Made by a program: the position numbers and the translations under genes. The notes under the pieces are model-generated. The model made no database searches, was not told the DNA's origin, and saw only the letters and a program-made list of their open reading frames with translations. A stretch of 64,000 bases of DNA from assembly GCF_000768065.1 (NCBI RefSeq), contig NZ_JRKM01000001.1, forward strand, positions 124,001-188,000, written 5' to 3'. The stretch comes from Aquabacterium sp. NJ1. Its GTDB lineage: Bacteria > Pseudomonadota > Gammaproteobacteria > Burkholderiales > Burkholderiaceae_C. Positions 1 through 64,000 of the stretch are shown here, piece by piece. How positions within the stretch are numbered: the first letter of the stretch is position 1; every line of letters begins with the position of its first letter.

Positions 1-1
1 C

Positions 2-523
2 GGACGCTTCCACTATGGGGAGGATGGCGAAAAAGGCTGGCTGCTGTGGGAGGTGGATGCCTCGTCAGCGGTCTGCACTCTGCAGCCGACACCGGCTCGG
101 CGGACGGTGGACATCGTGTTTGATGGCAAGCCTGACCTCGACACTTTGCGGGATGCAGTTGCTCAGAAAGATGTTGCGGGGGCGTTCGTGCGTGTCCGGT
201 GGACGGTGGCAGACGAAGATCGCCACGCGGTCAATCACGAGGCCATTCAGCAGGCGCTGGGGACGGCTGCCGAGGTCAAGCTGGAGGGGCGCATCGTGCC
301 GGTGGTGCGCACCAGGGCTGCCGGCATTTCGCAGTTGTCCAGCCTGGAGCAGAAGGTGACGGCGTGGGCGCAGGTAACCGGTGTGATGGTCGCGCCGATG
401 TTGGCTTGTCTGGCGGACCTGACGGGCGAACAGCCCAGCGTGATTGCGGATCGGGTGCTGAGCACCATGAGCAGTGAGCCATGCACGGACCAGTGCAAAG
501 AGGCGGCGTGCGCAGCAGGCTGA
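2..523 (+). CDS. SbcD-type DNA repair exonuclease, 3' part (partial)
   Basis: The reading frame is open from the first bases, so this is the C-terminal 173 residues of a gene that starts outside the window. The segment has the look of the cap region that follows the metallophosphoesterase domain of SbcD/Mre11-like nucleases: it opens with GRFHYGEDGEKGW, continues with a 'tPARRTVDIVFDG' strand, and ends in a helical tail with three cysteines. The catalytic metallophosphoesterase motifs would lie upstream and cannot be seen. The identification leans on the SbcC-type ATPase encoded about 1.1 kb downstream on the same strand, the usual partner in a nuclease-ATPase complex that trims DNA ends and hairpins. 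Unusually, a transporter gene on the opposite strand separates the two partners. Confidence 0.6.
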   Translation, partial: GRFHYGEDGEKGWLLWEVDASSAVCTLQPTPARRTVDIVFDGKPDLDTLRDAVAQKDVAGAFVRVRWTVADEDRHAVNHEAIQQALGTAAEVKLEGRIVPVVRTRAAGISQLSSLEQKVTAWAQVTGVMVAPMLACLADLTGEQPSVIADRVLSTMSSEPCTDQCKEAACAAG

Positions 524-632
524 TTGCATGTCTGGCTCATGCCGATGACGCTAGATGCCGGACCAAAGACATGTGTTGATGTTTGATCCATGCACCCCAA
601 ATCTGGCCAGAAGCGCAGCTTTTGACGGGGGC

Positions 633-1433
633 TCACTTGGCGTGCATGAAGGTCTTGACTGCGGATATCAGCAGTATCACCCCCAGGCCAAAGGTCAGTG
701 CTCCAGTTGGCACCAGGCCTAGCATGAGGCCGCCCGTCGCTGCACCAAGGATTGAGCCCATCGACATCCAACGCAGAAGTGATCCTTCTGCTCGCAGCAC
801 TTTGAACGAATCGGACTGTCGGTAGCGTGCAAAGCCCACCACCATGGTTGGCAGGCTCACGCACAAAGACAGGCTCCCGGCCAGTTTGACGTCCAAGCCA
901 TAGAGCAGCACGATGGTGGGAATCAACAGTTCCCCGCCTGCCACACCGAGCAGCGCAGCCACGATGCCAATGAGCAAACCTGCTGCCACACCGGCAGCAA
1001 ATTGAGTTGCCGTGTTCGCAAACAAGGCACCGTCCGCGTGCAATCCCCAGGTGCTTTCGACCAGCATCAACATGGCCAGGCCAGCCAGCAGGATCATGAT
1101 GATTCGATCAAGCCACGCCCGAGACATGGTGATGGCATGGCCAGCAGCCCACCAAGCGCCGATCAAAGAGCCTGTCAGCAAGTTGATGACGACGCCTTGG
1201 TGGTCAACCAGCGAGTCGAGCGATATCGACTTGAGCCTGAACAGCAAGGCCACGCTCACAACCACCAAGCTCATGGCCTTGTTGAGGATCACGGCTTCCA
1301 AGGTGCCGAGTTTGAACAAACCGACAAGCACGGGTAGCCGAAACTCCGCGCCTCCAAGTCCGATCAGGCCACCAAGGCAACCAATCAGGGAGCCGACTGT
1401 GAGACTTTGAATTTTCCTGTTGATCTGAGGCAT
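633..1433 (-). CDS. TauE/SafE (TSUP) family membrane transporter
   Basis: A 266-residue, very hydrophobic protein with about eight predicted membrane segments. The two halves carry the repeated glycine-rich motif of the sulfite exporter family: GCLGGLIGLGGAEFRLP near the N-terminus and VAALLGVAGGELLIPT in the second half. Family members export small anions such as sulfite or organosulfur compounds across the inner membrane; the substrate here cannot be read from sequence. The ATG at 1433 places the first membrane segment at the expected position; an in-frame ATG at 1511 would add 26 hydrophilic residues, and neither has a clear ribosome site. It sits convergent to the sbcD-like gene and divergent from the sbcC-like gene, so it interrupts that pair. 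Confidence 0.8.
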   Translation of the reverse strand: MPQINRKIQSLTVGSLIGCLGGLIGLGGAEFRLPVLVGLFKLGTLEAVILNKAMSLVVVSVALLFRLKSISLDSLVDHQGVVINLLTGSLIGAWWAAGHAITMSRAWLDRIIMILLAGLAMLMLVESTWGLHADGALFANTATQFAAGVAAGLLIGIVAALLGVAGGELLIPTIVLLYGLDVKLAGSLSLCVSLPTMVVGFARYRQSDSFKVLRAEGSLLRWMSMGSILGAATGGLMLGLVPTGALTFGLGVILLISAVKTFMHAK

Positions 1434-1478
1434 GCCGTTTTCGTTCACGTGGGACGTATTCGCAGATTGTTTGGTTCT

Positions 1479-1491
1479 CGACAAATTGTCG
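1479..1491. promoter_or_regulatory. Inverted repeat between divergent transporter and sbcC-like genes
   Basis: CGACAA and TTGTCG flank a single A, giving a perfect 6-bp inverted repeat in the gap between the divergent TSUP and sbcC-like starts. It could be an operator, but no regulator can be named and short palindromes arise by chance. Confidence 0.2.
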
Positions 1492-1626
1492 TCGAACCGC
1501 GCTATTGCCATGATTGAAGCATGTGCTGTGCCGGGCCTATTGATTTGCGAAGATGCTCGCCCGCATTGGGGTTGACGCCGCGCAGTTCCGTCGGAAACTG
1601 GTTTCAGCAATCCGCTGGAGCAAACC

Positions 1627-4113
1627 ATGCAACCACTCAAACTCACCCTCAAGGGCTTTCGGGGCATCCGTGATGGCCTGGGGCAGGACGTGTTGACGCT
1701 GGACTTCGAGCGCTTGGCCGATGGTGCTGAACTCGTCGCCATTGCCGGTGCCAACGGGCGGGGCAAGACCACGTTGATGGACAACATGCACCCCTATCTG
1801 ACGATGCCATCACGTGCGGCCCTGAGCGGTCCCGGCGGCTTTTCCTACTACGACCATGTCTGCCTGCCGGAAAACGAGAAGGATCTGACTTGGTCACATG
1901 AAGGCCGGTGCTATCGATCCCAAGTGGTGATCCGGCTCAATGGACGCCGAAAGACCGAGGCCTATTTGCATGCGCTCACTGATGCGGGCCAGTGGCGCCC
2001 CGTCTGTCTCGACGATGGTCTGGTGTCCGACGGCAAGGTCGAGACCTACACCCGCTGTGTGGAGGCTATTTGTGGCAGCGCTGATACCTTCTTCACCTCG
2101 GCGTTCTCGGCCCAAGGCAAGCGCCAGCTCAGCACCTACCGCAATGCCGAGATCAAGAGCTTGCTGTCCGACTTGCTCGGCCAGGAGGAAATCCGTGCCC
2201 TGGGACAAAAGGCCAATGACACTGCCAAACTGATCAAGGCCGGGCTGTCGGCCATCAGGCAGGAGTTGGCCGGGTTGGATGCGGAGCAGGTTCGTCTGGA
2301 CGTCGGGCTGCATCGCTTGCAAGGTGCATCTGACCGCGTTGCGCAGGCCTTGCTTGAGCGACAACAAGCGCAGCAGGCGCTGGATGGACATCGGGTTTGC
2401 CATGCCCGCTTGCAGGCTCAACGGGATCAGTCCCAGAGCACCGAGGCGCGACGTGCGCAGTTGCTTGAGGAGCGCAAGGCGCTGATCGCTGCAGGCACGC
2501 AAGCCATTGAGGGGCTCAAAGCTCAGGAGCAGGATGCCTTGCAGGGCCTGGAGCGCTTGGCGCAACGCATCACCAGTCGGCGAGCGCAAGCGCAGTCTAG
2601 GCAGAGCGCGCTCATGCAATCACGTCGCCAGTGCCTGAACGTGCTCGAAGAAGCTGGTGCGGTCCAGCGTGCGGCACATCGCTTGCCTCTGGCCGAACTG
2701 GTGCTGAGTGCCAGGCAACAGGGAATCGTTGTGTGCCGACAGCAGGTGCAGGCGATGAGGGATGCGCAGGCCACGGAACGGCTGCTGGTGCAGAAGCTCG
2801 CCAGCATAGAGTTGGAGGCGGGCAGGGCGGCTTTGAAGGCCCAGGAGTTGGCGCACCGATTTGGCCTGGTCGGTGAGGTGCCTTGTGCGGGCACCGATCT
2901 GCAAGGGCAATGCAAGCTGCTGGGGGATGCGCATGAAGCCCAGACCCTGATGCCCAGCGCGCAAGGCCAGATCAGCCGCCTGGCGCAGGACAAGGCCCTG
3001 GCAGAACAGGAACTGTTCCAGATCCGCCATCGGTGCGAAGAGCTGGCCCAGGCGCCTCAAGCGCTGGCGCGGGCCGAACGCTTGGCCGACATGGCTCGAA
3101 CACGGGTGTCCCGCTGGTCGCTGCTGGCGACCAGGGCGGGCCAGATCACCCAAGCCCGCGCCGCCTTGCAGGCCATTGAGCTTGAACTGTCCTCATTGGC
3201 GGCAGAGCTTGGCCGGGCCGAAGGCAACGAGACGACCGAAGAGCAAGCCGAGCGCCAACAGATCGAGACCACACGCCAGCGCATCGCGCAGGCCCTGGTG
3301 CAACAGGCGCAGCATTTCCGGGAGGCGCTCAATCGCCTGGACGCGGTGCTTCACGGTTTGCCAGCGCCCTTTGACCATCAGATGCTGGCCGCCGCCGCCC
3401 AGGCTGAGGCCCAAGCGCGCCTGGCCTTGTCCACCGCAGAACAAGCCCACCTGGCCGCCGAGCGCAATGCCCAGTCCAGGATTGAATTGACGGCTCAGGC
3501 GCGGGCCCTGGCTGATCGGCGTGTGCAGGTGCAGTCCGGCATGGCCCGAGCGGAGGACAGCTTGGGAAGTTGGAACCTGTTTGCCCGGTGCATGAGCAAC
3601 GATGGCCTGATCGCCCTGGCCATTGACGATGCAGGACCGGCTCTGTCTGGCTTGGCCAATGACTTGCTGCTGGCCTGTTATGGCCCTCGCTTCACCGTGT
3701 CCATCCTCACGCTGGTGGAGACAGGCAAGGGCGAGCAACGCGAGGGCTTTGACATCGTCGTGCACGACGGCGAGTTGGGGGACAGCAAGAGCCTGGGTCT
3801 GATGAGCGGAGGGGAGCGCGTGTGGGTCAACGAGTGCCTGACGCGGGCGGTGGCGCTGTACCTGGCACAGCACGCAGGCAGGCGCTACGACGCCTTGTTT
3901 TCTGACGAAGCTGATGGGGCGCTGGACCCGGAGCGTAAACGCATGTTCATGGCCATGAAGCGCCAGGTGCTGCGTGTGGGCGGCTACCAGCGGGAGTTTT
4001 TTGTGTCGCAAACGCCGGAGTTGACCGCCATGGCTGACGCCGTGATCGACCTGGATGCGATGTGCGATCACGGGCTGACAGAGGATGGCCCAAAAAAGTG
4101 GGCGTCGGCCTGA
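1627..4113 (+). CDS. SbcC/Rad50-type SMC-like ATPase
   Basis: An 828-residue ABC-type ATPase of the SbcC/Rad50 class. The Walker A motif GANGRGKTT lies at residues 41-49. The signature motif LMSGGER is near 725-731, and the Walker B with DEADGALD starts at D760. Between the two ATPase halves is a long Ala/Gln/Glu/Arg-rich region typical of coiled coil. In Rad50 the coil apex carries a CxxC zinc hook; here the only candidate is C420 and C429, spaced CX8C, so metal-mediated pairing is uncertain. The protein is shorter than E. coli SbcC (about 1,050 residues). The ATG at 1627 fits because the N-terminus begins right at the 'LKLTLKGFRGI' strand that opens this ATPase fold. It probably works with the SbcD-like nuclease whose gene ends at 523. 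Confidence 0.85.
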   Translation: MQPLKLTLKGFRGIRDGLGQDVLTLDFERLADGAELVAIAGANGRGKTTLMDNMHPYLTMPSRAALSGPGGFSYYDHVCLPENEKDLTWSHEGRCYRSQVVIRLNGRRKTEAYLHALTDAGQWRPVCLDDGLVSDGKVETYTRCVEAICGSADTFFTSAFSAQGKRQLSTYRNAEIKSLLSDLLGQEEIRALGQKANDTAKLIKAGLSAIRQELAGLDAEQVRLDVGLHRLQGASDRVAQALLERQQAQQALDGHRVCHARLQAQRDQSQSTEARRAQLLEERKALIAAGTQAIEGLKAQEQDALQGLERLAQRITSRRAQAQSRQSALMQSRRQCLNVLEEAGAVQRAAHRLPLAELVLSARQQGIVVCRQQVQAMRDAQATERLLVQKLASIELEAGRAALKAQELAHRFGLVGEVPCAGTDLQGQCKLLGDAHEAQTLMPSAQGQISRLAQDKALAEQELFQIRHRCEELAQAPQALARAERLADMARTRVSRWSLLATRAGQITQARAALQAIELELSSLAAELGRAEGNETTEEQAERQQIETTRQRIAQALVQQAQHFREALNRLDAVLHGLPAPFDHQMLAAAAQAEAQARLALSTAEQAHLAAERNAQSRIELTAQARALADRRVQVQSGMARAEDSLGSWNLFARCMSNDGLIALAIDDAGPALSGLANDLLLACYGPRFTVSILTLVETGKGEQREGFDIVVHDGELGDSKSLGLMSGGERVWVNECLTRAVALYLAQHAGRRYDALFSDEADGALDPERKRMFMAMKRQVLRVGGYQREFFVSQTPELTAMADAVIDLDAMCDHGLTEDGPKKWASA

Positions 4114-4136
4114 TGGCGCGACGCCCAGGTTGGGGG

Positions 4137-4442
4137 TCACAGGGGGGCGGTGTCTTCGAAGATGGGCAGGCCGTCCACGATGGCCGCATCGCTGTCGAAT
4201 TTGAGCCAGACGATGCCAGCCAACCTGGCCGCTTCGAAGATCATGGCCATGTCGCTCTCTGCGGGCACCGTGTAGGGTGGAGCGCCCACGTAGACGAAAC
4301 CGCCATAGTCGTTCGGGTACACATTGACCGACAGATTGTCATTGGCCAACTTTTGGCGTGTGGTGGCCGTCAGGTGGCAGATCGACAGGGCGGCGAGAGG
4401 CTCAACCAGTTCCAACAATCTGGTCGCGATGATGTTATCCAA
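4137..4442 (-). CDS. Small DUF5983-like protein
   Basis: A 101-residue acidic protein. The C-terminal segment, with the pattern 'WLKFDSDAAIVDGLPIFED', resembles the DUF5983 family of short proteins found on plasmids and integrative elements; I recall this pattern and could not confirm it. The start is a TTG at 4442, chosen because AAGGAG lies seven bases upstream and there is no suitable ATG. It follows radC by about 60 bases on the same strand, so the two are probably co-transcribed. Function is unknown. Confidence 0.6.
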   Translation of the reverse strand: MDNIIATRLLELVEPLAALSICHLTATTRQKLANDNLSVNVYPNDYGGFVYVGAPPYTVPAESDMAMIFEAARLAGIVWLKFDSDAAIVDGLPIFEDTAPL

Positions 4443-4502
4443 GGCGGACTCCTTCGTGGCAAGAATGAGGCTGTGCCATGCGGGCTTGGGTGGCGGGAGT
4501 AT

Positions 4503-5084
4503 TCACAGTAAACCCTGTTCCGCAAAAGACAGGACGCGGTCACCTCCCACGATGAAGTGATCGAGCACGCGCACATCCACCATCATCAAAGAGGATTTCA
4601 ACGTCTGGGTCAAGAGCTCATCTGCACTGCTCGGAGACAATTGACCGCTCGGGTGGTTGTGTGCCAACAGCACAGCCGCCGCGTTGTGGGCCAGCGCGTT
4701 TTTAACCACTTCGCGCGGGTAAACCGAGGTCTGGGTCAGCGTGCCCCGGAACAGCTCTTCGGCCTCGATCAGGACTTGCTGCGCGTCGAGGTACAGCACC
4801 AGGAACACTTCGTGCTCCAGCCCGGCGCAGTACATGCTCAGCCAGTCTTTCACAATCTTGGGCGATGCCATGACTGGGCCTTCCAGCATCTTGGCGCGCA
4901 TGTCGCGCAGCAGCAGTTCGCGTGCGACGCTGAGTTTGTAGGCCAGGTCGGGGGGAGCGTGCTCAAAGGCCTGGTATGTCGCTGCAGCATCGCAGGCGCA
5001 TGGCAAAGGGAGTGGGGCTTGGCGCACAGGTGCGGCGAGTAACTCGCTGACCAGTTCGGCACTGGACAAGTGGGTGACATTCAC
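4503..5084 (-). CDS. radC: RadC-family JAB/MPN domain protein
   Basis: A 193-residue RadC-type protein with the metalloprotease-like JAB motif. HNHPSG (H142 and H144) is followed by D155, and an upstream acidic residue in 'LEHEVF' could complete the site. RadC-like proteins of this short form are common on integrative elements and plasmids; their biochemical role is unsettled despite the old 'DNA repair' label. The GTG at 5084 is chosen because AAGGAG lies six bases upstream of it. An earlier in-frame GTG at 5099 would place that ribosome site inside the coding region. The mRNA leader upstream carries a conserved inverted-repeat element (5111-5155) shared with two other genes of this cluster. 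Confidence 0.9.
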   Translation of the reverse strand: MNVTHLSSAELVSELLAAPVRQAPLPLPCACDAAATYQAFEHAPPDLAYKLSVARELLLRDMRAKMLEGPVMASPKIVKDWLSMYCAGLEHEVFLVLYLDAQQVLIEAEELFRGTLTQTSVYPREVVKNALAHNAAAVLLAHNHPSGQLSPSSADELLTQTLKSSLMMVDVRVLDHFIVGGDRVLSFAEQGLL

Positions 5085-5110
5085 GGATTTCTCCTTCACA
5101 AAAAGGAAAA

Positions 5111-5155
5111 GCGGGAACGTCCTGTCCCGAGGGGATGGAGGTTCCCGCTCGGGAT
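5111..5155 (-). promoter_or_regulatory. Structured 5' leader of radC, copy 1 of a repeated leader element
   Basis: On the minus strand the leader contains GCGGGAAC and its complement GTTCCCGC, flanking a TCCCC..CGGGA block, ending just upstream of the ribosome site. The same ordered blocks occur before the genes starting at 7372 and 7849. The context and arrangement resemble the published radC RNA motif (Weinberg and colleagues, 2017), a candidate cis-regulatory RNA on mobile elements. I could not run a covariance search, so the match is by memory and context. Confidence 0.5.
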
Positions 5156-5185
5156 GTGCTGACGCGAGGACAGCACGGGCAATGA

Positions 5186-5207
5186 GGCAGGTGACGACTG
5201 CGACGCC
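5186..5207. repeat. 22-bp dispersed repeat, copy 1
   Basis: The sequence GGCAGGT, any base, ACGACTGCGACGCC occurs here, at 8056-8077 and at 31071-31092, all in the same orientation and all in gene-poor stretches. Only the eighth base differs (G, C, A). This copy lies 31 bp beyond the radC leader element. Confidence 0.7.
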
Positions 5208-5474
5208 GACTCAGGGTCGGAGCGCATTCCGCGATGGAATGCAGGTAGCGATGGGCAGTTTGTCGTGATGGTGAGAAGCGTTCAAGCCTTGACCGCTGCA
5301 TGCCATGTACAAGGGGCGGCGGAATCGGGGCGTTGCGGAATGCACGCCTGGGTGACAGCTGGATATCACCTGAAGTTCAGTACAGAAATCTTGTTTCAGT
5401 GGGTGGCCAAAGCCGTGACATGGGCCTGAAATTTCGCCAAGATGGCGACTCGAACCCATGCCACGAGCACGACC
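5208..5474. other. Gene-free stretch upstream of radC
   Basis: This stretch separates the divergent radC leader and the small gene at 5475. Apart from nested short hairpins near 5420-5460 (CGCCA/TGGCG inside ATGGG/CCCAT) I see no gene or clear promoter. Confidence 0.3.
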
Positions 5475-5690
5475 ATGATCCGTTTTGGCCCCCACATCCG
5501 GCTCACTCGGCGAGAGACGGAGCGCTTCAAGCTGATCACCGACCTAGAGCCTGTCGGCATCCGCACGCTGGCTGACCTGGATGCCTACATCGCGCAATGC
5601 AAGGCGCACTATTGGGGCGTCTCCAGGGACACCCAGTTTCTGCATTGGCTGATCGATCGGGAGTACCAGAAATGCCGTTCAGCGGCGTAG
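5475..5690 (+). CDS. Hypothetical protein, 71 residues
   Basis: A short open frame with a protein-like composition: an N-terminal 'MIRFGPHIRLTRRE' strand-helix stretch, then a charged helical region ending in 'WLIDREYQKCRSAA'. An in-frame ATG at 5442 would add eleven residues of unlikely composition. It is the only plus-strand gene in a run of minus-strand genes and lacks a strong ribosome site, so it is less certain than its neighbours. No family recognised. Confidence 0.5.
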   Translation: MIRFGPHIRLTRRETERFKLITDLEPVGIRTLADLDAYIAQCKAHYWGVSRDTQFLHWLIDREYQKCRSAA

Positions 5691-5715
5691 CAACCGCACA
5701 CCGCCTGGTGGTTCA

Positions 5716-6387
5716 TCAAGCAAAGACACGTGGCTCGATGGTGGCACCGCGCATGAAAGCCAGGTAGGCGGCGGCCTTGCCGATGTCCGCGAAACAAGCG
5801 ATGGCATCGCTGCCTCGCCTCACGGCCCATGGCAGGTCCGGGCATTCATTGGGCGACAGGCTCAAATTGGCCTCGCGATAGGCTGGGTGCCGATACGGTG
5901 TGTCGCCGGTCTGCCAGTCCACCAGGCACAGGATGCAGTCGCTCAAGATAGCGCCGCCGCCTGACTCGCCAGGCTCGACCAGCAGGGGGATTTTGAGCAT
6001 GCCGCCAGATCGACCAATGCGGCCGACCACGCCATGCTCATCAAGCCACGGTTCACCCGTGGCGAGGTCGCCAAGTATCAGGCGGATCTTCTCGCCAGTT
6101 CGGCGATAGGACTCCAGCACCTTGGCCGCTTTGGGGGAGGTCCCGGGCGCAAAGTAGGTGCGTTGACTCAGTGGGGAGCGGCCCCATGCGGCTGTGGCCG
6201 TCAGGTATTTCTGATAGCCCGCCAGCGTGGCGTAGTCGCCTGGCGCAAAGGCGAGGTGGCTTTGGTCGAGTTGCTGTGCGATCTGGTTGGCATGATCGCG
6301 AGCATTGTCAAAGCCAAAGCAACTGTGGCCTGATTGCTCCGTGATGACATAGAGCTTTTGCTCCAGGTTGAGAGTGACGGTGGCCAT
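5716..6387 (-). CDS. Hypothetical protein, 223 residues
   Basis: A soluble protein with no signal peptide or membrane segment. It contains a distinctive central stretch, 'GVVGRIGRSGGMLKIPLLVEPGESGGG', followed by a cysteine-containing segment and a conserved-looking 'TPYRHPAYREANLSL'. The ATG at 6387 is preceded by AAGGAA at good spacing; an upstream extension exists but lacks a ribosome site. It lies between small genes in the radC cluster, all on the minus strand, so it is likely cargo or maintenance baggage of the mobile element. I do not recognise the family. Confidence 0.7.
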   Translation of the reverse strand: MATVTLNLEQKLYVITEQSGHSCFGFDNARDHANQIAQQLDQSHLAFAPGDYATLAGYQKYLTATAAWGRSPLSQRTYFAPGTSPKAAKVLESYRRTGEKIRLILGDLATGEPWLDEHGVVGRIGRSGGMLKIPLLVEPGESGGGAILSDCILCLVDWQTGDTPYRHPAYREANLSLSPNECPDLPWAVRRGSDAIACFADIGKAAAYLAFMRGATIEPRVFA

Positions 6388-6461
6388 GAGGATTCCTTCT
6401 GTGGAAGCCTGGGGACGCACCGCCGCTCGGGCCGTGGCCCCGCAGGCGTGTTGGGTTGGTG

Positions 6462-6692
6462 TCAGCCTTGCGCGGCCAACCGGATGGGGGGCTGATCGCA
6501 GACGCGGTCCACCACCTGGCTTTGTTGCAGGTGCTCCAACTTCAGCAACAGTGCATGGGCATGCGCGCTGTCATCGCCTGCCAGGCGAGGTTGAAGAGCC
6601 TGCACTTCTTTGATCAGCAAGCGCAGTTCCTGCACGATGGCCCGGTGGGCACGCTTCTCGATGGCGCACAAGGCGTCGGTTGCAGTGGTCAT
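6462..6692 (-). CDS. Small helical hypothetical protein, 76 residues
   Basis: Predicted almost wholly helical, with heptad-like Leu/Ala spacing ('LRLLIKEVQALQPRLAGDD...ALLLKLEHLQQSQ'), so a short coiled coil is likely. The ATG at 6692 has AAGGAA a few bases upstream. It is followed about 75 bases later by the next minus-strand gene. No family recognised. Confidence 0.6.
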   Translation of the reverse strand: MTTATDALCAIEKRAHRAIVQELRLLIKEVQALQPRLAGDDSAHAHALLLKLEHLQQSQVVDRVCDQPPIRLAAQG

Positions 6693-6865
6693 GAGGAAAT
6701 TCCTTCCATGGGAGTGCCGCACTGCCTATAGGGCAGATGCTGGCGAAATGGGGGAGGACGCGGCATGCACCACCTGGAGGTGGGCATGCGCGTTGGTCGA
6801 TCTGGGCTGGGCCAGGGTGGTGGGCCCGGCACGGTGAATACGCGGTGGTCTCGCCGTGCGGGGAA

Positions 6866-7372
6866 TCAGGCTGTGTGAGGCACAGCATTGGGCTTTGACA
6901 ACTCGCTCGACATCGCGGATGGCTCGTCCTTGGGCTCAGGAGCTTTGGCCTCAAACGACGATTGAGCCTGGGCAAACTCCGGCGCCTTCTTCAGGCGCTT
7001 GACTTGGGGTGCTGCCGGTTCGTTGGCCGTGGGTGGCAGGCATTCAACGGCGATGTCGCCGCCTTGGCGCAGCACTTGTCGAAGTGCCAAAGCTGGCGCA
7101 ACAAAAACGCCATGAAACAGCCAACGCACGAACTGACCGATGCGCCTGTTGCGTGCGGCTGTGGCTTTGTGCGTCCGCAGGGACTGCTTGCAGCACAGGT
7201 ACAGGGCCAGGTGGTTACGCTTCATCAGCGGATCAGCTTCCAACTGGGCCATGACTTCGGCGGCTATGACGGGGTCCTGGCCCACTCGGCGGTAAAAGCC
7301 CATCCAGGCGCGAGACTCTTCAATCTCGACACAGGTGCGTTTTGGGCGAACGCGGGACACTTCATGGTTCAT
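6866..7372 (-). CDS. Hypothetical protein with membrane-associating segment, 168 residues
   Basis: The N-terminal half is charged and contains the segment 'SRAWMGFYRRVGQDPVIAAEVMAQLEADP'. In the middle a hydrophobic stretch, 'FVRWLFHGVFVAPALALRQVL', could be a membrane or amphipathic helix. The C-terminal 60 residues are Pro/Ala/Glu-rich and probably unstructured. The ATG at 7372 is preceded by TGGAG. The leader region contains copy 2 of the structured leader element also found before radC, implying shared regulation. No family recognised. Confidence 0.65.
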   Translation of the reverse strand: MNHEVSRVRPKRTCVEIEESRAWMGFYRRVGQDPVIAAEVMAQLEADPLMKRNHLALYLCCKQSLRTHKATAARNRRIGQFVRWLFHGVFVAPALALRQVLRQGGDIAVECLPPTANEPAAPQVKRLKKAPEFAQAQSSFEAKAPEPKDEPSAMSSELSKPNAVPHTA

Positions 7373-7390
7373 GGTGTGAACTCCAGAAAG

Positions 7391-7440
7391 GAGGAGGGCA
7401 CACCTATCCCGACGGGGAGACGGTGGACTCCCCATGGGTT
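7391..7440 (-). promoter_or_regulatory. Structured leader, copy 2
   Basis: Plus-strand blocks GAGGG, TATCCCGACGGGGA and ACTCCCCATGGG match in order and spacing the blocks of copies 1 and 3. On the minus strand GGGGAG can pair with CTCCCC. It lies in the 5' leader of the gene starting at 7372. Confidence 0.45.
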
Positions 7441-7672
7441 GCGTGGAGGTGCAGCACAGCCGAATGGCTGAAGCACATGAAAGACGGTTCACATCCCATG
7501 AAGTCGAGGGCTCCCGACAATCGGGCTCGGCTTCAATGGGATGCGAACGCGGGCGGGCACAAGGCGGGCGAGACCATGCAGGTCAGCGCTTCGCTTCGTG
7601 TTCGACCCGAACTGCGGGCGAGGTCAATCGCCACGGTATCGATGTGCTGATGCTGGACCACGGTCAAGTGGT

Positions 7673-7849
7673 TCAGGCGGCAGCACGGTAGGCCACGAAC
7701 TGTTCAACCTGTCGTGAGGCAGGCAGCGCAGGCTTCAGCAGTGCGGGTAGCACTGCAGGACGAATCATGGACTCGCGGGCAAGCCCGGAGCCCCCCAATA
7801 GCACGCAGATGGCGCGCGTTTCCCTTGTCGCATGAGGGCATGCGTTCAT
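7673..7849 (-). CDS. Small protein, 58 residues, with conserved-type leader
   Basis: A short frame from ATG 7849 to TGA 7673. The main support is upstream: AAGGAG at ideal spacing and copy 3 of the leader element also found before radC. The product starts MNACPHATRETRAICVLLGG and has a Pro/Leu/Ala-rich middle. No family can be named. Composition alone would not justify a call, but the leader and ribosome site argue it is translated. It is the first gene of the minus-strand run that leads toward radC. Confidence 0.5.
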   Translation of the reverse strand: MNACPHATRETRAICVLLGGSGLARESMIRPAVLPALLKPALPASRQVEQFVAYRAAA

Positions 7850-7872
7850 GACGTTCTCCTTCAGGGTGTGAA

Positions 7873-7920
7873 GGGGAACGCCTCGTCCCGATGGGGAACA
7901 TGGTTCCCCAACTTGGGATG
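7873..7920 (-). promoter_or_regulatory. Structured leader, copy 3
   Basis: Two copies of GGGGAAC (7873-7879 and 7893-7899) and one GTTCCCC (7903-7909) on the plus strand allow two alternative pairings in the minus-strand transcript, a feature expected of a switching leader. Blocks match copies 1 and 2 in order. It lies just upstream of the ribosome site for the 58-residue gene. Confidence 0.5.
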
Positions 7921-8591
7921 CTTCAGCCCTGGTGGGTGAAGCGGCTCAGTGGCAGCACGGTGAGGTGCGCCGATGACACGGTGTTCAGCATGAGGGCTGA
8001 ACGAGGCACAAGGCCATTGACATGGCCAGGCTGAACCGAGGCTCAGCTTCTACAAGGCAGGTCACGACTGCGACGCCAGCATGGCTGGACTTCAGGGAGA
8101 CCGAAATCTCCATTGAAGGCTTCGTGAACGCGATGTCCACAGGGAGCCATTGCAGTATGACCATCAAAGTGGGCGTTGCTCCAGGGTGCTTTTCGGCCTT
8201 TTGATTGACGCCATGGTCAATCGGCGAAGACGCGGTGCGCTTGGCCGTGGCGGTTTGTCTCTGCCTCCCATTTTTGCCAATAGGCAGATGGGGTTTGCCA
8301 GGCCACCCCACTGAGGTGGCGCAACGAGAAAACTGTGCCACCTCTCTGTAGAATGTCCTGAAACAAGATTTACACAAACTCCAATGACTTCAGGGAAACA
8401 ATGGAATGACAGTGTCCGAATTTGTCTTCCTGTCACGGTGGCCGGTGTGCTACAGCTAGCTTGTAGATGGGGCGGCTGCTTGTCCCCGTTTCATCGGGGA
8501 ATGGAGTGACCCATTGCGCGCGCTCCACTATCAGCCCGGCAAGTCTGCTGCTGAAAGTGGCCGTTGCAGTGTTCCGTGAAAGAGCGAATTT
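7921..8591. other. Gene-free region upstream of the defence operon
   Basis: About 670 bp without a convincing gene. It holds the second copy of the 22-bp repeat (8056-8077) and a hairpin TCCCCG/CGGGGA at 8483-8500 in what would be the leader of the sigma-factor gene. The promoter of the defence operon should lie in the last few hundred bases, but I cannot pick it out. Confidence 0.4.
8056..8077. repeat. 22-bp dispersed repeat, copy 2
   Basis: Same sequence as the copies at 5186-5207 and 31071-31092 apart from the eighth base. It lies about 135 bp beyond leader copy 3, between the radC cluster and the defence operon. Confidence 0.7.
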
Positions 8592-11240
8592 GTGACAGGT
8601 ATGGCTGTTCGCGACGTTGCATCCTTGAACCGGTTCCTCAGAATGGCTGTCTTGGCGGGAGTCGAAAGCGCGGTCCAGGTTCATATCGACCGAGGCGATG
8701 ACCTCAATGCACGCGATGAAAAGGGCCTGACGCCACTCATGTTGTCAGCGGCCCGCAACAAAGCTGCCGTTTGCAAGCTACTCATTCATTGCGGTGCTGA
8801 TGCTGGATTGCTTGATCCGTCCGGGAAAACAGCACTCGATATTGCACAGGCGGCTGCAGCGTATGAAGCGGTCGCTGTCATTGAGGCGGCTTTTCCATCT
8901 GCGGAACGCTCCAATGAAGGGGGGGATCTTGACGAACTCGCCACGACCGAGCTCAGTGAAAGCTCGGTTGAGGCGGGTCGTGAGCCATCCGCGCTTTGCC
9001 CTGAATGTCAAGATGTCCCTGAGCCTCCCAGCCTGAACCACTCGGATTCGGCGGGAGACATCGCCGAGGTGTCGTCGCCCATGATCGAATGGGCATCGGA
9101 TTTCGATGAGGATGGTGCTGCCTTCGACCTGACGGGGTGGGAGGCTGAAGATGTACAGCCGCCACCCGAAAGCGATCCTATGCTGTTAGCGGCAGCACTT
9201 GAAGTTCAACAGGCCATTTCCAAGCATCAGCCTATCGATACATCCATCGACTGGGAAGATTTTGATGCGTACCTGCCCGAGCGGGCGTCTCCACTTCTGC
9301 GCCCGGAAGATGTGGAGGCGCGCGAGCAACTCCGCCTTGTGCTGCTTAGGGCCATTCGCGAAGGTAGCGTGCCGGACTCGTTGATTGAGGATCTGTCGTT
9401 TGATGGAGACGGGGTACCTAGTGAAGAAGCTGGGGCCCTTCTGCGCATGGTGATCAATGACCTTGGCGCAGAAACTGATGAACGATTCGAATACTCGTCA
9501 GCATACGAAAACTTTGAGGTCGCTGTCTCCCCTGTTGAAAATGCGGACGAAGAAGAAGTCGTTGTGGATGCGCTGGCGTTCATAGATGATCTGGCGGCAC
9601 GGCGCAATGAGCCCATGCGCATCTATCAACGGGAGTTTCAACGCGAGTCTCTTCTCTCGGCTGAGGGAGAAGTGGCCCTCGGGCAGGCCATGGAGCGAGG
9701 TATTGAGACGGCGCTTGATGTGCTGGCCTCATGGCCCTCTGGCATTGGTGTAGTGCTTGACGGGGTGCGGATGGTGATGTCGGGTGCGAAGCCGCTTCGT
9801 TGGATTTCGGCTGGACCGCGCGTTGAGCCGTACGACATCAACGTGCATGCAGATGGGAAATTCGATGCCGAGCCAGACTTGCTGGCCGAAGACCCCAACG
9901 AAGAGGATGAGCACGGTTCGCAGTCCGGCTCCCATGAGGATGAATCCATTGACGAGTCGTCGGATTTTTTTGCACATGCTGAGCGACTGTCCGGCCTTTC
10001 CGTCAGTTCATCTCGCAGCGCTCTTGAATGGCGTGAATGCCGCAATGCGATTGAGGCACTTGGCCTGACCCGAGGTTTTCTGCTGGAGTTGGCTGACTCC
10101 AGCCTCTCTGGCGAGCAGGGGCCAGCGATGGCGTTCGCGCAGGCGATAAAGGGTTATCGGCGGTCACGCGACAAAATGACCGTTGCCAATTTGAAGCTCG
10201 TCTTTTCCATCGCGAAGAAGTATCTGTTCAGTGGACAGCCTTTGGACGATCTGGTCCAGGAGGGGAACATCGGGCTAATCAAGGCCGTCGATCGATATGA
10301 CTGGCGCAGGGGCTTCAAGTTTTCCACCTACGCTACCTGGTGGATTCGGCAGCAGGTTGGCCGGCATCTCGCCGACAAGAGCAAGACCATTCGCTTGCCA
10401 GTCCATATCTACGAGAAGGTTCAACGCATTGCCCAAGCCACACATGTCTTCGAAATGGAGGTCGGGCGGGCTCCTACGATTCATGAGGTCGCGGTGCGCG
10501 TGGACATGCCTGCGCACAAGGTTGCGGGGCTCAACCGTGTAGCGCAAGAGCCTTTGCCAATTGATGATGAGCCGGATGTGGATGCGCGAATCGCAGTGGG
10601 TGCACAGGGTGAGTTCATTGCCCGCGATCCGATGGATATCGTGTCCGATCTGCAATTGATCAATTCCGTTGATCGGCTGCTGGGAACGCTCAAGGCGAAA
10701 GACGAGCGCATCTTGCGTTTGCGCTTCGGCATCGGTGTGCCGGATTCGATGACGCTGGAAGAGATCGGCTTGCGACTCAATGTGACGAGAGAGCGCATCC
10801 GTCAACTCGAGGCGGCGGCCATTCGCCAGCTTAAACACCCGGGCCGAATTGAGCGGCTGCGACGCGAGTTCAGCAGCAGTCCACTTCCGAAGCGCGATCT
10901 CGGTATGGTGGCCGAAGGCGAGCTCGTTGATAACGAGTTGGACGGCAACCCAGGGGCTGTTTCGGAAGGCCAGGAGGCACGCGCCTCGTCTCGACCCAAT
11001 CAGGCGAAGCAACGGAGCGTGGATCCCGGTCGACCACAATCTACCGGGCAATCCGCGCTCGACAAATTGATCGATCAGTTACTCGATGCCGGGATCACGG
11101 TCGATGATGGCCGCGATGGAGGAAGTGGAAGGCTATGGGTGGACCTCACCGAGGCACCCGATATGCGCTCTCGTGGATTTGTTCGAAAGCTGATTGCCAT
11201 GGGGTTCGAGTTTTGGCCAGGAAAGGGCTATTGGAGATGA
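8592..11240 (+). CDS. Ankyrin-repeat/sigma70 fusion protein
   Basis: An 882-residue protein of unusual design. Residues about 35-98 form two to three ankyrin repeats ('DEKGLTPLMLSAARNKAAVCKLLIHCGAD'). Residues about 100-330 are acidic and low complexity. A region 1.2-like helix ('SAEGEVALGQAMERG') precedes a full sigma70 core: region 2 around 525-600 with 'LDDLVQEGNIGLIKAVDRYD' and '[12 protein letters not shown]', region 3, and region 4 around 695-755 with '[20 protein letters not shown]'. The last 60 residues form a separate domain ending 'FEFWPGKGYWR'. It could therefore direct RNA polymerase or decoy it. It overlaps the MORC-type ATPase gene by four bases (ATGA), so it is the first gene of the defence operon. 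GTG 8592 has AAAGAG upstream; ATG 8601 is the alternative start. Confidence 0.88.
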   Translation: MTGMAVRDVASLNRFLRMAVLAGVESAVQVHIDRGDDLNARDEKGLTPLMLSAARNKAAVCKLLIHCGADAGLLDPSGKTALDIAQAAAAYEAVAVIEAAFPSAERSNEGGDLDELATTELSESSVEAGREPSALCPECQDVPEPPSLNHSDSAGDIAEVSSPMIEWASDFDEDGAAFDLTGWEAEDVQPPPESDPMLLAAALEVQQAISKHQPIDTSIDWEDFDAYLPERASPLLRPEDVEAREQLRLVLLRAIREGSVPDSLIEDLSFDGDGVPSEEAGALLRMVINDLGAETDERFEYSSAYENFEVAVSPVENADEEEVVVDALAFIDDLAARRNEPMRIYQREFQRESLLSAEGEVALGQAMERGIETALDVLASWPSGIGVVLDGVRMVMSGAKPLRWISAGPRVEPYDINVHADGKFDAEPDLLAEDPNEEDEHGSQSGSHEDESIDESSDFFAHAERLSGLSVSSSRSALEWRECRNAIEALGLTRGFLLELADSSLSGEQGPAMAFAQAIKGYRRSRDKMTVANLKLVFSIAKKYLFSGQPLDDLVQEGNIGLIKAVDRYDWRRGFKFSTYATWWIRQQVGRHLADKSKTIRLPVHIYEKVQRIAQATHVFEMEVGRAPTIHEVAVRVDMPAHKVAGLNRVAQEPLPIDDEPDVDARIAVGAQGEFIARDPMDIVSDLQLINSVDRLLGTLKAKDERILRLRFGIGVPDSMTLEEIGLRLNVTRERIRQLEAAAIRQLKHPGRIERLRREFSSSPLPKRDLGMVAEGELVDNELDGNPGAVSEGQEARASSRPNQAKQRSVDPGRPQSTGQSALDKLIDQLLDAGITVDDGRDGGSGRLWVDLTEAPDMRSRGFVRKLIAMGFEFWPGKGYWR

Positions 11241-12730
11241 AACCCAAAACGCGCAATGCGCCACCGCGCGCGATGGCGATGCTCGAAGCTCTGCGCGGGC
11301 TTGGCTATTCGACGGCCGCCGCACTTGCCGATGTCATCGACAACAGCATTTCAGCTGGAGCAGGAGAGGTTCACGTAGATTTTACCTGGGACGGTCAGAA
11401 CAGTCGGATTGCTGTCCTGGACGATGGTCGCGGTATGGATGATGGTGAACTCGAAAGCGCCATGCGCCTTGGGGATAAGAATCCGCTTGATGCACGAGCC
11501 GCCCACGATCTCGGGCGATTCGGTATGGGCCTCAAGACGGCCTCCTTTTCTCAATGCCGCAGGCTCACGGTTGCCACCGTAAAAGATGGCTCGGCAAGTT
11601 GCCTTCGGTGGGACCTGGATGAACTCGCCGCCAATCCGGAGAGCGGCTGGCTTCTGTTCGAGGGGCCTGCGCCAGGGTCGAAGCCGTTCATCGCGAGCCT
11701 CAAGGGTAAGACGGCTGGAACGCTGGTTCTGTGGGAAACCCTGGACCGTGTCGTTACCCCAGGCTATACATCTGACGACTATCACGACCTCATCGACAAC
11801 GTCGAGTCTCATTTGGCAATGGTGTTTCATCGACTGCTTCAGGGGCCACGCGCAAAGCTTCGGCTGCTCTTGAATGGCAGCCCTGTCGCGCCTTGGGATC
11901 CCTTCATGTCGGGTCATCCTGCGAAGCCCTGGGCGTCTCCAACGACCAATCATCCGACCGATTACGGGGTGGTCTCGGTTCAGTGCCATGTCTTGCCTCA
12001 TCGCGACAAATTGACCAACGCCGAGTTCGAAGCAAGTGGTGGCCCGGCGGGTTGGACGGCTCAGCAAGGCTTCTATGTCTACCGGAACGAGCGACTCCTG
12101 GTTGCTGGCGGATGGCTTGGTCTTGGCAACTCGCGGGCATGGAACAGGGAAGAGGCTCACCGATTGGCTCGCATTCGCCTGGACATTCCCAACACAGCCG
12201 ACGCGGACTGGAAAATCGATGTCCGAAAATCGACTGCACGTCCACCTATTTCACTAAGGCCATGGCTGATGTCTCTGGCCGAGAACACGCGCGAACGGGC
12301 TCGGCACGTGTTCGCCTATCGGGGTACGCCAACGCCTGCGCAAGGCAACACACCGGTCGAGCAGGTTTGGCGGATTGATCGTGTCAAGGCCGGGATGCGA
12401 TATCGGATTGACGAGAAGCACGCTTCCGTCGCTGCAGTTCTTGCCAATGTCGGGGAGTTGCAGCCACTGGTGAGGGCGATGCTTCGAGTCATCGAGGAGA
12501 CCGTCCCAGTGCAGCGCATCTGGCTGGATACAGCAGAAAACAAGGAGACGCCACGAACGGGGTTCGAGGGTGAACCCAATGCGGCCGTGATCGAGGTCGC
12601 TCAGGTGCTCTTCGATGATCTGATCGAACGCAAGGGTCTGAGCATCGAGGAGGCGCGCAAGTCGATGGCGCGCACGGAACCGTTCCAAAAATATCCCGCG
12701 CTTGTCGCAAAACTAGGGAGTGAAAAATGA
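11237..12730 (+). CDS. MORC/MutL-type GHKL ATPase of a restriction-modification system
   Basis: A 497-residue protein with the GHKL ATPase fold at its N-terminus. The N box DVIDNS is near residues 31-36, the G1 motif DDGRGM near 61-67, and the G2 motif GRFGMGLKTAS near 93-103. This arrangement matches the MutL-like ATPases of prokaryotic restriction-modification systems from which eukaryotic MORC proteins were proposed to derive (Iyer, Abhiman and Aravind, 2008). Such proteins probably clamp DNA on ATP binding and couple recognition to nuclease action. The gene overlaps its neighbours on both sides by four bases (ATGA), so translation is coupled. The start at 11237 has TTGGAG immediately upstream, although the frame is open farther. 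Confidence 0.9.
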   Translation: MKPKTRNAPPRAMAMLEALRGLGYSTAAALADVIDNSISAGAGEVHVDFTWDGQNSRIAVLDDGRGMDDGELESAMRLGDKNPLDARAAHDLGRFGMGLKTASFSQCRRLTVATVKDGSASCLRWDLDELAANPESGWLLFEGPAPGSKPFIASLKGKTAGTLVLWETLDRVVTPGYTSDDYHDLIDNVESHLAMVFHRLLQGPRAKLRLLLNGSPVAPWDPFMSGHPAKPWASPTTNHPTDYGVVSVQCHVLPHRDKLTNAEFEASGGPAGWTAQQGFYVYRNERLLVAGGWLGLGNSRAWNREEAHRLARIRLDIPNTADADWKIDVRKSTARPPISLRPWLMSLAENTRERARHVFAYRGTPTPAQGNTPVEQVWRIDRVKAGMRYRIDEKHASVAAVLANVGELQPLVRAMLRVIEETVPVQRIWLDTAENKETPRTGFEGEPNAAVIEVAQVLFDDLIERKGLSIEEARKSMARTEPFQKYPALVAKLGSEK

Positions 12731-15639
12731 TTGCAGCAGAAGAGGCAGCAGTGCAGGCGCAGTTGCTCGAAGATGTCATCGCCACGGCGCAGCGGCTTGT
12801 GAAGGCTGAGAAGGATTCGTCAAAGATCACGCCGTCCTACATCGCTGAAAAGGTAAGTCTGGCCGCCGCGATGTTTGCGAGCGATCCGCCAGTGCCATTG
12901 GATGAGGCCAAGGCGGTTGCCACCCTGATTCAACGATTCAGCCACCGGATGGGCAAGGCCACTACCCTCAAGGACAACACCGGGCACTTCGATTGGCTCA
13001 CCGCCACTCGCAAGAAGGACTGGCATTACTGGCGCCGATATCGTGACTACCAAGAGTCCAAGCTGTCCGATGTGGTCGTCGATGGCCTTGACGAAGCGAC
13101 AGACGACATTCTCGGACTTCTCGAAGACCCGCTGCGGACAGATGCCTGGGATCGTCGCGGTCTCGTTGTCGGACATGTGCAGTCCGGCAAGACCAGCAAC
13201 TACACGGGCTTGATCAACAAGGCCGCAGACGCTGGCTACAAGATCATCATCGTGCTGGCGGGCATGCACAACAACCTGCGTTCGCAGACCCAGATGCGCC
13301 TTGAAGAAGGCTTCCTGGGCTATGAGACAACGGCAGATCGCGACGCGGGTGCGGCCATCGGCGTAGCCGGTTTTGGCGAGGACCTCAAAACCAACTCGGC
13401 AACGACGCGGGCGGAAAACGGCGATTTCAGCAAATCCATCGCCAAGCACTTTCATGGCATCTCCCCGGAAGAGCGTCCTTGGCTCTTTGTGGTCAAGAAG
13501 CAAAAAACCGTGCTGACAGAGCTTCTCAAATGGATTCAGGCGCGCGTGGCCGACACCCCAAGCTCGATGCCTGATTGGAAGTTCGTCACCAAGCTGCCGC
13601 TACTGATGATCGACGACGAGGCCGACAACGCTTCGGTGGATACCGGCGAACAGGTGTTCAACGACGATGGGACGCCCGACGAGGAGCACCAGCCCAAAAC
13701 CATCAACAGCTTGATCCGCCAACTGCTTCACTCCTTCACGCGCAAGGCCTATGTGGGCTACACGGCCACTCCGTTCGCCAACATCTACATTCACCACAAA
13801 GGAGCCACAGCCAAGGAAGGTCCAGATCTTTTCCCCAAGGCCTTCATCATCAATTTGGCCGCTCCGTCGAATTACGTTGGCCCTGCCCGTATGTTTGGCA
13901 AGTTGACCAAGGATGGCCGTGTAGGAGCCCTCCCACTGTCACGCAGCATCCTGGACCATTACGACCCGGAAGCCGATGTGGGATGGATGCCGCCCAAGCA
14001 CAAGAAGACGCACATCCCCGTCTACAGGGGGCATGAGGCGATACCGCTGTCCCTGCGCAAGGCCATCCATTCCTTCGTGCTTGTTTGCGCCGCGCGCGAA
14101 CTACGAGGCCAAGGGGCCGAGCACAGCTCCATGCTGATTCACGTCACTCGATATGTGGCGGTGCAAGACCACGTGCGCGAGCAGGTCGAGGAAACTGTGC
14201 GCCGCATGCGGCAGAAGGTCACCCGTGGCAGCGACGCCGATGAGTTGCTCATGCAAATGCGCGAGATCTGGGATGAAGACTTCATCCCCACGCGCGACAA
14301 AGTCGCCGAGCTCTCTTCAACTGTGGAGCGTCCTCCCGAACTGCCCTCGTGGGATGACGTGGTCGCGAAGCTGCCCGATGTACTGAATGACATCGTCGTG
14401 CGCTCCATCAATGGAACGGCCAAAGATGCATTGGATTACGCAACTCCCGGCGCCTCGCTCAAGGTCATCGCCGTCGGAGGCGATAAGCTCGCTCGGGGCC
14501 TGACCCTTGAAGGTCTTTGCGTGAGCTACTTCGTCCGCACGACGAAGATGTACGACACGCTGATGCAGATGGGCCGTTGGTTCGGCTATCGACCGGGATA
14601 CCTGGACCTCTGCCGCCTCTACACCTCGCCGGACTTGGTGAAGTGGTTCGGCCACATCGCAGACGCCTCCGAGGAGCTGCGCGAAGAATTCGACTTCATG
14701 GCGAAGGCGAAGCTCACGCCAGAGCAATACGGCCTCAAGGTCATGTCGCACGAGATTCTCACCGTCACCTCGCCGTTGAAGATGCGCAACGCGCAGACGC
14801 TGTCCCTGACTTACAGCGGTACGCGGCCCCAAACCATCCTCTTCCACCGGGACGCCAGAGTCCAAGGGGCGAACCTCGCCGCGACCGACGCGTTGATAGC
14901 CTCCCTCGGCATGAATTTCTTGCCGGGGCCGAAGTATCCACGCGATGGCGATGCTGACTCTTGGTCAGGCGCTCGCCTTTGGAAAGATGTCGATGCTTCG
15001 AATGTGCTTGCATTCTTGAGCGCCTATGCGACCCACCCCAATGCCACCAGTGCCAAGGCGGGAGTGCTCGCGGACTTCATCACCAAGATGATCGACATTG
15101 GCAAATTGAAGCAATGGAGCATCGCGCTTTTAACCGGTGGCGAAGGGATTGGCGCAACGCATGTCTTCCCTGGCGACTTCGAAGTCAAGTCCTTCCAGAC
15201 ACGCAAAACCGAAGACCCCGACCCACCGGGCATCAAGGATCCCGCCATGTTCGCCATCGGCGTGCTGACCGATCCCAAGGACGAGGGCATCGATCTCGAT
15301 GACGATGTTTGGCGTGATGCGCTGGCCCGCACTCGCGCGGCGTGGAAGCCCGAGCCCGCTCGCGGCCGAGTCAATCTGCCAACCATTCCCAGCGGCAAAG
15401 GCATCCGCGAGTCGCGCGACAGGCTTGGAGGCAAGGCCGATCGCGGCCTGTTGCTGCTTTACTCCCTTGCCCCCTACTACAAGGGCAAGGCGATGCTCCC
15501 TGAAAACCTCATCGTGCCTGGCTGGGACAAGCCCATCATGGCCTTTGCCATCGCGTTCCCGTCGAGCGAGAACGGCGTTCGCGTGGAATACGAAGTAAAC
15601 CTCCTCTATTGGATGCAGGAATATGGCCCGTCCGAGTAA
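12727..15639 (+). CDS. Z1-domain superfamily 2-like ATPase
   Basis: A 970-residue protein with a helicase-like ATPase core. Walker A is GHVQSGKT near residue 150, Walker B LLMIDDEAD near 295, and YTATPF near 345. The Z1-family signature LARGLTLEGL is followed by QMGRWFGYRPGY near 613, which fills the place of motif VI with its arginine fingers. Z1 proteins are the motor component of MutL/MORC-containing restriction-modification systems and are thought to translocate on or remodel DNA. The downstream gene begins 17 bases before its stop codon. Length and motif spacing are normal for the family and no frameshift is seen. Confidence 0.92.
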   Translation: MIAAEEAAVQAQLLEDVIATAQRLVKAEKDSSKITPSYIAEKVSLAAAMFASDPPVPLDEAKAVATLIQRFSHRMGKATTLKDNTGHFDWLTATRKKDWHYWRRYRDYQESKLSDVVVDGLDEATDDILGLLEDPLRTDAWDRRGLVVGHVQSGKTSNYTGLINKAADAGYKIIIVLAGMHNNLRSQTQMRLEEGFLGYETTADRDAGAAIGVAGFGEDLKTNSATTRAENGDFSKSIAKHFHGISPEERPWLFVVKKQKTVLTELLKWIQARVADTPSSMPDWKFVTKLPLLMIDDEADNASVDTGEQVFNDDGTPDEEHQPKTINSLIRQLLHSFTRKAYVGYTATPFANIYIHHKGATAKEGPDLFPKAFIINLAAPSNYVGPARMFGKLTKDGRVGALPLSRSILDHYDPEADVGWMPPKHKKTHIPVYRGHEAIPLSLRKAIHSFVLVCAARELRGQGAEHSSMLIHVTRYVAVQDHVREQVEETVRRMRQKVTRGSDADELLMQMREIWDEDFIPTRDKVAELSSTVERPPELPSWDDVVAKLPDVLNDIVVRSINGTAKDALDYATPGASLKVIAVGGDKLARGLTLEGLCVSYFVRTTKMYDTLMQMGRWFGYRPGYLDLCRLYTSPDLVKWFGHIADASEELREEFDFMAKAKLTPEQYGLKVMSHEILTVTSPLKMRNAQTLSLTYSGTRPQTILFHRDARVQGANLAATDALIASLGMNFLPGPKYPRDGDADSWSGARLWKDVDASNVLAFLSAYATHPNATSAKAGVLADFITKMIDIGKLKQWSIALLTGGEGIGATHVFPGDFEVKSFQTRKTEDPDPPGIKDPAMFAIGVLTDPKDEGIDLDDDVWRDALARTRAAWKPEPARGRVNLPTIPSGKGIRESRDRLGGKADRGLLLLYSLAPYYKGKAMLPENLIVPGWDKPIMAFAIAFPSSENGVRVEYEVNLLYWMQEYGPSE

Positions 15640-16633
15640 CGAATTCCTCATGGCATGGTCGTCGCTCACGGGCATCGACACCGAGCCAGGCTGGCAGGCC
15701 ATCGCGCTACCTTCTGCGGGGGCGCTGGACGTGCGTGCTGGGCGGCGCTCACCGGACAATGCCGAGGCGGTGCTGGTGGGGTTTCCGACCGTGCGTCTGG
15801 CTGTGGCCGACAAGCTTCCGGAGGGCCAGGGGTTCACTGTGGAACGAGCGGACCCTGAGGGCAACGGCCGACTCTGGCTCGCCCTGACGCGAAAGACCGC
15901 TGGCAGCACTGAGCTTTTTGCAACCATGGCATGCGATGTTGTCGGCGCTCTCGACGAGGCGGTGGCGACCGGAGCCGACGAGGGAAAGCTTGTGCGTGTC
16001 TTCATCAGGCGTGTTGGGGCCTGGCAGGAGTTCATGCGCAAAGGAACCCAAGCCCTAAGCCCTGAGTCCGAGATCGGCCTGATTGGCGAGCTCACGCTGC
16101 TGCGTGCCATCATTGAAGCTGGAGTCCCCGCAGCGCCTGCTATTGAATCGTGGGTTGGACCACTGGATGGTCTCCAGGACTTCGAGCTCGGCACTGGGGC
16201 TGTGGAGGTCAAGACCACGCTTTCTTCTAGTAGCTTTCCCGCCAGGATTGGTTCGCTTGAGCAGTTGGACGATGCGGTACGTCAGCCTTTATTTATGGCT
16301 GGCGTGAAACTGAGGCAAACCCCAGGCGGTCAGAATCTACCTGAGTTTGTCGAGGCGATGCGTCAGGCAATAAAAGGCGAACTGGAGGCAGAAAGGGTGT
16401 TTACCGAGCGTTTGCTTGTTGCGGGTTACATCGACTCACATGCAGATCGCTATCCTCGGCGGTTTGAGCATGCTGGAATGCGTGTCGTCGAAGTGACGAA
16501 TGATTTTCCTCGCTTGACCTCAGGCAAGGTTCCTGCAGGGATCATGAGGGCCACCTATGACATTGACCTCGACAAGGTTCCTGGCGAGAACGTCGGGACT
16601 GAGGGTGCGTTGAAAGAACTGGGAGCGATCTGA
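15623..16633 (+). CDS. PD-(D/E)XK motif protein (DUF4420-like)
   Basis: A 336-residue protein. The nuclease-like motif lies around residues 155-200: 'SEIGLIGELTLL' supplies the early glutamate, then 'GLQDFELGTGAVEVKTT' supplies the acidic residue and the ExK pair. This matches the PD-(D/E)XK proteins regularly found next to Z1 and MORC-type genes, where they are the likely DNA-cutting subunit. It overlaps the Z1 gene by 17 bases and ends two bases before the AIPR gene, so it is made from the same transcript. The ATG at 15623 has GCAGGA upstream. Confidence 0.88.
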   Translation: MARPSNEFLMAWSSLTGIDTEPGWQAIALPSAGALDVRAGRRSPDNAEAVLVGFPTVRLAVADKLPEGQGFTVERADPEGNGRLWLALTRKTAGSTELFATMACDVVGALDEAVATGADEGKLVRVFIRRVGAWQEFMRKGTQALSPESEIGLIGELTLLRAIIEAGVPAAPAIESWVGPLDGLQDFELGTGAVEVKTTLSSSSFPARIGSLEQLDDAVRQPLFMAGVKLRQTPGGQNLPEFVEAMRQAIKGELEAERVFTERLLVAGYIDSHADRYPRRFEHAGMRVVEVTNDFPRLTSGKVPAGIMRATYDIDLDKVPGENVGTEGALKELGAI

Positions 16634-16635
16634 AT

Positions 16636-18411
16636 ATGAATTTGCCTGAATTCCTGAGCGAGACTCAGGCCGCTGTTCGATCTCAGATGCGAGATGGTGC
16701 CCTATATGAGGAGCTGGTTTTTTCGTCCATCGTGATGGAGCACATGTCGGAAATCGGCATGACGTTTGAACCTGTCGAATGTCATTTCGAGGGCAAGGTT
16801 GGCAATGCGAACTTGAGGTTGAGTGGCTATTCGCTCTCCGAGGAAAGTGATCAGCTCGACCTGTTTGTCAGCCTTTACGCCAATGTTGATGTGCCGACGC
16901 CCGTTCCGGACGCAGACACTCAGAAAGCTGTCGAGCAATGTCTGCGCTTTCTGCAACTGTGTGCCGAGGGCAAGATGGCTCCGAAGCTGGATCCATCCAG
17001 CGATGTGCGCTCGCTGGCCGAAACGCTCCAGGCCATCTACGACGACCTGGAGCAGATTCGCGTCTATGTCATCACGGATCGCGTCGCCAAGTCCAAGAGC
17101 TTCAAAACGCGGGACATTGGTGGCAAGGCGGTGCGCCTTGAGGTGATGGACATCGAGCGACTGCATCGACATTGGTCCGAAGGTAAGCCGCGTGATGAAC
17201 TGATCGTCGATTTCGTCGAAGTATCCGGTCTGCCATTGCCATGCGTCTTCGTCCCGGGCGAAAACGACGATTACGACTATGCGTTGACTGCGATCCCTGC
17301 AGAGGCCCTTCGACTTCTGTATGAAAAATTTGGCGCCCGTCTCCTGGAGGCCAACGTCCGTTCATTCTTGAGCGTCAAGGGCAAAGGGGTCAATGCAGGA
17401 ATCCAGAACACGCTGCGATCGGCACCCGAGCGGTTCATGGCCTATAACAACGGCATCGTGATCGTCGCTGATGAAATGCGCTTGGGAAAATCTGATGAAG
17501 GGGCAAGTGGGATTGCGTGGTTGAAGGGTTTGCAAATCGTCAACGGGGGGCAGACGACCGCCTCGATTTACTTTACGAAGAAGAAGTACCCCGATATCGA
17601 TCTGAGTCGGGTGCGCGTGCCAGCCAAGATCATCGTCATGCGAGCCCAGGATTCGGCAAAGGAAGAGGCACTCGTCTCTGATATCTCGCGATTCGCAAAC
17701 AGCCAAAATGCGGTGAGACAGTCCGATCTGTCGGCCAACAAGCCGTTCCATGTCGAGATTGAGAAGCTCTCACGTTCTGTCTATTGCCCTGATGGCGTGG
17801 GTCAATGGTTCTACGAGCGTGCCGCCGGAAGCTACAACACGCTACTGGTCCGCGAAGGAACCACGCCTAGCAAGCTCAAGGTGTTGAAGGACGCTATCCC
17901 AACAGCTCGAAGGATCACCAAAACTGACTTGGCTAAATACATCACGGCCTGGGACAGGAAGCCGGACATCGTGAGTCTGGGCTCGCAAAAGAACTTCGAC
18001 AAGTTCATGGCCGGGCTCACTCCGCTGGATGGCATGGAAGCGCCGCTGCCGACGGTCGCCGATTTCAAGGCGATGATCGCAAAGACCAAGATTTACCGGG
18101 ACGCGCAAAAGCTTTTGCGGCCGATGTTTCCTGCTTTCCAAGCGAACGTTACTGCTTACACGGTATCGCTTCTTGCTCAGCAACTTGGTGATCGCATTGA
18201 CCTTGACCGGATATGGGCCAAGCAGGCGGTCTCGCCTGAACTGCTTGCACAAATCGCCGTGTGGGCCAAGGAAGTCAATGATGTGCTGCACTCGTCCTCC
18301 GGCGGAAAGATGGTCTCGGAGTGGGCAAAGCGGCCTGAATGCAAGGAAGCCGTGATGGGCGCGAGTTATTCGAGTCCTGCAGCGAACATACCGGAAATTC
18401 GGGGTAGCTGA
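16636..18411 (+). CDS. AIPR family abortive-infection-type protein
   Basis: A 591-residue protein of the AIPR family. The hallmark segments are 'RFMAYNNGIVIVADE' near residues 266-280 and 'LQIVNGGQTTASIYF' near 300-314. AIPR proteins occur in phage-resistance operons and alongside Z1 systems; their molecular role is not established, though they may bind or process nucleic acid. The start follows the previous stop by two bases. It is the last gene of the operon, since composition shifts and about 180 bp of non-coding DNA follow. Confidence 0.9.
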   Translation: MNLPEFLSETQAAVRSQMRDGALYEELVFSSIVMEHMSEIGMTFEPVECHFEGKVGNANLRLSGYSLSEESDQLDLFVSLYANVDVPTPVPDADTQKAVEQCLRFLQLCAEGKMAPKLDPSSDVRSLAETLQAIYDDLEQIRVYVITDRVAKSKSFKTRDIGGKAVRLEVMDIERLHRHWSEGKPRDELIVDFVEVSGLPLPCVFVPGENDDYDYALTAIPAEALRLLYEKFGARLLEANVRSFLSVKGKGVNAGIQNTLRSAPERFMAYNNGIVIVADEMRLGKSDEGASGIAWLKGLQIVNGGQTTASIYFTKKKYPDIDLSRVRVPAKIIVMRAQDSAKEEALVSDISRFANSQNAVRQSDLSANKPFHVEIEKLSRSVYCPDGVGQWFYERAAGSYNTLLVREGTTPSKLKVLKDAIPTARRITKTDLAKYITAWDRKPDIVSLGSQKNFDKFMAGLTPLDGMEAPLPTVADFKAMIAKTKIYRDAQKLLRPMFPAFQANVTAYTVSLLAQQLGDRIDLDRIWAKQAVSPELLAQIAVWAKEVNDVLHSSSGGKMVSEWAKRPECKEAVMGASYSSPAANIPEIRGS

Positions 18412-18589
18412 GGTGCGTTGCCTGACTCCCTCCGCGACCAGCATCATCATTCATCTCGCTGGCCATCCAGGCATGTGCCATGTCCCCCTACCTACGCCGC
18501 ACATTGAGTCGGGCATAATTTTTCTTGCTCTGAATTACAATTTTCGTTGTGTGCATACGTGTAGAACATTTTAATAAATTGAGGAAAAT

Positions 18590-19399
18590 ATGTCGATACT
18601 GCCTGCTCAAACAATTAAATCAATGCTTTCAAATGGCAAGCTTGTTGTGGGGGGCGAGGAATCTCAGGTAGAGGCTGCAAGTTACGATCTTCGCATTGGA
18701 ACAATATTTAAAGATGAAAAAATATTTGATGGCATTCGTAACTCGGGAGAGTCCAGCATAACCCTTCCTCCCGGGGGGATGGCAAGTATATTTACCAAGG
18801 AAGAACTTGATCTGCCAAGCGATATTTGTGCAACCGTATTCCCAATAAATTCGCAGAGCTCAAAAGGACTGCTGGTCCTGAATCCAGGGCATGTTGACCC
18901 TGGATATCAAGGCGCTATTACGGTAAAAATTCTGAATATCAGCACTCAAAAAATAACCATCAGAGTGGATGACCCAATTTTCACAGCCATATTTGATCGC
19001 CTAGAAAGCCCTACAAATGAGCCGTATAAAAACAAACAGAAAAGTCGCAAACAGCGAGAGCAAGAGTTTTCTTCCGTAGATATAAATTCGTCGCCCGATT
19101 CGCTTTTGAAATTGATCGGGAGGCCCAACGAGGAATCCATCAACTCTTTAATAACGAGACATTGGGCTTCGAAATTGGCGATCCTGTCAACTGTGGGAGC
19201 GCTGATTTTTGCGATAATCGCGGCGTTCCCTGTTTTCCAAGATGCAAGAAAAAAGGTCACGGACCTGGTCGAAGAACAAAAAATACCAGATAAGGCACCC
19301 GGCGGATCAATAAACGATGATGCCCCGGTGGTTAAGGGTGAAAAGCAAAGCAAGTCCCTCGCTCCAAACCAAGGTTCAAAAGTCGGAAATGCAAAATGA
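18590..19399 (+). CDS. dCTP-deaminase-like protein with membrane anchor
   Basis: A 269-residue protein. Residues 1-140 look like the trimeric dCTP deaminase/dUTPase fold: 'SYDLRIG' at 31-37 and 'HVDPGYQG' at 101-108 match conserved motifs. In the family's catalytic motifs an arginine follows the 'SS' loop and a glutamate follows the DPG loop; by eye these align with K92 and K113, so ordinary deaminase activity is doubtful. After a lysine-rich linker comes one membrane segment (about 194-216) and a short charged tail. GAGGA precedes the ATG. The gene is clearly AT-richer than its neighbours and overlaps the HAD gene by four bases, suggesting the pair moved in together. It may sense or bind nucleotides at the membrane. 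Confidence 0.75.
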   Translation: MSILPAQTIKSMLSNGKLVVGGEESQVEAASYDLRIGTIFKDEKIFDGIRNSGESSITLPPGGMASIFTKEELDLPSDICATVFPINSQSSKGLLVLNPGHVDPGYQGAITVKILNISTQKITIRVDDPIFTAIFDRLESPTNEPYKNKQKSRKQREQEFSSVDINSSPDSLLKLIGRPNEESINSLITRHWASKLAILSTVGALIFAIIAAFPVFQDARKKVTDLVEEQKIPDKAPGGSINDDAPVVKGEKQSKSLAPNQGSKVGNAK

Positions 19400-20184
19400 C
19401 AGATAAATTTCCCGCAAGTTCGAGTGCTCCCCTAGTCATTTTTGACTTGGATGATACTCTGGTGGATACGAGCCATGTTTACTGGGAGGCGCGGACGAAA
19501 TTCCTTGGTTACATGAACGATCTTGGGTTTGATGTTGAAGAGGTTTTGTCGCGGTTTGAAGAAATTGATACCAATTTATTGGGGAAATACGGTCATGCGC
19601 CAGAAAGATATCTGGCGTCAATGCGTGAAACGTATGGATCCCTTTGTAAGGAGGTCGGGGGGGGCGAATCCCCTGATGTTATGGAGAGAATCCAGCATGC
19701 CGGAGATTGGGTCATTAAAACGGTTCCCGAACTTATACCGGATGCAATAAAACTATTGGAGGGTGTCAAAAGTCTTGGATTTGCCGCCATCTTGCTGACA
19801 AGAGGGGTCGAGGCCGTTCAAAAGAGGAAAATAGAACTCCACGGACTGGAGAAATACTTCTCGAAAATAGAGGTGGTCAGTAAAAAGGATTCCGATTTGT
19901 TTGCCTCCATTATGAAGGGGGCGAAGGCGGAGCCATCACAATGCTGGGTCGTAGGGGACTCAATTAAATCGGATATCAATCCTGCCATAATTTCTGGCGC
20001 AAATTGTATTCTCTATCTCTACACTCATCATTCATACTATTGGCGGCAAGAGTATGGTGCAAGTCCAGTTGGGGAGTTTCGTATTGCCCATAACTTGATT
20101 GATGTCTTGAGTATATTGGGGGACCCAAGCGGAAGTCCGCTTACTTCATCGGTGCCAGAAAGAAGTCCACATTTGCCCTTGTGA
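19396..20184 (+). CDS. HAD-superfamily hydrolase
   Basis: A 262-residue HAD phosphatase. Motif I is 'VIFDLDDTLVDT' with the nucleophile aspartate and the DxD pair. Motif II lies at 'AILLTRG', a candidate motif III lysine sits in 'VVSKKDSDL', and motif IV is 'WVVGDSIKSDINPAI'. The helical cap between motifs I and II is of the type seen in phosphoglycolate phosphatase and pyrimidine nucleotidases, so a small phosphorylated compound or nucleotide is a plausible substrate. The start overlaps the deaminase-like gene by four bases, so the two proteins are made together. Composition is AT-rich like its partner. Confidence 0.85.
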   Translation: MTDKFPASSSAPLVIFDLDDTLVDTSHVYWEARTKFLGYMNDLGFDVEEVLSRFEEIDTNLLGKYGHAPERYLASMRETYGSLCKEVGGGESPDVMERIQHAGDWVIKTVPELIPDAIKLLEGVKSLGFAAILLTRGVEAVQKRKIELHGLEKYFSKIEVVSKKDSDLFASIMKGAKAEPSQCWVVGDSIKSDINPAIISGANCILYLYTHHSYYWRQEYGASPVGEFRIAHNLIDVLSILGDPSGSPLTSSVPERSPHLPL

Positions 20185-20510
20185 CGGGTGAAGGTTGTCT
20201 CAATTTGCAAATATTGGGCTTTGTGCGCAATTTTTGTTTTGGTTTATTGTTCGCGCGACCATCTTCAATGCAGGTGGCCATGAAACGTCCGTCTCGATCT
20301 GAATTCATGGCCTTTCCGCCATAGGTACACTACCGATGGAGTCGCGCGAGATCAGTGCACACTTGGGCATTATTTTAATCTCACATTACTTGACTTAGAT
20401 TACTGTGGCGGCTCATGGAAATTGCGTTTGGCAATCATCTAAAGCCCCAATAATTTTTCTCCACCCTGCCCGAGTGGTTTGTCGAACCATTAGAGCATTC
20501 AGGAGCGTGA
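20185..20510. other. Non-coding stretch before vsr
   Basis: About 325 bp of AT-richer DNA between the HAD gene and vsr. Apart from the candidate promoter near its end I see no gene or terminator. Confidence 0.4.
20428..20456 (+). promoter_or_regulatory. Candidate sigma70 promoter for vsr
   Basis: TTGGCA, a 17-bp spacer and TAATTT lie about 55 bp before the vsr start, in an AT-rich gap. This is a reasonable match to the consensus but is not otherwise supported. Confidence 0.35.
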
Positions 20511-20969
20511 ATGGCAGACATCGTTCCACCAACAGTGCGAAGCCGCATGATGTCGGGTATTCGTGGCGGTGACACCAAGCCAGAGTTGATGGTCCGCAAG
20601 TGTCTCTTTGCTTCTGGGTACCGTTTCCGCCTTCACCGAAAGGATTTACCTGGGTGTCCTGACGTGGTCTTGACAGGGCGTCGCATCGCGGTCTTTGTCC
20701 ACGGATGCTTTTGGCATCAACACCTCGGTTGCAAATATGCCAAGCTACCCGGCACAAGGGTTGATTTTTGGAGAGGGAAGCTGTCCGCGAATGTAGTGCG
20801 GGATCGGCACGCAATCGAATTGCTCGGAGTGCTAGGCTGGCGTGTGCTTGTCATTTGGGAATGTGCAACACGAACCAAGGTGGGGCGTGATGCCTTGCCC
20901 GAAAAATTGCGTGAATGGATTGAGGGCTCGACTCTCTATGGTGAAATCAGCCTTCAGACGACTCCATGA
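20511..20969 (+). CDS. vsr: Very short patch repair endonuclease (Vsr)
   Basis: A 152-residue Vsr endonuclease. Such enzymes nick next to T:G mismatches left by deamination of 5-methylcytosine, protecting the methylated host from mutation. The catalytic aspartate is D51 in 'LPGCPDVVL', with H69 in 'VHGCFWHQH' and C66 and C74 as likely zinc ligands; D51 and H69 fall at the same positions as in the E. coli enzyme. AGGAG lies upstream of the ATG. It converges with and overlaps by 23 bases the cytosine methyltransferase gene on the other strand, the natural partner whose methylation creates the mismatches. Confidence 0.95.
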   Translation: MADIVPPTVRSRMMSGIRGGDTKPELMVRKCLFASGYRFRLHRKDLPGCPDVVLTGRRIAVFVHGCFWHQHLGCKYAKLPGTRVDFWRGKLSANVVRDRHAIELLGVLGWRVLVIWECATRTKVGRDALPEKLREWIEGSTLYGEISLQTTP

Positions 20970-22503
20970 AATCAAGGACGACTTCAGCAATTTGTTTGGC
21001 TAGGAATGGGGGTACGGCATTGCCCACCTGCCAATACTGCTGGGTTCGATTTCCTTCGAAAAAATAGTTGTCTGGAAAGGTTTGAAGGCGCGCAGCTTCA
21101 CGAACGGTCCAGCTTCTGCACTGAGATGGGTCGTAGTGAATGTAGTAATGCCCGTCTTTGGCAATGTGCGAAACAACCGTCGTCGAAGGCTCATCTGCCA
21201 GCTGGACTCTGAATCTGTCGAGAAATGGGACCGCCTCAGCGGACATATTGACGTGATCAGGCAGCAGTCGCGGAGGGAACTGCGGAAGTCGAGGGGCGTG
21301 TTTTTGCAGTTTCGCAAAACACGAAGCAAACAGATAGCGGTGAAGGTCCGACCTCATGTGGCTGCGCGTCTCGTGTTGGAGAACACCGCCAAGTTTCGGG
21401 TCGTGATACCAAGACTTCAACTCATCGGAAAGCGCACCTGAAAAGATTATTTCCTTCTCGATATAACGCCCACCGGATGACTCATATTTTTGAGCCTTTT
21501 TCCAAGCGGCATCCATTTCCGTTTCGATCATGCTCCTGATGGGTAAGCGCCATCCTTTCAAGCCGTGAGGGGCTTGCTTGACGGCAGCTAGCCAAGCTTC
21601 TTGACTGTCCGGTTCTTTGGACAGCCTGCTTCGCAACAGCGGTAGCCCCTTCAAGGCAGATCTGACGCCGACCTTACCCTTGCGCTTTTTCAGCAAAAAC
21701 CTTTCAGGTTGGCCGAGCAATGGGCCTGCCTGTCCGGCAAGATCCGAGCGAATCCCGAACAGGATCACCCTGTGCCGGGATTGCGGTAAACCATAGTTTT
21801 CGGATTCGATCACGTAGTCATGTGGGTCCAGATCTTCGCCTTCGACCACCAGTGACCGAATGCGGTATTCATGGCCGTTACCCGGTGAGCGCAGGTCAGA
21901 CAGGATTCGGTCAAAAATGGGAGACCCCCCATGCTGTGACGTCAACATGCCTTTGACGTTTTCCATCACGAAGACAGACGGACCGAACTCTTTGATGATC
22001 CGCAGATATTCCGTGTAGAGAAAGTGGCGCTTGTCCTTTTCGAAGTTCTCCGGGTCTTTGGGGCGTAGTCGTGAGCGCCCCGCCATCGAGTAGGCCTGAC
22101 AGGGTGGACCACCAATCAGCACCCATTGCTTGGCGTTGCCTAGGGCATCTCTGATCCACGCGTCGATCTCTTTGTGGGGCGTGACCCCAAGCTCTGCACA
22201 CTTGGCCTCTTGCGCGCCAAGGCGCGCAGCCTCCGGAACTGAAGGATGACCAAAAAGTTCCTCGCGAGTGATCTTTCCCTGAACGTAATCGTAGTAGCAG
22301 TCGGGAATCTTGTCCTTTTTGAAGTGTCGAACTAGCGCGCGCAGAGACAGCGTCTTGTGTGCGATGGGATCCTTCTCGATGGAGACTTTGACCTCGAAGC
22401 GACGATTTCCTTTGTCGTCAAGCAATGACGAAAAACCTTCGCCAAGCCCTCCTGGCCCGGCGAACAAATCAATCACCGGAATTGCGGCTTTTGCTGTTGA
22501 CAT
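20947..22503 (-). CDS. DNA (cytosine-5)-methyltransferase
   Basis: A 518-residue C5-cytosine methyltransferase. Motif I is 'VIDLFAGPGGLGEGF', motif IV is 'GGPPCQAYS' with the catalytic cysteine at 135, motif VI 'VMENVKG', motif VIII 'QSRHRVILFG', and motif X 'QVGNAVPPFLAKQI'. All motifs are in canonical order, so the enzyme should be active; the target sequence cannot be read. The ATG at 22503 is chosen because family members start a few residues before 'IPVIDLFAG'; an in-frame ATG at 22548 would add 15 residues. It would provide the protective mark for the MORC/Z1/nuclease operon, as in the described MutL-type restriction-modification systems. Confidence 0.93.
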   Translation of the reverse strand: MSTAKAAIPVIDLFAGPGGLGEGFSSLLDDKGNRRFEVKVSIEKDPIAHKTLSLRALVRHFKKDKIPDCYYDYVQGKITREELFGHPSVPEAARLGAQEAKCAELGVTPHKEIDAWIRDALGNAKQWVLIGGPPCQAYSMAGRSRLRPKDPENFEKDKRHFLYTEYLRIIKEFGPSVFVMENVKGMLTSQHGGSPIFDRILSDLRSPGNGHEYRIRSLVVEGEDLDPHDYVIESENYGLPQSRHRVILFGIRSDLAGQAGPLLGQPERFLLKKRKGKVGVRSALKGLPLLRSRLSKEPDSQEAWLAAVKQAPHGLKGWRLPIRSMIETEMDAAWKKAQKYESSGGRYIEKEIIFSGALSDELKSWYHDPKLGGVLQHETRSHMRSDLHRYLFASCFAKLQKHAPRLPQFPPRLLPDHVNMSAEAVPFLDRFRVQLADEPSTTVVSHIAKDGHYYIHYDPSQCRSWTVREAARLQTFPDNYFFEGNRTQQYWQVGNAVPPFLAKQIAEVVLDFMESSEG

Positions 22504-22697
22504 ATGTTCTTGTTTTGCATTCTGCCAGGAACTAGCGATCTTGCGCATCTGGCGGCCTACTGCAACCCAAAGCCTTTAATGATATCCCGTATGAGCGATA
22601 GCTCATTCGCTCCCTCGGTCTTCTGTGCTGAGGGAACTAGCCACGGCATTGCTTTGCCCCCTTCGTCGCAGAGTCCAAGTCCGCGCGCAACGTACCG

Positions 22698-23171
22698 TCA
22701 GACGCAGGTCGATTGATCAATGCTCTGAAGTTGTGAATGCCACCAAGCGATCGCTTGCGCAAGAATGTCTCTGCAATCCTCCCCAGCATAGGGGCCATCC
22801 GCTAGTGGGTAGAACAGCTCGTCAGACAAGGTTGTAGCTGAGTCCTCAGGGATGACGATCACAGCGGAAGATCCCGACATGAAGCCCATCTCATATTCCT
22901 TAAGGACTGCATTCCTTTCGCTCTCGATGAACAAGTGAAAGAGGGCGTGACGCTCTTGGTCGGATTGCCATGAACTCCACGCCTGTTTGATGGCAGCTTT
23001 GAGCGCTGGCGACGCTTTTGAATCGACCTTGTCAAGTACGTGGCCGACAGCGCGGCATAGAGCCATTGCTGCCACCCAGGTGATTTTGAAGCGCTGAGCA
23101 TCGCTTTCAAGTTCGAGCAGCTGATGTGCAGCTTCAAGGTCTGCAAGGACTTTTCGCGCAGTTGCAGTCAT
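22698..23171 (-). CDS. Hypothetical protein, 157 residues
   Basis: A soluble, mainly helical acidic protein with no recognised domain. Notable features are the central 'GFMSGSSAVIVIPEDSATTLSDELFYP' and a Trp-rich end ('AIAWWHSQLQS'). The first half, with many alanines and leucines, looks like a helical bundle. It lies between the methyltransferase and the large helicase, on the same strand as both, so it probably belongs to the defence island. No function can be assigned. Confidence 0.65.
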   Translation of the reverse strand: MTATARKVLADLEAAHQLLELESDAQRFKITWVAAMALCRAVGHVLDKVDSKASPALKAAIKQAWSSWQSDQERHALFHLFIESERNAVLKEYEMGFMSGSSAVIVIPEDSATTLSDELFYPLADGPYAGEDCRDILAQAIAWWHSQLQSIDQSTCV

Positions 23172-23383
23172 GTCTATTGGAGCCGAACTGTCTCGATATG
23201 TACCAAGTGCGCCATCAAAGCATGGGAGTCCACTTGATGTGGGTTGTGCTCAAAAATGTGGCGTCCCGACGTTTTCAAGTTGCGCGGGAGTGTGAGCGCA
23301 GGGCGATGCCAAGTTATCCCCAGTTTTTGTGGATGAGTGATCTGAGTTCACGTTGGTTGTCCGCATTCGTATGCCTCAAAAGA

Positions 23384-26300
23384 TCATGGCGCCACGGCGC
23401 TCTGAATCAGTGCCTTCTCATTGTGAAGCCATGGATGATTGGGTAAGTCATGGTGCAATTCAGAAAAGTGTGTCAGGCCACGCCACTGTGCTGCGTCACC
23501 AATTACATACAGGCGATGCTTGGCCCGCGTGATGGCCACGTTCAGCAGGTTGGGCTTGCCAGAAGCCCAGGCACGCGCCCCTGACCCGCCCTGACCAGGG
23601 GCCGTGCCCAGCACCAGGAACACGATTTCTGCTTCCTTGCCCTGGAAGGTGTGCACGGTTCCGCACTCGATCTGGCCCAACCCTGCATCCTTGATTCGCT
23701 TGATGCAGGCGTTCTTGACCTTGCGAAACGGCGAGATCACGAACACCTTGGCGGCCTTGTCCTTGCCTCCGGCCTTCCTGGCAGGTGTGAACGCCGGTTG
23801 CTGTTGAAGTTGGCGCAGGCAGTTCACCAGGACATGGAGTTCGTCTTCGATGACCGGATGGCTGGCGCGGGTGGCGCGAACGTCCAGCCAGGCGCTGTCA
23901 CCGAGCACGCAGGTGAACTTCGTTTTCTGAGGCTGGCCCTGATCGTCCACACGGCCATGCACCATCTGTTCGGCGTAGGCGATGCGGTTGGCCACGTTGA
24001 ACATGGGATCGTCGCAGCGGCGGTGCGTGCGCAAGGGCATGCCTGTCCAGATGGGCTGAGCCATCTCAGCATCGACGGCGCCGCTGGTGACTCGTGATGT
24101 GACCCAGGAGCCATGGCGGGTGACACGGTCAGCCAGGGTCTGAACCGATTCGTCATTGGGTGACCACATGGGGTCCACGGCGTGGCGGCGGCGGAACTCT
24201 TCGACCAGCATCAGGGGCACGGTGAACACGGGTTCGATCTGCAAGGGATCGCCCACGAGCACCGCCCGCTGACTGCGCCAGATGGCACCGGCTGCAGATT
24301 GCGGGGTGGCTTGTCCTGCCTCATCGATCAGCAGCCAGCCCAGGCTGTCCTGACCCATGCCAGCGAACAGGCGGTCGAAGGAAGCGAGGGTGGTCGAGAC
24401 CACCGGCACGATGAAGAAGAAGGCGTCCCACAACAGGGGGCGCTGCTCCAAGGGCAGCTTGTCTTTCAGCGAACCGGTGAGCATGCCGTTGACGGCACGC
24501 AGGTTGCCGATGAACTTGCCTGCGTTGGCCAGCACTGTCAGTCGGTGCAGCTCCATGGCTTGCAGGAAGATGCGAGCCCGCAGTGCGTCCAGCGCGGGGC
24601 TGACCGCCACCGACGCGCGATGGCGCTGATCGGCGGGTAGTTGCCAGAAACTGGCATTGGGGAAGTGCCGCGCCCCGGCGTCGTGTCCGGCTTTCAGCGC
24701 ACGTTGGTGGCCTTGCAGTTCGCGCTCGGAACCCTGTAGTGTCAAGACCTGGGTGCTGTGCGCCTCGCGCTGTTGCTCAAGCCGTGCCTCGGCCATGGCG
24801 CCATCCTGAGCCAGTTGGGCCAGCGCTTCGGTGGCTTGTGCCAAGGCCTGCGTGGGCTCGACCAGCGTGGCGCGCAGCGTCTTCAAGCGTTCGGTGTCTT
24901 GGCCAAACCAAGCGCACAGCTTGTCCCACAGTTTGGGCAGGCATTGCGCACGCGCCTGGTCGAGCGTGGCCCGGCGGGAATCGACCAAGGCATGCTGGAT
25001 GGCCTTGTTGTCCTGAAGTTGTTTGAGGTGGCGACTGGCTTGGTCGAGGGCTTGGGCCAGGGCCTGCACGGCATCACGCTGGGCATTGACCCGCTGTTGG
25101 CAGGCATCGATTCGCTGAGCCGCCTTTTCAGCCTGAAGCAAGACGCCACGGCGGGCATCGAAGTCACCCAGCAGCGCCAGGAAGGACTTCTTGGCCGCAT
25201 GCCATTCGCCCTGATAGCGTGTGTAGTCGTTGCTGGCCGCTTCCAGCAGTTGTTTGATCGACGGTGGCAACGGATCGGCGGGCGCAGGGGTGCTGGCTTG
25301 AGCGGTCGCTGGGGCGGCGTCTTCTTGTGTGTTGCCGGGCGCTGGCGTTTCGGTGTTGGGTGCCTGCCGTGGTTCGTCCCGAAAAAATCCCCGGGCGAAA
25401 GATCGGCGGTTCCCGGCGTTGCCCAATGCGGCAGCCACCAGGCCCCAGCAGTCGATGGGTTGCTTGTCGTCGTCCACCACCTTCTGGGCCGCGAACACCT
25501 CGCGGATCACCTCGTCAAAGTAGGTGGCCGAGGCAAAGTCGCTGTGTACCTTCGCGCGTGCAGGCAGCTCCTGCGTGATGTTCTTGACCGCGTTGTTGTT
25601 GGTGCTGGTCACAACGATGGACGAGCCGCCCACCACCTTGGCCTTGAGGGGAAAGAAATTCCTGCCCGCCACGCTCACGCTGTCTTCAAACAGCTCGATG
25701 GGGCGGCTGAGCGCGGCGATCTTGCGCGCACGCTCGGTGACCACCTCGGCGATCACGTCGCACAGCAAGGTGGTCTTGCCCGTGCCCGGTGGTCCATTGA
25801 TGCCCAGCGTGCCGCCATCGCGCCCCAAGGTGTTGAGCACCTGGGCCACCGCAGCCTGCTGAGCCAGCACCAGCGGGGCTTCTGGTGAGGCTGGCCAACG
25901 AGCGCTGGGCAAGCGGGCCACGCTCACCAGTTCACCCATGGCCGCGTGGTCGTTCAGGATGTCGATGCGTTGTTCAGATGCTATGGGTGCGCCCAGAAAG
26001 GTGCTCAGGGCTTTGCCAAAGGGCTTGTTCTTGCCCGCCTGAGTGATCAGGCGGTTGAGGTCATCCAGGTAGAAGGAGTTCAGGTAGTCGATGGCGGCGT
26101 TGAGGCTGTCATCGAGAAAGCGGCGCTTGACCCGTGACACCCGAACCACCACACGCCAGTCCAGGCCTGCCGCATCGGCCCCTGGGCCCAGCAGCTTGCA
26201 CACGGTGCGCAACTCTTCGTCCAGATCGCTCCAGGTCAAGGGGCTTGGCGCTGGTGGGGTGTCCGGCTGGCCAGTGGGCGGTGTTTGCTGCGCGTCGGTG

Positions 26301-26788
26301 GCGACGGGCCGCAGGTTGTGGCGTCGTTGACCGAACTCATCCGTGGCACGTGCCAGTCGGGCGTTGACGTTCTCCAGCGGCTCGGAATGCCACAGTGCAT
26401 CGACCCCGTGGGCAAAGCTGGCAGGCAGGTAGCTGTCGAGCTTGGGGTGGCCATCTTCGTTGGCGACGAAGGCAGCAAGCCAGCCGTTTCCGGTTGCGCG
26501 CTGGCGTTCGCGCTCACTGAGGTTTTCCTCGGGGAATACCGATTGCAGCATCAACCGGGAGAGGTCCTCTGTGTCGGCCACGCCCACATAGACGACATGG
26601 ACGTAGCCATGCTCTTGTGTTGGCTGAAAGTGGGGGTGCCGCCAAGGCAGGACATCGCCGCGTCTGAGCGTGACGATCTTGACCTGGTCGCTGCTGTCCC
26701 TGGCCGATGGTGCGGTCGGGATGTTGAAGACTTCCAGATCACGCCAGAAGCGCAGAACAGAATGCGGAGCGGTAGCCGATGCGTTCAA
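23384..26788 (-). CDS. Large superfamily-1 (Upf1/Dna2-like) helicase with coiled-coil insert
   Basis: A 1,134-residue protein. Walker A is 'GINGPPGTGKTTLL' in the first third, followed by an insertion of about 400 residues rich in Ala, Gln, Glu and Arg that is probably coiled coil. The second half carries the DEAG box 'LLIDEAGQATPQ', the 'VLVGDPLQIEP' motif III, the 'GTVHTFQGKEAEIV' motif V and the 'NVAITRAKHRLYVIG' motif VI. All helicase motifs are intact. The N-terminal 200 residues, starting 'LRFWRDLEVFNIPTAPSA', are a family-specific domain of unknown role. The start is a TTG at 26788 with GAGG upstream. Its location makes a defence or element-maintenance role possible. Confidence 0.88.
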   Translation of the reverse strand: MNASATAPHSVLRFWRDLEVFNIPTAPSARDSSDQVKIVTLRRGDVLPWRHPHFQPTQEHGYVHVVYVGVADTEDLSRLMLQSVFPEENLSERERQRATGNGWLAAFVANEDGHPKLDSYLPASFAHGVDALWHSEPLENVNARLARATDEFGQRRHNLRPVATDAQQTPPTGQPDTPPAPSPLTWSDLDEELRTVCKLLGPGADAAGLDWRVVVRVSRVKRRFLDDSLNAAIDYLNSFYLDDLNRLITQAGKNKPFGKALSTFLGAPIASEQRIDILNDHAAMGELVSVARLPSARWPASPEAPLVLAQQAAVAQVLNTLGRDGGTLGINGPPGTGKTTLLCDVIAEVVTERARKIAALSRPIELFEDSVSVAGRNFFPLKAKVVGGSSIVVTSTNNNAVKNITQELPARAKVHSDFASATYFDEVIREVFAAQKVVDDDKQPIDCWGLVAAALGNAGNRRSFARGFFRDEPRQAPNTETPAPGNTQEDAAPATAQASTPAPADPLPPSIKQLLEAASNDYTRYQGEWHAAKKSFLALLGDFDARRGVLLQAEKAAQRIDACQQRVNAQRDAVQALAQALDQASRHLKQLQDNKAIQHALVDSRRATLDQARAQCLPKLWDKLCAWFGQDTERLKTLRATLVEPTQALAQATEALAQLAQDGAMAEARLEQQREAHSTQVLTLQGSERELQGHQRALKAGHDAGARHFPNASFWQLPADQRHRASVAVSPALDALRARIFLQAMELHRLTVLANAGKFIGNLRAVNGMLTGSLKDKLPLEQRPLLWDAFFFIVPVVSTTLASFDRLFAGMGQDSLGWLLIDEAGQATPQSAAGAIWRSQRAVLVGDPLQIEPVFTVPLMLVEEFRRRHAVDPMWSPNDESVQTLADRVTRHGSWVTSRVTSGAVDAEMAQPIWTGMPLRTHRRCDDPMFNVANRIAYAEQMVHGRVDDQGQPQKTKFTCVLGDSAWLDVRATRASHPVIEDELHVLVNCLRQLQQQPAFTPARKAGGKDKAAKVFVISPFRKVKNACIKRIKDAGLGQIECGTVHTFQGKEAEIVFLVLGTAPGQGGSGARAWASGKPNLLNVAITRAKHRLYVIGDAAQWRGLTHFSELHHDLPNHPWLHNEKALIQSAVAP

Positions 26789-27082
26789 CGAAAGACCTCG
26801 TTGGTGAATATCGGCGCGTACTTACAGCGTGTCCTGACCGATCAAGGGTGGGAGATCTGCGCGCTTGTCCGCCAGACCAAAACAGTGGAAATGGTACAGC
26901 GCTTCAAGGAAGGGTTGTGGCCTCGAAGGCTCTTGTGGGTCGATGGGTTGAAGGCTTGGGGGCGGTGCTTGGTGAAGGCCTGTGGACGACCATGTCTACG
27001 ACCTTGATTTCAGAGGGACGAATGAGATTCTGAACGCATGGACACGCACAAGGCATGTCCCTCAACCGTGCAGGAGCCCCCC
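26789..27082. other. Divergent intergenic region
   Basis: About 294 bp separate the helicase gene and the ParB-family gene, which point away from each other. Promoters for both should lie here, but I see no clear consensus. A GGACA/TGTCC inverted repeat lies about 35 bp before the ParB start. Confidence 0.3.
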
Positions 27083-29134
27083 ATGAAATTCACCAAGGCA
27101 GAAATCGATGCCGTGATTGCGGCATCCCCCCGTACCACCGCGCCCTTGAACAAACTGGTGCTGTCGGCAGACCATCAAGTGCGCCCAGGCGGCAGCACCA
27201 GCAAGATGAGCATCGCCGAGTTGGCCGCGTCCATCCTGGACTGCGGTGTGTTGCAGAACCTGATCGTCATCAAGGGACCGCGTGGGCTGTTTGAAGTGTG
27301 CGCCGGTGGCCGCCGCCTGGAGTCGCTGAACCTGCTGATGAGCAACGGCGACATCCCCGACAACTACCCTGTGCCCATCCTCATCGTGCCCGCCGACAAG
27401 GCGCTGATGGCCAGCCTGTCCGAGAACATCTTTCACGTGCCCATGCACGCCGCCGACGAGTACCTGGCTTTCTCGCGCCTGTTGGGCGAGGGCAAGTCCG
27501 TCGAGACAGTGGCTGCGGCCTTTGGTGTCACGCCCCTGGTGGTCAAGCGCCGCATGAAGCTGGCAAGCGTGTCGCCCAAGCTGATGGACGAGTTCCGGAC
27601 GGATGACATCAGCCTGGAATGCCTGATGGTGCTGGCGTCGGTCGATGACCACGAGAAGCAGGAGCAGGCCTGGGCTGGCTTGCCCCAATGGAACCGCCGC
27701 CCCGACTACTTGCGTCAGTTGCTGACGCAGGGCGACATCGAGTCCGACCGTGACCCGGTGGCCAAATACGTGACGCTCAAGGCGTACGAGAAGGCCGGTG
27801 GGGCCACACGCCGTGACCTGTTCAGCGACGACGACAAGAAGGCTTACTTGCTGGACGCGCCATTGCTGGAACGTCTGGCCATGGAGAAGCTCAACAAGAA
27901 GGCCAAGCAGGTGCGTGCTGAAGGCTGGAAGTGGGTGGACGTGCGGGTGCGCTATGACCGTGACGAGTACACCGGCCACACCGAGTTGCGCAAGACCCGG
28001 CGTGAGCCCACGGAGCCTGAGGCCAGTGCGTTGGCCGAACTGGAAACCAGGATGCTGGCCGTGCAGGAGCAACTGAATGCCCTGGAAGACATGGACGACG
28101 ATGACGCCTATCAGGATGATGGCGCGGTGTACCAGGAGCTTGAAAGCGAGCAAGCAGCCTTGCAACTGCGGCTCAAGGCCATCGACGAGGAACTGAGTGT
28201 GTGGCCCGCCGACCTGATGACGCAGGCCGGGTGCGTGGTCCACGTAGGGCACAACGGCACGGCCACAGTGAAATGTGGCCTGATCCGCCCGGAGGACCGC
28301 AGCGCCCTGGCTCATGTCCTGACCCAGGGCGCAGGGCAGGCTGGCGAGGGTGGAGGGCAAGGTGACATGCTGTCCGGCGCAGCGGCCAAGGTTCGCCCGG
28401 TTCACTCCGAAAAGCTGATGCGCCGCCTGACGGCACACCGGGTCGCCGCCGTACAGGCTGAGTTGATTGCCCGCCCGGACGTGGCCTTGGTGGCGCTCAC
28501 GGCCCAGTTGGCGCAGAAGCTGTTCCTGAGCCGCGACTACCGCTACCACCAGCAGCCACAGGTGCTGGATGTCTCGGTCACGGACAGCCAGTCTGCGCTG
28601 CAATCCGCTGCCGATGACATCGAGGCCAGCCCGGCATGGTTGCGCATGGAGGCTGAGCGCAGCGTCTGGGTGCAGAAGTTGCCCCAAGACCTGGATGCCG
28701 TGTTCCCGTGGTTGCTGGCGCAAGACCAAGCCACAGTGCTCCAATTGTTGACCGTGGTGGTGGCGTGCTCGGTCACTGGCATTCAGGGTGTGGAGTCTCC
28801 AACCCAACGCACCGATGTGCTGGCAGAGGCCTTGGGCCTGGACATGCGCCGCTGGTGGACAGCCAACGGCCCTTCCTATCTGAACCATGTGTCCAAGATC
28901 CGCGTGGTGGAGGTGGTCACCGAGGCGATGGACATCAACGTGGCAGCGCCGCTGGCCGGTATGAAGAAGGATGCCGCCGTGGTGGCCGCCGAGTTGGCCT
29001 TGGCGGGCTCCGGCTGGTTGCCGCGATGTCTGAGGGGCCAAGCTGCCTCGGTTGCTGCGACAGGCGAAGTCGGGACGGCCAGCCTGGACGATTCCCATTC
29101 TGAGGCCGATGAACTCGCGGAGTCAGCGGCCTGA
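27083..29134 (+). CDS. ParB/RepB-family partition protein, PRTRC-like
   Basis: A 683-residue protein. Residues about 25-110 form a ParB nuclease-fold domain: 'MSIAELAASILDCGVLQNLIV' and 'FEVCAGGRRLESLNLL' match the CTPase/DNA-clamp motif GGRR. A helix-turn-helix follows ('KSVETVAAAFGVTPLVVKRRMKLASV'). The long C-terminal region, with coiled-coil-like stretches, goes well beyond the 300 or so residues of chromosomal ParB, as in the ParB members of PRTRC cassettes and other integrative elements. GCAGGAG lies before the ATG. No ParA partner is seen nearby; an actin-like partition gene lies at 31.6 kb. It probably binds specific sites on the element for its stable inheritance or regulation. Confidence 0.88.
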   Translation: MKFTKAEIDAVIAASPRTTAPLNKLVLSADHQVRPGGSTSKMSIAELAASILDCGVLQNLIVIKGPRGLFEVCAGGRRLESLNLLMSNGDIPDNYPVPILIVPADKALMASLSENIFHVPMHAADEYLAFSRLLGEGKSVETVAAAFGVTPLVVKRRMKLASVSPKLMDEFRTDDISLECLMVLASVDDHEKQEQAWAGLPQWNRRPDYLRQLLTQGDIESDRDPVAKYVTLKAYEKAGGATRRDLFSDDDKKAYLLDAPLLERLAMEKLNKKAKQVRAEGWKWVDVRVRYDRDEYTGHTELRKTRREPTEPEASALAELETRMLAVQEQLNALEDMDDDDAYQDDGAVYQELESEQAALQLRLKAIDEELSVWPADLMTQAGCVVHVGHNGTATVKCGLIRPEDRSALAHVLTQGAGQAGEGGGQGDMLSGAAAKVRPVHSEKLMRRLTAHRVAAVQAELIARPDVALVALTAQLAQKLFLSRDYRYHQQPQVLDVSVTDSQSALQSAADDIEASPAWLRMEAERSVWVQKLPQDLDAVFPWLLAQDQATVLQLLTVVVACSVTGIQGVESPTQRTDVLAEALGLDMRRWWTANGPSYLNHVSKIRVVEVVTEAMDINVAAPLAGMKKDAAVVAAELALAGSGWLPRCLRGQAASVAATGEVGTASLDDSHSEADELAESAA

Positions 29135-29160
29135 GCCTCACAGAGCTTTTCCCACCAACC

Positions 29161-29185
29161 CGGCGCAGACAAGGGCTCTGCGCCG
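29161..29185. terminator. Hairpin between convergent ParB and recombinase genes
   Basis: CGGCGCAGA pairs perfectly with TCTGCGCCG across a seven-base loop in the 60-bp gap between two convergent genes. There is no long T run, so termination is plausible but not certain. Confidence 0.5.
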
Positions 29186-29195
29186 TTGGCGTTTG

Positions 29196-30392
29196 TCAAG
29201 ACGACCCCTCTGGCGGCGCTTCGCTCTTGCCATCCACATCCCGTGATCCTGGATGGCGCGGCACCCGCACCGCACCAAGGTAGGCCCCCGAAGCCCGAAT
29301 GCGCGCATGCCCGGCCAACCGGGACACGGATTGTCTGGCCTGACGGTCCAGCTCCGGTGGCACCATCTGCCCGCCGCGCACCGGGGGCGCGGTCCCGGCC
29401 AGCGCCTCATAGTGAGAGATCAGCACCTCATGGCGCAGGCCATGTGCGGTCACCCCCCGTTCTCGCACGGTGATGCCGAACTTGGTCAACACATAGTCAA
29501 AGTGCCTGAGGTTTCTGCGCAGGTCATGTGCCGGGTTGCCCATATGGGCGTCCTGGCTGCTGACCACGCCCTGCGCGAATGCCACGGCGGCAAGCCGCTC
29601 CGGGCTGTCCAGCGGGATGTGGCGCACCCGGCCTCCCTTGCCCTTGATCCTCGCGTACCGATCCGCCAACTTGTCCTCAGGCGGCAGGCCCGTGGACTCG
29701 AAGGGCACGATGCTCTCAAATGGCCGAAACAGCACCGATTCCTTGCGCCGCAGTCCCATGGCGCGGATCAGCCGCAACGAGGCCCCCACAAAGCGGTCGT
29801 GCTCACAGACCTGGGCAATCACAGTGTCGATGTCCACCCCTTGTGCCGACCACCCCTTGTCCCGGCTGGCGTACTCATGGCGCTGGTATGCGTCAACGCT
29901 CAAGCCGTAGTGGTCTGGTGATCGCACGAAGCCATGCTTGCCCATCCACATGGCCAGCCCGCGCAGAAAGCTCAGGTAGGTCTGGATCGTTGCTGGGGCC
30001 AGGTGCTCCTGCTGCCAGACCTGCACCATGGCCCGGAGGTGCTTTTGCCCCAGGTTGCGTGGGTCAGGCACCGTCTTGAACCCGGCCTTCGTCTTCAAGT
30101 CTCGAAAGAATCGGCGCAGGAACTGGGCGCGCTCCTGTCTTGTCTTGTGTGAGACGGTTTTGGCCATCGAGGTGTGCAGGGTGTTGAACAGTTCGATCAA
30201 CACCTCCAGCACCTTGAGCGGTGGCGTCTTGCCCGTGGGGTAGTGGGCCAGGATATCCTGGGGCGACTTCCCCGCCCAGCTTTGGCGGCGTGCCGGTTGG
30301 TGCTGACTTGAGCGCCCAGGGCTGGATGCTTCCTGAACCCGGCGCCGTGATGATCTGGGCATTGCGGATCGAGGGGTGGACGAATCAGACAT
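29196..30392 (-). CDS. Tyrosine recombinase (integrase)
   Basis: A 398-residue site-specific recombinase. The catalytic set of the tyrosine family can be traced: R215 in 'AMGLRRKE', a lysine near 252 in 'IKGKGGRVRHIPLD', H317 and R320 in 'TAHGLRHE', H362 in 'LAGHARIRASGAYLG', and the nucleophile Y371. An N-terminal SAM-like DNA-binding region (about 60-155) precedes it. The first 40 residues are basic and Ser/Pro-rich. It resembles the prophage-type integrases (Integrase_1 and its N-terminal partner family in Pfam) of Proteobacteria. It may integrate and excise this element, although it sits inside it rather than at a recognised end. A possible fourth copy of the leader element lies upstream. 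Confidence 0.88.
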   Translation of the reverse strand: MSDSSTPRSAMPRSSRRRVQEASSPGRSSQHQPARRQSWAGKSPQDILAHYPTGKTPPLKVLEVLIELFNTLHTSMAKTVSHKTRQERAQFLRRFFRDLKTKAGFKTVPDPRNLGQKHLRAMVQVWQQEHLAPATIQTYLSFLRGLAMWMGKHGFVRSPDHYGLSVDAYQRHEYASRDKGWSAQGVDIDTVIAQVCEHDRFVGASLRLIRAMGLRRKESVLFRPFESIVPFESTGLPPEDKLADRYARIKGKGGRVRHIPLDSPERLAAVAFAQGVVSSQDAHMGNPAHDLRRNLRHFDYVLTKFGITVRERGVTAHGLRHEVLISHYEALAGTAPPVRGGQMVPPELDRQARQSVSRLAGHARIRASGAYLGAVRVPRHPGSRDVDGKSEAPPEGSS

Positions 30393-30410
30393 GATGTGTG
30401 TCCATGGTCA

Positions 30411-30464
30411 AGGGCCCGCCGCCCGAACAGCGGGTTGGTCGTGAGTGAAGGTGGAATCCCATGG
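30411..30464 (-). promoter_or_regulatory. Possible fourth copy of the structured leader, upstream of the recombinase
   Basis: Plus-strand blocks GGGCCCGCCGCCCGAACAGC and GGTGGAATCCCATGG occur in the same order as in copy 2, with a longer spacer. The match is weaker than among copies 1-3 and could be chance in GC-rich DNA. Confidence 0.25.
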
Positions 30465-31070
30465 AAATCGCCAATGGCGCGGATTCCGTCGCCCCATCGG
30501 TTCGTGGTCAAGCATTCAGCGCCGCACGCGACCACGACAGGTGCGGCGCCTACCCAAAGGTTTGTCGGTCGGTGTGCCTGCTGTGATGCATCGACACCGG
30601 CCAACTCGGTCTTTCTTAAAAACGAAACGGGTGATCCGTCCCAGTCGTGCATTTCTGCAGCCGTGGGGTTGTTGATGCCGACTTGCCTCTGGGGCATGGA
30701 CAGCATCGGCGCGGAGGTCTGGCCTCTCGCGTCTGTGGTGGATCAGTTCTGGATTCGGCGCGCCATCCACTCGCATGGGTCCACCCCTGACCGAAAGTCC
30801 AGGGCGGTGCCGAGTTCATGAGCGAGGTCGCACGGGGAGCCTAAAGAGGCAAACACAACCGTGCGGTGCGCCGAGGCGCGTGCTCAAGGGATGGCGGGAA
30901 CAGCGGTTCGGCATCGGGTGCCGACAGCGTGCTCGAAGACCATGGCGCGTTTCAGGAACGCCCAACTCGGGGAGTTGGCAGGGCCATCGGTGCATGCACT
31001 GCGAAGAAGACCTCAGGGCCATCACCTCAGGGACGATGGCGAATTCCGGTTCAAGGACCGGAGCTTGGAG

Positions 31071-31092
31071 GGCAGGTAACGACTGCGACGCC
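31071..31092. repeat. 22-bp dispersed repeat, copy 3
   Basis: Same sequence as the copies at 5186-5207 and 8056-8077 apart from the eighth base, 23 kb away and in the same orientation. Confidence 0.7.
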
Positions 31093-31392
31093 TTTTGCTC
31101 CATCAGGAGCAGAGCCAGGACGGCTCTCGGGAATCTGTAGTGGACTCGCCAGGAGGCATTCGGTCAAGGAGCGCCGCCGCAATGGCTCGCATTGCTGGAG
31201 GATTGCGCGTGGCGAATCTGGGGCGCGTAACATGCCCTTGAGCTGTGCTTATTTACTGATAGGGCTTTAGCGCCAGACAGCCCGTGGGCTTGATATCAAG
31301 AAATCCTGCCTCTGGTTCCCAACACAGGTTCTCGATGGGCTCAGATGGACCTCGATGGCGCCTGCCTCGGGCGTGGCGAGAGGGGTTGACGA

Positions 31393-31421
31393 GTGTCATT
31401 CGAATGAGAACGTGGTGACAC
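31393..31421. promoter_or_regulatory. Inverted repeat upstream of actin-like partition gene
   Basis: GTGTCA and TGACAC are separated by 17 bases, about 185 bp before the actin-like start, with TTGACG a few bases to the left. It could be an operator or centromere half-sites. No regulator is identifiable. Confidence 0.2.
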
Positions 31422-31606
31422 ACGCGACCCCAGAACCCAGAGCGCGAAGGTTTGGCAACAGGCCAATGTCATTGCGGCGCATGCAGGCTGACAGTGAATC
31501 TGCACCGATGCCGAAATCATGTGTTCTGAGTCGGGGTTTGCCGTGGCGGGATCGTGTCAGCTTGCTGATGCTGATCGCTCATGAACCCACGCCTTGGAGG
31601 CTCATC

Positions 31607-32650
31607 ATGGATTTGATCGTCAGAGCGGTGGATGTCGGATCAGGCAACACCAAATACGTCGTTGGCACGGAGGGCACCGAGATCCGCTGCGCCAGCTTTC
31701 CTTCCATTGCCTACCCGAGCGCCAGCGAGACTCAGGCCTGGTCGGCATCCGAGCGGCGCAAAACCGTGTCCATCCCCATCGGACACTTGTTCTACGAGGT
31801 CGGGCCCGATGTCCACCTGGTGGCCGATTCCGTGCGTGCAACCCAATTGCACGACGAGTACACCGACACGCCCGAGTACATGGCCTTGCTTCGAGGCGCC
31901 CTGCATCTCATGAAGCAAAGTCGCATCGACCTCCTGGTGGTTGGCCTGCCTGTGGCCCTGCTGCACCTCAAGAAGGCGGCGCTGGAGAAGGCGATGATGG
32001 GAACGCATGACGTTGGGGGTGGCAAGACGGTGACTGTCGTCAAGGCACTCGCTGTTGCGCAGCCTCAGGGAGCACTGGCGCATTACGCATCGGTGCACAA
32101 GAAGATGGCCACCATCGGCACTGAGCAGAGCTTGATCATCGACCCAGGTTCACGAACCTTCGACTGGTTGGTCGCCAGAGGTATGAAGCAGGTGCAGAAG
32201 CAAAGCCACTCGTTCAACCGTGGCATGTCGGATGTGCTGCGCCTGATCGCAGCCGAAATCAGCAAGGACATCGGCAGCCCCTATCGCGACCTCGATGCCA
32301 TTGATCTGGCCTTGCGAACGGGCAAGCAGCCGGTGATTTTTCAGAAGTCGTATGACATCACCAGATTCATGCCCATGGCTGAGGCGGTGGCGCAGCAGGC
32401 CGTGTCGGCGATGAAGCAGTACATCGAATCGCCACACAGCTTGCAGAACATCATCCTGGTTGGCGGCGGTGCCTTCCTGTTCAAGAAGGCGGTGAAGGCG
32501 GCGTTCCCGAATCACAAGATCCATGAGGTCAAGGAACCCATGTTTGCCAATGTACGGGGCTTTCAACTGGCGGGGCAGAACTATGCGCGGACGGTGATGG
32601 CCGCGCCACGGGCTGATCAAGGTGTGACGCCATCGGGGAGCAAGCCATGA
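31607..32650 (+). CDS. ParM/StbA-like actin ATPase (PRTRC system protein D-like)
   Basis: A 347-residue actin-fold protein. The phosphate-1 loop is 'AVDVGSGNTKYVVG' near residue 7, phosphate-2 'IIDPGSRTFDWLV' in the middle, and the adenosine motif 'IILVGGGAFLFKKAV' near the C-terminus. These mark the ParM/StbA class, whose filaments push plasmid copies apart; it most resembles the actin-like member of PRTRC cassettes, as I recall that family. TTGGAGG precedes the ATG at 31607; the frame extends 84 codons farther upstream but without supporting signals. It overlaps the next small gene by four bases, the usual arrangement of actin and adaptor. Confidence 0.85.
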   Translation: MDLIVRAVDVGSGNTKYVVGTEGTEIRCASFPSIAYPSASETQAWSASERRKTVSIPIGHLFYEVGPDVHLVADSVRATQLHDEYTDTPEYMALLRGALHLMKQSRIDLLVVGLPVALLHLKKAALEKAMMGTHDVGGGKTVTVVKALAVAQPQGALAHYASVHKKMATIGTEQSLIIDPGSRTFDWLVARGMKQVQKQSHSFNRGMSDVLRLIAAEISKDIGSPYRDLDAIDLALRTGKQPVIFQKSYDITRFMPMAEAVAQQAVSAMKQYIESPHSLQNIILVGGGAFLFKKAVKAAFPNHKIHEVKEPMFANVRGFQLAGQNYARTVMAAPRADQGVTPSGSKP

Positions 32651-32922
32651 GCGCCAACGCCAAGGTCAGTGGAGAGCCAATCCGGCTGGTTTTTGAATTG
32701 GCGCGTGCCGATCACCCCAGGCTGTACGACGATCTGATCCAGTTCCCCAAGGGCACCAAGAGGATCAATCGACTGCGGGTGCTTGCTTATGATGGGCTGA
32801 TTGCTCAGGTCGCTCAGGCGTTGTTTGCTGGGCAAGTTGCTGGCGGAGGCACGCCGCAGACGTCTGGCGAGGATGCCACCCCGCTGACGAATGACCTATT
32901 TGGCCCTTCTCTGAAGGAGTGA
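32647..32922 (+). CDS. Small partition partner protein (StbB/ParR-like position)
   Basis: A 91-residue protein whose start codon overlaps the stop of the actin-like gene (ATGA). The N-terminal 60 residues ('VFELARADHPRLYDDLIQFPKGTKRINRLRVLAYDGL') look like a compact helix-strand fold, and the remainder is Gly/Thr-rich. In type II partition systems the small gene after the actin encodes the DNA-binding adaptor that links centromere to filament. That role is inferred from position and size; I do not recognise the sequence family with certainty. Confidence 0.7.
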   Translation: MSANAKVSGEPIRLVFELARADHPRLYDDLIQFPKGTKRINRLRVLAYDGLIAQVAQALFAGQVAGGGTPQTSGEDATPLTNDLFGPSLKE

Positions 32923-32923
32923 C

Positions 32924-32948
32924 CCTGCCCTATACCCGTGGGGGCAGG
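32924..32948. terminator. Hairpin between convergent genes
   Basis: CCTGCCC pairs with GGGCAGG across an 11-base loop in the 27-bp gap between the small partition gene and a convergent hypothetical gene. It lacks a clear T run. Confidence 0.4.
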
Positions 32949-32949
32949 T

Positions 32950-33780
32950 TCATTTATCGGCGGGCTCCGATTGCAGGATCTCTTCTCGGCTTTCGAACCT
33001 GAACCTCATCGGTTCTTGGTCCCCCTTTACAGGGGCTGTGCCGCTCATGTCGATGACCTTGCGAACGGTGGGCCCGAACGTCTCTTCATGATTGGCGATA
33101 CCCGCGACGGTTGGAAACCAGCCGAGCTCAAAGTTCTCGCCATTTATGAACGATTTGTCTTGCTCATGCATGGGCAGGATGATCTGAAGCATCAAGTTTG
33201 AGAATTGCAGGGCAAACGATAGGTAAGGTGCAATGTCGCTGTTGGGATGAGCATGGGCAATGACTTCGTAGTGCTTTTCATACCAATGCACGCGCTCGCT
33301 ATGTTCCGGGGTCATGGCTGGTTGCTGGCTGTCATCGACGTCCTTCAACTCGACCTTGGCCGATTTCGGATAGAGCCGAAGGTAGGCCTCCAGATCCTCC
33401 TCGGTTCGCGGTATGAACACACAGGCATCGACATGCGGGTGATCGGTGATGGTGCTCAAACGTTCAGGCGGAATGCTGAGTAGCAGGAGCACGCTCGCAG
33501 TTTCGTTCCCAGTTGTCTTCTCGGTTAGCAATAGCGTCGTTACCCCATCCTGTTCGAACTTGTTGTGGTGCACAAGTTGGTCGACCACGTCACTGCCCAG
33601 AGCAGAAGCAACAGACCCAGATAGGTCCTCCACATTGGACAAGACCAACCCAATCTTCGTAGTGTTCTGTTGCGCGCACCACACCTGGCAAGCAGCCCAC
33701 CCAGTCAATATGGCAGCCTCCTCAGACAACAGGAGGTTGGTATGGGCTCGCGTCAGAGAGATGGCTTTTCCAAATGGCAT
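32950..33780 (-). CDS. Hypothetical protein, 276 residues
   Basis: A soluble protein with no signal peptide or obvious motif. It has a hydrophobic core stretch ('TTLLLTEKTTGNETASVLLLLSIPPERL') and a long acidic second half. The ATG at 33780 has GGAAA upstream; a TTG at 33891 would add 37 residues but has no ribosome site. It is convergent with the partition genes. The function and family are unknown. Confidence 0.6.
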   Translation of the reverse strand: MPFGKAISLTRAHTNLLLSEEAAILTGWAACQVWCAQQNTTKIGLVLSNVEDLSGSVASALGSDVVDQLVHHNKFEQDGVTTLLLTEKTTGNETASVLLLLSIPPERLSTITDHPHVDACVFIPRTEEDLEAYLRLYPKSAKVELKDVDDSQQPAMTPEHSERVHWYEKHYEVIAHAHPNSDIAPYLSFALQFSNLMLQIILPMHEQDKSFINGENFELGWFPTVAGIANHEETFGPTVRKVIDMSGTAPVKGDQEPMRFRFESREEILQSEPADK

Positions 33781-34061
33781 GAGATTTCCGGTTGTCCTGG
33801 CTTCTGCGATTTGACCATCTGGGTTGCGGGACAACCACCAGCATTGGTTGTCCCAAATTCTTAAGAACGGGCTTCTGAGGCAGGGTGTCAAAGATGCAAA
33901 TATTTTGTGAGAAAATCTGTTCGTGCTCTTGGCAGGAGCCTTCCACCCGTCGATGTAAAGCTGTTGACCAGCGCTGCCGTCTCGCTCCGTCTATTCATTG
34001 GACGTGTTCATGCTTGAAGGTGGTGGACGGGTGACGCCTTGCAACAAGCGAGGAGCACATC

Positions 34062-35393
34062 TTGTCATCCAAGACCATTAGGCCAACCACTGTAGTTGGC
34101 ATCAAACGGCTTGCCAAAACTCTGGCACGTCAGCAATCCATCCCGCTTAGCCAAGCACAGCAGCAAGCTGCAAGGTTGGCGGGATATGAAAACCTTCGGC
34201 ATGCGGCCAATTCCGCCCGTCTGTCCGCTCATTCAGAGCAGACATTCTTTGTGACTGCCTATTGGCGGAACCTGACAACTGGCGAAGAGGGGCGAGAGAC
34301 ACTGCAGATGTCACTGGTCGGGCCCGTGTCCCGGGCGCTGGCTTCCGGGCGTTTCCGCTATTGCCGCTGGCTCCATGACTTCAAGTTGCAGGCACCGGAT
34401 CACCTTGTTTGCCGCTTCGTTGTTGATCGCCGCGATCGAGCCAGAGACTTGGTGTGCGGAGCTTCCCGGGAAGTTCAGTTCATGCAGGCGACTGGACTGA
34501 TCTCGAAAGGAAAGGTCCCCGGTATGCTCGGCAAGAGCGACCACCGAGATCAACTGCCAGGCAGAGATCACTCAAGTTTCTGGTTCCATGAGGAGTCGGG
34601 AGTGGTTGTTCAACTTGACGAGCCATATCTGCCGGCCATTGCTTCCAAAGAAGACGCCCGTCAAGCATGGGCGGATCGCCATGGCTTGAAGCTGGTTAGG
34701 ACTGTCTGGCCGGGAATTCATAACCCGTCAGGTGGGTCGCAACTCTTTCTGCTCGGGCGGCAGGTTCACGCCAATGTGGTCGAGCACATGGTCGAGCGCT
34801 TGAATGAACTTCAGCCAGGGGCCTGCTCGTCTGTGTGGGAGGGTGGTTCCGAACCCTACCGGCCACTTTGGGTATCTCCGGGTGGACAGGCCAAGGAGGT
34901 TACAACGCGCCCGCCCCGTGACCTACGTTTGGTGCGAAAGTCAAAGAGTTCTTTGCCATACGGCAGGGTGATGGTGGGTATGTGCAGAAGGCCCAATGGC
35001 AGGCTTCCGCTTGAAGTTCACCAAGAGATGGCGCGGTTGCTCAAAGACGCTATCCACCGCTTGGAATGGCGAGCCAGCGCTTCGGGGCCACTGAACACCG
35101 TTCGAGACGACCTAGATGAGTGGGTGGCAAGAGAGTATGGCTACGATGAGCTCGACGAACAGACGTACAGCGATCTTTACTTCGGTTCATCGATGGTGAG
35201 TGAACCAGCGCCACGGCAACCAACCCCCGAGTTCAAGGGGAAGTTGCTGGTGGACTTGGCTCAAATGGAGAGCCTTCTGACGAGGCACTACCCTCCGTCA
35301 GCGCCTTTGCGTGCGCTCACAAACCGTCTTGGAAGTGCAAAGAAGGCCATTGAGAAGTGGCCCCTTGCCGCTACCCCTCGTAGAGGAGTGTGA
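34062..35393 (+). CDS. Hypothetical protein, DUF5623-like N-terminus
   Basis: A 443-residue basic protein. The first 50 residues ('VVGIKRLAKTLARQQSIPLSQAQQQAARLAGYENLRHA') recall the N-terminal helical domain of the DUF5623 family, found on plasmids and integrative elements; this is from memory. The rest shows no known catalytic motif. The start is a TTG at 34062 with GAGGAG at good spacing and no better ATG nearby. It is followed after one base by the next gene, so the two form an operon. Function unknown. Confidence 0.7.
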   Translation: MSSKTIRPTTVVGIKRLAKTLARQQSIPLSQAQQQAARLAGYENLRHAANSARLSAHSEQTFFVTAYWRNLTTGEEGRETLQMSLVGPVSRALASGRFRYCRWLHDFKLQAPDHLVCRFVVDRRDRARDLVCGASREVQFMQATGLISKGKVPGMLGKSDHRDQLPGRDHSSFWFHEESGVVVQLDEPYLPAIASKEDARQAWADRHGLKLVRTVWPGIHNPSGGSQLFLLGRQVHANVVEHMVERLNELQPGACSSVWEGGSEPYRPLWVSPGGQAKEVTTRPPRDLRLVRKSKSSLPYGRVMVGMCRRPNGRLPLEVHQEMARLLKDAIHRLEWRASASGPLNTVRDDLDEWVAREYGYDELDEQTYSDLYFGSSMVSEPAPRQPTPEFKGKLLVDLAQMESLLTRHYPPSAPLRALTNRLGSAKKAIEKWPLAATPRRGV

Positions 35394-35394
35394 A

Positions 35395-35820
35395 ATGAGT
35401 GATTCAGCTTGCCCGCTCGAAGAGGGGGATCGAATTGACCACAGGATGTTTGGCATGGGGACTGTGGCTGGTGCACCAGTCGCGGTAGTTGGCGGCGACA
35501 AACGTCACGGCTTGCGTGACGCAGGATGGGCGGTACCTGTTCAATGGGACGACCCGAACCGTACTGCGGCTAAGGTAATGCACCACGCGCTGCGTAAGGT
35601 GTCTTCGCCCGAGTCTCGTCCGTTTACCTATTGGGATCGGCAATGGCAGCCGCTCGTTGATGCGTGGCTGGGTGCAAGACGAGAGGTCGAACAGTTGCAA
35701 CTGTGCTTCCGACCCTTGCCGAACGTCACTGAGGTCGCTCAAGCCCAGCAAAGAGAGGTCGAGGCATATCAGGCGATGCAGGATTTTCTTGCTGACGAGC
35801 AAGGAGGTCGTCATCCTTGA
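35395..35820 (+). CDS. Hypothetical protein with UvrD-C-like Tudor-type N-terminus
   Basis: A 141-residue protein. The N-terminal motif 'EEGDRIDHRMFGMGTVAGAPVAVVGGDK' has the 'G-D-x-x-x-H-x-x-F-G-x-G-T-V' pattern of the small SH3/Tudor-like domain found at the end of UvrD helicases and in CarD-like proteins, which bind RNA polymerase or DNA. The C-terminal half is helical. AGGAG precedes the ATG at 35395. It is encoded directly after the DUF5623-like gene and is followed by a strong terminator, so the two form a complete transcription unit. Confidence 0.7.
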   Translation: MSDSACPLEEGDRIDHRMFGMGTVAGAPVAVVGGDKRHGLRDAGWAVPVQWDDPNRTAAKVMHHALRKVSSPESRPFTYWDRQWQPLVDAWLGARREVEQLQLCFRPLPNVTEVAQAQQREVEAYQAMQDFLADEQGGRHP

Positions 35821-35875
35821 GCATGGATTGCCATGTAGTCGCTTCAGCGTGATCGCTGCACGCTACTGCTAAAGC

Positions 35876-35905
35876 AGGGAGGGGGCTTGCCCCCCTCTTT
35901 TTTTG
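35876..35905 (+). terminator. Strong rho-independent terminator
   Basis: A GAGGGGG/CCCCCTC stem with a CTTG-type loop is followed by a run of seven T residues. It lies about 55 bp after the stop of the 141-residue gene and ends that two-gene unit. Confidence 0.85.
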
Positions 35906-36368
35906 TTGTCACGCGGATCAAGTTAGTTTGAGAACAACTGGGCACAACAGCTCGGCGCGGCAGGCTTGGTCAAACCCTTTGTGTTCACCTCGTGCAACAC
36001 AAAGGAATGCCACGGACCGAGCGGCGCTCACCTGTTGTCTGATTTGGCTGCAGACATGGCGGTCCACCAAATCGACTATGCGCCGAACTTCGGCGCGGCC
36101 AGGCACCTTCTACATATCTGATCGCGTAGGCAACTTCGGATGAATGCGGCGTACGAGTGAGCCTGTTCCTAGCCCCATGCAGCCGACGAGTGCGGTCGTC
36201 CAATTGTTCAGCTGGCAGTCTCACTTAAACTATTGCGTTCGTTTCCAAACAACGGTCATGAAGACGCCACCTGGCTCGGCATGGGCGGCTGATTTCGTGG
36301 GATATGCGGAACCGGAAAGCAGTGGTCCACAGCTTTGCCCTGGTACTTTGACGTTGGTGGATTCTTCG
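35906..36368. other. Non-coding stretch before the STAND ATPase gene
   Basis: About 460 bp. The frame of the downstream gene stays open through the last 225 bp, but the composition there does not look like the mature domain. I see no other gene. Confidence 0.4.
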
Positions 36369-39300
36369 ATGGCCTCTCCTGAACTCACCGGCGGTGCCGG
36401 ATTCACATTCGAAGATGCGGTGGCCGCGTGCTACCTGGCCGCTCTTGTCGGCGGGACGACGGCGCCAGGCCTGGGATCGCGCATGATCCGGCGTGTCGCC
36501 TTGCAGCAAGCACCAGCTGGAGAGCCGCTTGATGATGTCATCGTTGATGCAGTTCTGCCTGCTGATGGCTCTCGCATGCGCTTGTCGCTACAGGTCAAGA
36601 GATCGTTGACCATCTCTGATGCAGCCAGCAATTCTGATTTCCGCGAGGTGATCGAGCGCAGTTGGCAGACGCAGCAGAAGACGGATTTTCGCGAGCACGT
36701 CGATCGGGTCGGGGCCGCCACGGGTACCATATCCGATGAGTCTCACCGGAACTTCACCACGGTGTGCGAGTGGGCCCGGGCTTCCGAATCGGCCTCGTCG
36801 TTCTTCCAACGGTTCGCGGATGGTGGCGGCGCATCGCAGGCCCACAAGGACATCGTTGACGCGGTGCGCAACTGCGCCTTGGGCAACGGAGGTCAGTTGC
36901 CTGAGGAGGCAACACACCGGTTGTTGGCCCACATGGTGCTCATCAAGTTTGATCTGATGCATCAGGGATCGACCACCGAGGCCGCAATCCTGAGCAGTCT
37001 GCAGCGGGCCTTGGTGTCTGCCCAGCATGATCGTGCGGATGACCTGTGGCGGCAACTGAGGCAACTTTGCCGCGAAGGCTCGGGGCGAAGAGAAGAGTTC
37101 AGCCGTGCTTCCGTACTGCGCCAACTGAACGGGGGACTGAAATTCGTCGGCACTCCCGTGCTGGCGAGCGACTTGCGGGTGCTGAGTGAACTGTCCAGCC
37201 ACTGGCTGGCGCAGCAGCCCGATGACATTGGGGGGACTCATATCGATCGGGGCGCATTGCGGGAAAAGCTGATCACCGAAATGAGGCGCCACCGCCTGAC
37301 CTTGATCAAAGGTCTGCCAGGGGTGGGCAAGACGGTTTTACTGCGTGATCTGCTTGGCCTTTACGCCAGCGATGGAACGACCTTCTTGTTGACAGCAAAC
37401 CGGCTATCGGGAAACAACTGGGCTGAGCACGCAAGTGCGATTGGGCTATCGGCCATTGCGATCGAGCCCTTGCTGGTCGAAGTGATGGCCACGGGGCATG
37501 CCGTGCTTTTCATCGATGGATTGGACCGCATCACTCCAGAGCAGCGTGGCGTGATCACAGACCTGATGGCGCAGATCCTCACCAGTCCTGCATTGAGCGG
37601 GTGGCGCATTGTTGCGACGGCCCGCGATGCAGGGATCGAGCCATTGCGCAGCTGGGTGCCGACGGCGCTGATGACGAATGGAGGTGTCGGCTATGTCGAT
37701 GTAGACAATCTGTCACCAGAGGATGCCGAAGCCCTGGCCAATTCCCTGCCCGCGCTGCGCCCGCTCTTGCTGGACGGCGATGAGCGGGTGCAGGCACTGG
37801 CGAGACGCCCATTCTTTGCCTCGGTGCTTGCCCGCGGATTTTCCAGTGCGGCTTATCCCGAAGGGTTCGTGCCGAGGTCCGAGATTGACCTGATTCGCGC
37901 ATGGTGGTCAAGAGGTGGTTATGACGCTCAGGCCTCGCAAAGTTTGGCCCGCCAGAGGGCGCTGATCGAACTTGCGCAGCGCAGTGCACCAGACCTCGGA
38001 AGGAACCTTCGGATACGTGACTTGTCGGCGGCCACACAGTCCGCACTCCCCGCGCTGCTGGAGGACGGGCTGGTGAAGCAGGTCCGGCCTGGTCTGACAG
38101 CGCAGTTCTCCCATGACATCTTCTTTGAATGGGCGTATCTGCTATTGCTGGAAGATGAGGGTGAAGACTGGATTGCCGCGCTGACCGGTGCGGGGGAACC
38201 GCCAGCACTGGCTCGTGTGGTGGAGTTGCTTTCGCAAGCAACCTATGACGAGCCAGACGCATGGGAGCGGCATCTGCGAACCTTGGAGGCCGCGACCTTG
38301 TTGCGGCCTCAGTGGCTGAGAGCGTGGCTGGAGGCCCCCGTTTTCAGCCCGAGCTTTGACGCACACGCTGCGAGGCTCACACCCATCTTTACAGAACGAG
38401 ACCACAAGTTGCTTCGCAAGTGGCTGGTGTGGATGCGGGCCGAAAAGACAACGCCAAATCCCGTGGTTCTTGCCGGTCAGATCGGGCGCGCGGACATGAC
38501 GCCTGCGGCGCGCATCAAGCTCGCCGATTCGACAGGATGGCCGTCCGACTTCATGGCTTGGCGCAGGTTGCTCAATTGGGTGCTTGACCACATTGCAGAC
38601 ATTCCAGATGAATGTCTGCCGGATGTGGTTGCGCTTTTTGACACTTGGCAGTTGCCGTTAATGGATGTGCCCAATCCGTTGTCACGTCGCATCTTGGATC
38701 AGTGCGTAGCTTGGCTTCATGCGATCGAGGATGAACACCACGCTCCCCGGTGGAGGCAAGCCGAAGATGCCGACGGTGATGCCGCACGCCCCCGGGCTCC
38801 CGCAGGCGTCGAAACGGAGTTGCGCGGGCTGGTCCTGCGCGCTGCGCGCAGCTATCCCGATGTGGTGGACGCCTACCTGAACCGGGTCGTAGGGCTGGAG
38901 CGATTCAGCGGCGAGGCATTTCGAGAGGTGATGGCTTGGGCGACCTTGCTCTCGCAGACGCACCCAGAGCAATTGGCCGCTGTTGCACGAAGCACCTTCT
39001 TGGAGGAACTGCCGGACGATAAGAGGGCGCGGGCGCAGCGGGAGTCGGAAGAGCGGGTCAAGCAAATCCATGAAATCCGTGCGAAGCCTGAGGTAGAGCT
39101 CACCAGAGGCGAGCGGCGTTTCCTTGAGCACCTGCCGTTCTCCATGCGGTCGAGTGACTCCTTCTCGTACCATGACAGGGCTCAACTCGCCCTCACTGCC
39201 GATTTCCAAGGCTACTTCCCGGCGTCGCCCTTGCGCGAGCCCTTTCACGCGCTTTTGACCCATGCCCCAACGGTTGGACGAGCGTTGGTCCGAGACCTTG

Positions 39301-41753
39301 TCAACCATGCAACCACCGCGTGGCGCCAGTTTCATCATCACGAGCGGCGTGGTCGCACACCCATCCCGCTGGTTTTGAAATTTCCTTGGCGGCGGCAAGA
39401 GTTCTGGGGGGCGCCCATTCACTACGTCTGGTCGCGAGGGCATGGCGGCCCAAAGGTGCTGGAATGTGCCCTGATGGCGCTCGAAGACTGGGCGTTCCGG
39501 CAATTGAAGGCGGGCCGACCTGCGGATGAGGTTCTGGAAGAGTTGCTGCAAGGTCACACCAGCATTGCCGTCCTCGGCATAGCGGTGACGGTGGCGCTCC
39601 ATGCTCGGGAAGTGTCGAGGGTGACGCTGCCCCTTGTTTCCAGCCAGCGTCTATGGCGCATCGATTTGGAGCGGAGCGTTCAGGAGAGCCAGCTTCGCGA
39701 AGCCGCCTTGATTGGATTCGAACCGCATGAGGCGGCGCATCGCCAAGCAGTGATCGAGTCTGGCAACCTCCCTGTTAGGACGGTCGAAATCCGCTCGCTC
39801 GTGCCGCTGTTCGTGCTGGGGGCGGATGAGGAACTGCGCTCTGCGTGCCGCGCCGCGCTGGAACAGTTCCCTTTCCAGCTTGAGCTCGATTATGAGGATC
39901 TGGCGCAAGACGAGGCATACCTGACCGAACTACGCCGCAAGGCGGAGCTGTGGGCGGAGTTTGGTCGCCAGGAGAACTACGCAACCGCACCCGTAGCCGA
40001 TCAGGATGGCATGGTCGCCATTGAACTGCTCAGTCCAAGTCATGAAGCGCCGGATGTGGTCGAGGCGCGCGAGCACTTCGAAGAAATTGCGCAAGAGGCG
40101 CAGCTATGGCATTGGGTGCAAAAGTGCTTTGAGGCGGGCGCATTGGTCCCCGATCTTGCCTTGGACGATGCCGCCGAACGTGCCAAGGCGATGGCTTTGG
40201 CGGTCGCTGCCGCCACGAACAGGTCACTGTTACCGAAAAATGAGATTGCGCATGGCTGCATATCAGGTACTGCTGCCGTGATCATTTGCATTGGAGGCAC
40301 TCACGAGCATGAAGATTGGGCAGTTTCTACCTTGTGGTCGTACCGAGATGAGGTCGAAACGCCGCAGGATGAAGTGTTCTCCAGGTCGGTGATTTCGTGG
40401 CATCCGAAGATCTTCGTGGCCAGGGCCTTGGCCGCTCGCATCAGGGAGGACCGTTGCGACGGCTCGGAGCGCGAATCCCTTTATCGGCTTGTTTTGCATC
40501 CTTTGCAGGTGGTGGCATTGGAAGCGGTGTCCGGTATCGCCGCATGCTGGAACAAGGATCCACAGTTTGCCTGGTGCGGGTTCAACCTGGCTTTGAAGCT
40601 TGCCCGCGATCGTCGAGCACCGTCAACACCCCGCGTTGAAGCATCTGAGTGGGCACGGATGGAGGAAGAGCGCAAGAGCCTCGCGTTGGCGGAGACCTTC
40701 ACTGAACTGTCTGGTCCAGCCTTTCCGCCATTGGCACAGCCAATGCCATCCTGGACCCAGACTCATTCTGAGGGTGAGGCTGGGCAGTCCATGGATGAGG
40801 ACGGCTGGCGAAGTACGGACAACATCTGGCTCAGCGACTTCGCAGGGGCAGTTTTGCGTCGTGTTCCTATCGACAGCGTCCTGCGCGGACCTGCGTGCGA
40901 TCAATTGATTGATGCCCTGGAAGGGTTCGTCACGTGGACCTTGGATACGGTCAACCCCTCGTGGCGAACAGAGGGGCGACGTGGGCGTGGTCGAGATGGC
41001 ACCAGTCTGTTCGAGTGGCAGCGCCAACTGGCGAGGCTGCTTGCAGATGTGATTGAGCAGACACCGAGCGCAGAGTTGCGCCGCCGGTTGCTGGCGCCCA
41101 TCATGGATCAACCCGATGAAGTGGCGATGCGCATGCTCGCTCCGTTCTCAAGCGCTCTTGCAGCCTCAGCTGTGATTGACGCGCCAAGGATCGATCCACA
41201 GGTGCTCAGTGTGCTGGATGCCATCGTTGATAGGGTACTGGAGCATGGCGACTTTCGCAGATCTCGGTACAACGATGGCAGGCTTGGCGGCTTCGATCTG
41301 CCCGACTTGATCAAGACCTTGCTGTTCGTGGCCATCACGGGTGCGAATGGTGCGACACGTTTTGCCAACGGGCAATGGAGTGATCTTCCGCAGATCCTGC
41401 CGCTTTTGGACAAGCTTGTGCGACATGCCGCCTGGAATCCCTATGTGGCAACGCAGTTCGTGACGCTGTGCGAGCGCGCGGGGGCGGACTATCCTGCGGA
41501 TGCTTTCGCGGATCAGGTGCTTGCGCAACTTGCGGCGGATGGATTGCCCACGGGCTGGAGGGAAGTCGCCGTTCCTGCAGCGATCGCTGGATTGGTTCAG
41601 GGGCATGCCGATCGTCACCACCCCTTGCCTTTGGCGTTGGCAAGGAAGTTGTTGAAAGTGCTCGATGCCCTAGTTGATCTGGGTGATCGCCGGAGCGCTG
41701 CCTTGCAGCAGAGCGAAGCTTTCCGTGGTGTACGTCTGGCGACGCCCGAATGA
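36369..41753 (+). CDS. STAND-type ATPase with N-terminal nuclease-like domain (Avs-like)
   Basis: An 1,794-residue protein. Residues 1-100 look like a PD-(D/E)XK nuclease: E15 in 'GFTFEDAV', aspartates at 55-60 in 'LDDVIVDAV', and QVK at 75-77 at the ExK position. A STAND/NACHT-like ATPase follows, with GLPGVGKT at 315-322, LFIDGLD at 380-386, and the sensor-like 'WRIVATARDAG'. The remaining 1,200 residues are mostly helical, as expected of sensor repeats. This nuclease-STAND-sensor order matches Avs-type antiphage proteins, in which the C-terminal part recognises a phage protein and triggers DNA cutting. The ATG at 36369 is chosen because GGTGGA precedes it and the nuclease fold begins right after; the frame stays open 75 codons farther. 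It is transcribed alone. Confidence 0.82.
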   Translation: MASPELTGGAGFTFEDAVAACYLAALVGGTTAPGLGSRMIRRVALQQAPAGEPLDDVIVDAVLPADGSRMRLSLQVKRSLTISDAASNSDFREVIERSWQTQQKTDFREHVDRVGAATGTISDESHRNFTTVCEWARASESASSFFQRFADGGGASQAHKDIVDAVRNCALGNGGQLPEEATHRLLAHMVLIKFDLMHQGSTTEAAILSSLQRALVSAQHDRADDLWRQLRQLCREGSGRREEFSRASVLRQLNGGLKFVGTPVLASDLRVLSELSSHWLAQQPDDIGGTHIDRGALREKLITEMRRHRLTLIKGLPGVGKTVLLRDLLGLYASDGTTFLLTANRLSGNNWAEHASAIGLSAIAIEPLLVEVMATGHAVLFIDGLDRITPEQRGVITDLMAQILTSPALSGWRIVATARDAGIEPLRSWVPTALMTNGGVGYVDVDNLSPEDAEALANSLPALRPLLLDGDERVQALARRPFFASVLARGFSSAAYPEGFVPRSEIDLIRAWWSRGGYDAQASQSLARQRALIELAQRSAPDLGRNLRIRDLSAATQSALPALLEDGLVKQVRPGLTAQFSHDIFFEWAYLLLLEDEGEDWIAALTGAGEPPALARVVELLSQATYDEPDAWERHLRTLEAATLLRPQWLRAWLEAPVFSPSFDAHAARLTPIFTERDHKLLRKWLVWMRAEKTTPNPVVLAGQIGRADMTPAARIKLADSTGWPSDFMAWRRLLNWVLDHIADIPDECLPDVVALFDTWQLPLMDVPNPLSRRILDQCVAWLHAIEDEHHAPRWRQAEDADGDAARPRAPAGVETELRGLVLRAARSYPDVVDAYLNRVVGLERFSGEAFREVMAWATLLSQTHPEQLAAVARSTFLEELPDDKRARAQRESEERVKQIHEIRAKPEVELTRGERRFLEHLPFSMRSSDSFSYHDRAQLALTADFQGYFPASPLREPFHALLTHAPTVGRALVRDLVNHATTAWRQFHHHERRGRTPIPLVLKFPWRRQEFWGAPIHYVWSRGHGGPKVLECALMALEDWAFRQLKAGRPADEVLEELLQGHTSIAVLGIAVTVALHAREVSRVTLPLVSSQRLWRIDLERSVQESQLREAALIGFEPHEAAHRQAVIESGNLPVRTVEIRSLVPLFVLGADEELRSACRAALEQFPFQLELDYEDLAQDEAYLTELRRKAELWAEFGRQENYATAPVADQDGMVAIELLSPSHEAPDVVEAREHFEEIAQEAQLWHWVQKCFEAGALVPDLALDDAAERAKAMALAVAAATNRSLLPKNEIAHGCISGTAAVIICIGGTHEHEDWAVSTLWSYRDEVETPQDEVFSRSVISWHPKIFVARALAARIREDRCDGSERESLYRLVLHPLQVVALEAVSGIAACWNKDPQFAWCGFNLALKLARDRRAPSTPRVEASEWARMEEERKSLALAETFTELSGPAFPPLAQPMPSWTQTHSEGEAGQSMDEDGWRSTDNIWLSDFAGAVLRRVPIDSVLRGPACDQLIDALEGFVTWTLDTVNPSWRTEGRRGRGRDGTSLFEWQRQLARLLADVIEQTPSAELRRRLLAPIMDQPDEVAMRMLAPFSSALAASAVIDAPRIDPQVLSVLDAIVDRVLEHGDFRRSRYNDGRLGGFDLPDLIKTLLFVAITGANGATRFANGQWSDLPQILPLLDKLVRHAAWNPYVATQFVTLCERAGADYPADAFADQVLAQLAADGLPTGWREVAVPAAIAGLVQGHADRHHPLPLALARKLLKVLDALVDLGDRRSAALQQSEAFRGVRLATPE

Positions 41754-42240
41754 ATGTGCATCTCTGGTGCGGGACGATGCATTTGGGCGCCTTGGTACTG
41801 ACCATGGATCGTCTGGAACCGCCAGCGATAGCGGTGGGGCCGTGCAACCAACGATCTGTTTGGGCCGCCTATCGCTGATCGAGCGTACCGTCCGACTATT
41901 GGCCATCCTTCCGTCTCTCCGCAAGGATAAGACTGCCGGAGTGGATCAGGTGGGGTTGCCATCGTGATGGTGACGTAGCCTTCATTCGGAGTTTTGCCAG
42001 CGCTTTAAGCCGGCTCGCCGTGTACACTTCACGATGCGTTATGGCTGTCGTTTGACCGGCAACCATCGTTGCAATCACCACCTTCCAGCGTCGGTAAAAA
42101 TGACGGTAGAAAGAAATCTTGGAACTTCAAAAACCTAGTGTCCATGCGGCTCCCAAGGCGCCGGAAATGATCGAGTGGGAATGAGCGGGCGCTTGCCGCG
42201 GTAACCTGCCGGGCAGCTTGCCATTGCACAGGAGTTCCAT
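41754..42240. other. Gene-free junction between accessory region and housekeeping block
   Basis: About 490 bp with no convincing gene, tRNA or terminator. The accessory element appears to end somewhere here, because the next genes are conserved chromosomal ones. No att-like direct repeat could be identified within the window. Confidence 0.4.
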
Positions 42241-42504
42241 ATGAAAGCGCTGGGCCTGTTGTCATTGCTGTTGGCTTTGCTGATCGTGGTCGTGCAGGCC
42301 AAAAAGCAGTTGAGCGTCACACATCAGGCAACGCCCGGCGCTGCAGCCTCTGCGGCATCCAGCGCGGGTGTTGATCTGCCCAAGGTGGACAACGCGGAAG
42401 ACGCTCGCCGTGCTCAGCAGCGCGTTCAGGACGACGTCAACCGACTGATGCAGGGCAGGGCCTCTGATGTGGCCCGAGGCGTCGACGACGCCGACAAGCC
42501 CTGA
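42241..42504 (+). CDS. Small exported or membrane-anchored protein
   Basis: An 87-residue protein with an N-terminal hydrophobic segment 'LGLLSLLLALLIVVVQA' that is either an uncleaved anchor or a signal peptide ending near AKK. The rest is Ala-rich and charged, with a helix around 'AEDARRAQQRVQDDVNRL'. AGGAG lies before the ATG. It is encoded 29 bp before the 2H phosphoesterase gene on the same strand. No specific function is recognised. Confidence 0.7.
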   Translation: MKALGLLSLLLALLIVVVQAKKQLSVTHQATPGAAASAASSAGVDLPKVDNAEDARRAQQRVQDDVNRLMQGRASDVARGVDDADKP

Positions 42505-42533
42505 GCTACAGCTGAAACGTGGAGCGCTGAAGC

Positions 42534-43744
<1,211 letters not shown>

Positions 43745-43771
43745 TCAATCGGGCGGATCCATCAGGGCGGA

Positions 43772-44878
43772 TCATCCGGTCGCGTCTGGTGGTGACGAAG
43801 AATCCATGCCATTCCTGATCGCTTGTGCCAGCGCTACAACCGACAGGGGCGCACACCCTTCAGCCTTGTTGCTGATCGACACGTAAGCAGGTCGCCCCGC
43901 CCCCGTTGTACCCAAGATGACCCGAGCCAGCACCCCGCGGGTTTCTTCGTCAGCGTCCTGGATGTGGTTGAAGGGCGCGTACATGGCCCGAGCATCTTCG
44001 TACCCATAAGCTCCGTGACGCCGATGCAGGTTCCAGCGACACACCAAGGGCCCCGGCCAGAGCTTGCGCAGGATCGGCAATTGCGCCTCGATGGGGGGCA
44101 TTTTGGCGTGCAAGCCAAGGCAGTAGGTGGCGCCAACATCGCGCAGCATGGCCACCAGATCCGGGATGATGTCGGGCGCCACCATGGCCGCATCGCGAAA
44201 CTCCACGGCGACCACGCCATCGGGGGCCGAGGGCTGCAGTGAGGGCAAAGCGCGCAGCATCGCGTGCAGGTGTTGCAGCAGCTTGCCGCGTTGCCGCAAC
44301 CACTCGGGCGGCAAAGGGCTGATCTGGAACACGAGCGCGCCGACCTTGTGTCGCAAGCCCTGCAGTGCTGGCCGGATGAACTCCTGCTCGGCCAGCGCGG
44401 TATCGAGGAAAACGGGGTTGTGCTGCAAGCCTCGCCCCTTGTCGTCTCGCACCAAGGCATCACAAACGGAAGAGGGCGCCTTGACGATGAACCGAAAGTC
44501 ATCGGGAACCTGCTCGGCGTAGGCCGCGTACTGGCTCACGTTGAGTGCGCGATAGAAGGCGCGATCCACGCTCACCGTGCGCATCAAGGGGTGATGGCTG
44601 TATGCAGGCAGACCATGTTTGGACAGCAGCGCCTCGCTCACGTCCTGGGCCCATACCAACCCGGTCCAGCCTGGGTAGCTCCATGAGGAGGTGCCGAGCC
44701 GAACAAGGGCTGGCAATCCGGCGGCCAAGGCCATGTGCTCGGCCTGAACTTCTGCGGCCTGAACATGCTTCAGATCGCGCCTGGCCTTCAGCGCGCGAGG
44801 GCCGGCAGACGACAGGGGCTTCGCCTTGGCTGCCTCGGCTTCTTGCGAAGGTTGATCAGGAAAGGGGGCGTCTTGCAT
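43772..44878 (-). CDS. DUF72 family protein
   Basis: A 368-residue protein of the DUF72 family, which forms a TIM-barrel related to the xylose isomerase/endonuclease IV fold. The N-terminal family motif is 'LVRLGTSSWSYPGWTGLVW', with the further block 'VSQYAAYAEQVPDDFRFIVKAP'. A segment around 'VAVEFRDAAM' corresponds to the family's conserved E-F-R pattern. Enzymatic activity is not established for the family. The first 50 residues are an Ala/Lys/Glu-rich extension of low complexity. It lies 56 bp downstream of etfD, beyond a terminator. Confidence 0.85.
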   Translation of the reverse strand: MQDAPFPDQPSQEAEAAKAKPLSSAGPRALKARRDLKHVQAAEVQAEHMALAAGLPALVRLGTSSWSYPGWTGLVWAQDVSEALLSKHGLPAYSHHPLMRTVSVDRAFYRALNVSQYAAYAEQVPDDFRFIVKAPSSVCDALVRDDKGRGLQHNPVFLDTALAEQEFIRPALQGLRHKVGALVFQISPLPPEWLRQRGKLLQHLHAMLRALPSLQPSAPDGVVAVEFRDAAMVAPDIIPDLVAMLRDVGATYCLGLHAKMPPIEAQLPILRKLWPGPLVCRWNLHRRHGAYGYEDARAMYAPFNHIQDADEETRGVLARVILGTTGAGRPAYVSISNKAEGCAPLSVVALAQAIRNGMDSSSPPDATG

Positions 44879-44897
44879 GCGCGTTCAACACGGGCGC

Positions 44898-44923
44898 AAA
44901 AAAGGGAGCCCGCAGGCTCCCTT
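44898..44923 (-). terminator. Rho-independent terminator of etfD
   Basis: AAGGGAGCC and GGCTCCCTT form a nine-base-pair stem with a four-base loop; on the minus strand it is followed by a run of six T residues. It ends the ETF-QO transcript between its stop and the DUF72 start. Confidence 0.85.
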
Positions 44924-44934
44924 GTCGCTGAGGC

Positions 44935-46620
44935 TTACATGCCCGAGTAGTTCGGGCCGCCGCCGCCTTCCGGCGTGATCCAGACGATGTTCTGGGTCGG
45001 GTCCTTGATGTCGCAGGTCTTGCAGTGCACGCAGTTCTGCGCGTTGATCACCAGGCGATCGCTGTTGTCGTCGTTCTTCACGAACTCGTACACGCCAGCC
45101 GGGCAGTAGCGCGACTCTGGGCCGGCGAACTGAGCCAGGTTGGTCTGCACAGGCACCGACGCGTTCTTCAGCGTCAGGTGAGCAGGCTGGTGCTCGGTGT
45201 GGTTCGTGTTGGAGACGAACACCGAGCTCAGGCGATCGAAGGTGATCTTGCCGTCGGGCTTCGGATACTCGATCTTCGGCATCTGGCTGGCAGGCTTCAG
45301 GAAGGTGTGGTCCGGCGCAGGGTTGCGCAGGGTCCACGGGGCTTCCTTCATGCCCAGGCGGGGCAGCAGCCAGTGCTCGACGGCGGTCATGATGGTGCCG
45401 ACGTAGAAGCCCTTCTTGAACCAGGTCTTGAAGTTCTTCGAGGTCTTGAGTTCGTCGTGCAGCCAGCTCTTTTCGAACAGCGCGGGGTAAGCGGTCAGCT
45501 CATCTTGCTGACGGCCAGCCATCACGGCTTCGAACACGGCTTCGGCACACAGCATGCCGGACTTCATCGCAGCGTGCGAGCCCTTGATGCGGGCGGCGTT
45601 CATGTAGCCGGCATCGCAACCGACCAGGGCGCCGCCCTTGAAGACGGTCTTGGGCAGGCTGGGCAGGCCGCCGTTGTTGATGGCGCGCGCGCCGTAGCTG
45701 ATGCGCTTGGCGCCCTCCAAGTACTGCTTGATGACCGGGTGGGTCTTCCAGCGCTGCATTTCTTCGAAGGGGCTCAGCCAGGGGTTCTTGTAGTCGAGAC
45801 CAACCACGAAGCCCAGGGTGACCTTGTTGTCAGCCAGGTGGTAGAGGAATCCGCCACCGAAGGTTTCGGTGTTCATGGGCCAGCCACCGGTGTGAACGAC
45901 CAGACCAGGCTTGGCCTTGGCGGGGTCGATTTCCCACAGTTCCTTGATGCCGATACCGTAGCTCTGAGGCGCCTTGCCTTCAGCCAGGTTGAACTTGGCG
46001 ATCAGTTGCTTGCCCAGGTGGCCACGCGCGCCTTCAGCGAAGATGGTGTACTTGCCCAGCAGCTCCATGCCCAGCTGGAAGTCAGCCGTGGGCTCGCCGG
46101 TCTTGTCGATGCCCATGTTGCCGGTGGCCACACCCTTGACGGCGCCGTTGTCGTCGTACAGCACTTCAGCTGCAGCGAAGCCAGGGAAAATTTCCACGCC
46201 CAGGCCTTCAGCCTGTTGGGCCAGCCAACGGGTCACGTCGCTCAGGCTGATGACGTAGTTACCCTCGTTGTGCATGCAGTTGGGCACCAGGGCGTCGGGC
46301 GTCTTGATCTGACCGCTTTCGGTCAGCACATAGACTTCGTCGCCGGTCACGGGCTGGTTCAGCGGGGCGCCCAGTTCCTTCCAGTTGGGGAACAGCTCGT
46401 TGATGGAGCGTGGGTCCATCACGGCGCCCGACAGGATGTGCGCGCCGGGCTCGGAACCCTTTTCCAGCACGACAACGCTGATTTCCTTGCCAGCCTTTTC
46501 GGCCAGTTGCTTCAGGCGGATGGCAGTGGACAGGCCTGCGGGACCGGCGCCGACGATCACGACGTCGTATTCCATCGACTCGCGGGGGCCAAACTGCTCA
46601 AGGATTTCCTGGGGCGTCAT
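44935..46620 (-). CDS. etfD: Electron-transfer flavoprotein-ubiquinone oxidoreductase
   Basis: A 561-residue membrane-associated enzyme that passes electrons from acyl-CoA dehydrogenases, via electron-transfer flavoprotein, to ubiquinone. The FAD-binding motif 'VVIVGAGPAGLSTAIRL' is near the N-terminus, and the C-terminal [4Fe-4S] site is seen as a distant 'RYCPAGVYE' cysteine plus 'NCVHCKTCDIKDP'. The ATG at 46620 gives the family's usual start about 20 residues before the FAD loop; the frame extends much farther upstream but without family similarity. It is monocistronic and divergent from an SDR gene. Confidence 0.95.
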   Translation of the reverse strand: MTPQEILEQFGPRESMEYDVVIVGAGPAGLSTAIRLKQLAEKAGKEISVVVLEKGSEPGAHILSGAVMDPRSINELFPNWKELGAPLNQPVTGDEVYVLTESGQIKTPDALVPNCMHNEGNYVISLSDVTRWLAQQAEGLGVEIFPGFAAAEVLYDDNGAVKGVATGNMGIDKTGEPTADFQLGMELLGKYTIFAEGARGHLGKQLIAKFNLAEGKAPQSYGIGIKELWEIDPAKAKPGLVVHTGGWPMNTETFGGGFLYHLADNKVTLGFVVGLDYKNPWLSPFEEMQRWKTHPVIKQYLEGAKRISYGARAINNGGLPSLPKTVFKGGALVGCDAGYMNAARIKGSHAAMKSGMLCAEAVFEAVMAGRQQDELTAYPALFEKSWLHDELKTSKNFKTWFKKGFYVGTIMTAVEHWLLPRLGMKEAPWTLRNPAPDHTFLKPASQMPKIEYPKPDGKITFDRLSSVFVSNTNHTEHQPAHLTLKNASVPVQTNLAQFAGPESRYCPAGVYEFVKNDDNSDRLVINAQNCVHCKTCDIKDPTQNIVWITPEGGGGPNYSGM

Positions 46621-46718
46621 CGTGATTCCTTCTGTTCGGACAAAACAGGGTTCAGTTGTTTTTAATGAAGTGCGCGATTCTATGTCGGGGCCGACCCCAT
46701 ATTCTGACAAAAAATAGC

Positions 46719-46726
46719 ACGATCGT
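46719..46726. promoter_or_regulatory. Palindrome in the etfD-SDR divergent region
   Basis: The palindrome ACGATCGT lies in an AT-rich stretch about 100 bp from the etfD start, next to a second partly symmetric stretch (GGGGCCGACCCC at 46687-46698). Both could be operators for a regulator of fatty-acid genes, but no regulator can be assigned. Confidence 0.25.
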
Positions 46727-46901
46727 TCGAAAATTCCCCCGTCAATGCGGGGGATGGAGATTGGCTGTGGTCTGCCATGCAACAAAGAGGATCCGGATGA
46801 GGCCGTCGTGCTAAGGTCACAGCCGTTTCTGACAGCGAAAAATGCCATCGCACTGTTCAGGCGTAGAAACCAGCCGCCATACGCGCATAGGAGCACATTG
46901 C

Positions 46902-47687
46902 ATGAGTTACAACATCGACCTGTCCGGCCGCGTGGCCTTGATCACCGGCGCCTCCAGCGGCCTGGGCACCCAGTTTGCGCATACCCTGGCCAAGGCCGGT
47001 GCGGCGGTGGTGCTGGCCGGCCGCCGCGTCGAGCGACTCAAGACCCTGCGCTCGGAGATCGAGGCCTACGGCGGTGACGCGCACGCGGTGGGGCTGGACG
47101 TGACCGATGTGGCTTCCATCAAGTCTGCCGTGGCCCACGCCGAAACCGAGGTCGGGGCCATCGACATCCTGATCAACAACTCCGGGGTCAGCACCACCGA
47201 GCGCCTGATCGATGTCAGCGAAGACAGCTACGACTTCATCTTCAACACCAACACCCGCGGCGCCTTCTTCGTGGCGCAGGAAGTGGCCAAGCGCATGCTG
47301 GCACGCGCTAACGGCGCTGCCCCGGGCACCTTCACGGGCGGCCGCATTGTGAACATCGCGTCGGCCGCTGGCTTGCGCACCATGCCGCAGATCGGTGTGT
47401 ACTGCATGAGCAAGGCCGCCGTGGTGCACATGACCAAGGTGATGGCCGCCGAATGGGGCCGTTTCGGCATCACGACAAACGCCATCTGCCCCGGCTATAT
47501 CGACACCGAGATCAACCACCACCACTGGAACACGGAAGCCGGCAAGAAGCTCATCAGCATGCTGCCGCGCAAACGTGTTGGCCAGCCGAAGGACCTTGAC
47601 GCGATGCTGGTGAGCCTGTGCGCGGCTCAGAGCGACTTCATCAACGGCGCCATCATCTCGGCCGACGACGGGATGCTGGCCGCCTGA
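46902..47687 (+). CDS. Short-chain dehydrogenase/reductase
   Basis: A 261-residue SDR enzyme of the classical type, NAD(P)H-dependent. The cofactor loop is TGASSGLG at 15-22, followed by 'NNSG' near 92, catalytic S154 in 'NIASAAG' and the Y167-x-x-x-K171 pair. The C-terminal 'SDFINGAIISADDGM' is the usual glycine-rich SDR end. The substrate cannot be told; the neighbouring thioesterase, CoA transferase and ETF-QO genes suggest acyl-chain metabolism. ATAGGAG lies upstream of the ATG. It is divergent from etfD. Confidence 0.9.
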   Translation: MSYNIDLSGRVALITGASSGLGTQFAHTLAKAGAAVVLAGRRVERLKTLRSEIEAYGGDAHAVGLDVTDVASIKSAVAHAETEVGAIDILINNSGVSTTERLIDVSEDSYDFIFNTNTRGAFFVAQEVAKRMLARANGAAPGTFTGGRIVNIASAAGLRTMPQIGVYCMSKAAVVHMTKVMAAEWGRFGITTNAICPGYIDTEINHHHWNTEAGKKLISMLPRKRVGQPKDLDAMLVSLCAAQSDFINGAIISADDGMLAA

Positions 47688-47738
47688 CACGGGCTTGAAT
47701 TCACGCACCCAGCCCGCATCTGGCGACACAGACCTTTT

Positions 47739-47760
47739 GTGTGGCCCTTGCGGGCTTTTT
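47739..47760 (+). terminator. Weak GC hairpin with T run
   Basis: A GGCCC/CGGGC hairpin with a short loop followed by TTTTT lies between the SDR and thioesterase genes. It may reduce read-through. Confidence 0.35.
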
Positions 47761-47776
47761 ATTGCCTTTGACAACC

Positions 47777-48244
47777 ATGCGTCTAGACATCCCCGAACAC
47801 AAGATCCTCGTCCATGAGCTGTCCCTGCCCATCATGTGGGGCGACATGGATGCCCTTGGCCACGTCAACAACACCGTCTACTTCAAGTACATGGAGCAGG
47901 CGCGGGTGTCCTGGATCGAAGCCATCAATGGCTCAGTCGGGGATGGCAAGGACGGCCCCGTGATCGCCAATGCCTTCTTCAACTTCTACCGCCCGCTGGT
48001 CTTCCCAGGCAACCTGATCGCCAAGCTGTATGTGGCCGACCCTGGCCGCACCAGCATTGACACCTTCGTGACCATCGAACGCGAAGACGAGCCGGGCTCG
48101 CCGTATGCGGCCGGTGGTGCGACCCTGGTGTGGGTGAGCAGCACGGATGGTCGCCCTGTGCCTTTGCCTGAGCCCATCCGCGCCTTGAAAGGTACGCCAG
48201 CGCTGCCGGGCTCAGATGCCCCACGCGCCTTGCCGGGCAAGTAA
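47777..48244 (+). CDS. Acyl-CoA thioesterase, hotdog fold (4HBT)
   Basis: A 155-residue hotdog-fold thioesterase of the YbgC/FadM group. The active-site stretch 'MWGDMDALGHVNNTVYFKYMEQAR' contains the family's catalytic aspartate before the alanine-leucine-glycine-histidine loop. It would hydrolyse acyl-CoA or acyl-ACP thioesters in the cytoplasm. The last 30 residues are a Pro-rich tail beyond the usual domain. The first ATG that fits the family start is 47777. A strong terminator follows about 95 bp after the stop. Confidence 0.88.
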   Translation: MRLDIPEHKILVHELSLPIMWGDMDALGHVNNTVYFKYMEQARVSWIEAINGSVGDGKDGPVIANAFFNFYRPLVFPGNLIAKLYVADPGRTSIDTFVTIEREDEPGSPYAAGGATLVWVSSTDGRPVPLPEPIRALKGTPALPGSDAPRALPGK

Positions 48245-48340
48245 GCGGCTCTGTCATCCCCTCCCTGGTGCATCAGGCTGCCCATGGTGGCAGGCCAGGT
48301 CATCAACGAAACCACACGCTGCGCCATCCAGGCGTCACCA

Positions 48341-48373
48341 AGACACGTCAAGCACCTGCTGACGTGTCTTTTT
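48341..48373 (+). terminator. Strong rho-independent terminator
   Basis: AGACACGTCA pairs perfectly with TGACGTGTCT across a nine-base loop and is followed by TTTTT. It lies about 100 bp after the thioesterase gene and separates it from the CoA transferase operon. Confidence 0.9.
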
Positions 48374-48476
48374 CATTGAAATCACTGGATTTTTGGCGAT
48401 GACCCGGTGTACGCTTTCCATGTTGCAGTGCAGCGAAAGCGGCGCTGGTGAACCCCTGTAGCCAAGGAGTGATTGG

Positions 48477-49184
48477 ATGAACAAGGTCTATCCCGACGCC
48501 GCCAGCGCGCTGGCAGGGATTGTGAAAGACGGGCAACTGCTCGCGGTCGGGGGCTTTGGCCTCTGTGGCATCCCTGAAGCGCTGATCGATGCCTTGCAGG
48601 CAACGGGCGTGAAGAACCTGACGGTGATCTCGAACAACGCCGGGGTCGATGGTTTCGGCCTGGGCAAGTTGCTCAACACGCGCCAGATCAAGAAGATGAT
48701 CTCCAGCTATGTGGGCGAGAACAAGGAGTTCGAGCGCCAGTACCTGGCAGGCGAACTGGAGCTGGAATTCACGCCGCAAGGCACGCTGGCCGAGAAGCTG
48801 CGTGCCGGTGGCGCCGGCATCCCGGCCTTCTTCACCAAGACGGGCGTGGGCACAATCGTGGCCGAAGGCAAGGAGACCCGCGAGTTCGACGGCGAGGTCT
48901 ATGTGATGGAGCGGGCCCTGCTGCCCGAGGTGGCACTGGTCAAGGCCTACAAGGCAGACAAGTCCGGCAACCTGATCTTCCGCCGCACGGCGCGCAACTT
49001 CAACCCGGCAGCGGCCATGGCCGGCAAGATCACGGTGGTTGAAGTGGAAGAGATCGTCGAGACCGGAACATTCGATCCTGACTCGGTTCACCTGCCTGGC
49101 ATCTATGTGCACCGCATCGTGCTCAATGCGACGCCGGAAAAGCGCATCGAGAAGCGCACCATCACTGAAAAGGCAGGAGCCTAA
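48477..49184 (+). CDS. 3-oxoacid CoA-transferase subunit A
   Basis: A 235-residue subunit of the SCOT-type CoA transferases, which move CoA from succinyl-CoA to a 3-oxoacid such as acetoacetate. The glycine-rich CoA-binding motif '[13 protein letters not shown]' near residue 25 and '[11 protein letters not shown]' near 58 are diagnostic. It is followed 83 bp downstream by the matching subunit B, so the two form an operon. The substrate is inferred from family; related enzymes use other 3-oxoacids. Confidence 0.92.
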
Positions 49185-49212
49185 ATGATGACCCCCACTA
49201 TCACTTCGTTTC

Positions 49213-49261
49213 TGCCCCCCGAGGGGGCGCAAGCCTCCCTTGAGGCGGCTCGGCGGGAGGC
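49213..49261. repeat. GC-rich intergenic repeat
   Basis: A palindromic CCCCCGAGGGGG block, GCGCAAGCCTCCC and a GGCGGCTCGGCGGGAGG end lie between the two CoA-transferase genes. Elements of this look are frequent in intergenic regions of Comamonadaceae relatives. It supplies the ribosome site of the downstream gene. Confidence 0.5.
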
Positions 49262-49267
49262 TTGAAC

Positions 49268-49912
49268 ATGCCCTGGACACATGACGAAATGGCGGCCCGT
49301 GCCGCGCGCGAGTTGCAGGACGGTTTCTACGTGAACCTGGGCATTGGCCTGCCCACATTGGTGGCCAACTTCGTGAGCCCCGACATTGATGTGTGGCTGC
49401 AGTCCGAGAACGGCATGCTGGGCATCGGCCCCTTCCCGACGGAAGACCAGGTGGACGCTGACCTGATCAACGCCGGCAAGCAGACCGTGACCGTGCTGCC
49501 GGGCTCCTCGATCTTTGGCTCGCACGAGAGCTTTGCCATGATCCGCGGCGGCAAGATCAACCTGTCCATCCTGGGCGCCATGCAGGTGTCCGAGAAAGGT
49601 GACCTGGCCAACTGGATGATCCCCGGCAAGATGGTCAAGGGCATGGGCGGTGCCATGGATCTGGTGGCCGGCGTGGGCCGCGTTGTGGTGCTGATGGAGC
49701 ACGCCGCCAAGAACGGCGAGCACAAGCTGCTTCAGAAATGCACCCTGCCGCTGACTGGCCTGGGCGTGGTGGACCGCATCATCACCGAGCTGTGCGTGAT
49801 CGACGTGACGCCCGATGGCTTCAAGTGCGTCGAGCTGGCGCCCGGCGTGACGCTTGACGAGGTCCGCTTGAAGACCGGCGCGCACGTGCACCTGTCGCAC
49901 CTCGAAGCCTGA
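49268..49912 (+). CDS. 3-oxoacid CoA-transferase subunit B
   Basis: A 214-residue partner of the subunit A encoded upstream. The catalytic glutamate, which forms the CoA thioester intermediate, is E47 in '[12 protein letters not shown]'. The '[40 protein letters not shown]' region is characteristic, as is the final '[16 protein letters not shown]'. The ATG at 49268 has GGGAGG upstream; a TTG two codons earlier is an alternative. Together with subunit A it would supply acetoacetyl-CoA for oxidation or storage-polymer cycling. Confidence 0.92.
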
Positions 49913-49934
49913 GTGCGTTGCACCTGAACAGCAA

Positions 49935-49964
49935 GGCCACCCATGCGGTGGCTTTGTGCTTTTT
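49935..49964 (+). terminator. Rho-independent terminator of the CoA transferase operon
   Basis: GCCACC pairs with GGTGGC around a five-base loop, followed by a T-rich run (TTTGTGCTTTTT), 20-50 bp after the subunit B stop. Confidence 0.65.
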
Positions 49965-49997
49965 AAGGGCCTGCTGCGCTCTGAGACAATGCCGCCC

Positions 49998-51494
49998 ATG
50001 AACTGGATCACACCGCTGCTGCTCGTCGTCAATCTTCTGCTGCTCGTCTGGCTGCTGCTGCGGCCCGCCAGGCAGAACGACGAGGCCGTGAACCAGCTCG
50101 GCGCCAGCTTGGGGCAGGCCATTCGCGAGCGCAGCGACCAGCTCGAACGCAATCTGCGCGATGAAGTGGCCCGCAGTGCCACCGGCACGAGGCAGGAGCT
50201 GGGTGCCACCCTGGGCACCTTCCAGCAGACCTTGACGGCCTTGCAGGGTGATGCGACCCGCACCCAGAACGAGCAACTGGACAGCTTTCGCACGCAGCTG
50301 GCCAGCATGCAGCAAGGGCTGGCGGACAGCCTGCGCGACACCACCCATCAACAGAGCCTTCAGGCCGCAGGCTTGCGTGAGGCCCAGGCTCAGGCACTCG
50401 CCCGATTCAACGAGGCCCAGGAAGCCGCGCTACGTCGCCTGGGCGAGGGCGTGGCCGAGCAACTGCGCGTGCTGTCCGAGGCCAATGAGCGCCGCCTGAA
50501 CGACGTGCGCACCACGGTCGAGACCCGCTTGCAAGCCCTGCAGGCCGACAACGAGAAGAAGCTGGAGCAGATGCGCCAGACCGTGGATGAAAAGCTCCAC
50601 GCCACGCTGGAAGCCCGCCTGGGTGAAAGCTTCAAGCAAGTGGCCGAGCGGCTGGAGCTGGTTCACCGCGGCCTGGGCGAGATGCAACGGCTGGCCAGCG
50701 ATGTGGGCTCGCTCAACCGCGTGCTCAACAACGTCAAGACACGCGGCATTTTTGGCGAGGTGCAACTGGCTGGCCTGCTGGAGCAGGTGTTCACGCCCGA
50801 GCAGTACGCCGTCAACGTCGAAACGGTGCCCGGCAGCGGCGCCCGCGTGGAGTTCGCGATCAAGTTGCCAGGGCAGGGCGGCAACGATGGGGCGCCGCTG
50901 TGGCTGCCTGTGGACGCCAAGTTCCCCCGCGAAGATTACGAGCGCCTACTCGAAGCCCAGGACCGGGCCGATGCCCCTGCCGTGGAAGCCGCAGCCAAGG
51001 CCGTGGAGCAACGCCTGCGCCTGGAAGCCCGCAGCATCCGGGACAAATACCTGGCGCCGCCGCACACCTCGGATTTCGCCATCCTGTTCGTGCCGACCGA
51101 AGGCCTGTATGCCGAGGCCTTGCGCCGCCCTGGCCTGGTCGAATCCCTGCAACGCGAATGCCGCGTGATGCTGGCCGGCCCCACGACCTTGCTGGCCACG
51201 CTCAACAGCCTGCAGATGGGCTTCCGCACGCTGGCGCTGGAAAAGCGCTCCAGCGAGGTCTGGCAAGTGCTGGGTGCCGTCAAGACCGAGTTCGGCAAGT
51301 TCGGTGACGTGCTGGCCAAGACCCGCAAGAAGCTGGAAGAAGCCAGCAACACGATTTCGTCTGTCGAAACGCGCACCCGCGTCATGGGCCGCGCACTCAA
51401 GCAGGTCGAGGCCATGCCCGATGCGCAGGCCCAGGCCTTGTTGCCGGGCGAGGCGGGTTTGGAGCCGGGTTTGCCCTTGGAAGACGAGGCCTGA
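49998..51494 (+). CDS. rmuC: DNA recombination protein RmuC
   Basis: A 498-residue protein with an N-terminal membrane anchor ('ITPLLLVVNLLLLVWLLL'), a long coiled coil of Gln/Arg/Leu-rich heptads (about residues 30-220) and a C-terminal nuclease-like domain. The domain contains 'GIFGEVQLAGLLEQVFTPEQY', 'LPVDAKFPREDYERL' and 'ILFVPTEGLYAEAL', all typical of RmuC. The family limits recombination between inverted repeats; its domain is related to PD-(D/E)XK nucleases. An ATG at 49989 three codons earlier is an alternative start. It is a single gene beyond the CoA transferase terminator. Confidence 0.9.
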   Translation: MNWITPLLLVVNLLLLVWLLLRPARQNDEAVNQLGASLGQAIRERSDQLERNLRDEVARSATGTRQELGATLGTFQQTLTALQGDATRTQNEQLDSFRTQLASMQQGLADSLRDTTHQQSLQAAGLREAQAQALARFNEAQEAALRRLGEGVAEQLRVLSEANERRLNDVRTTVETRLQALQADNEKKLEQMRQTVDEKLHATLEARLGESFKQVAERLELVHRGLGEMQRLASDVGSLNRVLNNVKTRGIFGEVQLAGLLEQVFTPEQYAVNVETVPGSGARVEFAIKLPGQGGNDGAPLWLPVDAKFPREDYERLLEAQDRADAPAVEAAAKAVEQRLRLEARSIRDKYLAPPHTSDFAILFVPTEGLYAEALRRPGLVESLQRECRVMLAGPTTLLATLNSLQMGFRTLALEKRSSEVWQVLGAVKTEFGKFGDVLAKTRKKLEEASNTISSVETRTRVMGRALKQVEAMPDAQAQALLPGEAGLEPGLPLEDEA

Positions 51495-51580
51495 CTCAAG
51501 TCAGCCGCACCAGCAACCGATAGACAGAGGCCGAGTGTCCTGTTTGCCGTGTTGGGGCCATGAGCGCTCCTGGTTGCTGA

Positions 51581-54139
51581 GTGAAATCACTGCTGAACCT
51601 CTTTCTGCTGCTGATCCAATTGCTGCTCCTGGCGCCGGCCTGGGCAGGCGAGCCCTATGACGTCGCGCACGCCAAAGGAGAGGGCGAATGGTTGAGCATG
51701 GAGACCGTGGTTTCCGACCAGCCGCCGTCAGCGTTGGGGCCTTCACATCCCCCCGCTGACAAGGCCGCCTGGCAAGTCCGCCGTCCCGGCGTGCGCACGA
51801 TCGGGTTCGAGTACAAGGGCGTGTGGGCACGCACCACACTCCAAAACAGCTCGGATGCCCCCGTCCAGGGCTGGGTATTGGTGACCGAACCCTACACCGA
51901 CTATGTGGACTGCTTTGTCGACTCCGACGGCAGCGAGGTCAACATCTACCGCATGGGGGACAAGCGCCCCTTCGAGGCCCGCCCGATCAAGTACCCGGCC
52001 ATGGCCGTGCCGGTGAACCTGTACCCCGGCAGCACCGTGACGCTGCAATGCCTGTTGCGCAACGATGGCTCGACGGCGGCCACCTTCCAGTATTGGGAGC
52101 CTGAAAACTACGCCATCCAGGAGCGCGAGACGGCCTTCTCGCGTGCGCTTTGTTATGGCGCCCTGGTCTTCACACTGCTGGTGTCCATCGTGCTGGCGCT
52201 CATCAACGGCAACCCGCTTTCCTTCCTGATGGTGGCCGAGATCCTGCCCGTTCTGGCGGCCACGGCCAGCCGTGAGGGTGACGCGTTCCAGCTGCTCTGG
52301 CCCAAGCATCCGCAATTCAACGTGCCGCCTTACATGTGGATCCTGATCGGCATCGCCGCGGCCACTCTGGTGTTTCGCTGGATCATTCAACCCAGCCGGC
52401 GCGAGGATCAGGTCATCAAGACCCTGACCTTGTCTGCCGTGCTGATCCTGGCGTTCGCCGTGATCTTCCCGCAGCAGGCCCCCAAAATCAGCGCACTGGT
52501 TCAAGGCATCTCGGTGGCCTACCCGATCGCATTGATCTGGATCTGCGCGCGGCACTGGCATGAAGGCGCCGTGGCACGCCTGCTGTGCATCGGCATGTTC
52601 GTGCAGATGCTCGCGCTGGTGATCAACGCCGTTGGCGTACTGGGCATCTACCACGGCCAGTTTGGCGTGGCCAGCATGTATGCCTGCGTCATCAAGGCCC
52701 TGACGCTTGCTGCGGCCCTGTTCTACCGCATGAAGGAGGACAGACGCGAGCGGGCCAGGGCGCAGGCCGAACACACGATGGAACTGGAGCGCCGCCTGGC
52801 CTATGAGGCGCAACTGCGGGATGTGGTCTCGCATCACCCGCGCTACGGCATGCCCAACCAGGCCATGCTGGAAGAGGCAGTGCGCAGCCGGCTGGAGCAG
52901 GCCAACGAAGCCCTGTCGATCTGGATCGTCAAGCTCAACCGATTCGGCTTTCTGGAGTCCATCCTGCCGCCGGACACTTTGACCCAGGTGGTCAAGATCT
53001 ACGCGGAAGAACTGCGCCACTGGTTCACGACACGCGCGCAGACGCCGTTGATGAGCATTGAAGGTGATCACCTGTTGGCGGCGCTGGATGACAGCACCTT
53101 GGCCTTCGTGACCATCGGCGAACCGCCTGAATCGCTGATGAGCGACCTGGAAAGCTTCCTGGTGCGCCGCTTCGAATGGCAAGGCCTGTTTGTCGCCTGG
53201 GACCCACATGTCGGCGTCTCACCGGTTGGACGCGCGCACCTGACGCAGCCGGTGGGCGTGAGCGACGAGGCCCGCATCGCCTTGCAATGGTGCAGCGCGC
53301 ACCGACGCGTGGTGCCGTTCGACGCCGAACGCATGAAGCGCGAGCAACTGGCCTATGGCCTGACGCTGGATCTGGAAGGCGCGATCGACCGCGGCGAGCT
53401 GTTGCTGCACTACCAACCCAAGGTCACGCTGGAGACGCGCCGCACCGAGTCGCTGGAGGCCCTGGTGCGCTGGCGCCACCCCGAGCGCGGCATGATCCCG
53501 CCGGGTGCCTTCATCGCCGAGGCCGAGGCCACAGGGGCCATCAACCGATTGACCATGTGGGCCATCGCAGAGGCCGCTCGTTTCCTGTTGACGCTGCCTG
53601 ATTCGCAGGTGCGGGTGTCGGTCAACATCACCGCCTTCGATCTGGCCACGCCACGTTTTGTCGACAAGGTGCTGGAAACCTTGCGCCATGTTGGCTGCCC
53701 ACCCTGCCGCCTGATCCTGGAAGTGACCGAGTCGGCTGCCTTGAGCGACCGCGAACGTGCTACGCAGATCCTGTCGCGGTTGCGCGGCGAGGGCGTCAAG
53801 ATCGCGCTGGATGACTTTGGCACGGGCTACTCGTCGCTGGGCATCCTGCAGGAGATGCCGCTGGACGAGATGAAGGTGGACCGCAGCTTCGTCACCGACA
53901 TCGAGGACTTCGGGCGCAAACAAGCCGTGTTGCAAGCCATGATCGAGGTGGGCCATCGCCTGGGCTTGACCGTGACCATCGAAGGCGTCGAGCATGGCAC
54001 CAGCGTGGACTGGTTGGCCGACCATGGCTGCGACGTGGTGCAAGGCTACTTCTTCAGCCGACCGCTGGAGGCCGAAGCCGCACGCAACTGGCTGGCGCGG
54101 CCGGTCGAGTCGGAGTCAGTGGCGGCAGCCTGCGGCTGA
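51581..54139 (+). CDS. Membrane EAL-domain signalling protein (7TM-DISM-like sensor)
   Basis: An 852-residue protein that starts with GTG and a signal peptide ending near 'APAWAGEP'. A periplasmic sensing domain of about 180 residues (likely 7TMR-DISM type) is followed by about seven membrane segments. After a coiled linker comes a GGDEF-like region without the GGDEF signature, so it is probably not catalytic. The C-terminal EAL domain is well conserved ('ESLEALVRWRHPERG', 'DDFGTGYSSL'), with 'TIEGVE' in place of the usual 'AEGVE'. It would break down cyclic di-GMP in response to an external signal, or bind it. Its end overlaps the hemH end on the other strand by 24 bases. Confidence 0.88.
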   Translation: MKSLLNLFLLLIQLLLLAPAWAGEPYDVAHAKGEGEWLSMETVVSDQPPSALGPSHPPADKAAWQVRRPGVRTIGFEYKGVWARTTLQNSSDAPVQGWVLVTEPYTDYVDCFVDSDGSEVNIYRMGDKRPFEARPIKYPAMAVPVNLYPGSTVTLQCLLRNDGSTAATFQYWEPENYAIQERETAFSRALCYGALVFTLLVSIVLALINGNPLSFLMVAEILPVLAATASREGDAFQLLWPKHPQFNVPPYMWILIGIAAATLVFRWIIQPSRREDQVIKTLTLSAVLILAFAVIFPQQAPKISALVQGISVAYPIALIWICARHWHEGAVARLLCIGMFVQMLALVINAVGVLGIYHGQFGVASMYACVIKALTLAAALFYRMKEDRRERARAQAEHTMELERRLAYEAQLRDVVSHHPRYGMPNQAMLEEAVRSRLEQANEALSIWIVKLNRFGFLESILPPDTLTQVVKIYAEELRHWFTTRAQTPLMSIEGDHLLAALDDSTLAFVTIGEPPESLMSDLESFLVRRFEWQGLFVAWDPHVGVSPVGRAHLTQPVGVSDEARIALQWCSAHRRVVPFDAERMKREQLAYGLTLDLEGAIDRGELLLHYQPKVTLETRRTESLEALVRWRHPERGMIPPGAFIAEAEATGAINRLTMWAIAEAARFLLTLPDSQVRVSVNITAFDLATPRFVDKVLETLRHVGCPPCRLILEVTESAALSDRERATQILSRLRGEGVKIALDDFGTGYSSLGILQEMPLDEMKVDRSFVTDIEDFGRKQAVLQAMIEVGHRLGLTVTIEGVEHGTSVDWLADHGCDVVQGYFFSRPLEAEAARNWLARPVESESVAAACG

Positions 54140-55213
54140 GGCTCGCGCACGTTGCTGTTCAAGCGTATCGGCGCGAGCTTGCTCCGAGGTCCTGGTGGGC
54201 CAGCCTTGCAGATGCTGCAGCGTCAACTCGCTCAAGGCGCGAATCCAGCGCCTGTCGTCGTTGAGGCAAGGGATGTAGTTGAATTCCTTGCCACCACTTT
54301 CCAGAAACGCCTGCCGCCCCTCCATGGCGATTTCTTCCAGGGTTTCGATGCAGTCTGCGACAAAGCCTGGGCAGACCACGTCCACACGCTGCTCGCCTTT
54401 TTGAGCCAGGGCGCGCAAGGTGGGCTCGGTATACGGTTCCAGCCATTTGGCCTTGCCAAAGCGGCTCTGGAAGGTCACGACGTACTCGTCAGAACCCAGG
54501 CCCAATCGCTCGGCCAGCAGGCGGCCCGTTTTCAGGCACTGGCAGTGATAAGGGTCGCCCAGCAACAGGGTGCGATGGGGCATGCCGTGAAAGCTCATGA
54601 CCAGCTTGCCACCGCGGCCATGGCGTTGCCAGTGGGCCTTCACGGATTCCGCCAGGGCAGTCAGGTAGCCAGGGTCATCATGAAACTGGTTGATGTGGCG
54701 CAGCTCGGGCAGCCAGCGGGTCTGCCGCCCCCAGGCAAAGACCTCGTCCATCACGCTGGCCGTGGTCGCCCCCGAGTACTGCGGGTAGAGCGGCACCACG
54801 AGCACACGCTGCACGCCCTGGGCCTTGAGCGCATCCAGCTGGCCCGCGATGCTGGGCTGCCCATACCGCATGGCGTGTTCGACCACCACCTGGTGGCCTT
54901 GTTCGCCCAGAAAGCCTTGCAGCAGCGTGGTCTGCTTCTGCGTCCAGACGCGCAGGGGCGAGCCTTCCTTGGTCCAGATGCTGGCGTATTTGGCAGCTGA
55001 TTTGGCCGGGCGCACGCGCAGGATGATGCCGTGCAGGATGGGCAGCCACAGCAGGCGCGGGATCTCGACCACACGAGGGTCGGCAAGGAACTGCCCCAGG
55101 TATCGGCGCAGGGCGCCAGCGGTGGGGGCGTCAGGGGTACCCAGGTTGACCAGCAGGACGCCGGTTCGGGGGGCTTGGCCGTGTTGGTATGGGGGTTCTT
55201 TGGCTACGCTCAT
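54116..55213 (-). CDS. hemH: Ferrochelatase
   Basis: A 365-residue ferrochelatase, which inserts iron into protoporphyrin IX at the end of haem synthesis. Typical blocks are 'GVLLVNLGTPDAPT', 'VPLYPQYSGATTAS', the catalytic-histidine motif 'VMSFHGMPHRT', 'VTFQSRFGKAKWLEPYT' and 'CPGFVADCIETLEEI'. No C-terminal cysteine cluster is present. The ATG at 55213 overlaps the stop of the histidine kinase gene by four bases, so the two are translationally coupled, which is an odd functional pairing. A start 12 codons earlier is possible but lies within the kinase. Confidence 0.93.
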   Translation of the reverse strand: MSVAKEPPYQHGQAPRTGVLLVNLGTPDAPTAGALRRYLGQFLADPRVVEIPRLLWLPILHGIILRVRPAKSAAKYASIWTKEGSPLRVWTQKQTTLLQGFLGEQGHQVVVEHAMRYGQPSIAGQLDALKAQGVQRVLVVPLYPQYSGATTASVMDEVFAWGRQTRWLPELRHINQFHDDPGYLTALAESVKAHWQRHGRGGKLVMSFHGMPHRTLLLGDPYHCQCLKTGRLLAERLGLGSDEYVVTFQSRFGKAKWLEPYTEPTLRALAQKGEQRVDVVCPGFVADCIETLEEIAMEGRQAFLESGGKEFNYIPCLNDDRRWIRALSELTLQHLQGWPTRTSEQARADTLEQQRARASAAGCRH

Positions 55214-58200
55214 GGCGCAGCATTGTCGCCTCTGGCGGCCAACCTGCACAGCTCTGTGGTCACTGCCACGATGTCGATGGGCTTGGTCCAGTAACCCGTG
55301 AAACCGGCAGCCTGGGCGCGGGCCACGTCATCGGGCATGGCGTCCGCCGAGCACATGAAGGCCGGGGCATTGACCAGATCGGGCAGGGTGCGCAGGGCCT
55401 CCAGCACCTCGAAGCCCGACATGCCCGGCAAGTGGGCGTCCAGCACCAGCACATCGGGGGCACGCTCGCGGGCCATGGACAAGGCCATCTGGCCGTCTTC
55501 GGCAATGGCCAGGTCGATTTGCGAATAAGGGCGCAGGGCCTCTTCGAACAGCATCGCGTTGATGCGGTTGTCTTCTACGTACAGCACATGCAAAGGGCGC
55601 AGGCCCTTCGCACCGTCTGAATTCAAGTCAGTCGGGGACATGGTCGGTTCGAGCGGGCTGCCCGGGTCCGACAAAGGCGGATAGGCAGAATCTGGTGCGG
55701 GATCAATGAGAGAAGGCGTGCGAGCCGCCAGCGGGAGGATGATGTTGACCCGGGTTCCAGCACCGGGCTGGCTGCGAATATCCATGCGACCTCCCATGGC
55801 TTCGAGCAATGAGCGCGTGATGATAAGGCCTAGACCGGTCCCCTCGATACTGGATGTCTCACGCCCAAGACGCTCGAATGGTTGAAACAGCTTCGTCAGC
55901 TGCTGGGGACTCATGCCGGGACCAGCGTCCTCGATTGTGAGCATAAGTTCAGCTTCAGGCAAGACTTCTGCGTACAAACGCACGGTGCCACCGGTCTGGT
56001 TGTACTTGATGGCGTTCGAGCCGATGTTCATGATCACCTGCCGCAAGCGCTGGCGGTCGGCGACGATGGGCCAGGCCTCGTCCAGCATGTTGAGCAGGGT
56101 GATGCCACGCTTGTCCGCCAGAGGCGCCAACATGGCCAGGCATTGTTTGACCTCATTGGCCAGCGCCAGGCGCTCCGGCTTGAAGCTCAGCACACCGGCC
56201 TCGACCTGCTGGAGGTCCAGCACATCGTTGACCAGGCCCATCAGGTGCCGGCTGGCGTGCAGGATCTGCTCCACGTAATTCAGCGGCCCGCTCTCAGCGC
56301 CCAACTGGGTCAATTGCAGTTGCAGCAGCTGCGCAAAACCGTTGACGGCGTTGAGCGGTGTGCGAATCTCATGGCTCATGCGCGACAGGAACTCGGATTT
56401 GGCCGCGCTGGCGGCTTCGGCGGTCTGCTTCTCCCGCAAGGCTCGTTCGGCCTGCTTGACGGGGGTGATGTCCGAATGCGTGCCCACCACGCGCAAGGGC
56501 TTGCCATCGCGCTGGCGACTGACCACCTTGCCGCGCGACAGGATGGACAGGTAGTGCCCATTCTTGTGCTGCAGGCGGAACTCGGTCTGGTTGACGCCTT
56601 CGCCATCCCGGAAGTAGCGGTTCAGGCTGCGCGCCATCAGGTCACGGTCGGCCGGGTGGATGCGGTTGAGGAACTCCTCGGCCGTGTTGAGCACCTCGTC
56701 GTCTGCATAACCCAGCATGGTCTTCCAACGCTGGGAGTAGAAAACGCGGCCGGTCTGGATGTCCCAGTCCCACACGCCATCACCGGCGCCTTCCAGGGCA
56801 AACTTCCAGCGCTCTTCGCTGAGTTGCAGCTCCTGCTGCGCATGGCGCTCCTGGGTGATGTCACGCAAGGTGGCCATCACGGCAAACGGGGGCGCGTCGG
56901 GCGCCACACGCAGCAGATGGCAGGACACCTGCACCCACAGCAGCTCACCATCGGCTCGCCGCAAGGGGTGCACACGGTTGTCCACGCGCTGGCTGGTGGC
57001 CAGTACCTGGTTGATGGGCCATTGCTCAAACGGCAAGGGCGTGACGAGGTCATCCTCCAGCAGGGTCAAGCCGGGCAGGGCGGGCGAGTTCAGGTTGATC
57101 AACTGCTCGGGCGTGACGCCCAGGATGCGACTGGCGGCCGGGTTGAGCGCCACGATGCGGCCACTGAGCTCGACGATGACCAGGCCATCGCTGATGGTGG
57201 CGGCCACCGACCTGTACAGCTCCTCACTGACCCGCAGCTTCTCGGCAGCCAGTTGCCGCTCGGTGATGTCGCGCGTCAGAAACAGCGTTTGCCCCTCCGG
57301 CATGGGGGTCATGCGGGCCTCGAAGTGCCGCGTGGCACTGCCGGGCATCGTCAGTTCGTATTCAAAGCGCTGCGGCTGGCCGGTTTCCTGAAGCCGGTGC
57401 AAGGCCTGCCGCTGCTGATGCGCTGTTTCTGCTGGCAAATGGCTGCCCAAGGGGGTCTTCCTGAGTTCGACCATGGGCCGCAGCAACAAGGGGTGATCGG
57501 CATGGCCATCGATGTAGCGCCCCTTGTTGTCGATCACGAACCACAGGTCCGGCAGGGCGTGCAGCACGGCACGCAGGCGGGCCTTGGTTTCGGTCAGCGC
57601 CTTCTGCTTCTCCTTGAGCCTCTCGGCATCACGCTTGCTCTGCGTGATGTCCATGGCGAAGTGCACCACGCTGTGGTCAGGCAACTGGTGGTCCTTGACC
57701 AGGATCCAGCGGTTGCGGAACTGCACCTCGATGGGCTCGGTATGCGTGTGCAGGTTCAGCCGCCAGGCCACATACTCGTCTTCACGCCCAGCCGCTTGCG
57801 GGTAGTCACCCTGGCGGATCATGCGCCGCAAGGTGTCTGCCCAGTAGGGGTTGGCTTCGTCATACGCCTCACCCGCATGCATCCGCCAATGCTGGTTGGA
57901 CAGCACCACACGGCCCTCTGAGTCCGAGATCATCACGCTGATGTGGAAGGACTCGATGGCTTGCCGCAGCAGCTGGTCTGCACGCCGGGCTTCGTGTTCT
58001 GCGTCGATCTGCCGGGTCACGTTGCGGCTGGCGCCCCGGTAGCCCATGAACTGGCCACGGCTGTCAAACACCGGGGTGCCGCTGATGCTGACGGTGATGG
58101 GGCCACGCGGTGTCATCCGCACACCGATGGCGTCACTGAAGGGTTCGCGGCGGGCGCGGGCCTGAACAAACCGGTCCCAGCTTTCGCGGGTATCGCCTTC

Positions 58201-58869
58201 GCGTGGCACGTACAGATCGGCCCCTTTCAACCCGATTTCGGTTGAGGGGTCCAGCCCAGTGTGCTGCTTCAGGCCCGCGGACACCCATTGCAGGATGCCG
58301 TTCTTGTCGGTTTCCCATAACCAGTCGCTGCCTGCCAGGCTGGCTGTGCGCACCCGCGCCTCCATCTTGCGCAGGCGTTGTGTGTCCAGCCGGGATTGAA
58401 CCAGTGCGGCCACGGCGATGGCCATATCCTGCAACGCGGCGGCTTCTGCCGAGGTCCAGGCACGGGCTTGCCGATCCATGGCGCAGACGGTGCCCAGGGC
58501 GTGCCCTTCAACGAGCACCGGCATGCCAAGGTAGGCGCGTACCTGAGCAGGCCCCGCCACCATGGACAGGTCCTTGAAACGCGGGTCGAGGCTTGCATCC
58601 GTCACCTGAAGGCCGGCCTTGCGCTGAACCACGGTGTGGCAGAAAGAATCCGCCAGCGAGGTCTGCCGCACATCCAGGCCTTGCCTGGCCATGCTCCAGA
58701 CACGGTGCGCATCGACGAGGTTGATGGCCGCAACAGGGCAGTGCAGGCTGCTGCTGATCAGGCGTTGGATGGCTTCAAATGCAGGCAAGACCTCTGCATC
58801 AAGCAGTTTGCTCGCGTGCAGCAAGGCAATGCGCTCGTTGTCATCTTGCGGAACAGCGTTCAGGGTCAT
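55210..58869 (-). CDS. Hybrid sensor histidine kinase with GAF and multiple PAS domains
   Basis: A 1,219-residue cytoplasmic sensor without membrane segments. It starts with a GAF domain (about 1-165), followed by about five PAS/PAC units (165-810). The HisKA site is 'SHEIRTPLNAVNGFAQ' near H833. The ATP-binding domain follows with 'IGSNAIKYN', 'DAGPGMSPQQL' and 'GTGLGLII'. The C-terminal receiver domain has 'HVLYVEDNRINAMLFEEAL' and the phosphorylatable aspartate near 1144 in 'VLVLDAHLPGMSGFE'. All catalytic motifs are intact. The signal is unknown. Its stop overlaps the hemH start by four bases; it starts about 65 bp downstream of the cyclase-FHA gene. Confidence 0.92.
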   Translation of the reverse strand: MTLNAVPQDDNERIALLHASKLLDAEVLPAFEAIQRLISSSLHCPVAAINLVDAHRVWSMARQGLDVRQTSLADSFCHTVVQRKAGLQVTDASLDPRFKDLSMVAGPAQVRAYLGMPVLVEGHALGTVCAMDRQARAWTSAEAAALQDMAIAVAALVQSRLDTQRLRKMEARVRTASLAGSDWLWETDKNGILQWVSAGLKQHTGLDPSTEIGLKGADLYVPREGDTRESWDRFVQARARREPFSDAIGVRMTPRGPITVSISGTPVFDSRGQFMGYRGASRNVTRQIDAEHEARRADQLLRQAIESFHISVMISDSEGRVVLSNQHWRMHAGEAYDEANPYWADTLRRMIRQGDYPQAAGREDEYVAWRLNLHTHTEPIEVQFRNRWILVKDHQLPDHSVVHFAMDITQSKRDAERLKEKQKALTETKARLRAVLHALPDLWFVIDNKGRYIDGHADHPLLLRPMVELRKTPLGSHLPAETAHQQRQALHRLQETGQPQRFEYELTMPGSATRHFEARMTPMPEGQTLFLTRDITERQLAAEKLRVSEELYRSVAATISDGLVIVELSGRIVALNPAASRILGVTPEQLINLNSPALPGLTLLEDDLVTPLPFEQWPINQVLATSQRVDNRVHPLRRADGELLWVQVSCHLLRVAPDAPPFAVMATLRDITQERHAQQELQLSEERWKFALEGAGDGVWDWDIQTGRVFYSQRWKTMLGYADDEVLNTAEEFLNRIHPADRDLMARSLNRYFRDGEGVNQTEFRLQHKNGHYLSILSRGKVVSRQRDGKPLRVVGTHSDITPVKQAERALREKQTAEAASAAKSEFLSRMSHEIRTPLNAVNGFAQLLQLQLTQLGAESGPLNYVEQILHASRHLMGLVNDVLDLQQVEAGVLSFKPERLALANEVKQCLAMLAPLADKRGITLLNMLDEAWPIVADRQRLRQVIMNIGSNAIKYNQTGGTVRLYAEVLPEAELMLTIEDAGPGMSPQQLTKLFQPFERLGRETSSIEGTGLGLIITRSLLEAMGGRMDIRSQPGAGTRVNIILPLAARTPSLIDPAPDSAYPPLSDPGSPLEPTMSPTDLNSDGAKGLRPLHVLYVEDNRINAMLFEEALRPYSQIDLAIAEDGQMALSMARERAPDVLVLDAHLPGMSGFEVLEALRTLPDLVNAPAFMCSADAMPDDVARAQAAGFTGYWTKPIDIVAVTTELCRLAARGDNAAP

Positions 58870-58935
58870 GCCTGCGTCATCTGAAGACGGTCATGACCAG
58901 ACTCTAGCCTATATGGGCGCCGGCACGCCTACACG

Positions 58936-59874
58936 TCAATACTGAGGGAGAGTGTCTGAAAAGCTCAACACTTCGAAGTGGATCTGGGTGCTGGTGGCAT
59001 CGGCGGGCGGTGCGCCCAGGCTGATGACCCCGCTGCCGTGCAGCGTGCAAGTACCTCGGCGCAATGTCAGCACCTGGTCGTCATGGTCGAACTTGACGTG
59101 GGTGCCGTTGTAGCTGAGGTCGGTCAGGTAGAAATGTCCGCTATGTGACTCGATGCGGGCATGCGAACGCGACACGCGCGAATCGCTGACGCAGAACGAG
59201 GCCTGCGGGCTGCGCCCCAGCACCAGCGGCATGCTGGCCGGAGAGAAGACGCGCTCGGTGCCCAGCCAGGTCAGCCGCACGCCATCGGGCATGTCGCTCG
59301 GGGCTGGCTCGTCCATGATCATGGTGGACATGGTGTCGCCGAAACGGCGCGCGTCCATGCGCAGCACGGCCACCGGCTCCTTGCGGCCACGCAGGTGCAG
59401 TTTGTCGATGCTGCGAAAGCGTTCGTGCTGGTCCGTGGGCAATTCGCGCAGCAGTTGGGCCGTGGTCAGCGTTTCGTTGTCGCCAGCCAGATCCAGCAGG
59501 CGCGCAGCCACGTTGACTGCATCACCAAAACAATCGCCATCCACCTCGACCATTTCGCCCCAGGCGATGGCCACTTTCAGCTTGATGGCCGCAGCCTTGA
59601 CCGGCATGCCTTCGCCAACGGGGGCGATGCGCTCCAGGGAGTCGTGCAGGCTCACGGCGGACTCGACAGCGCGCTCGGCGTCATCAAACACCGCCATGAG
59701 GCCGTCGCCCAGCGTCTTGATGACGCGGCCGCCCGCCCGGGCGATGATCTGCCCGAGCATGGCCAGGCTGTGCGTGACGACGGTGGCCGCCTGCGTGTTG
59801 CCCAGCTTGAGGTAAAGCGCCGTGCTGCCGCGGAGGTCCGCAAACAGGATGGCGCGTTCTTTGGTCGTGCCCAT
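58936..59874 (-). CDS. Class III adenylate/guanylate cyclase with FHA domain
   Basis: A 312-residue cytoplasmic protein. The N-terminal 180 residues form a class III cyclase domain: metal aspartates in 'ILFADLRGST' and in 'IKTLGDGLMAVF', and 'GDCFGDAVNVAARLLDLA' for dimer and substrate contacts. The C-terminal FHA domain has 'LVLGRSPQASFCVSDSRVSRSHARIE' and 'LSYNGTHVKF', and should bind phosphothreonine peptides. The pair suggests a signalling enzyme regulated by protein phosphorylation. Its start lies about 110 bp downstream of the rpoD terminator, so it has its own promoter. Confidence 0.88.
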   Translation of the reverse strand: MGTTKERAILFADLRGSTALYLKLGNTQAATVVTHSLAMLGQIIARAGGRVIKTLGDGLMAVFDDAERAVESAVSLHDSLERIAPVGEGMPVKAAAIKLKVAIAWGEMVEVDGDCFGDAVNVAARLLDLAGDNETLTTAQLLRELPTDQHERFRSIDKLHLRGRKEPVAVLRMDARRFGDTMSTMIMDEPAPSDMPDGVRLTWLGTERVFSPASMPLVLGRSPQASFCVSDSRVSRSHARIESHSGHFYLTDLSYNGTHVKFDHDDQVLTLRRGTCTLHGSGVISLGAPPADATSTQIHFEVLSFSDTLPQY

Positions 59875-59975
59875 ATCTCAGTATGTTCGCGCGCTTTGCA
59901 AAATGCCAGCGTGACGAAATGCACGGTTTTTGGGCGCGATTTTTCAGGTGGGAGCTGCGCTCTGAGCTGACACCA

Positions 59976-60003
59976 AGAAAAAACCCGGCGCATGGCCGGG
60001 TTT
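59976..60003 (-). terminator. Rho-independent terminator of rpoD
   Basis: AAACCCGGC pairs with GCCGGGTTT around a five-base loop; on the minus strand a T run of about eight follows. It is placed 34 bp after the rpoD stop. Confidence 0.9.
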
Positions 60004-60036
60004 CGCACACGAGGCTGGCCGCTTGGGCCCAACGCA

Positions 60037-62277
<2,241 letters not shown>

Positions 62278-62397
62278 GCGCTTCCTCGAAAGAGAATTCT
62301 GGGTGCTTATCGAACCTTCCATTATCGCGCAATGGAAGGGGGTCGTCAAAAATCTTGTCCAAATGGGCTGTTTAAATCCTCAGCCCCGCACAAAACC

Positions 62398-63999
62398 TCA
62401 TCCGGAGATGGGTCGGTTCTGGCTGATTTCAAGTTTCATGGCCAGGGTCAGCCTGACCAGCTCCATCTTTCGAGCCTCGGCCGCCTCGGAGAGTTCACCG
62501 GACTGCGTGAGCAGGTCGAGCTCCTCGCGCAGGGCCACCAGCTCGATGGGGCGGATCAGGTTCATCAGCTGGGCGACCGTGTCCTTGTTGTCGGGCACAT
62601 CCACAAACTGGGTGATGCGCTGGGCCAAGGGCTTGAAGTGGCCGGCTTCCTCCGGGTGCTCGGGGTCCGGCGCGTCGCCGCGCATGAGCGGGAGCAGGGT
62701 CTCGGCAGGCAGCAGGCCCTGCGCCAGCAGCATGCGGTCCAGCCAGCGGAAGAACTCGCCGTATGGGGCAGGCTGATCGCACAGCAGGTCGTGCGTGGCG
62801 CTGGGCAATTGCTCCCAGAACTCGCTGTGGCACACGAGCACCCAGACGATGCGATCCAGCGGCGTGGCAGCCTGGGGCAGGGGGCGTTGCTCGACCGGGC
62901 TGCCCCGGCTTTGCCAGCGTGAACCACCGCCGCCTTTCCAGGGCTTCCAGGGTTTGCCGTCGCGGCGCTGGCCGCCTTGTTTGTAGCCGCCTTGGCCTTG
63001 CCAACCGCCCTGGTTGGGCGAGGCCGAGTGCGCCTGTTCGCCGTATGACGTGTCACCGGCACCGCCATGCCCCCAATCGTCGCTACCACCGCCATCAGGC
63101 TCGAAAGCCGGAATGTCACCGAAATCGCCATCCCAGCCTGAACCCGCGTCAGCAGAGCGGGAGGCTGAGCCGCCCGAGGCGCCGCCCCCAGGCGCTCGTC
63201 GATCGCGCCCCGCGCTTTGCTGCCGGGCCTTTTGCTGATGCTCGGCCAGCCTGCGGCGCACTTCATCAGGCGAGGTGCGGGCCATCTGGGCCAGGTCGTC
63301 GGCCACCAGACCTTGCAGGGCGCCTTCAGGGAACTGCGCAATCAAGGGGATGGCCTGGACAAGCAGGCGCGCACGGCCTTCGGCACTTTCCATGTCGCAA
63401 TCGGCCGCAGCGTGCTCCAGCACCTGGCGTGACAGCGGCACGGCCTGTTTGACGCACTGTTCGAAGGCCTCTGCACCGAACTCGCGGATGTAGCTGTCCG
63501 GATCGTGCTCCTTGGGCAGAAACAGGAAGCTGATGCGGCGCGTGTCCGTGGCGTAGGGCAGGGCAGCCTCCAGCGCGCGGCCAGCGGCGCGGCGCCCGGC
63601 TGCGTCACCGTCGAAGCTGAACACCACCTGGTCCGTGAAGCGAAACAGCTTCTGGGCGTGATCGGCCGTACACGCGGTGCCAAGGGTCGCCACCGCGTTG
63701 CCAAAGCCCCATTGGGCCAGCGCCACCACGTCCATGTACCCTTCGGTGACGATGGCGTAGCCCTTGTTGCGCAAGGCGGCACGCCCTTCATACAGCCCGT
63801 AAAGCTCGCGGCCCTTGATGAACACGGGCGTTTCAGGCGAGTTCAGGTACTTGGGCTCGCCCTTATCGAGCACGCGCCCACCAAAACCGATGACCTCGCC
63901 CTGCGGGTTGCGGATCGGGAACATGATCCTGTCTCGGAAGCGGTCGTAGCGCTTGCCTTCGGTCTCGCCCGGTTCGGGGTCATGCGCGATGACCAGGCC
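62398..63999 (-). CDS. dnaG: DNA primase, C-terminal part (partial)
   Basis: A 533-residue C-terminal part of DnaG, cut by the end of the window; the N-terminal zinc finger is missing. The visible part starts in the catalytic core just before 'YDRFRDRIMFPIRN'. The Toprim motifs follow: 'AIVTEGYMDVVALAQWGF' with the metal glutamate and 'VVFSFDGDAAGRRAA' with the DxD pair. Next is a Gly/Ser/Gln-rich low-complexity linker of about 90 residues, and a C-terminal helicase-binding domain ('LDRIVWVLVCHSEFWEQLP'). The linker is longer and more Gly/Gln-rich than in E. coli DnaG. It lies 120 bp upstream of rpoD. Confidence 0.95.
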   Translation of the reverse strand, partial: GLVIAHDPEPGETEGKRYDRFRDRIMFPIRNPQGEVIGFGGRVLDKGEPKYLNSPETPVFIKGRELYGLYEGRAALRNKGYAIVTEGYMDVVALAQWGFGNAVATLGTACTADHAQKLFRFTDQVVFSFDGDAAGRRAAGRALEAALPYATDTRRISFLFLPKEHDPDSYIREFGAEAFEQCVKQAVPLSRQVLEHAAADCDMESAEGRARLLVQAIPLIAQFPEGALQGLVADDLAQMARTSPDEVRRRLAEHQQKARQQSAGRDRRAPGGGASGGSASRSADAGSGWDGDFGDIPAFEPDGGGSDDWGHGGAGDTSYGEQAHSASPNQGGWQGQGGYKQGGQRRDGKPWKPWKGGGGSRWQSRGSPVEQRPLPQAATPLDRIVWVLVCHSEFWEQLPSATHDLLCDQPAPYGEFFRWLDRMLLAQGLLPAETLLPLMRGDAPDPEHPEEAGHFKPLAQRITQFVDVPDNKDTVAQLMNLIRPIELVALREELDLLTQSGELSEAAEARKMELVRLTLAMKLEISQNRPISG

Positions 64000-64000
64000 G

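What the first reader, a model, noticed from the sequence alone, without database searches (positions are those of the whole stretch)
8592..11240. A sigma70 factor fused to ankyrin repeats leads a MORC/Z1 defence operon
The first gene of the operon encodes a full sigma70 core (regions 2, 3 and 4) behind ankyrin repeats and a long acidic segment. It overlaps the MORC-type ATPase gene by four bases, so it is translated with it. Sigma factors are not standard parts of restriction-modification systems. The ankyrin repeats may bind a phage or host protein and the sigma part may redirect or sequester RNA polymerase, or it may control the operon's own promoter. The sequence proves only the architecture and the linkage; the role is inference.
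Basis: partly seen in the sequence, partly recalled or inferred. Interest (0 to 1): 0.8.

Follow-up and report, generated by a model that had tools for sequence, protein, structure and literature searches.

The report
Defence operon led by ankyrin-sigma protein
The first gene of this bacterial anti-virus operon makes a protein that joins ankyrin repeats to a near-complete copy of the cell's main transcription-starting factor; the kind is already known (MzaA), but in several relatives the transcription-factor half has been replaced by a fresh copy of the host's own gene, which suggests that contact with the host's transcription machinery is central to how this defence works.

Summary
Observation confirmed. 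8592-11240 encodes an 882-aa protein with ankyrin repeats, an RpoD-like region 1.1, and regions 1.2, 2, 3 and 4, and overlaps the MORC ATPase gene by 4 bases. It is known in kind: MzaA of the MzaABCDE anti-phage system, here a divergent branch (all five proteins below NCBI's equivalog cut-offs) with an extra C-terminal domain resembling the end of Zorya ZorC. Of the 80 closest MzaB loci, 73 start with an MzaA.

New here: (1) The ankyrin/middle half evolves with MzaB and MzaE; the sigma half does not. (2) In at least four, probably five or six, Mza lineages the sigma half groups inside RpoD, mostly with its own host's (97% identity in Cupriavidus pinatubonensis, 89% in Nitrosospira); a single clade for all MzaA cores is rejected (AU p 1.8e-59). 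(3) Most -35, -10 and core-binding residues stay nearly invariant, while the sigma finger (needed, as recalled, for starting RNA synthesis) decays after capture.

Best reading (about 0.4): MzaA is the promoter- or polymerase-docking arm of the defence complex rather than an ordinary activator. A decoy for phage anti-sigma proteins and an operon regulator remain open. No binding or phage experiment was possible.

The parts
8592..11240 (+). mzaA: ankyrin-RpoD-like sigma fusion, 882 aa
   Evidence: PADLOC MzaA 7.8e-77; NCBIfam MzaA 3e-146, 489 bits, cut-off 800
8625..8891 (+). ankyrin repeats (residues 12-100)
   Evidence: Pfam; D42, G45, L49, L64, G68, G78, A81, A85 nearly invariant in 78 MzaA; pLDDT blocks 95-98
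9123..9281 (+). Mza-specific W/DW motif segment (residues 178-230: W183, P192, D195, D216, W221, L228-P229)
   Evidence: alignments A2, A3, A4
9312..9491 (+). region-1.1-like segment (residues 241-300)
   Evidence: alignment to own RpoD, hhalign P 5.5e-6, probability 69, model
9606..9701 (+). sigma region 1.2 (residues 339-370)
   Evidence: Pfam PF00140
9702..10115 (+). acidic segment in the place of RpoD's non-conserved region
   Evidence: alignment; not matched by Pfam Sigma70_ner in the window protein
10185..10385 (+). sigma region 2 (core binding, -10 recognition)
   Evidence: Pfam PF04542; W584 and Q587 in 78 of 78
10551..10631 (+). region 3.2 (sigma finger), degenerate
10677..10838 (+). 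sigma region 4 (-35 recognition)
   Evidence: Pfam PF04545; R733, R735 in 78 of 78, R737 and Q738 in 77 of 77
11013..11237 (+). C-terminal domain resembling the end of Zorya ZorC
   Evidence: 19 of 21 members of A5 match PADLOC PDLC00613, best 8.2e-9; fold helix-strand-strand-helix-strand-strand
11237..12730 (+). mzaB: MORC/GHKL-type ATPase
   Evidence: PADLOC MzaB 1.6e-200
15623..16633 (+). mzaD: PD-(D/E)XK protein (DUF4420)
   Evidence: PADLOC MzaD 1.1e-57, Pfam PF14390
16636..18411 (+). mzaE: AIPR protein
   Evidence: PADLOC MzaE 3.3e-215
20511..20969 (+). Vsr endonuclease, part of the usual neighbourhood
   Evidence: Vsr in 45 of 50 sigma loci with full flanks
20947..22548 (-). cytosine-5 DNA methyltransferase, part of the usual neighbourhood
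   Evidence: homologue in 42 of 50 sigma loci with full flanks

Best explanation
[not shown]
For: Over 70 loci, front-half distances rank-correlate with MzaB and MzaE at 0.74-0.85, as MzaB with MzaE (0.78), but sigma-core distances only at 0.38 and 0.36. Sigma cores nest in RpoD, with own-host pairing for L110, L134, L094 and L116; one-clade AU p 1.8e-59; identity to own host RpoD 97, 89, 75, 72, 66% for L110, L134, L086, L094, L116. These operons lie apart in the MzaB tree. -35 contacts R733, R735 in 78 of 78, R737 and Q738 in 77 of 77, E734 in 77 of 78; -10 W584 and Q587 in 78 of 78, R591 in 77 of 78; core-binding Q556 in 78 of 78. Finger identity to the nearest RpoD compared: 28/28 L110, 24/28 L134, 18/28 L089, 13/28 L086, 14/29 L116, 7-8/28 in the L094 group, whose regions 2.2, 2.3 and 4.2 keep 19/21, 13-14/14 and 31-33/37; 267 RpoD pairs of 70-90% identity keep 0.82 of region 3.2.
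Against: No binding, complex or targeting was tested. Many MzaA cores, the window's included (45% to the nearest RpoD compared), have drifted far without regaining host likeness, so matching the present host is not strictly needed. The front half follows MzaC less well (0.50 and 0.47; core 0.30). T440 of the -10 recognition is kept in only 31 of 78. Regions 1.1, 1.2, 3.1 and 4.1 are also loosely kept (0.25, 0.41, 0.32, 0.40), so the finger (0.26) is not the only weak part; RpoS and RpoH fingers are also less conserved than their cores, though less markedly. Six systems do without MzaA.
Confidence: 0.4

Rival explanations
1. Integrated decoy: the sigma half is bait. Phage proteins that attack host sigma70 or its polymerase (such as AsiA) also bind MzaA, and the ankyrin half then switches on the Mza effectors. 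Recapture keeps the bait like the host's sigma.
For: Repeated replacement by the host's own RpoD. The sigma core differs more than MzaB in 38 of the 40 close pairs listed (of 107), e.g. L115/L117 MzaB 0.07, ankyrin 0.06, core 0.30. AsiA-type anti-sigma proteins are described in a subset of jumbo phages (PMC7824862, passages read).
Against: A bait need not keep base-contacting residues, yet those are among the most invariant ones, while region 4.1, which recalled AsiA structures involve, is loosely kept (0.40). Many MzaA cores are only 41-60% like their host's RpoD. Ankyrin and middle segments also diverge faster than MzaB (medians 0.56 and 0.70 against 0.37; core 0.56), so speed alone does not point to the sigma half.
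Confidence: 0.25
2. Operon regulator: MzaA is a working alternative sigma (or a promoter-occupying repressor) that sets expression of the mza operon, with the ankyrin half as sensor.
For: First gene, overlapping mzaB; intact promoter contacts; stretches upstream of mzaA are conserved between window, L057 and L058, which are close relatives.
Against: Consensus-type contacts predict no private promoter; no sigma70-like site was found in 8200-8620 (0.2 expected by chance, so a weak test); finger decay argues against selection for initiation; the front half follows MzaB and MzaE.
Confidence: 0.22
3. Host reprogramming: MzaA replaces RpoD on polymerase during infection and shuts down or rewires transcription for the cell's benefit, with MzaB-E as separate effectors.
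For: Near-complete RpoD architecture including a region-1.1-like segment; conserved core-binding residues.
Against: Does not explain why the front half tracks MzaB and MzaE so closely.
Confidence: 0.1

Closest known systems
MzaABCDE anti-phage system (Gao et al. 2020, recalled; not held); NCBIfam NF041931-NF041935
   Same: Same five genes in the same order; the NCBIfam MzaA model matches from its position 2, so the ankyrin part belongs to the known family too. The window lies in the same starred MzaB group as L119, whose MzaA passes NCBI's cut-off (841.5 against 800).
   Different: All five proteins are below NCBI's equivalog cut-offs (489/800, 779/850, 1144/1500, 369/420, 928/1050); the ZorC-like C-terminal domain lies outside the match to the MzaA model.
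Type II system of the language-model study (PMC9523054, one passage read)
   Same: Core proteins including a restriction-type protein and a cytosine methyltransferase, with AIPR and MORC proteins; the authors call it reminiscent of mzaABCDE
   Different: That paper reports about 20% identity to mzaBCDE and mzaA only in a few of its systems; among the closest MzaB relatives here mzaA is the rule (73 of 80).
Host housekeeping sigma factor RpoD (window 60043-61854)
   Same: Regions 1.1-like, 1.2, 2, 3, 4
   Different: Added ankyrin, W/DW segment and C-terminal domain; degenerate finger; 309 bits against the RpoD cut-off of 555.
Zorya ZorC
   Same: The last 60-75 residues resemble each other (19 of 21 tails)
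   Different: No other part of MzaA matched a ZorC model.

Membership tests
MzaABCDE system | five genes mzaA-B-C-D-E in order on one strand | tested here: met
MzaABCDE system | each protein is a homologue of its Mza model | tested here: met
   PADLOC and NCBIfam hits for all five
MzaABCDE system | NCBI equivalog score cut-offs (a naming rule) | tested here: not met
   0 of 5 proteins reach the cut-off; so it is described as a divergent Mza relative, not as an NCBI equivalog
MzaABCDE system | falls in one group with a system that passes the MzaA cut-off | tested here: met
   MzaB quick tree, starred 98 group of 86 rows incl. window and L119; L119 MzaA 841.5 bits
MzaABCDE system | protects against phages | not testable with these tools
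   needs plaque assays
RpoD / group 1 sigma factors | regions 1.2, 2, 3, 4 | tested here: met
RpoD / group 1 sigma factors | housekeeping copy, RpoD equivalog score | tested here: not met
   309 bits against 555; the genome's RpoD is at window 60043-61854
RpoD / group 1 sigma factors | directs transcription initiation | not testable with these tools
   needs run-off transcription
Zorya (ZorC) | ZorC body with EH signature | tested here: not met
   match only to the C-terminal end of ZorC models

The most novel reading that the evidence does not exclude
A defence system that finds its target through transcription: the Mza effector complex carries a sigma70 copied again and again from the host's own rpoD, kept only for docking on polymerase and promoters and stripped of initiation, so that promoters or polymerase on invading DNA become the place of attack or the alarm.
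Probability: 0.35. Interest if true: 0.85.

Novelty: new variant of a known kind. Interest (0 to 1): 0.62.

Why it matters
MzaA is a named part of a known defence system, and no account of what it does was found in the searches made. Serial replacement of its sigma half by host-type RpoD, with promoter contacts kept and the sigma finger lost, makes concrete and cheap tests possible (core binding, promoter binding, finger-independent function). If the docking reading holds, it would add transcription-coupled targeting to the known ways in which bacteria recognise phage DNA.

Tried and rejected
Considered and rejected: that MzaA is just a second RpoD (scores, architecture); that the sigma part is a relative of RpoS or RpoH (cores group with RpoD); that the MzaA cores form one clade apart from RpoD (AU test); that the fusion is a one-off of this genome. 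The dCTP-deaminase-like and HAD genes between mzaE and vsr do not look like part of the system: 0 of 50 loci.

Led nowhere: promoter scan upstream (none); Foldseek for the C-terminal domain alone (no match at E 0.001 or better); PDB sequence search for it (best E 0.3); literature (searches, and 93 for ZorC): nothing found on what MzaA does or on sigma recapture. The library lacks most subscription papers, Gao 2020 is not held, and three listed papers that contain the word Mza (PMC10740426, PMC10855318, PMC12479173) were seen only as listings. Mza occurs in Pseudomonas island lists (PMC12629846, passages). PMC12839542 (passages) describes a sigma-like HTH in BrxL, not a whole sigma factor.

Limits: the 80 loci are the best 80 of 322 confirmed relatives. 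Host RpoDs were sought for 30 loci, chosen partly because they nested in RpoD (29 genomes held, L089's not; 28 with an MzaA), so the 7 of 28 whose own-host RpoD is the best of 29 (about 1 expected; L121 is a tie) come from a biased sample. Finger comparisons for L089 used the RpoD of L061's host, and for L097 and L048 that of L094's host. L116 is a long branch; L086 and L089 lie inside the RpoD group without resolved partners. The trees are quick ones and their roots are not inferred. The profile of the middle segment that finds 78 of 79 MzaA ORFs was built from them. L109 and L135 were left out (no motif found), L045 and L047 as duplicates of L068 and L059. The RpoD reference is 26 sequences of one family. 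Pfam was not run on the whole MzaA set. The match lists are cut at their weak ends. E. coli numbers of sigma70 contacts, and what the sigma finger does, are recalled. The 24 RpoS rows include hits below that model's cut-off (11 of 60 genomes over it).

Full report
WHAT IS THERE. The ORF 8592-11240 (+) has 882 codons and carries ankyrin repeats (residues 17-94), sigma region 1.2 (341-370), region 2 (532-598), region 3 (608-655) and region 4 (696-749), all found by Pfam. Its stop overlaps the start of the next gene as ATGA at 11237-11240. mzaB and mzaC also overlap by 4 bases, mzaC and mzaD by 17, and mzaE follows mzaD after 2 bases (coordinates), which reads as one tightly coupled operon (inference; no transcript data). 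PADLOC and NCBIfam name the proteins MzaA (7.8e-77; 3e-146), MzaB (1.6e-200; 1.1e-234), MzaC (8.2e-304; 0), MzaD (1.1e-57; 2.2e-110) and MzaE (3.3e-215; 1.8e-279). This is the MzaABCDE (MZA) system; its first description by Gao and colleagues in 2020 is recalled and could not be read. The match to the NCBI MzaA model runs from model position 2 to 712 of 726, so ankyrin plus sigma is the normal MzaA architecture, not a novelty of this window. All five proteins are below NCBI's equivalog cut-offs, so this is a divergent branch.

Aligned with the genome's own RpoD (window 60043-61854), residues 247-300 sit on region 1.1 and the acidic stretch on RpoD's acidic non-conserved region. A profile comparison of the MzaA middle segment with RpoD region 1.1 gives P 5.5e-6, probability 69, at 9% identity: suggestive rather than strong. 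The AlphaFold model (mean pLDDT 75.6, pTM 0.48; ankyrin blocks 95-98) has the order helix-strand-helix-helix-strand there, and its best PDB matches are E. coli sigma70 chains (best E 1.7e-19, 594 alignment columns, but TM-scores of only 0.2-0.3 by query length). The C-terminal 75 residues form a small helix-strand-strand-helix-strand-strand domain; 19 of 21 such tails match the end of a Zorya ZorC model, best 8.2e-9. 37 of 78 MzaA have at least 60 residues after region 4.

LINKAGE. A scan of 84,980 species genomes with an MzaB alignment gave 337 pattern matches, 322 relatives and the best 80 as loci. 73 of 80 have an MzaA directly upstream of mzaB; six Pseudomonas loci have a cytosine methyltransferase gene there and no MzaA-like ORF in the locus; one (L103) is cut by the contig end and its leader shows only part of the middle segment. 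Of 50 sigma loci with at least 3 kb before and 11 kb after the mzaB start, all 50 have mzaC, D and E, 42 a Dcm homologue, 45 Vsr, 49 at least one of the two. In reverse: in 369 genomes of the class a profile of the front half matched over most of its 322 positions in 2, G000 and G577; in G577 mzaB lies about 1.5 kb further on, room for a sigma half that I did not read. All other listed matches end at or before position 170, mostly ankyrin-type hits. In 299 genomes of the family, 5 listed matches begin at MzaA model position 2, and all 5 are followed by mzaB (for four, for the window). In the MzaB tree the six methyltransferase-first systems sit inside a starred group of sigma-bearing ones, which suggests loss of the sigma gene, though the root is not inferred.

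TWO HALVES WITH TWO HISTORIES. Over 70 loci with A, B, C and E, pairwise distances of the ankyrin and middle segments follow MzaB and MzaE (Spearman 0.74-0.85; MzaB with MzaE 0.78) but those of the sigma core do not (0.38 and 0.36). Against MzaC the values are 0.50 and 0.47, and 0.30 for the core. With eight suspected replacements left out the MzaB-core value is 0.51, against 0.77 and 0.82 for the front segments. A quick tree of sigma cores (76 MzaA, 32 RpoD, 12 RpoS, 10 RpoH) puts MzaA with RpoD and several MzaA inside RpoD. With the RpoD of 29 host genomes, a careful tree of 59 rows pairs L134 with Nitrosospira RpoD (100/98), groups L110 with two Cupriavidus RpoDs (99/90) and L094/L097/L048 with Limnohabitans RpoD (100/94), and pairs L116 with its acidobacterial RpoD (100/100, long branch); one clade for MzaA is rejected, AU p 1.8e-59. 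Identity of the core to the own host's RpoD is 97% (L110), 89% (L134), 75% (L086), 72% (L094), 66% (L116), while their ankyrin and middle parts are nearest to other MzaA. In L110 the DNA match to host rpoD starts near codon 356 of MzaA and runs nearly to its end at 86.7%. L110's MzaB is sister to that of L119, another Cupriavidus (starred 99), whose sigma core is only 59% like its host's RpoD: a difference within one genus. L089's MzaB is kin to that of L082/L083, and L082's core is only 44% like its host's RpoD. Well-supported branches give at least four replacements (L110, L134, the L094 group, L116); L086 and L089 also lie inside the RpoD group and their operons lie apart in the MzaB tree, so five or six is likely. 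L097 shows that a captured sigma can move on: its core is nearer to the RpoD of L094's host (0.71) than to its own (0.68). Against a strict need for host match: the window's core is 45% like the nearest RpoD compared, and many others are 41-60% like their host's.

WHAT IS KEPT AND WHAT IS LOST. In 78 MzaA the residues that in E. coli sigma70 (numbering recalled) read the -35 and -10 elements are almost fixed: R584, R586, W434, Q437 in 78 of 78, R588 and Q589 in 77 of 77, E585, W433 and R441 in 77 of 78, H455 in 75 of 78; T440 is the exception, 31 of 78. Core-binding Q406 is 78 of 78. The mean share of MzaA with the RpoD residue is 0.83 in region 2.3, 0.72 in 2.2, 0.71 in 4.2, but 0.41 in 1.2, 0.40 in 4.1, 0.32 in 3.1, 0.26 in 3.2 (the finger) and 0.25 in 1.1. 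Within-family identity of the finger is 0.22 against 0.46 for the whole core; RpoS 0.40/0.58, RpoH 0.34/0.53, RpoD 0.80/0.85. The replaced cores suggest an order of events: finger identity to the nearest RpoD compared is 28/28 in the freshest (L110), 24/28 in L134, 18/28 in L089, 13/28 in L086, 14/29 in L116, 7-8/28 in the L094 group, whose regions 2.2, 2.3 and 4.2 stay near RpoD; 267 RpoD pairs of 70-90% identity keep 0.82 of region 3.2. Since the finger's role (recalled) is in starting RNA synthesis and promoter escape, selection seems to hold promoter and polymerase contact but not efficient initiation.

MECHANISM. The best-supported reading is a docking arm: sigma half on polymerase and promoters, front half on the Mza machinery. 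In C. pinatubonensis a second copy of the front half without any sigma follows mzaE (L110:17149-18198; front-half profile E 1e-44), so the front half can exist as its own unit. Decoy for anti-sigma proteins and operon regulation are the main rivals; none of the steps 'binds polymerase', 'binds MzaB-E' or 'targets phage DNA' was shown here.

NOVELTY. Gene and system are known; this window adds a divergent member with a ZorC-like tail. The recapture of host RpoD and the finger decay were not found in print in searches of an open-licence library, which cannot exclude prior description elsewhere.

Noticed in passing
window 18590-19399 and 19396-20184 (+): A dCTP-deaminase-like protein with what looks by eye like a C-terminal membrane helix, overlapping a HAD-family hydrolase gene, between mzaE and vsr; neither has a homologue in 50 related loci with full flanks.
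   Followed up: partly
L110:17149-18198 (+): A sigma-less copy of the MzaA front half (ankyrin plus W/DW segment, 349 aa) directly after mzaE in Cupriavidus pinatubonensis; the only clear one among the ORFs of L045-L139.
   Followed up: partly
G360 (genome of L110): C2:1938554-1940398, C4:206717-208345, C2:1264863-1265615: Further RpoD-like paralogues besides the main RpoD and MzaA in C. pinatubonensis.
   Followed up: no
L113, L118, L123, L124, L133, L136: Pseudomonas Mza systems that lie among sigma-bearing ones lack mzaA and carry the cytosine methyltransferase gene in first place, with vsr on the other strand before it.
   Followed up: partly
L048 (IMGVR_UViG_3300026473_000726): A contig classed as viral carries all five mza genes with a recaptured RpoD-type sigma half, close kin of Limnohabitans L094.
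   Followed up: partly
L046 (G004): mzaC is split into two ORFs about 2.5 kb apart, as by an insertion; only described.
   Followed up: no
window 11013-11237 and ZorC: A small C-terminal domain shared by MzaA and Zorya ZorC, without a credible match to a solved structure; may be a common interaction or nucleic-acid module of otherwise unrelated defence systems.
   Followed up: partly
window 23384-26788 (-): A long reading frame of 1134 aa that looks by eye like a superfamily I helicase, possibly a further defence gene; not searched.
   Followed up: no
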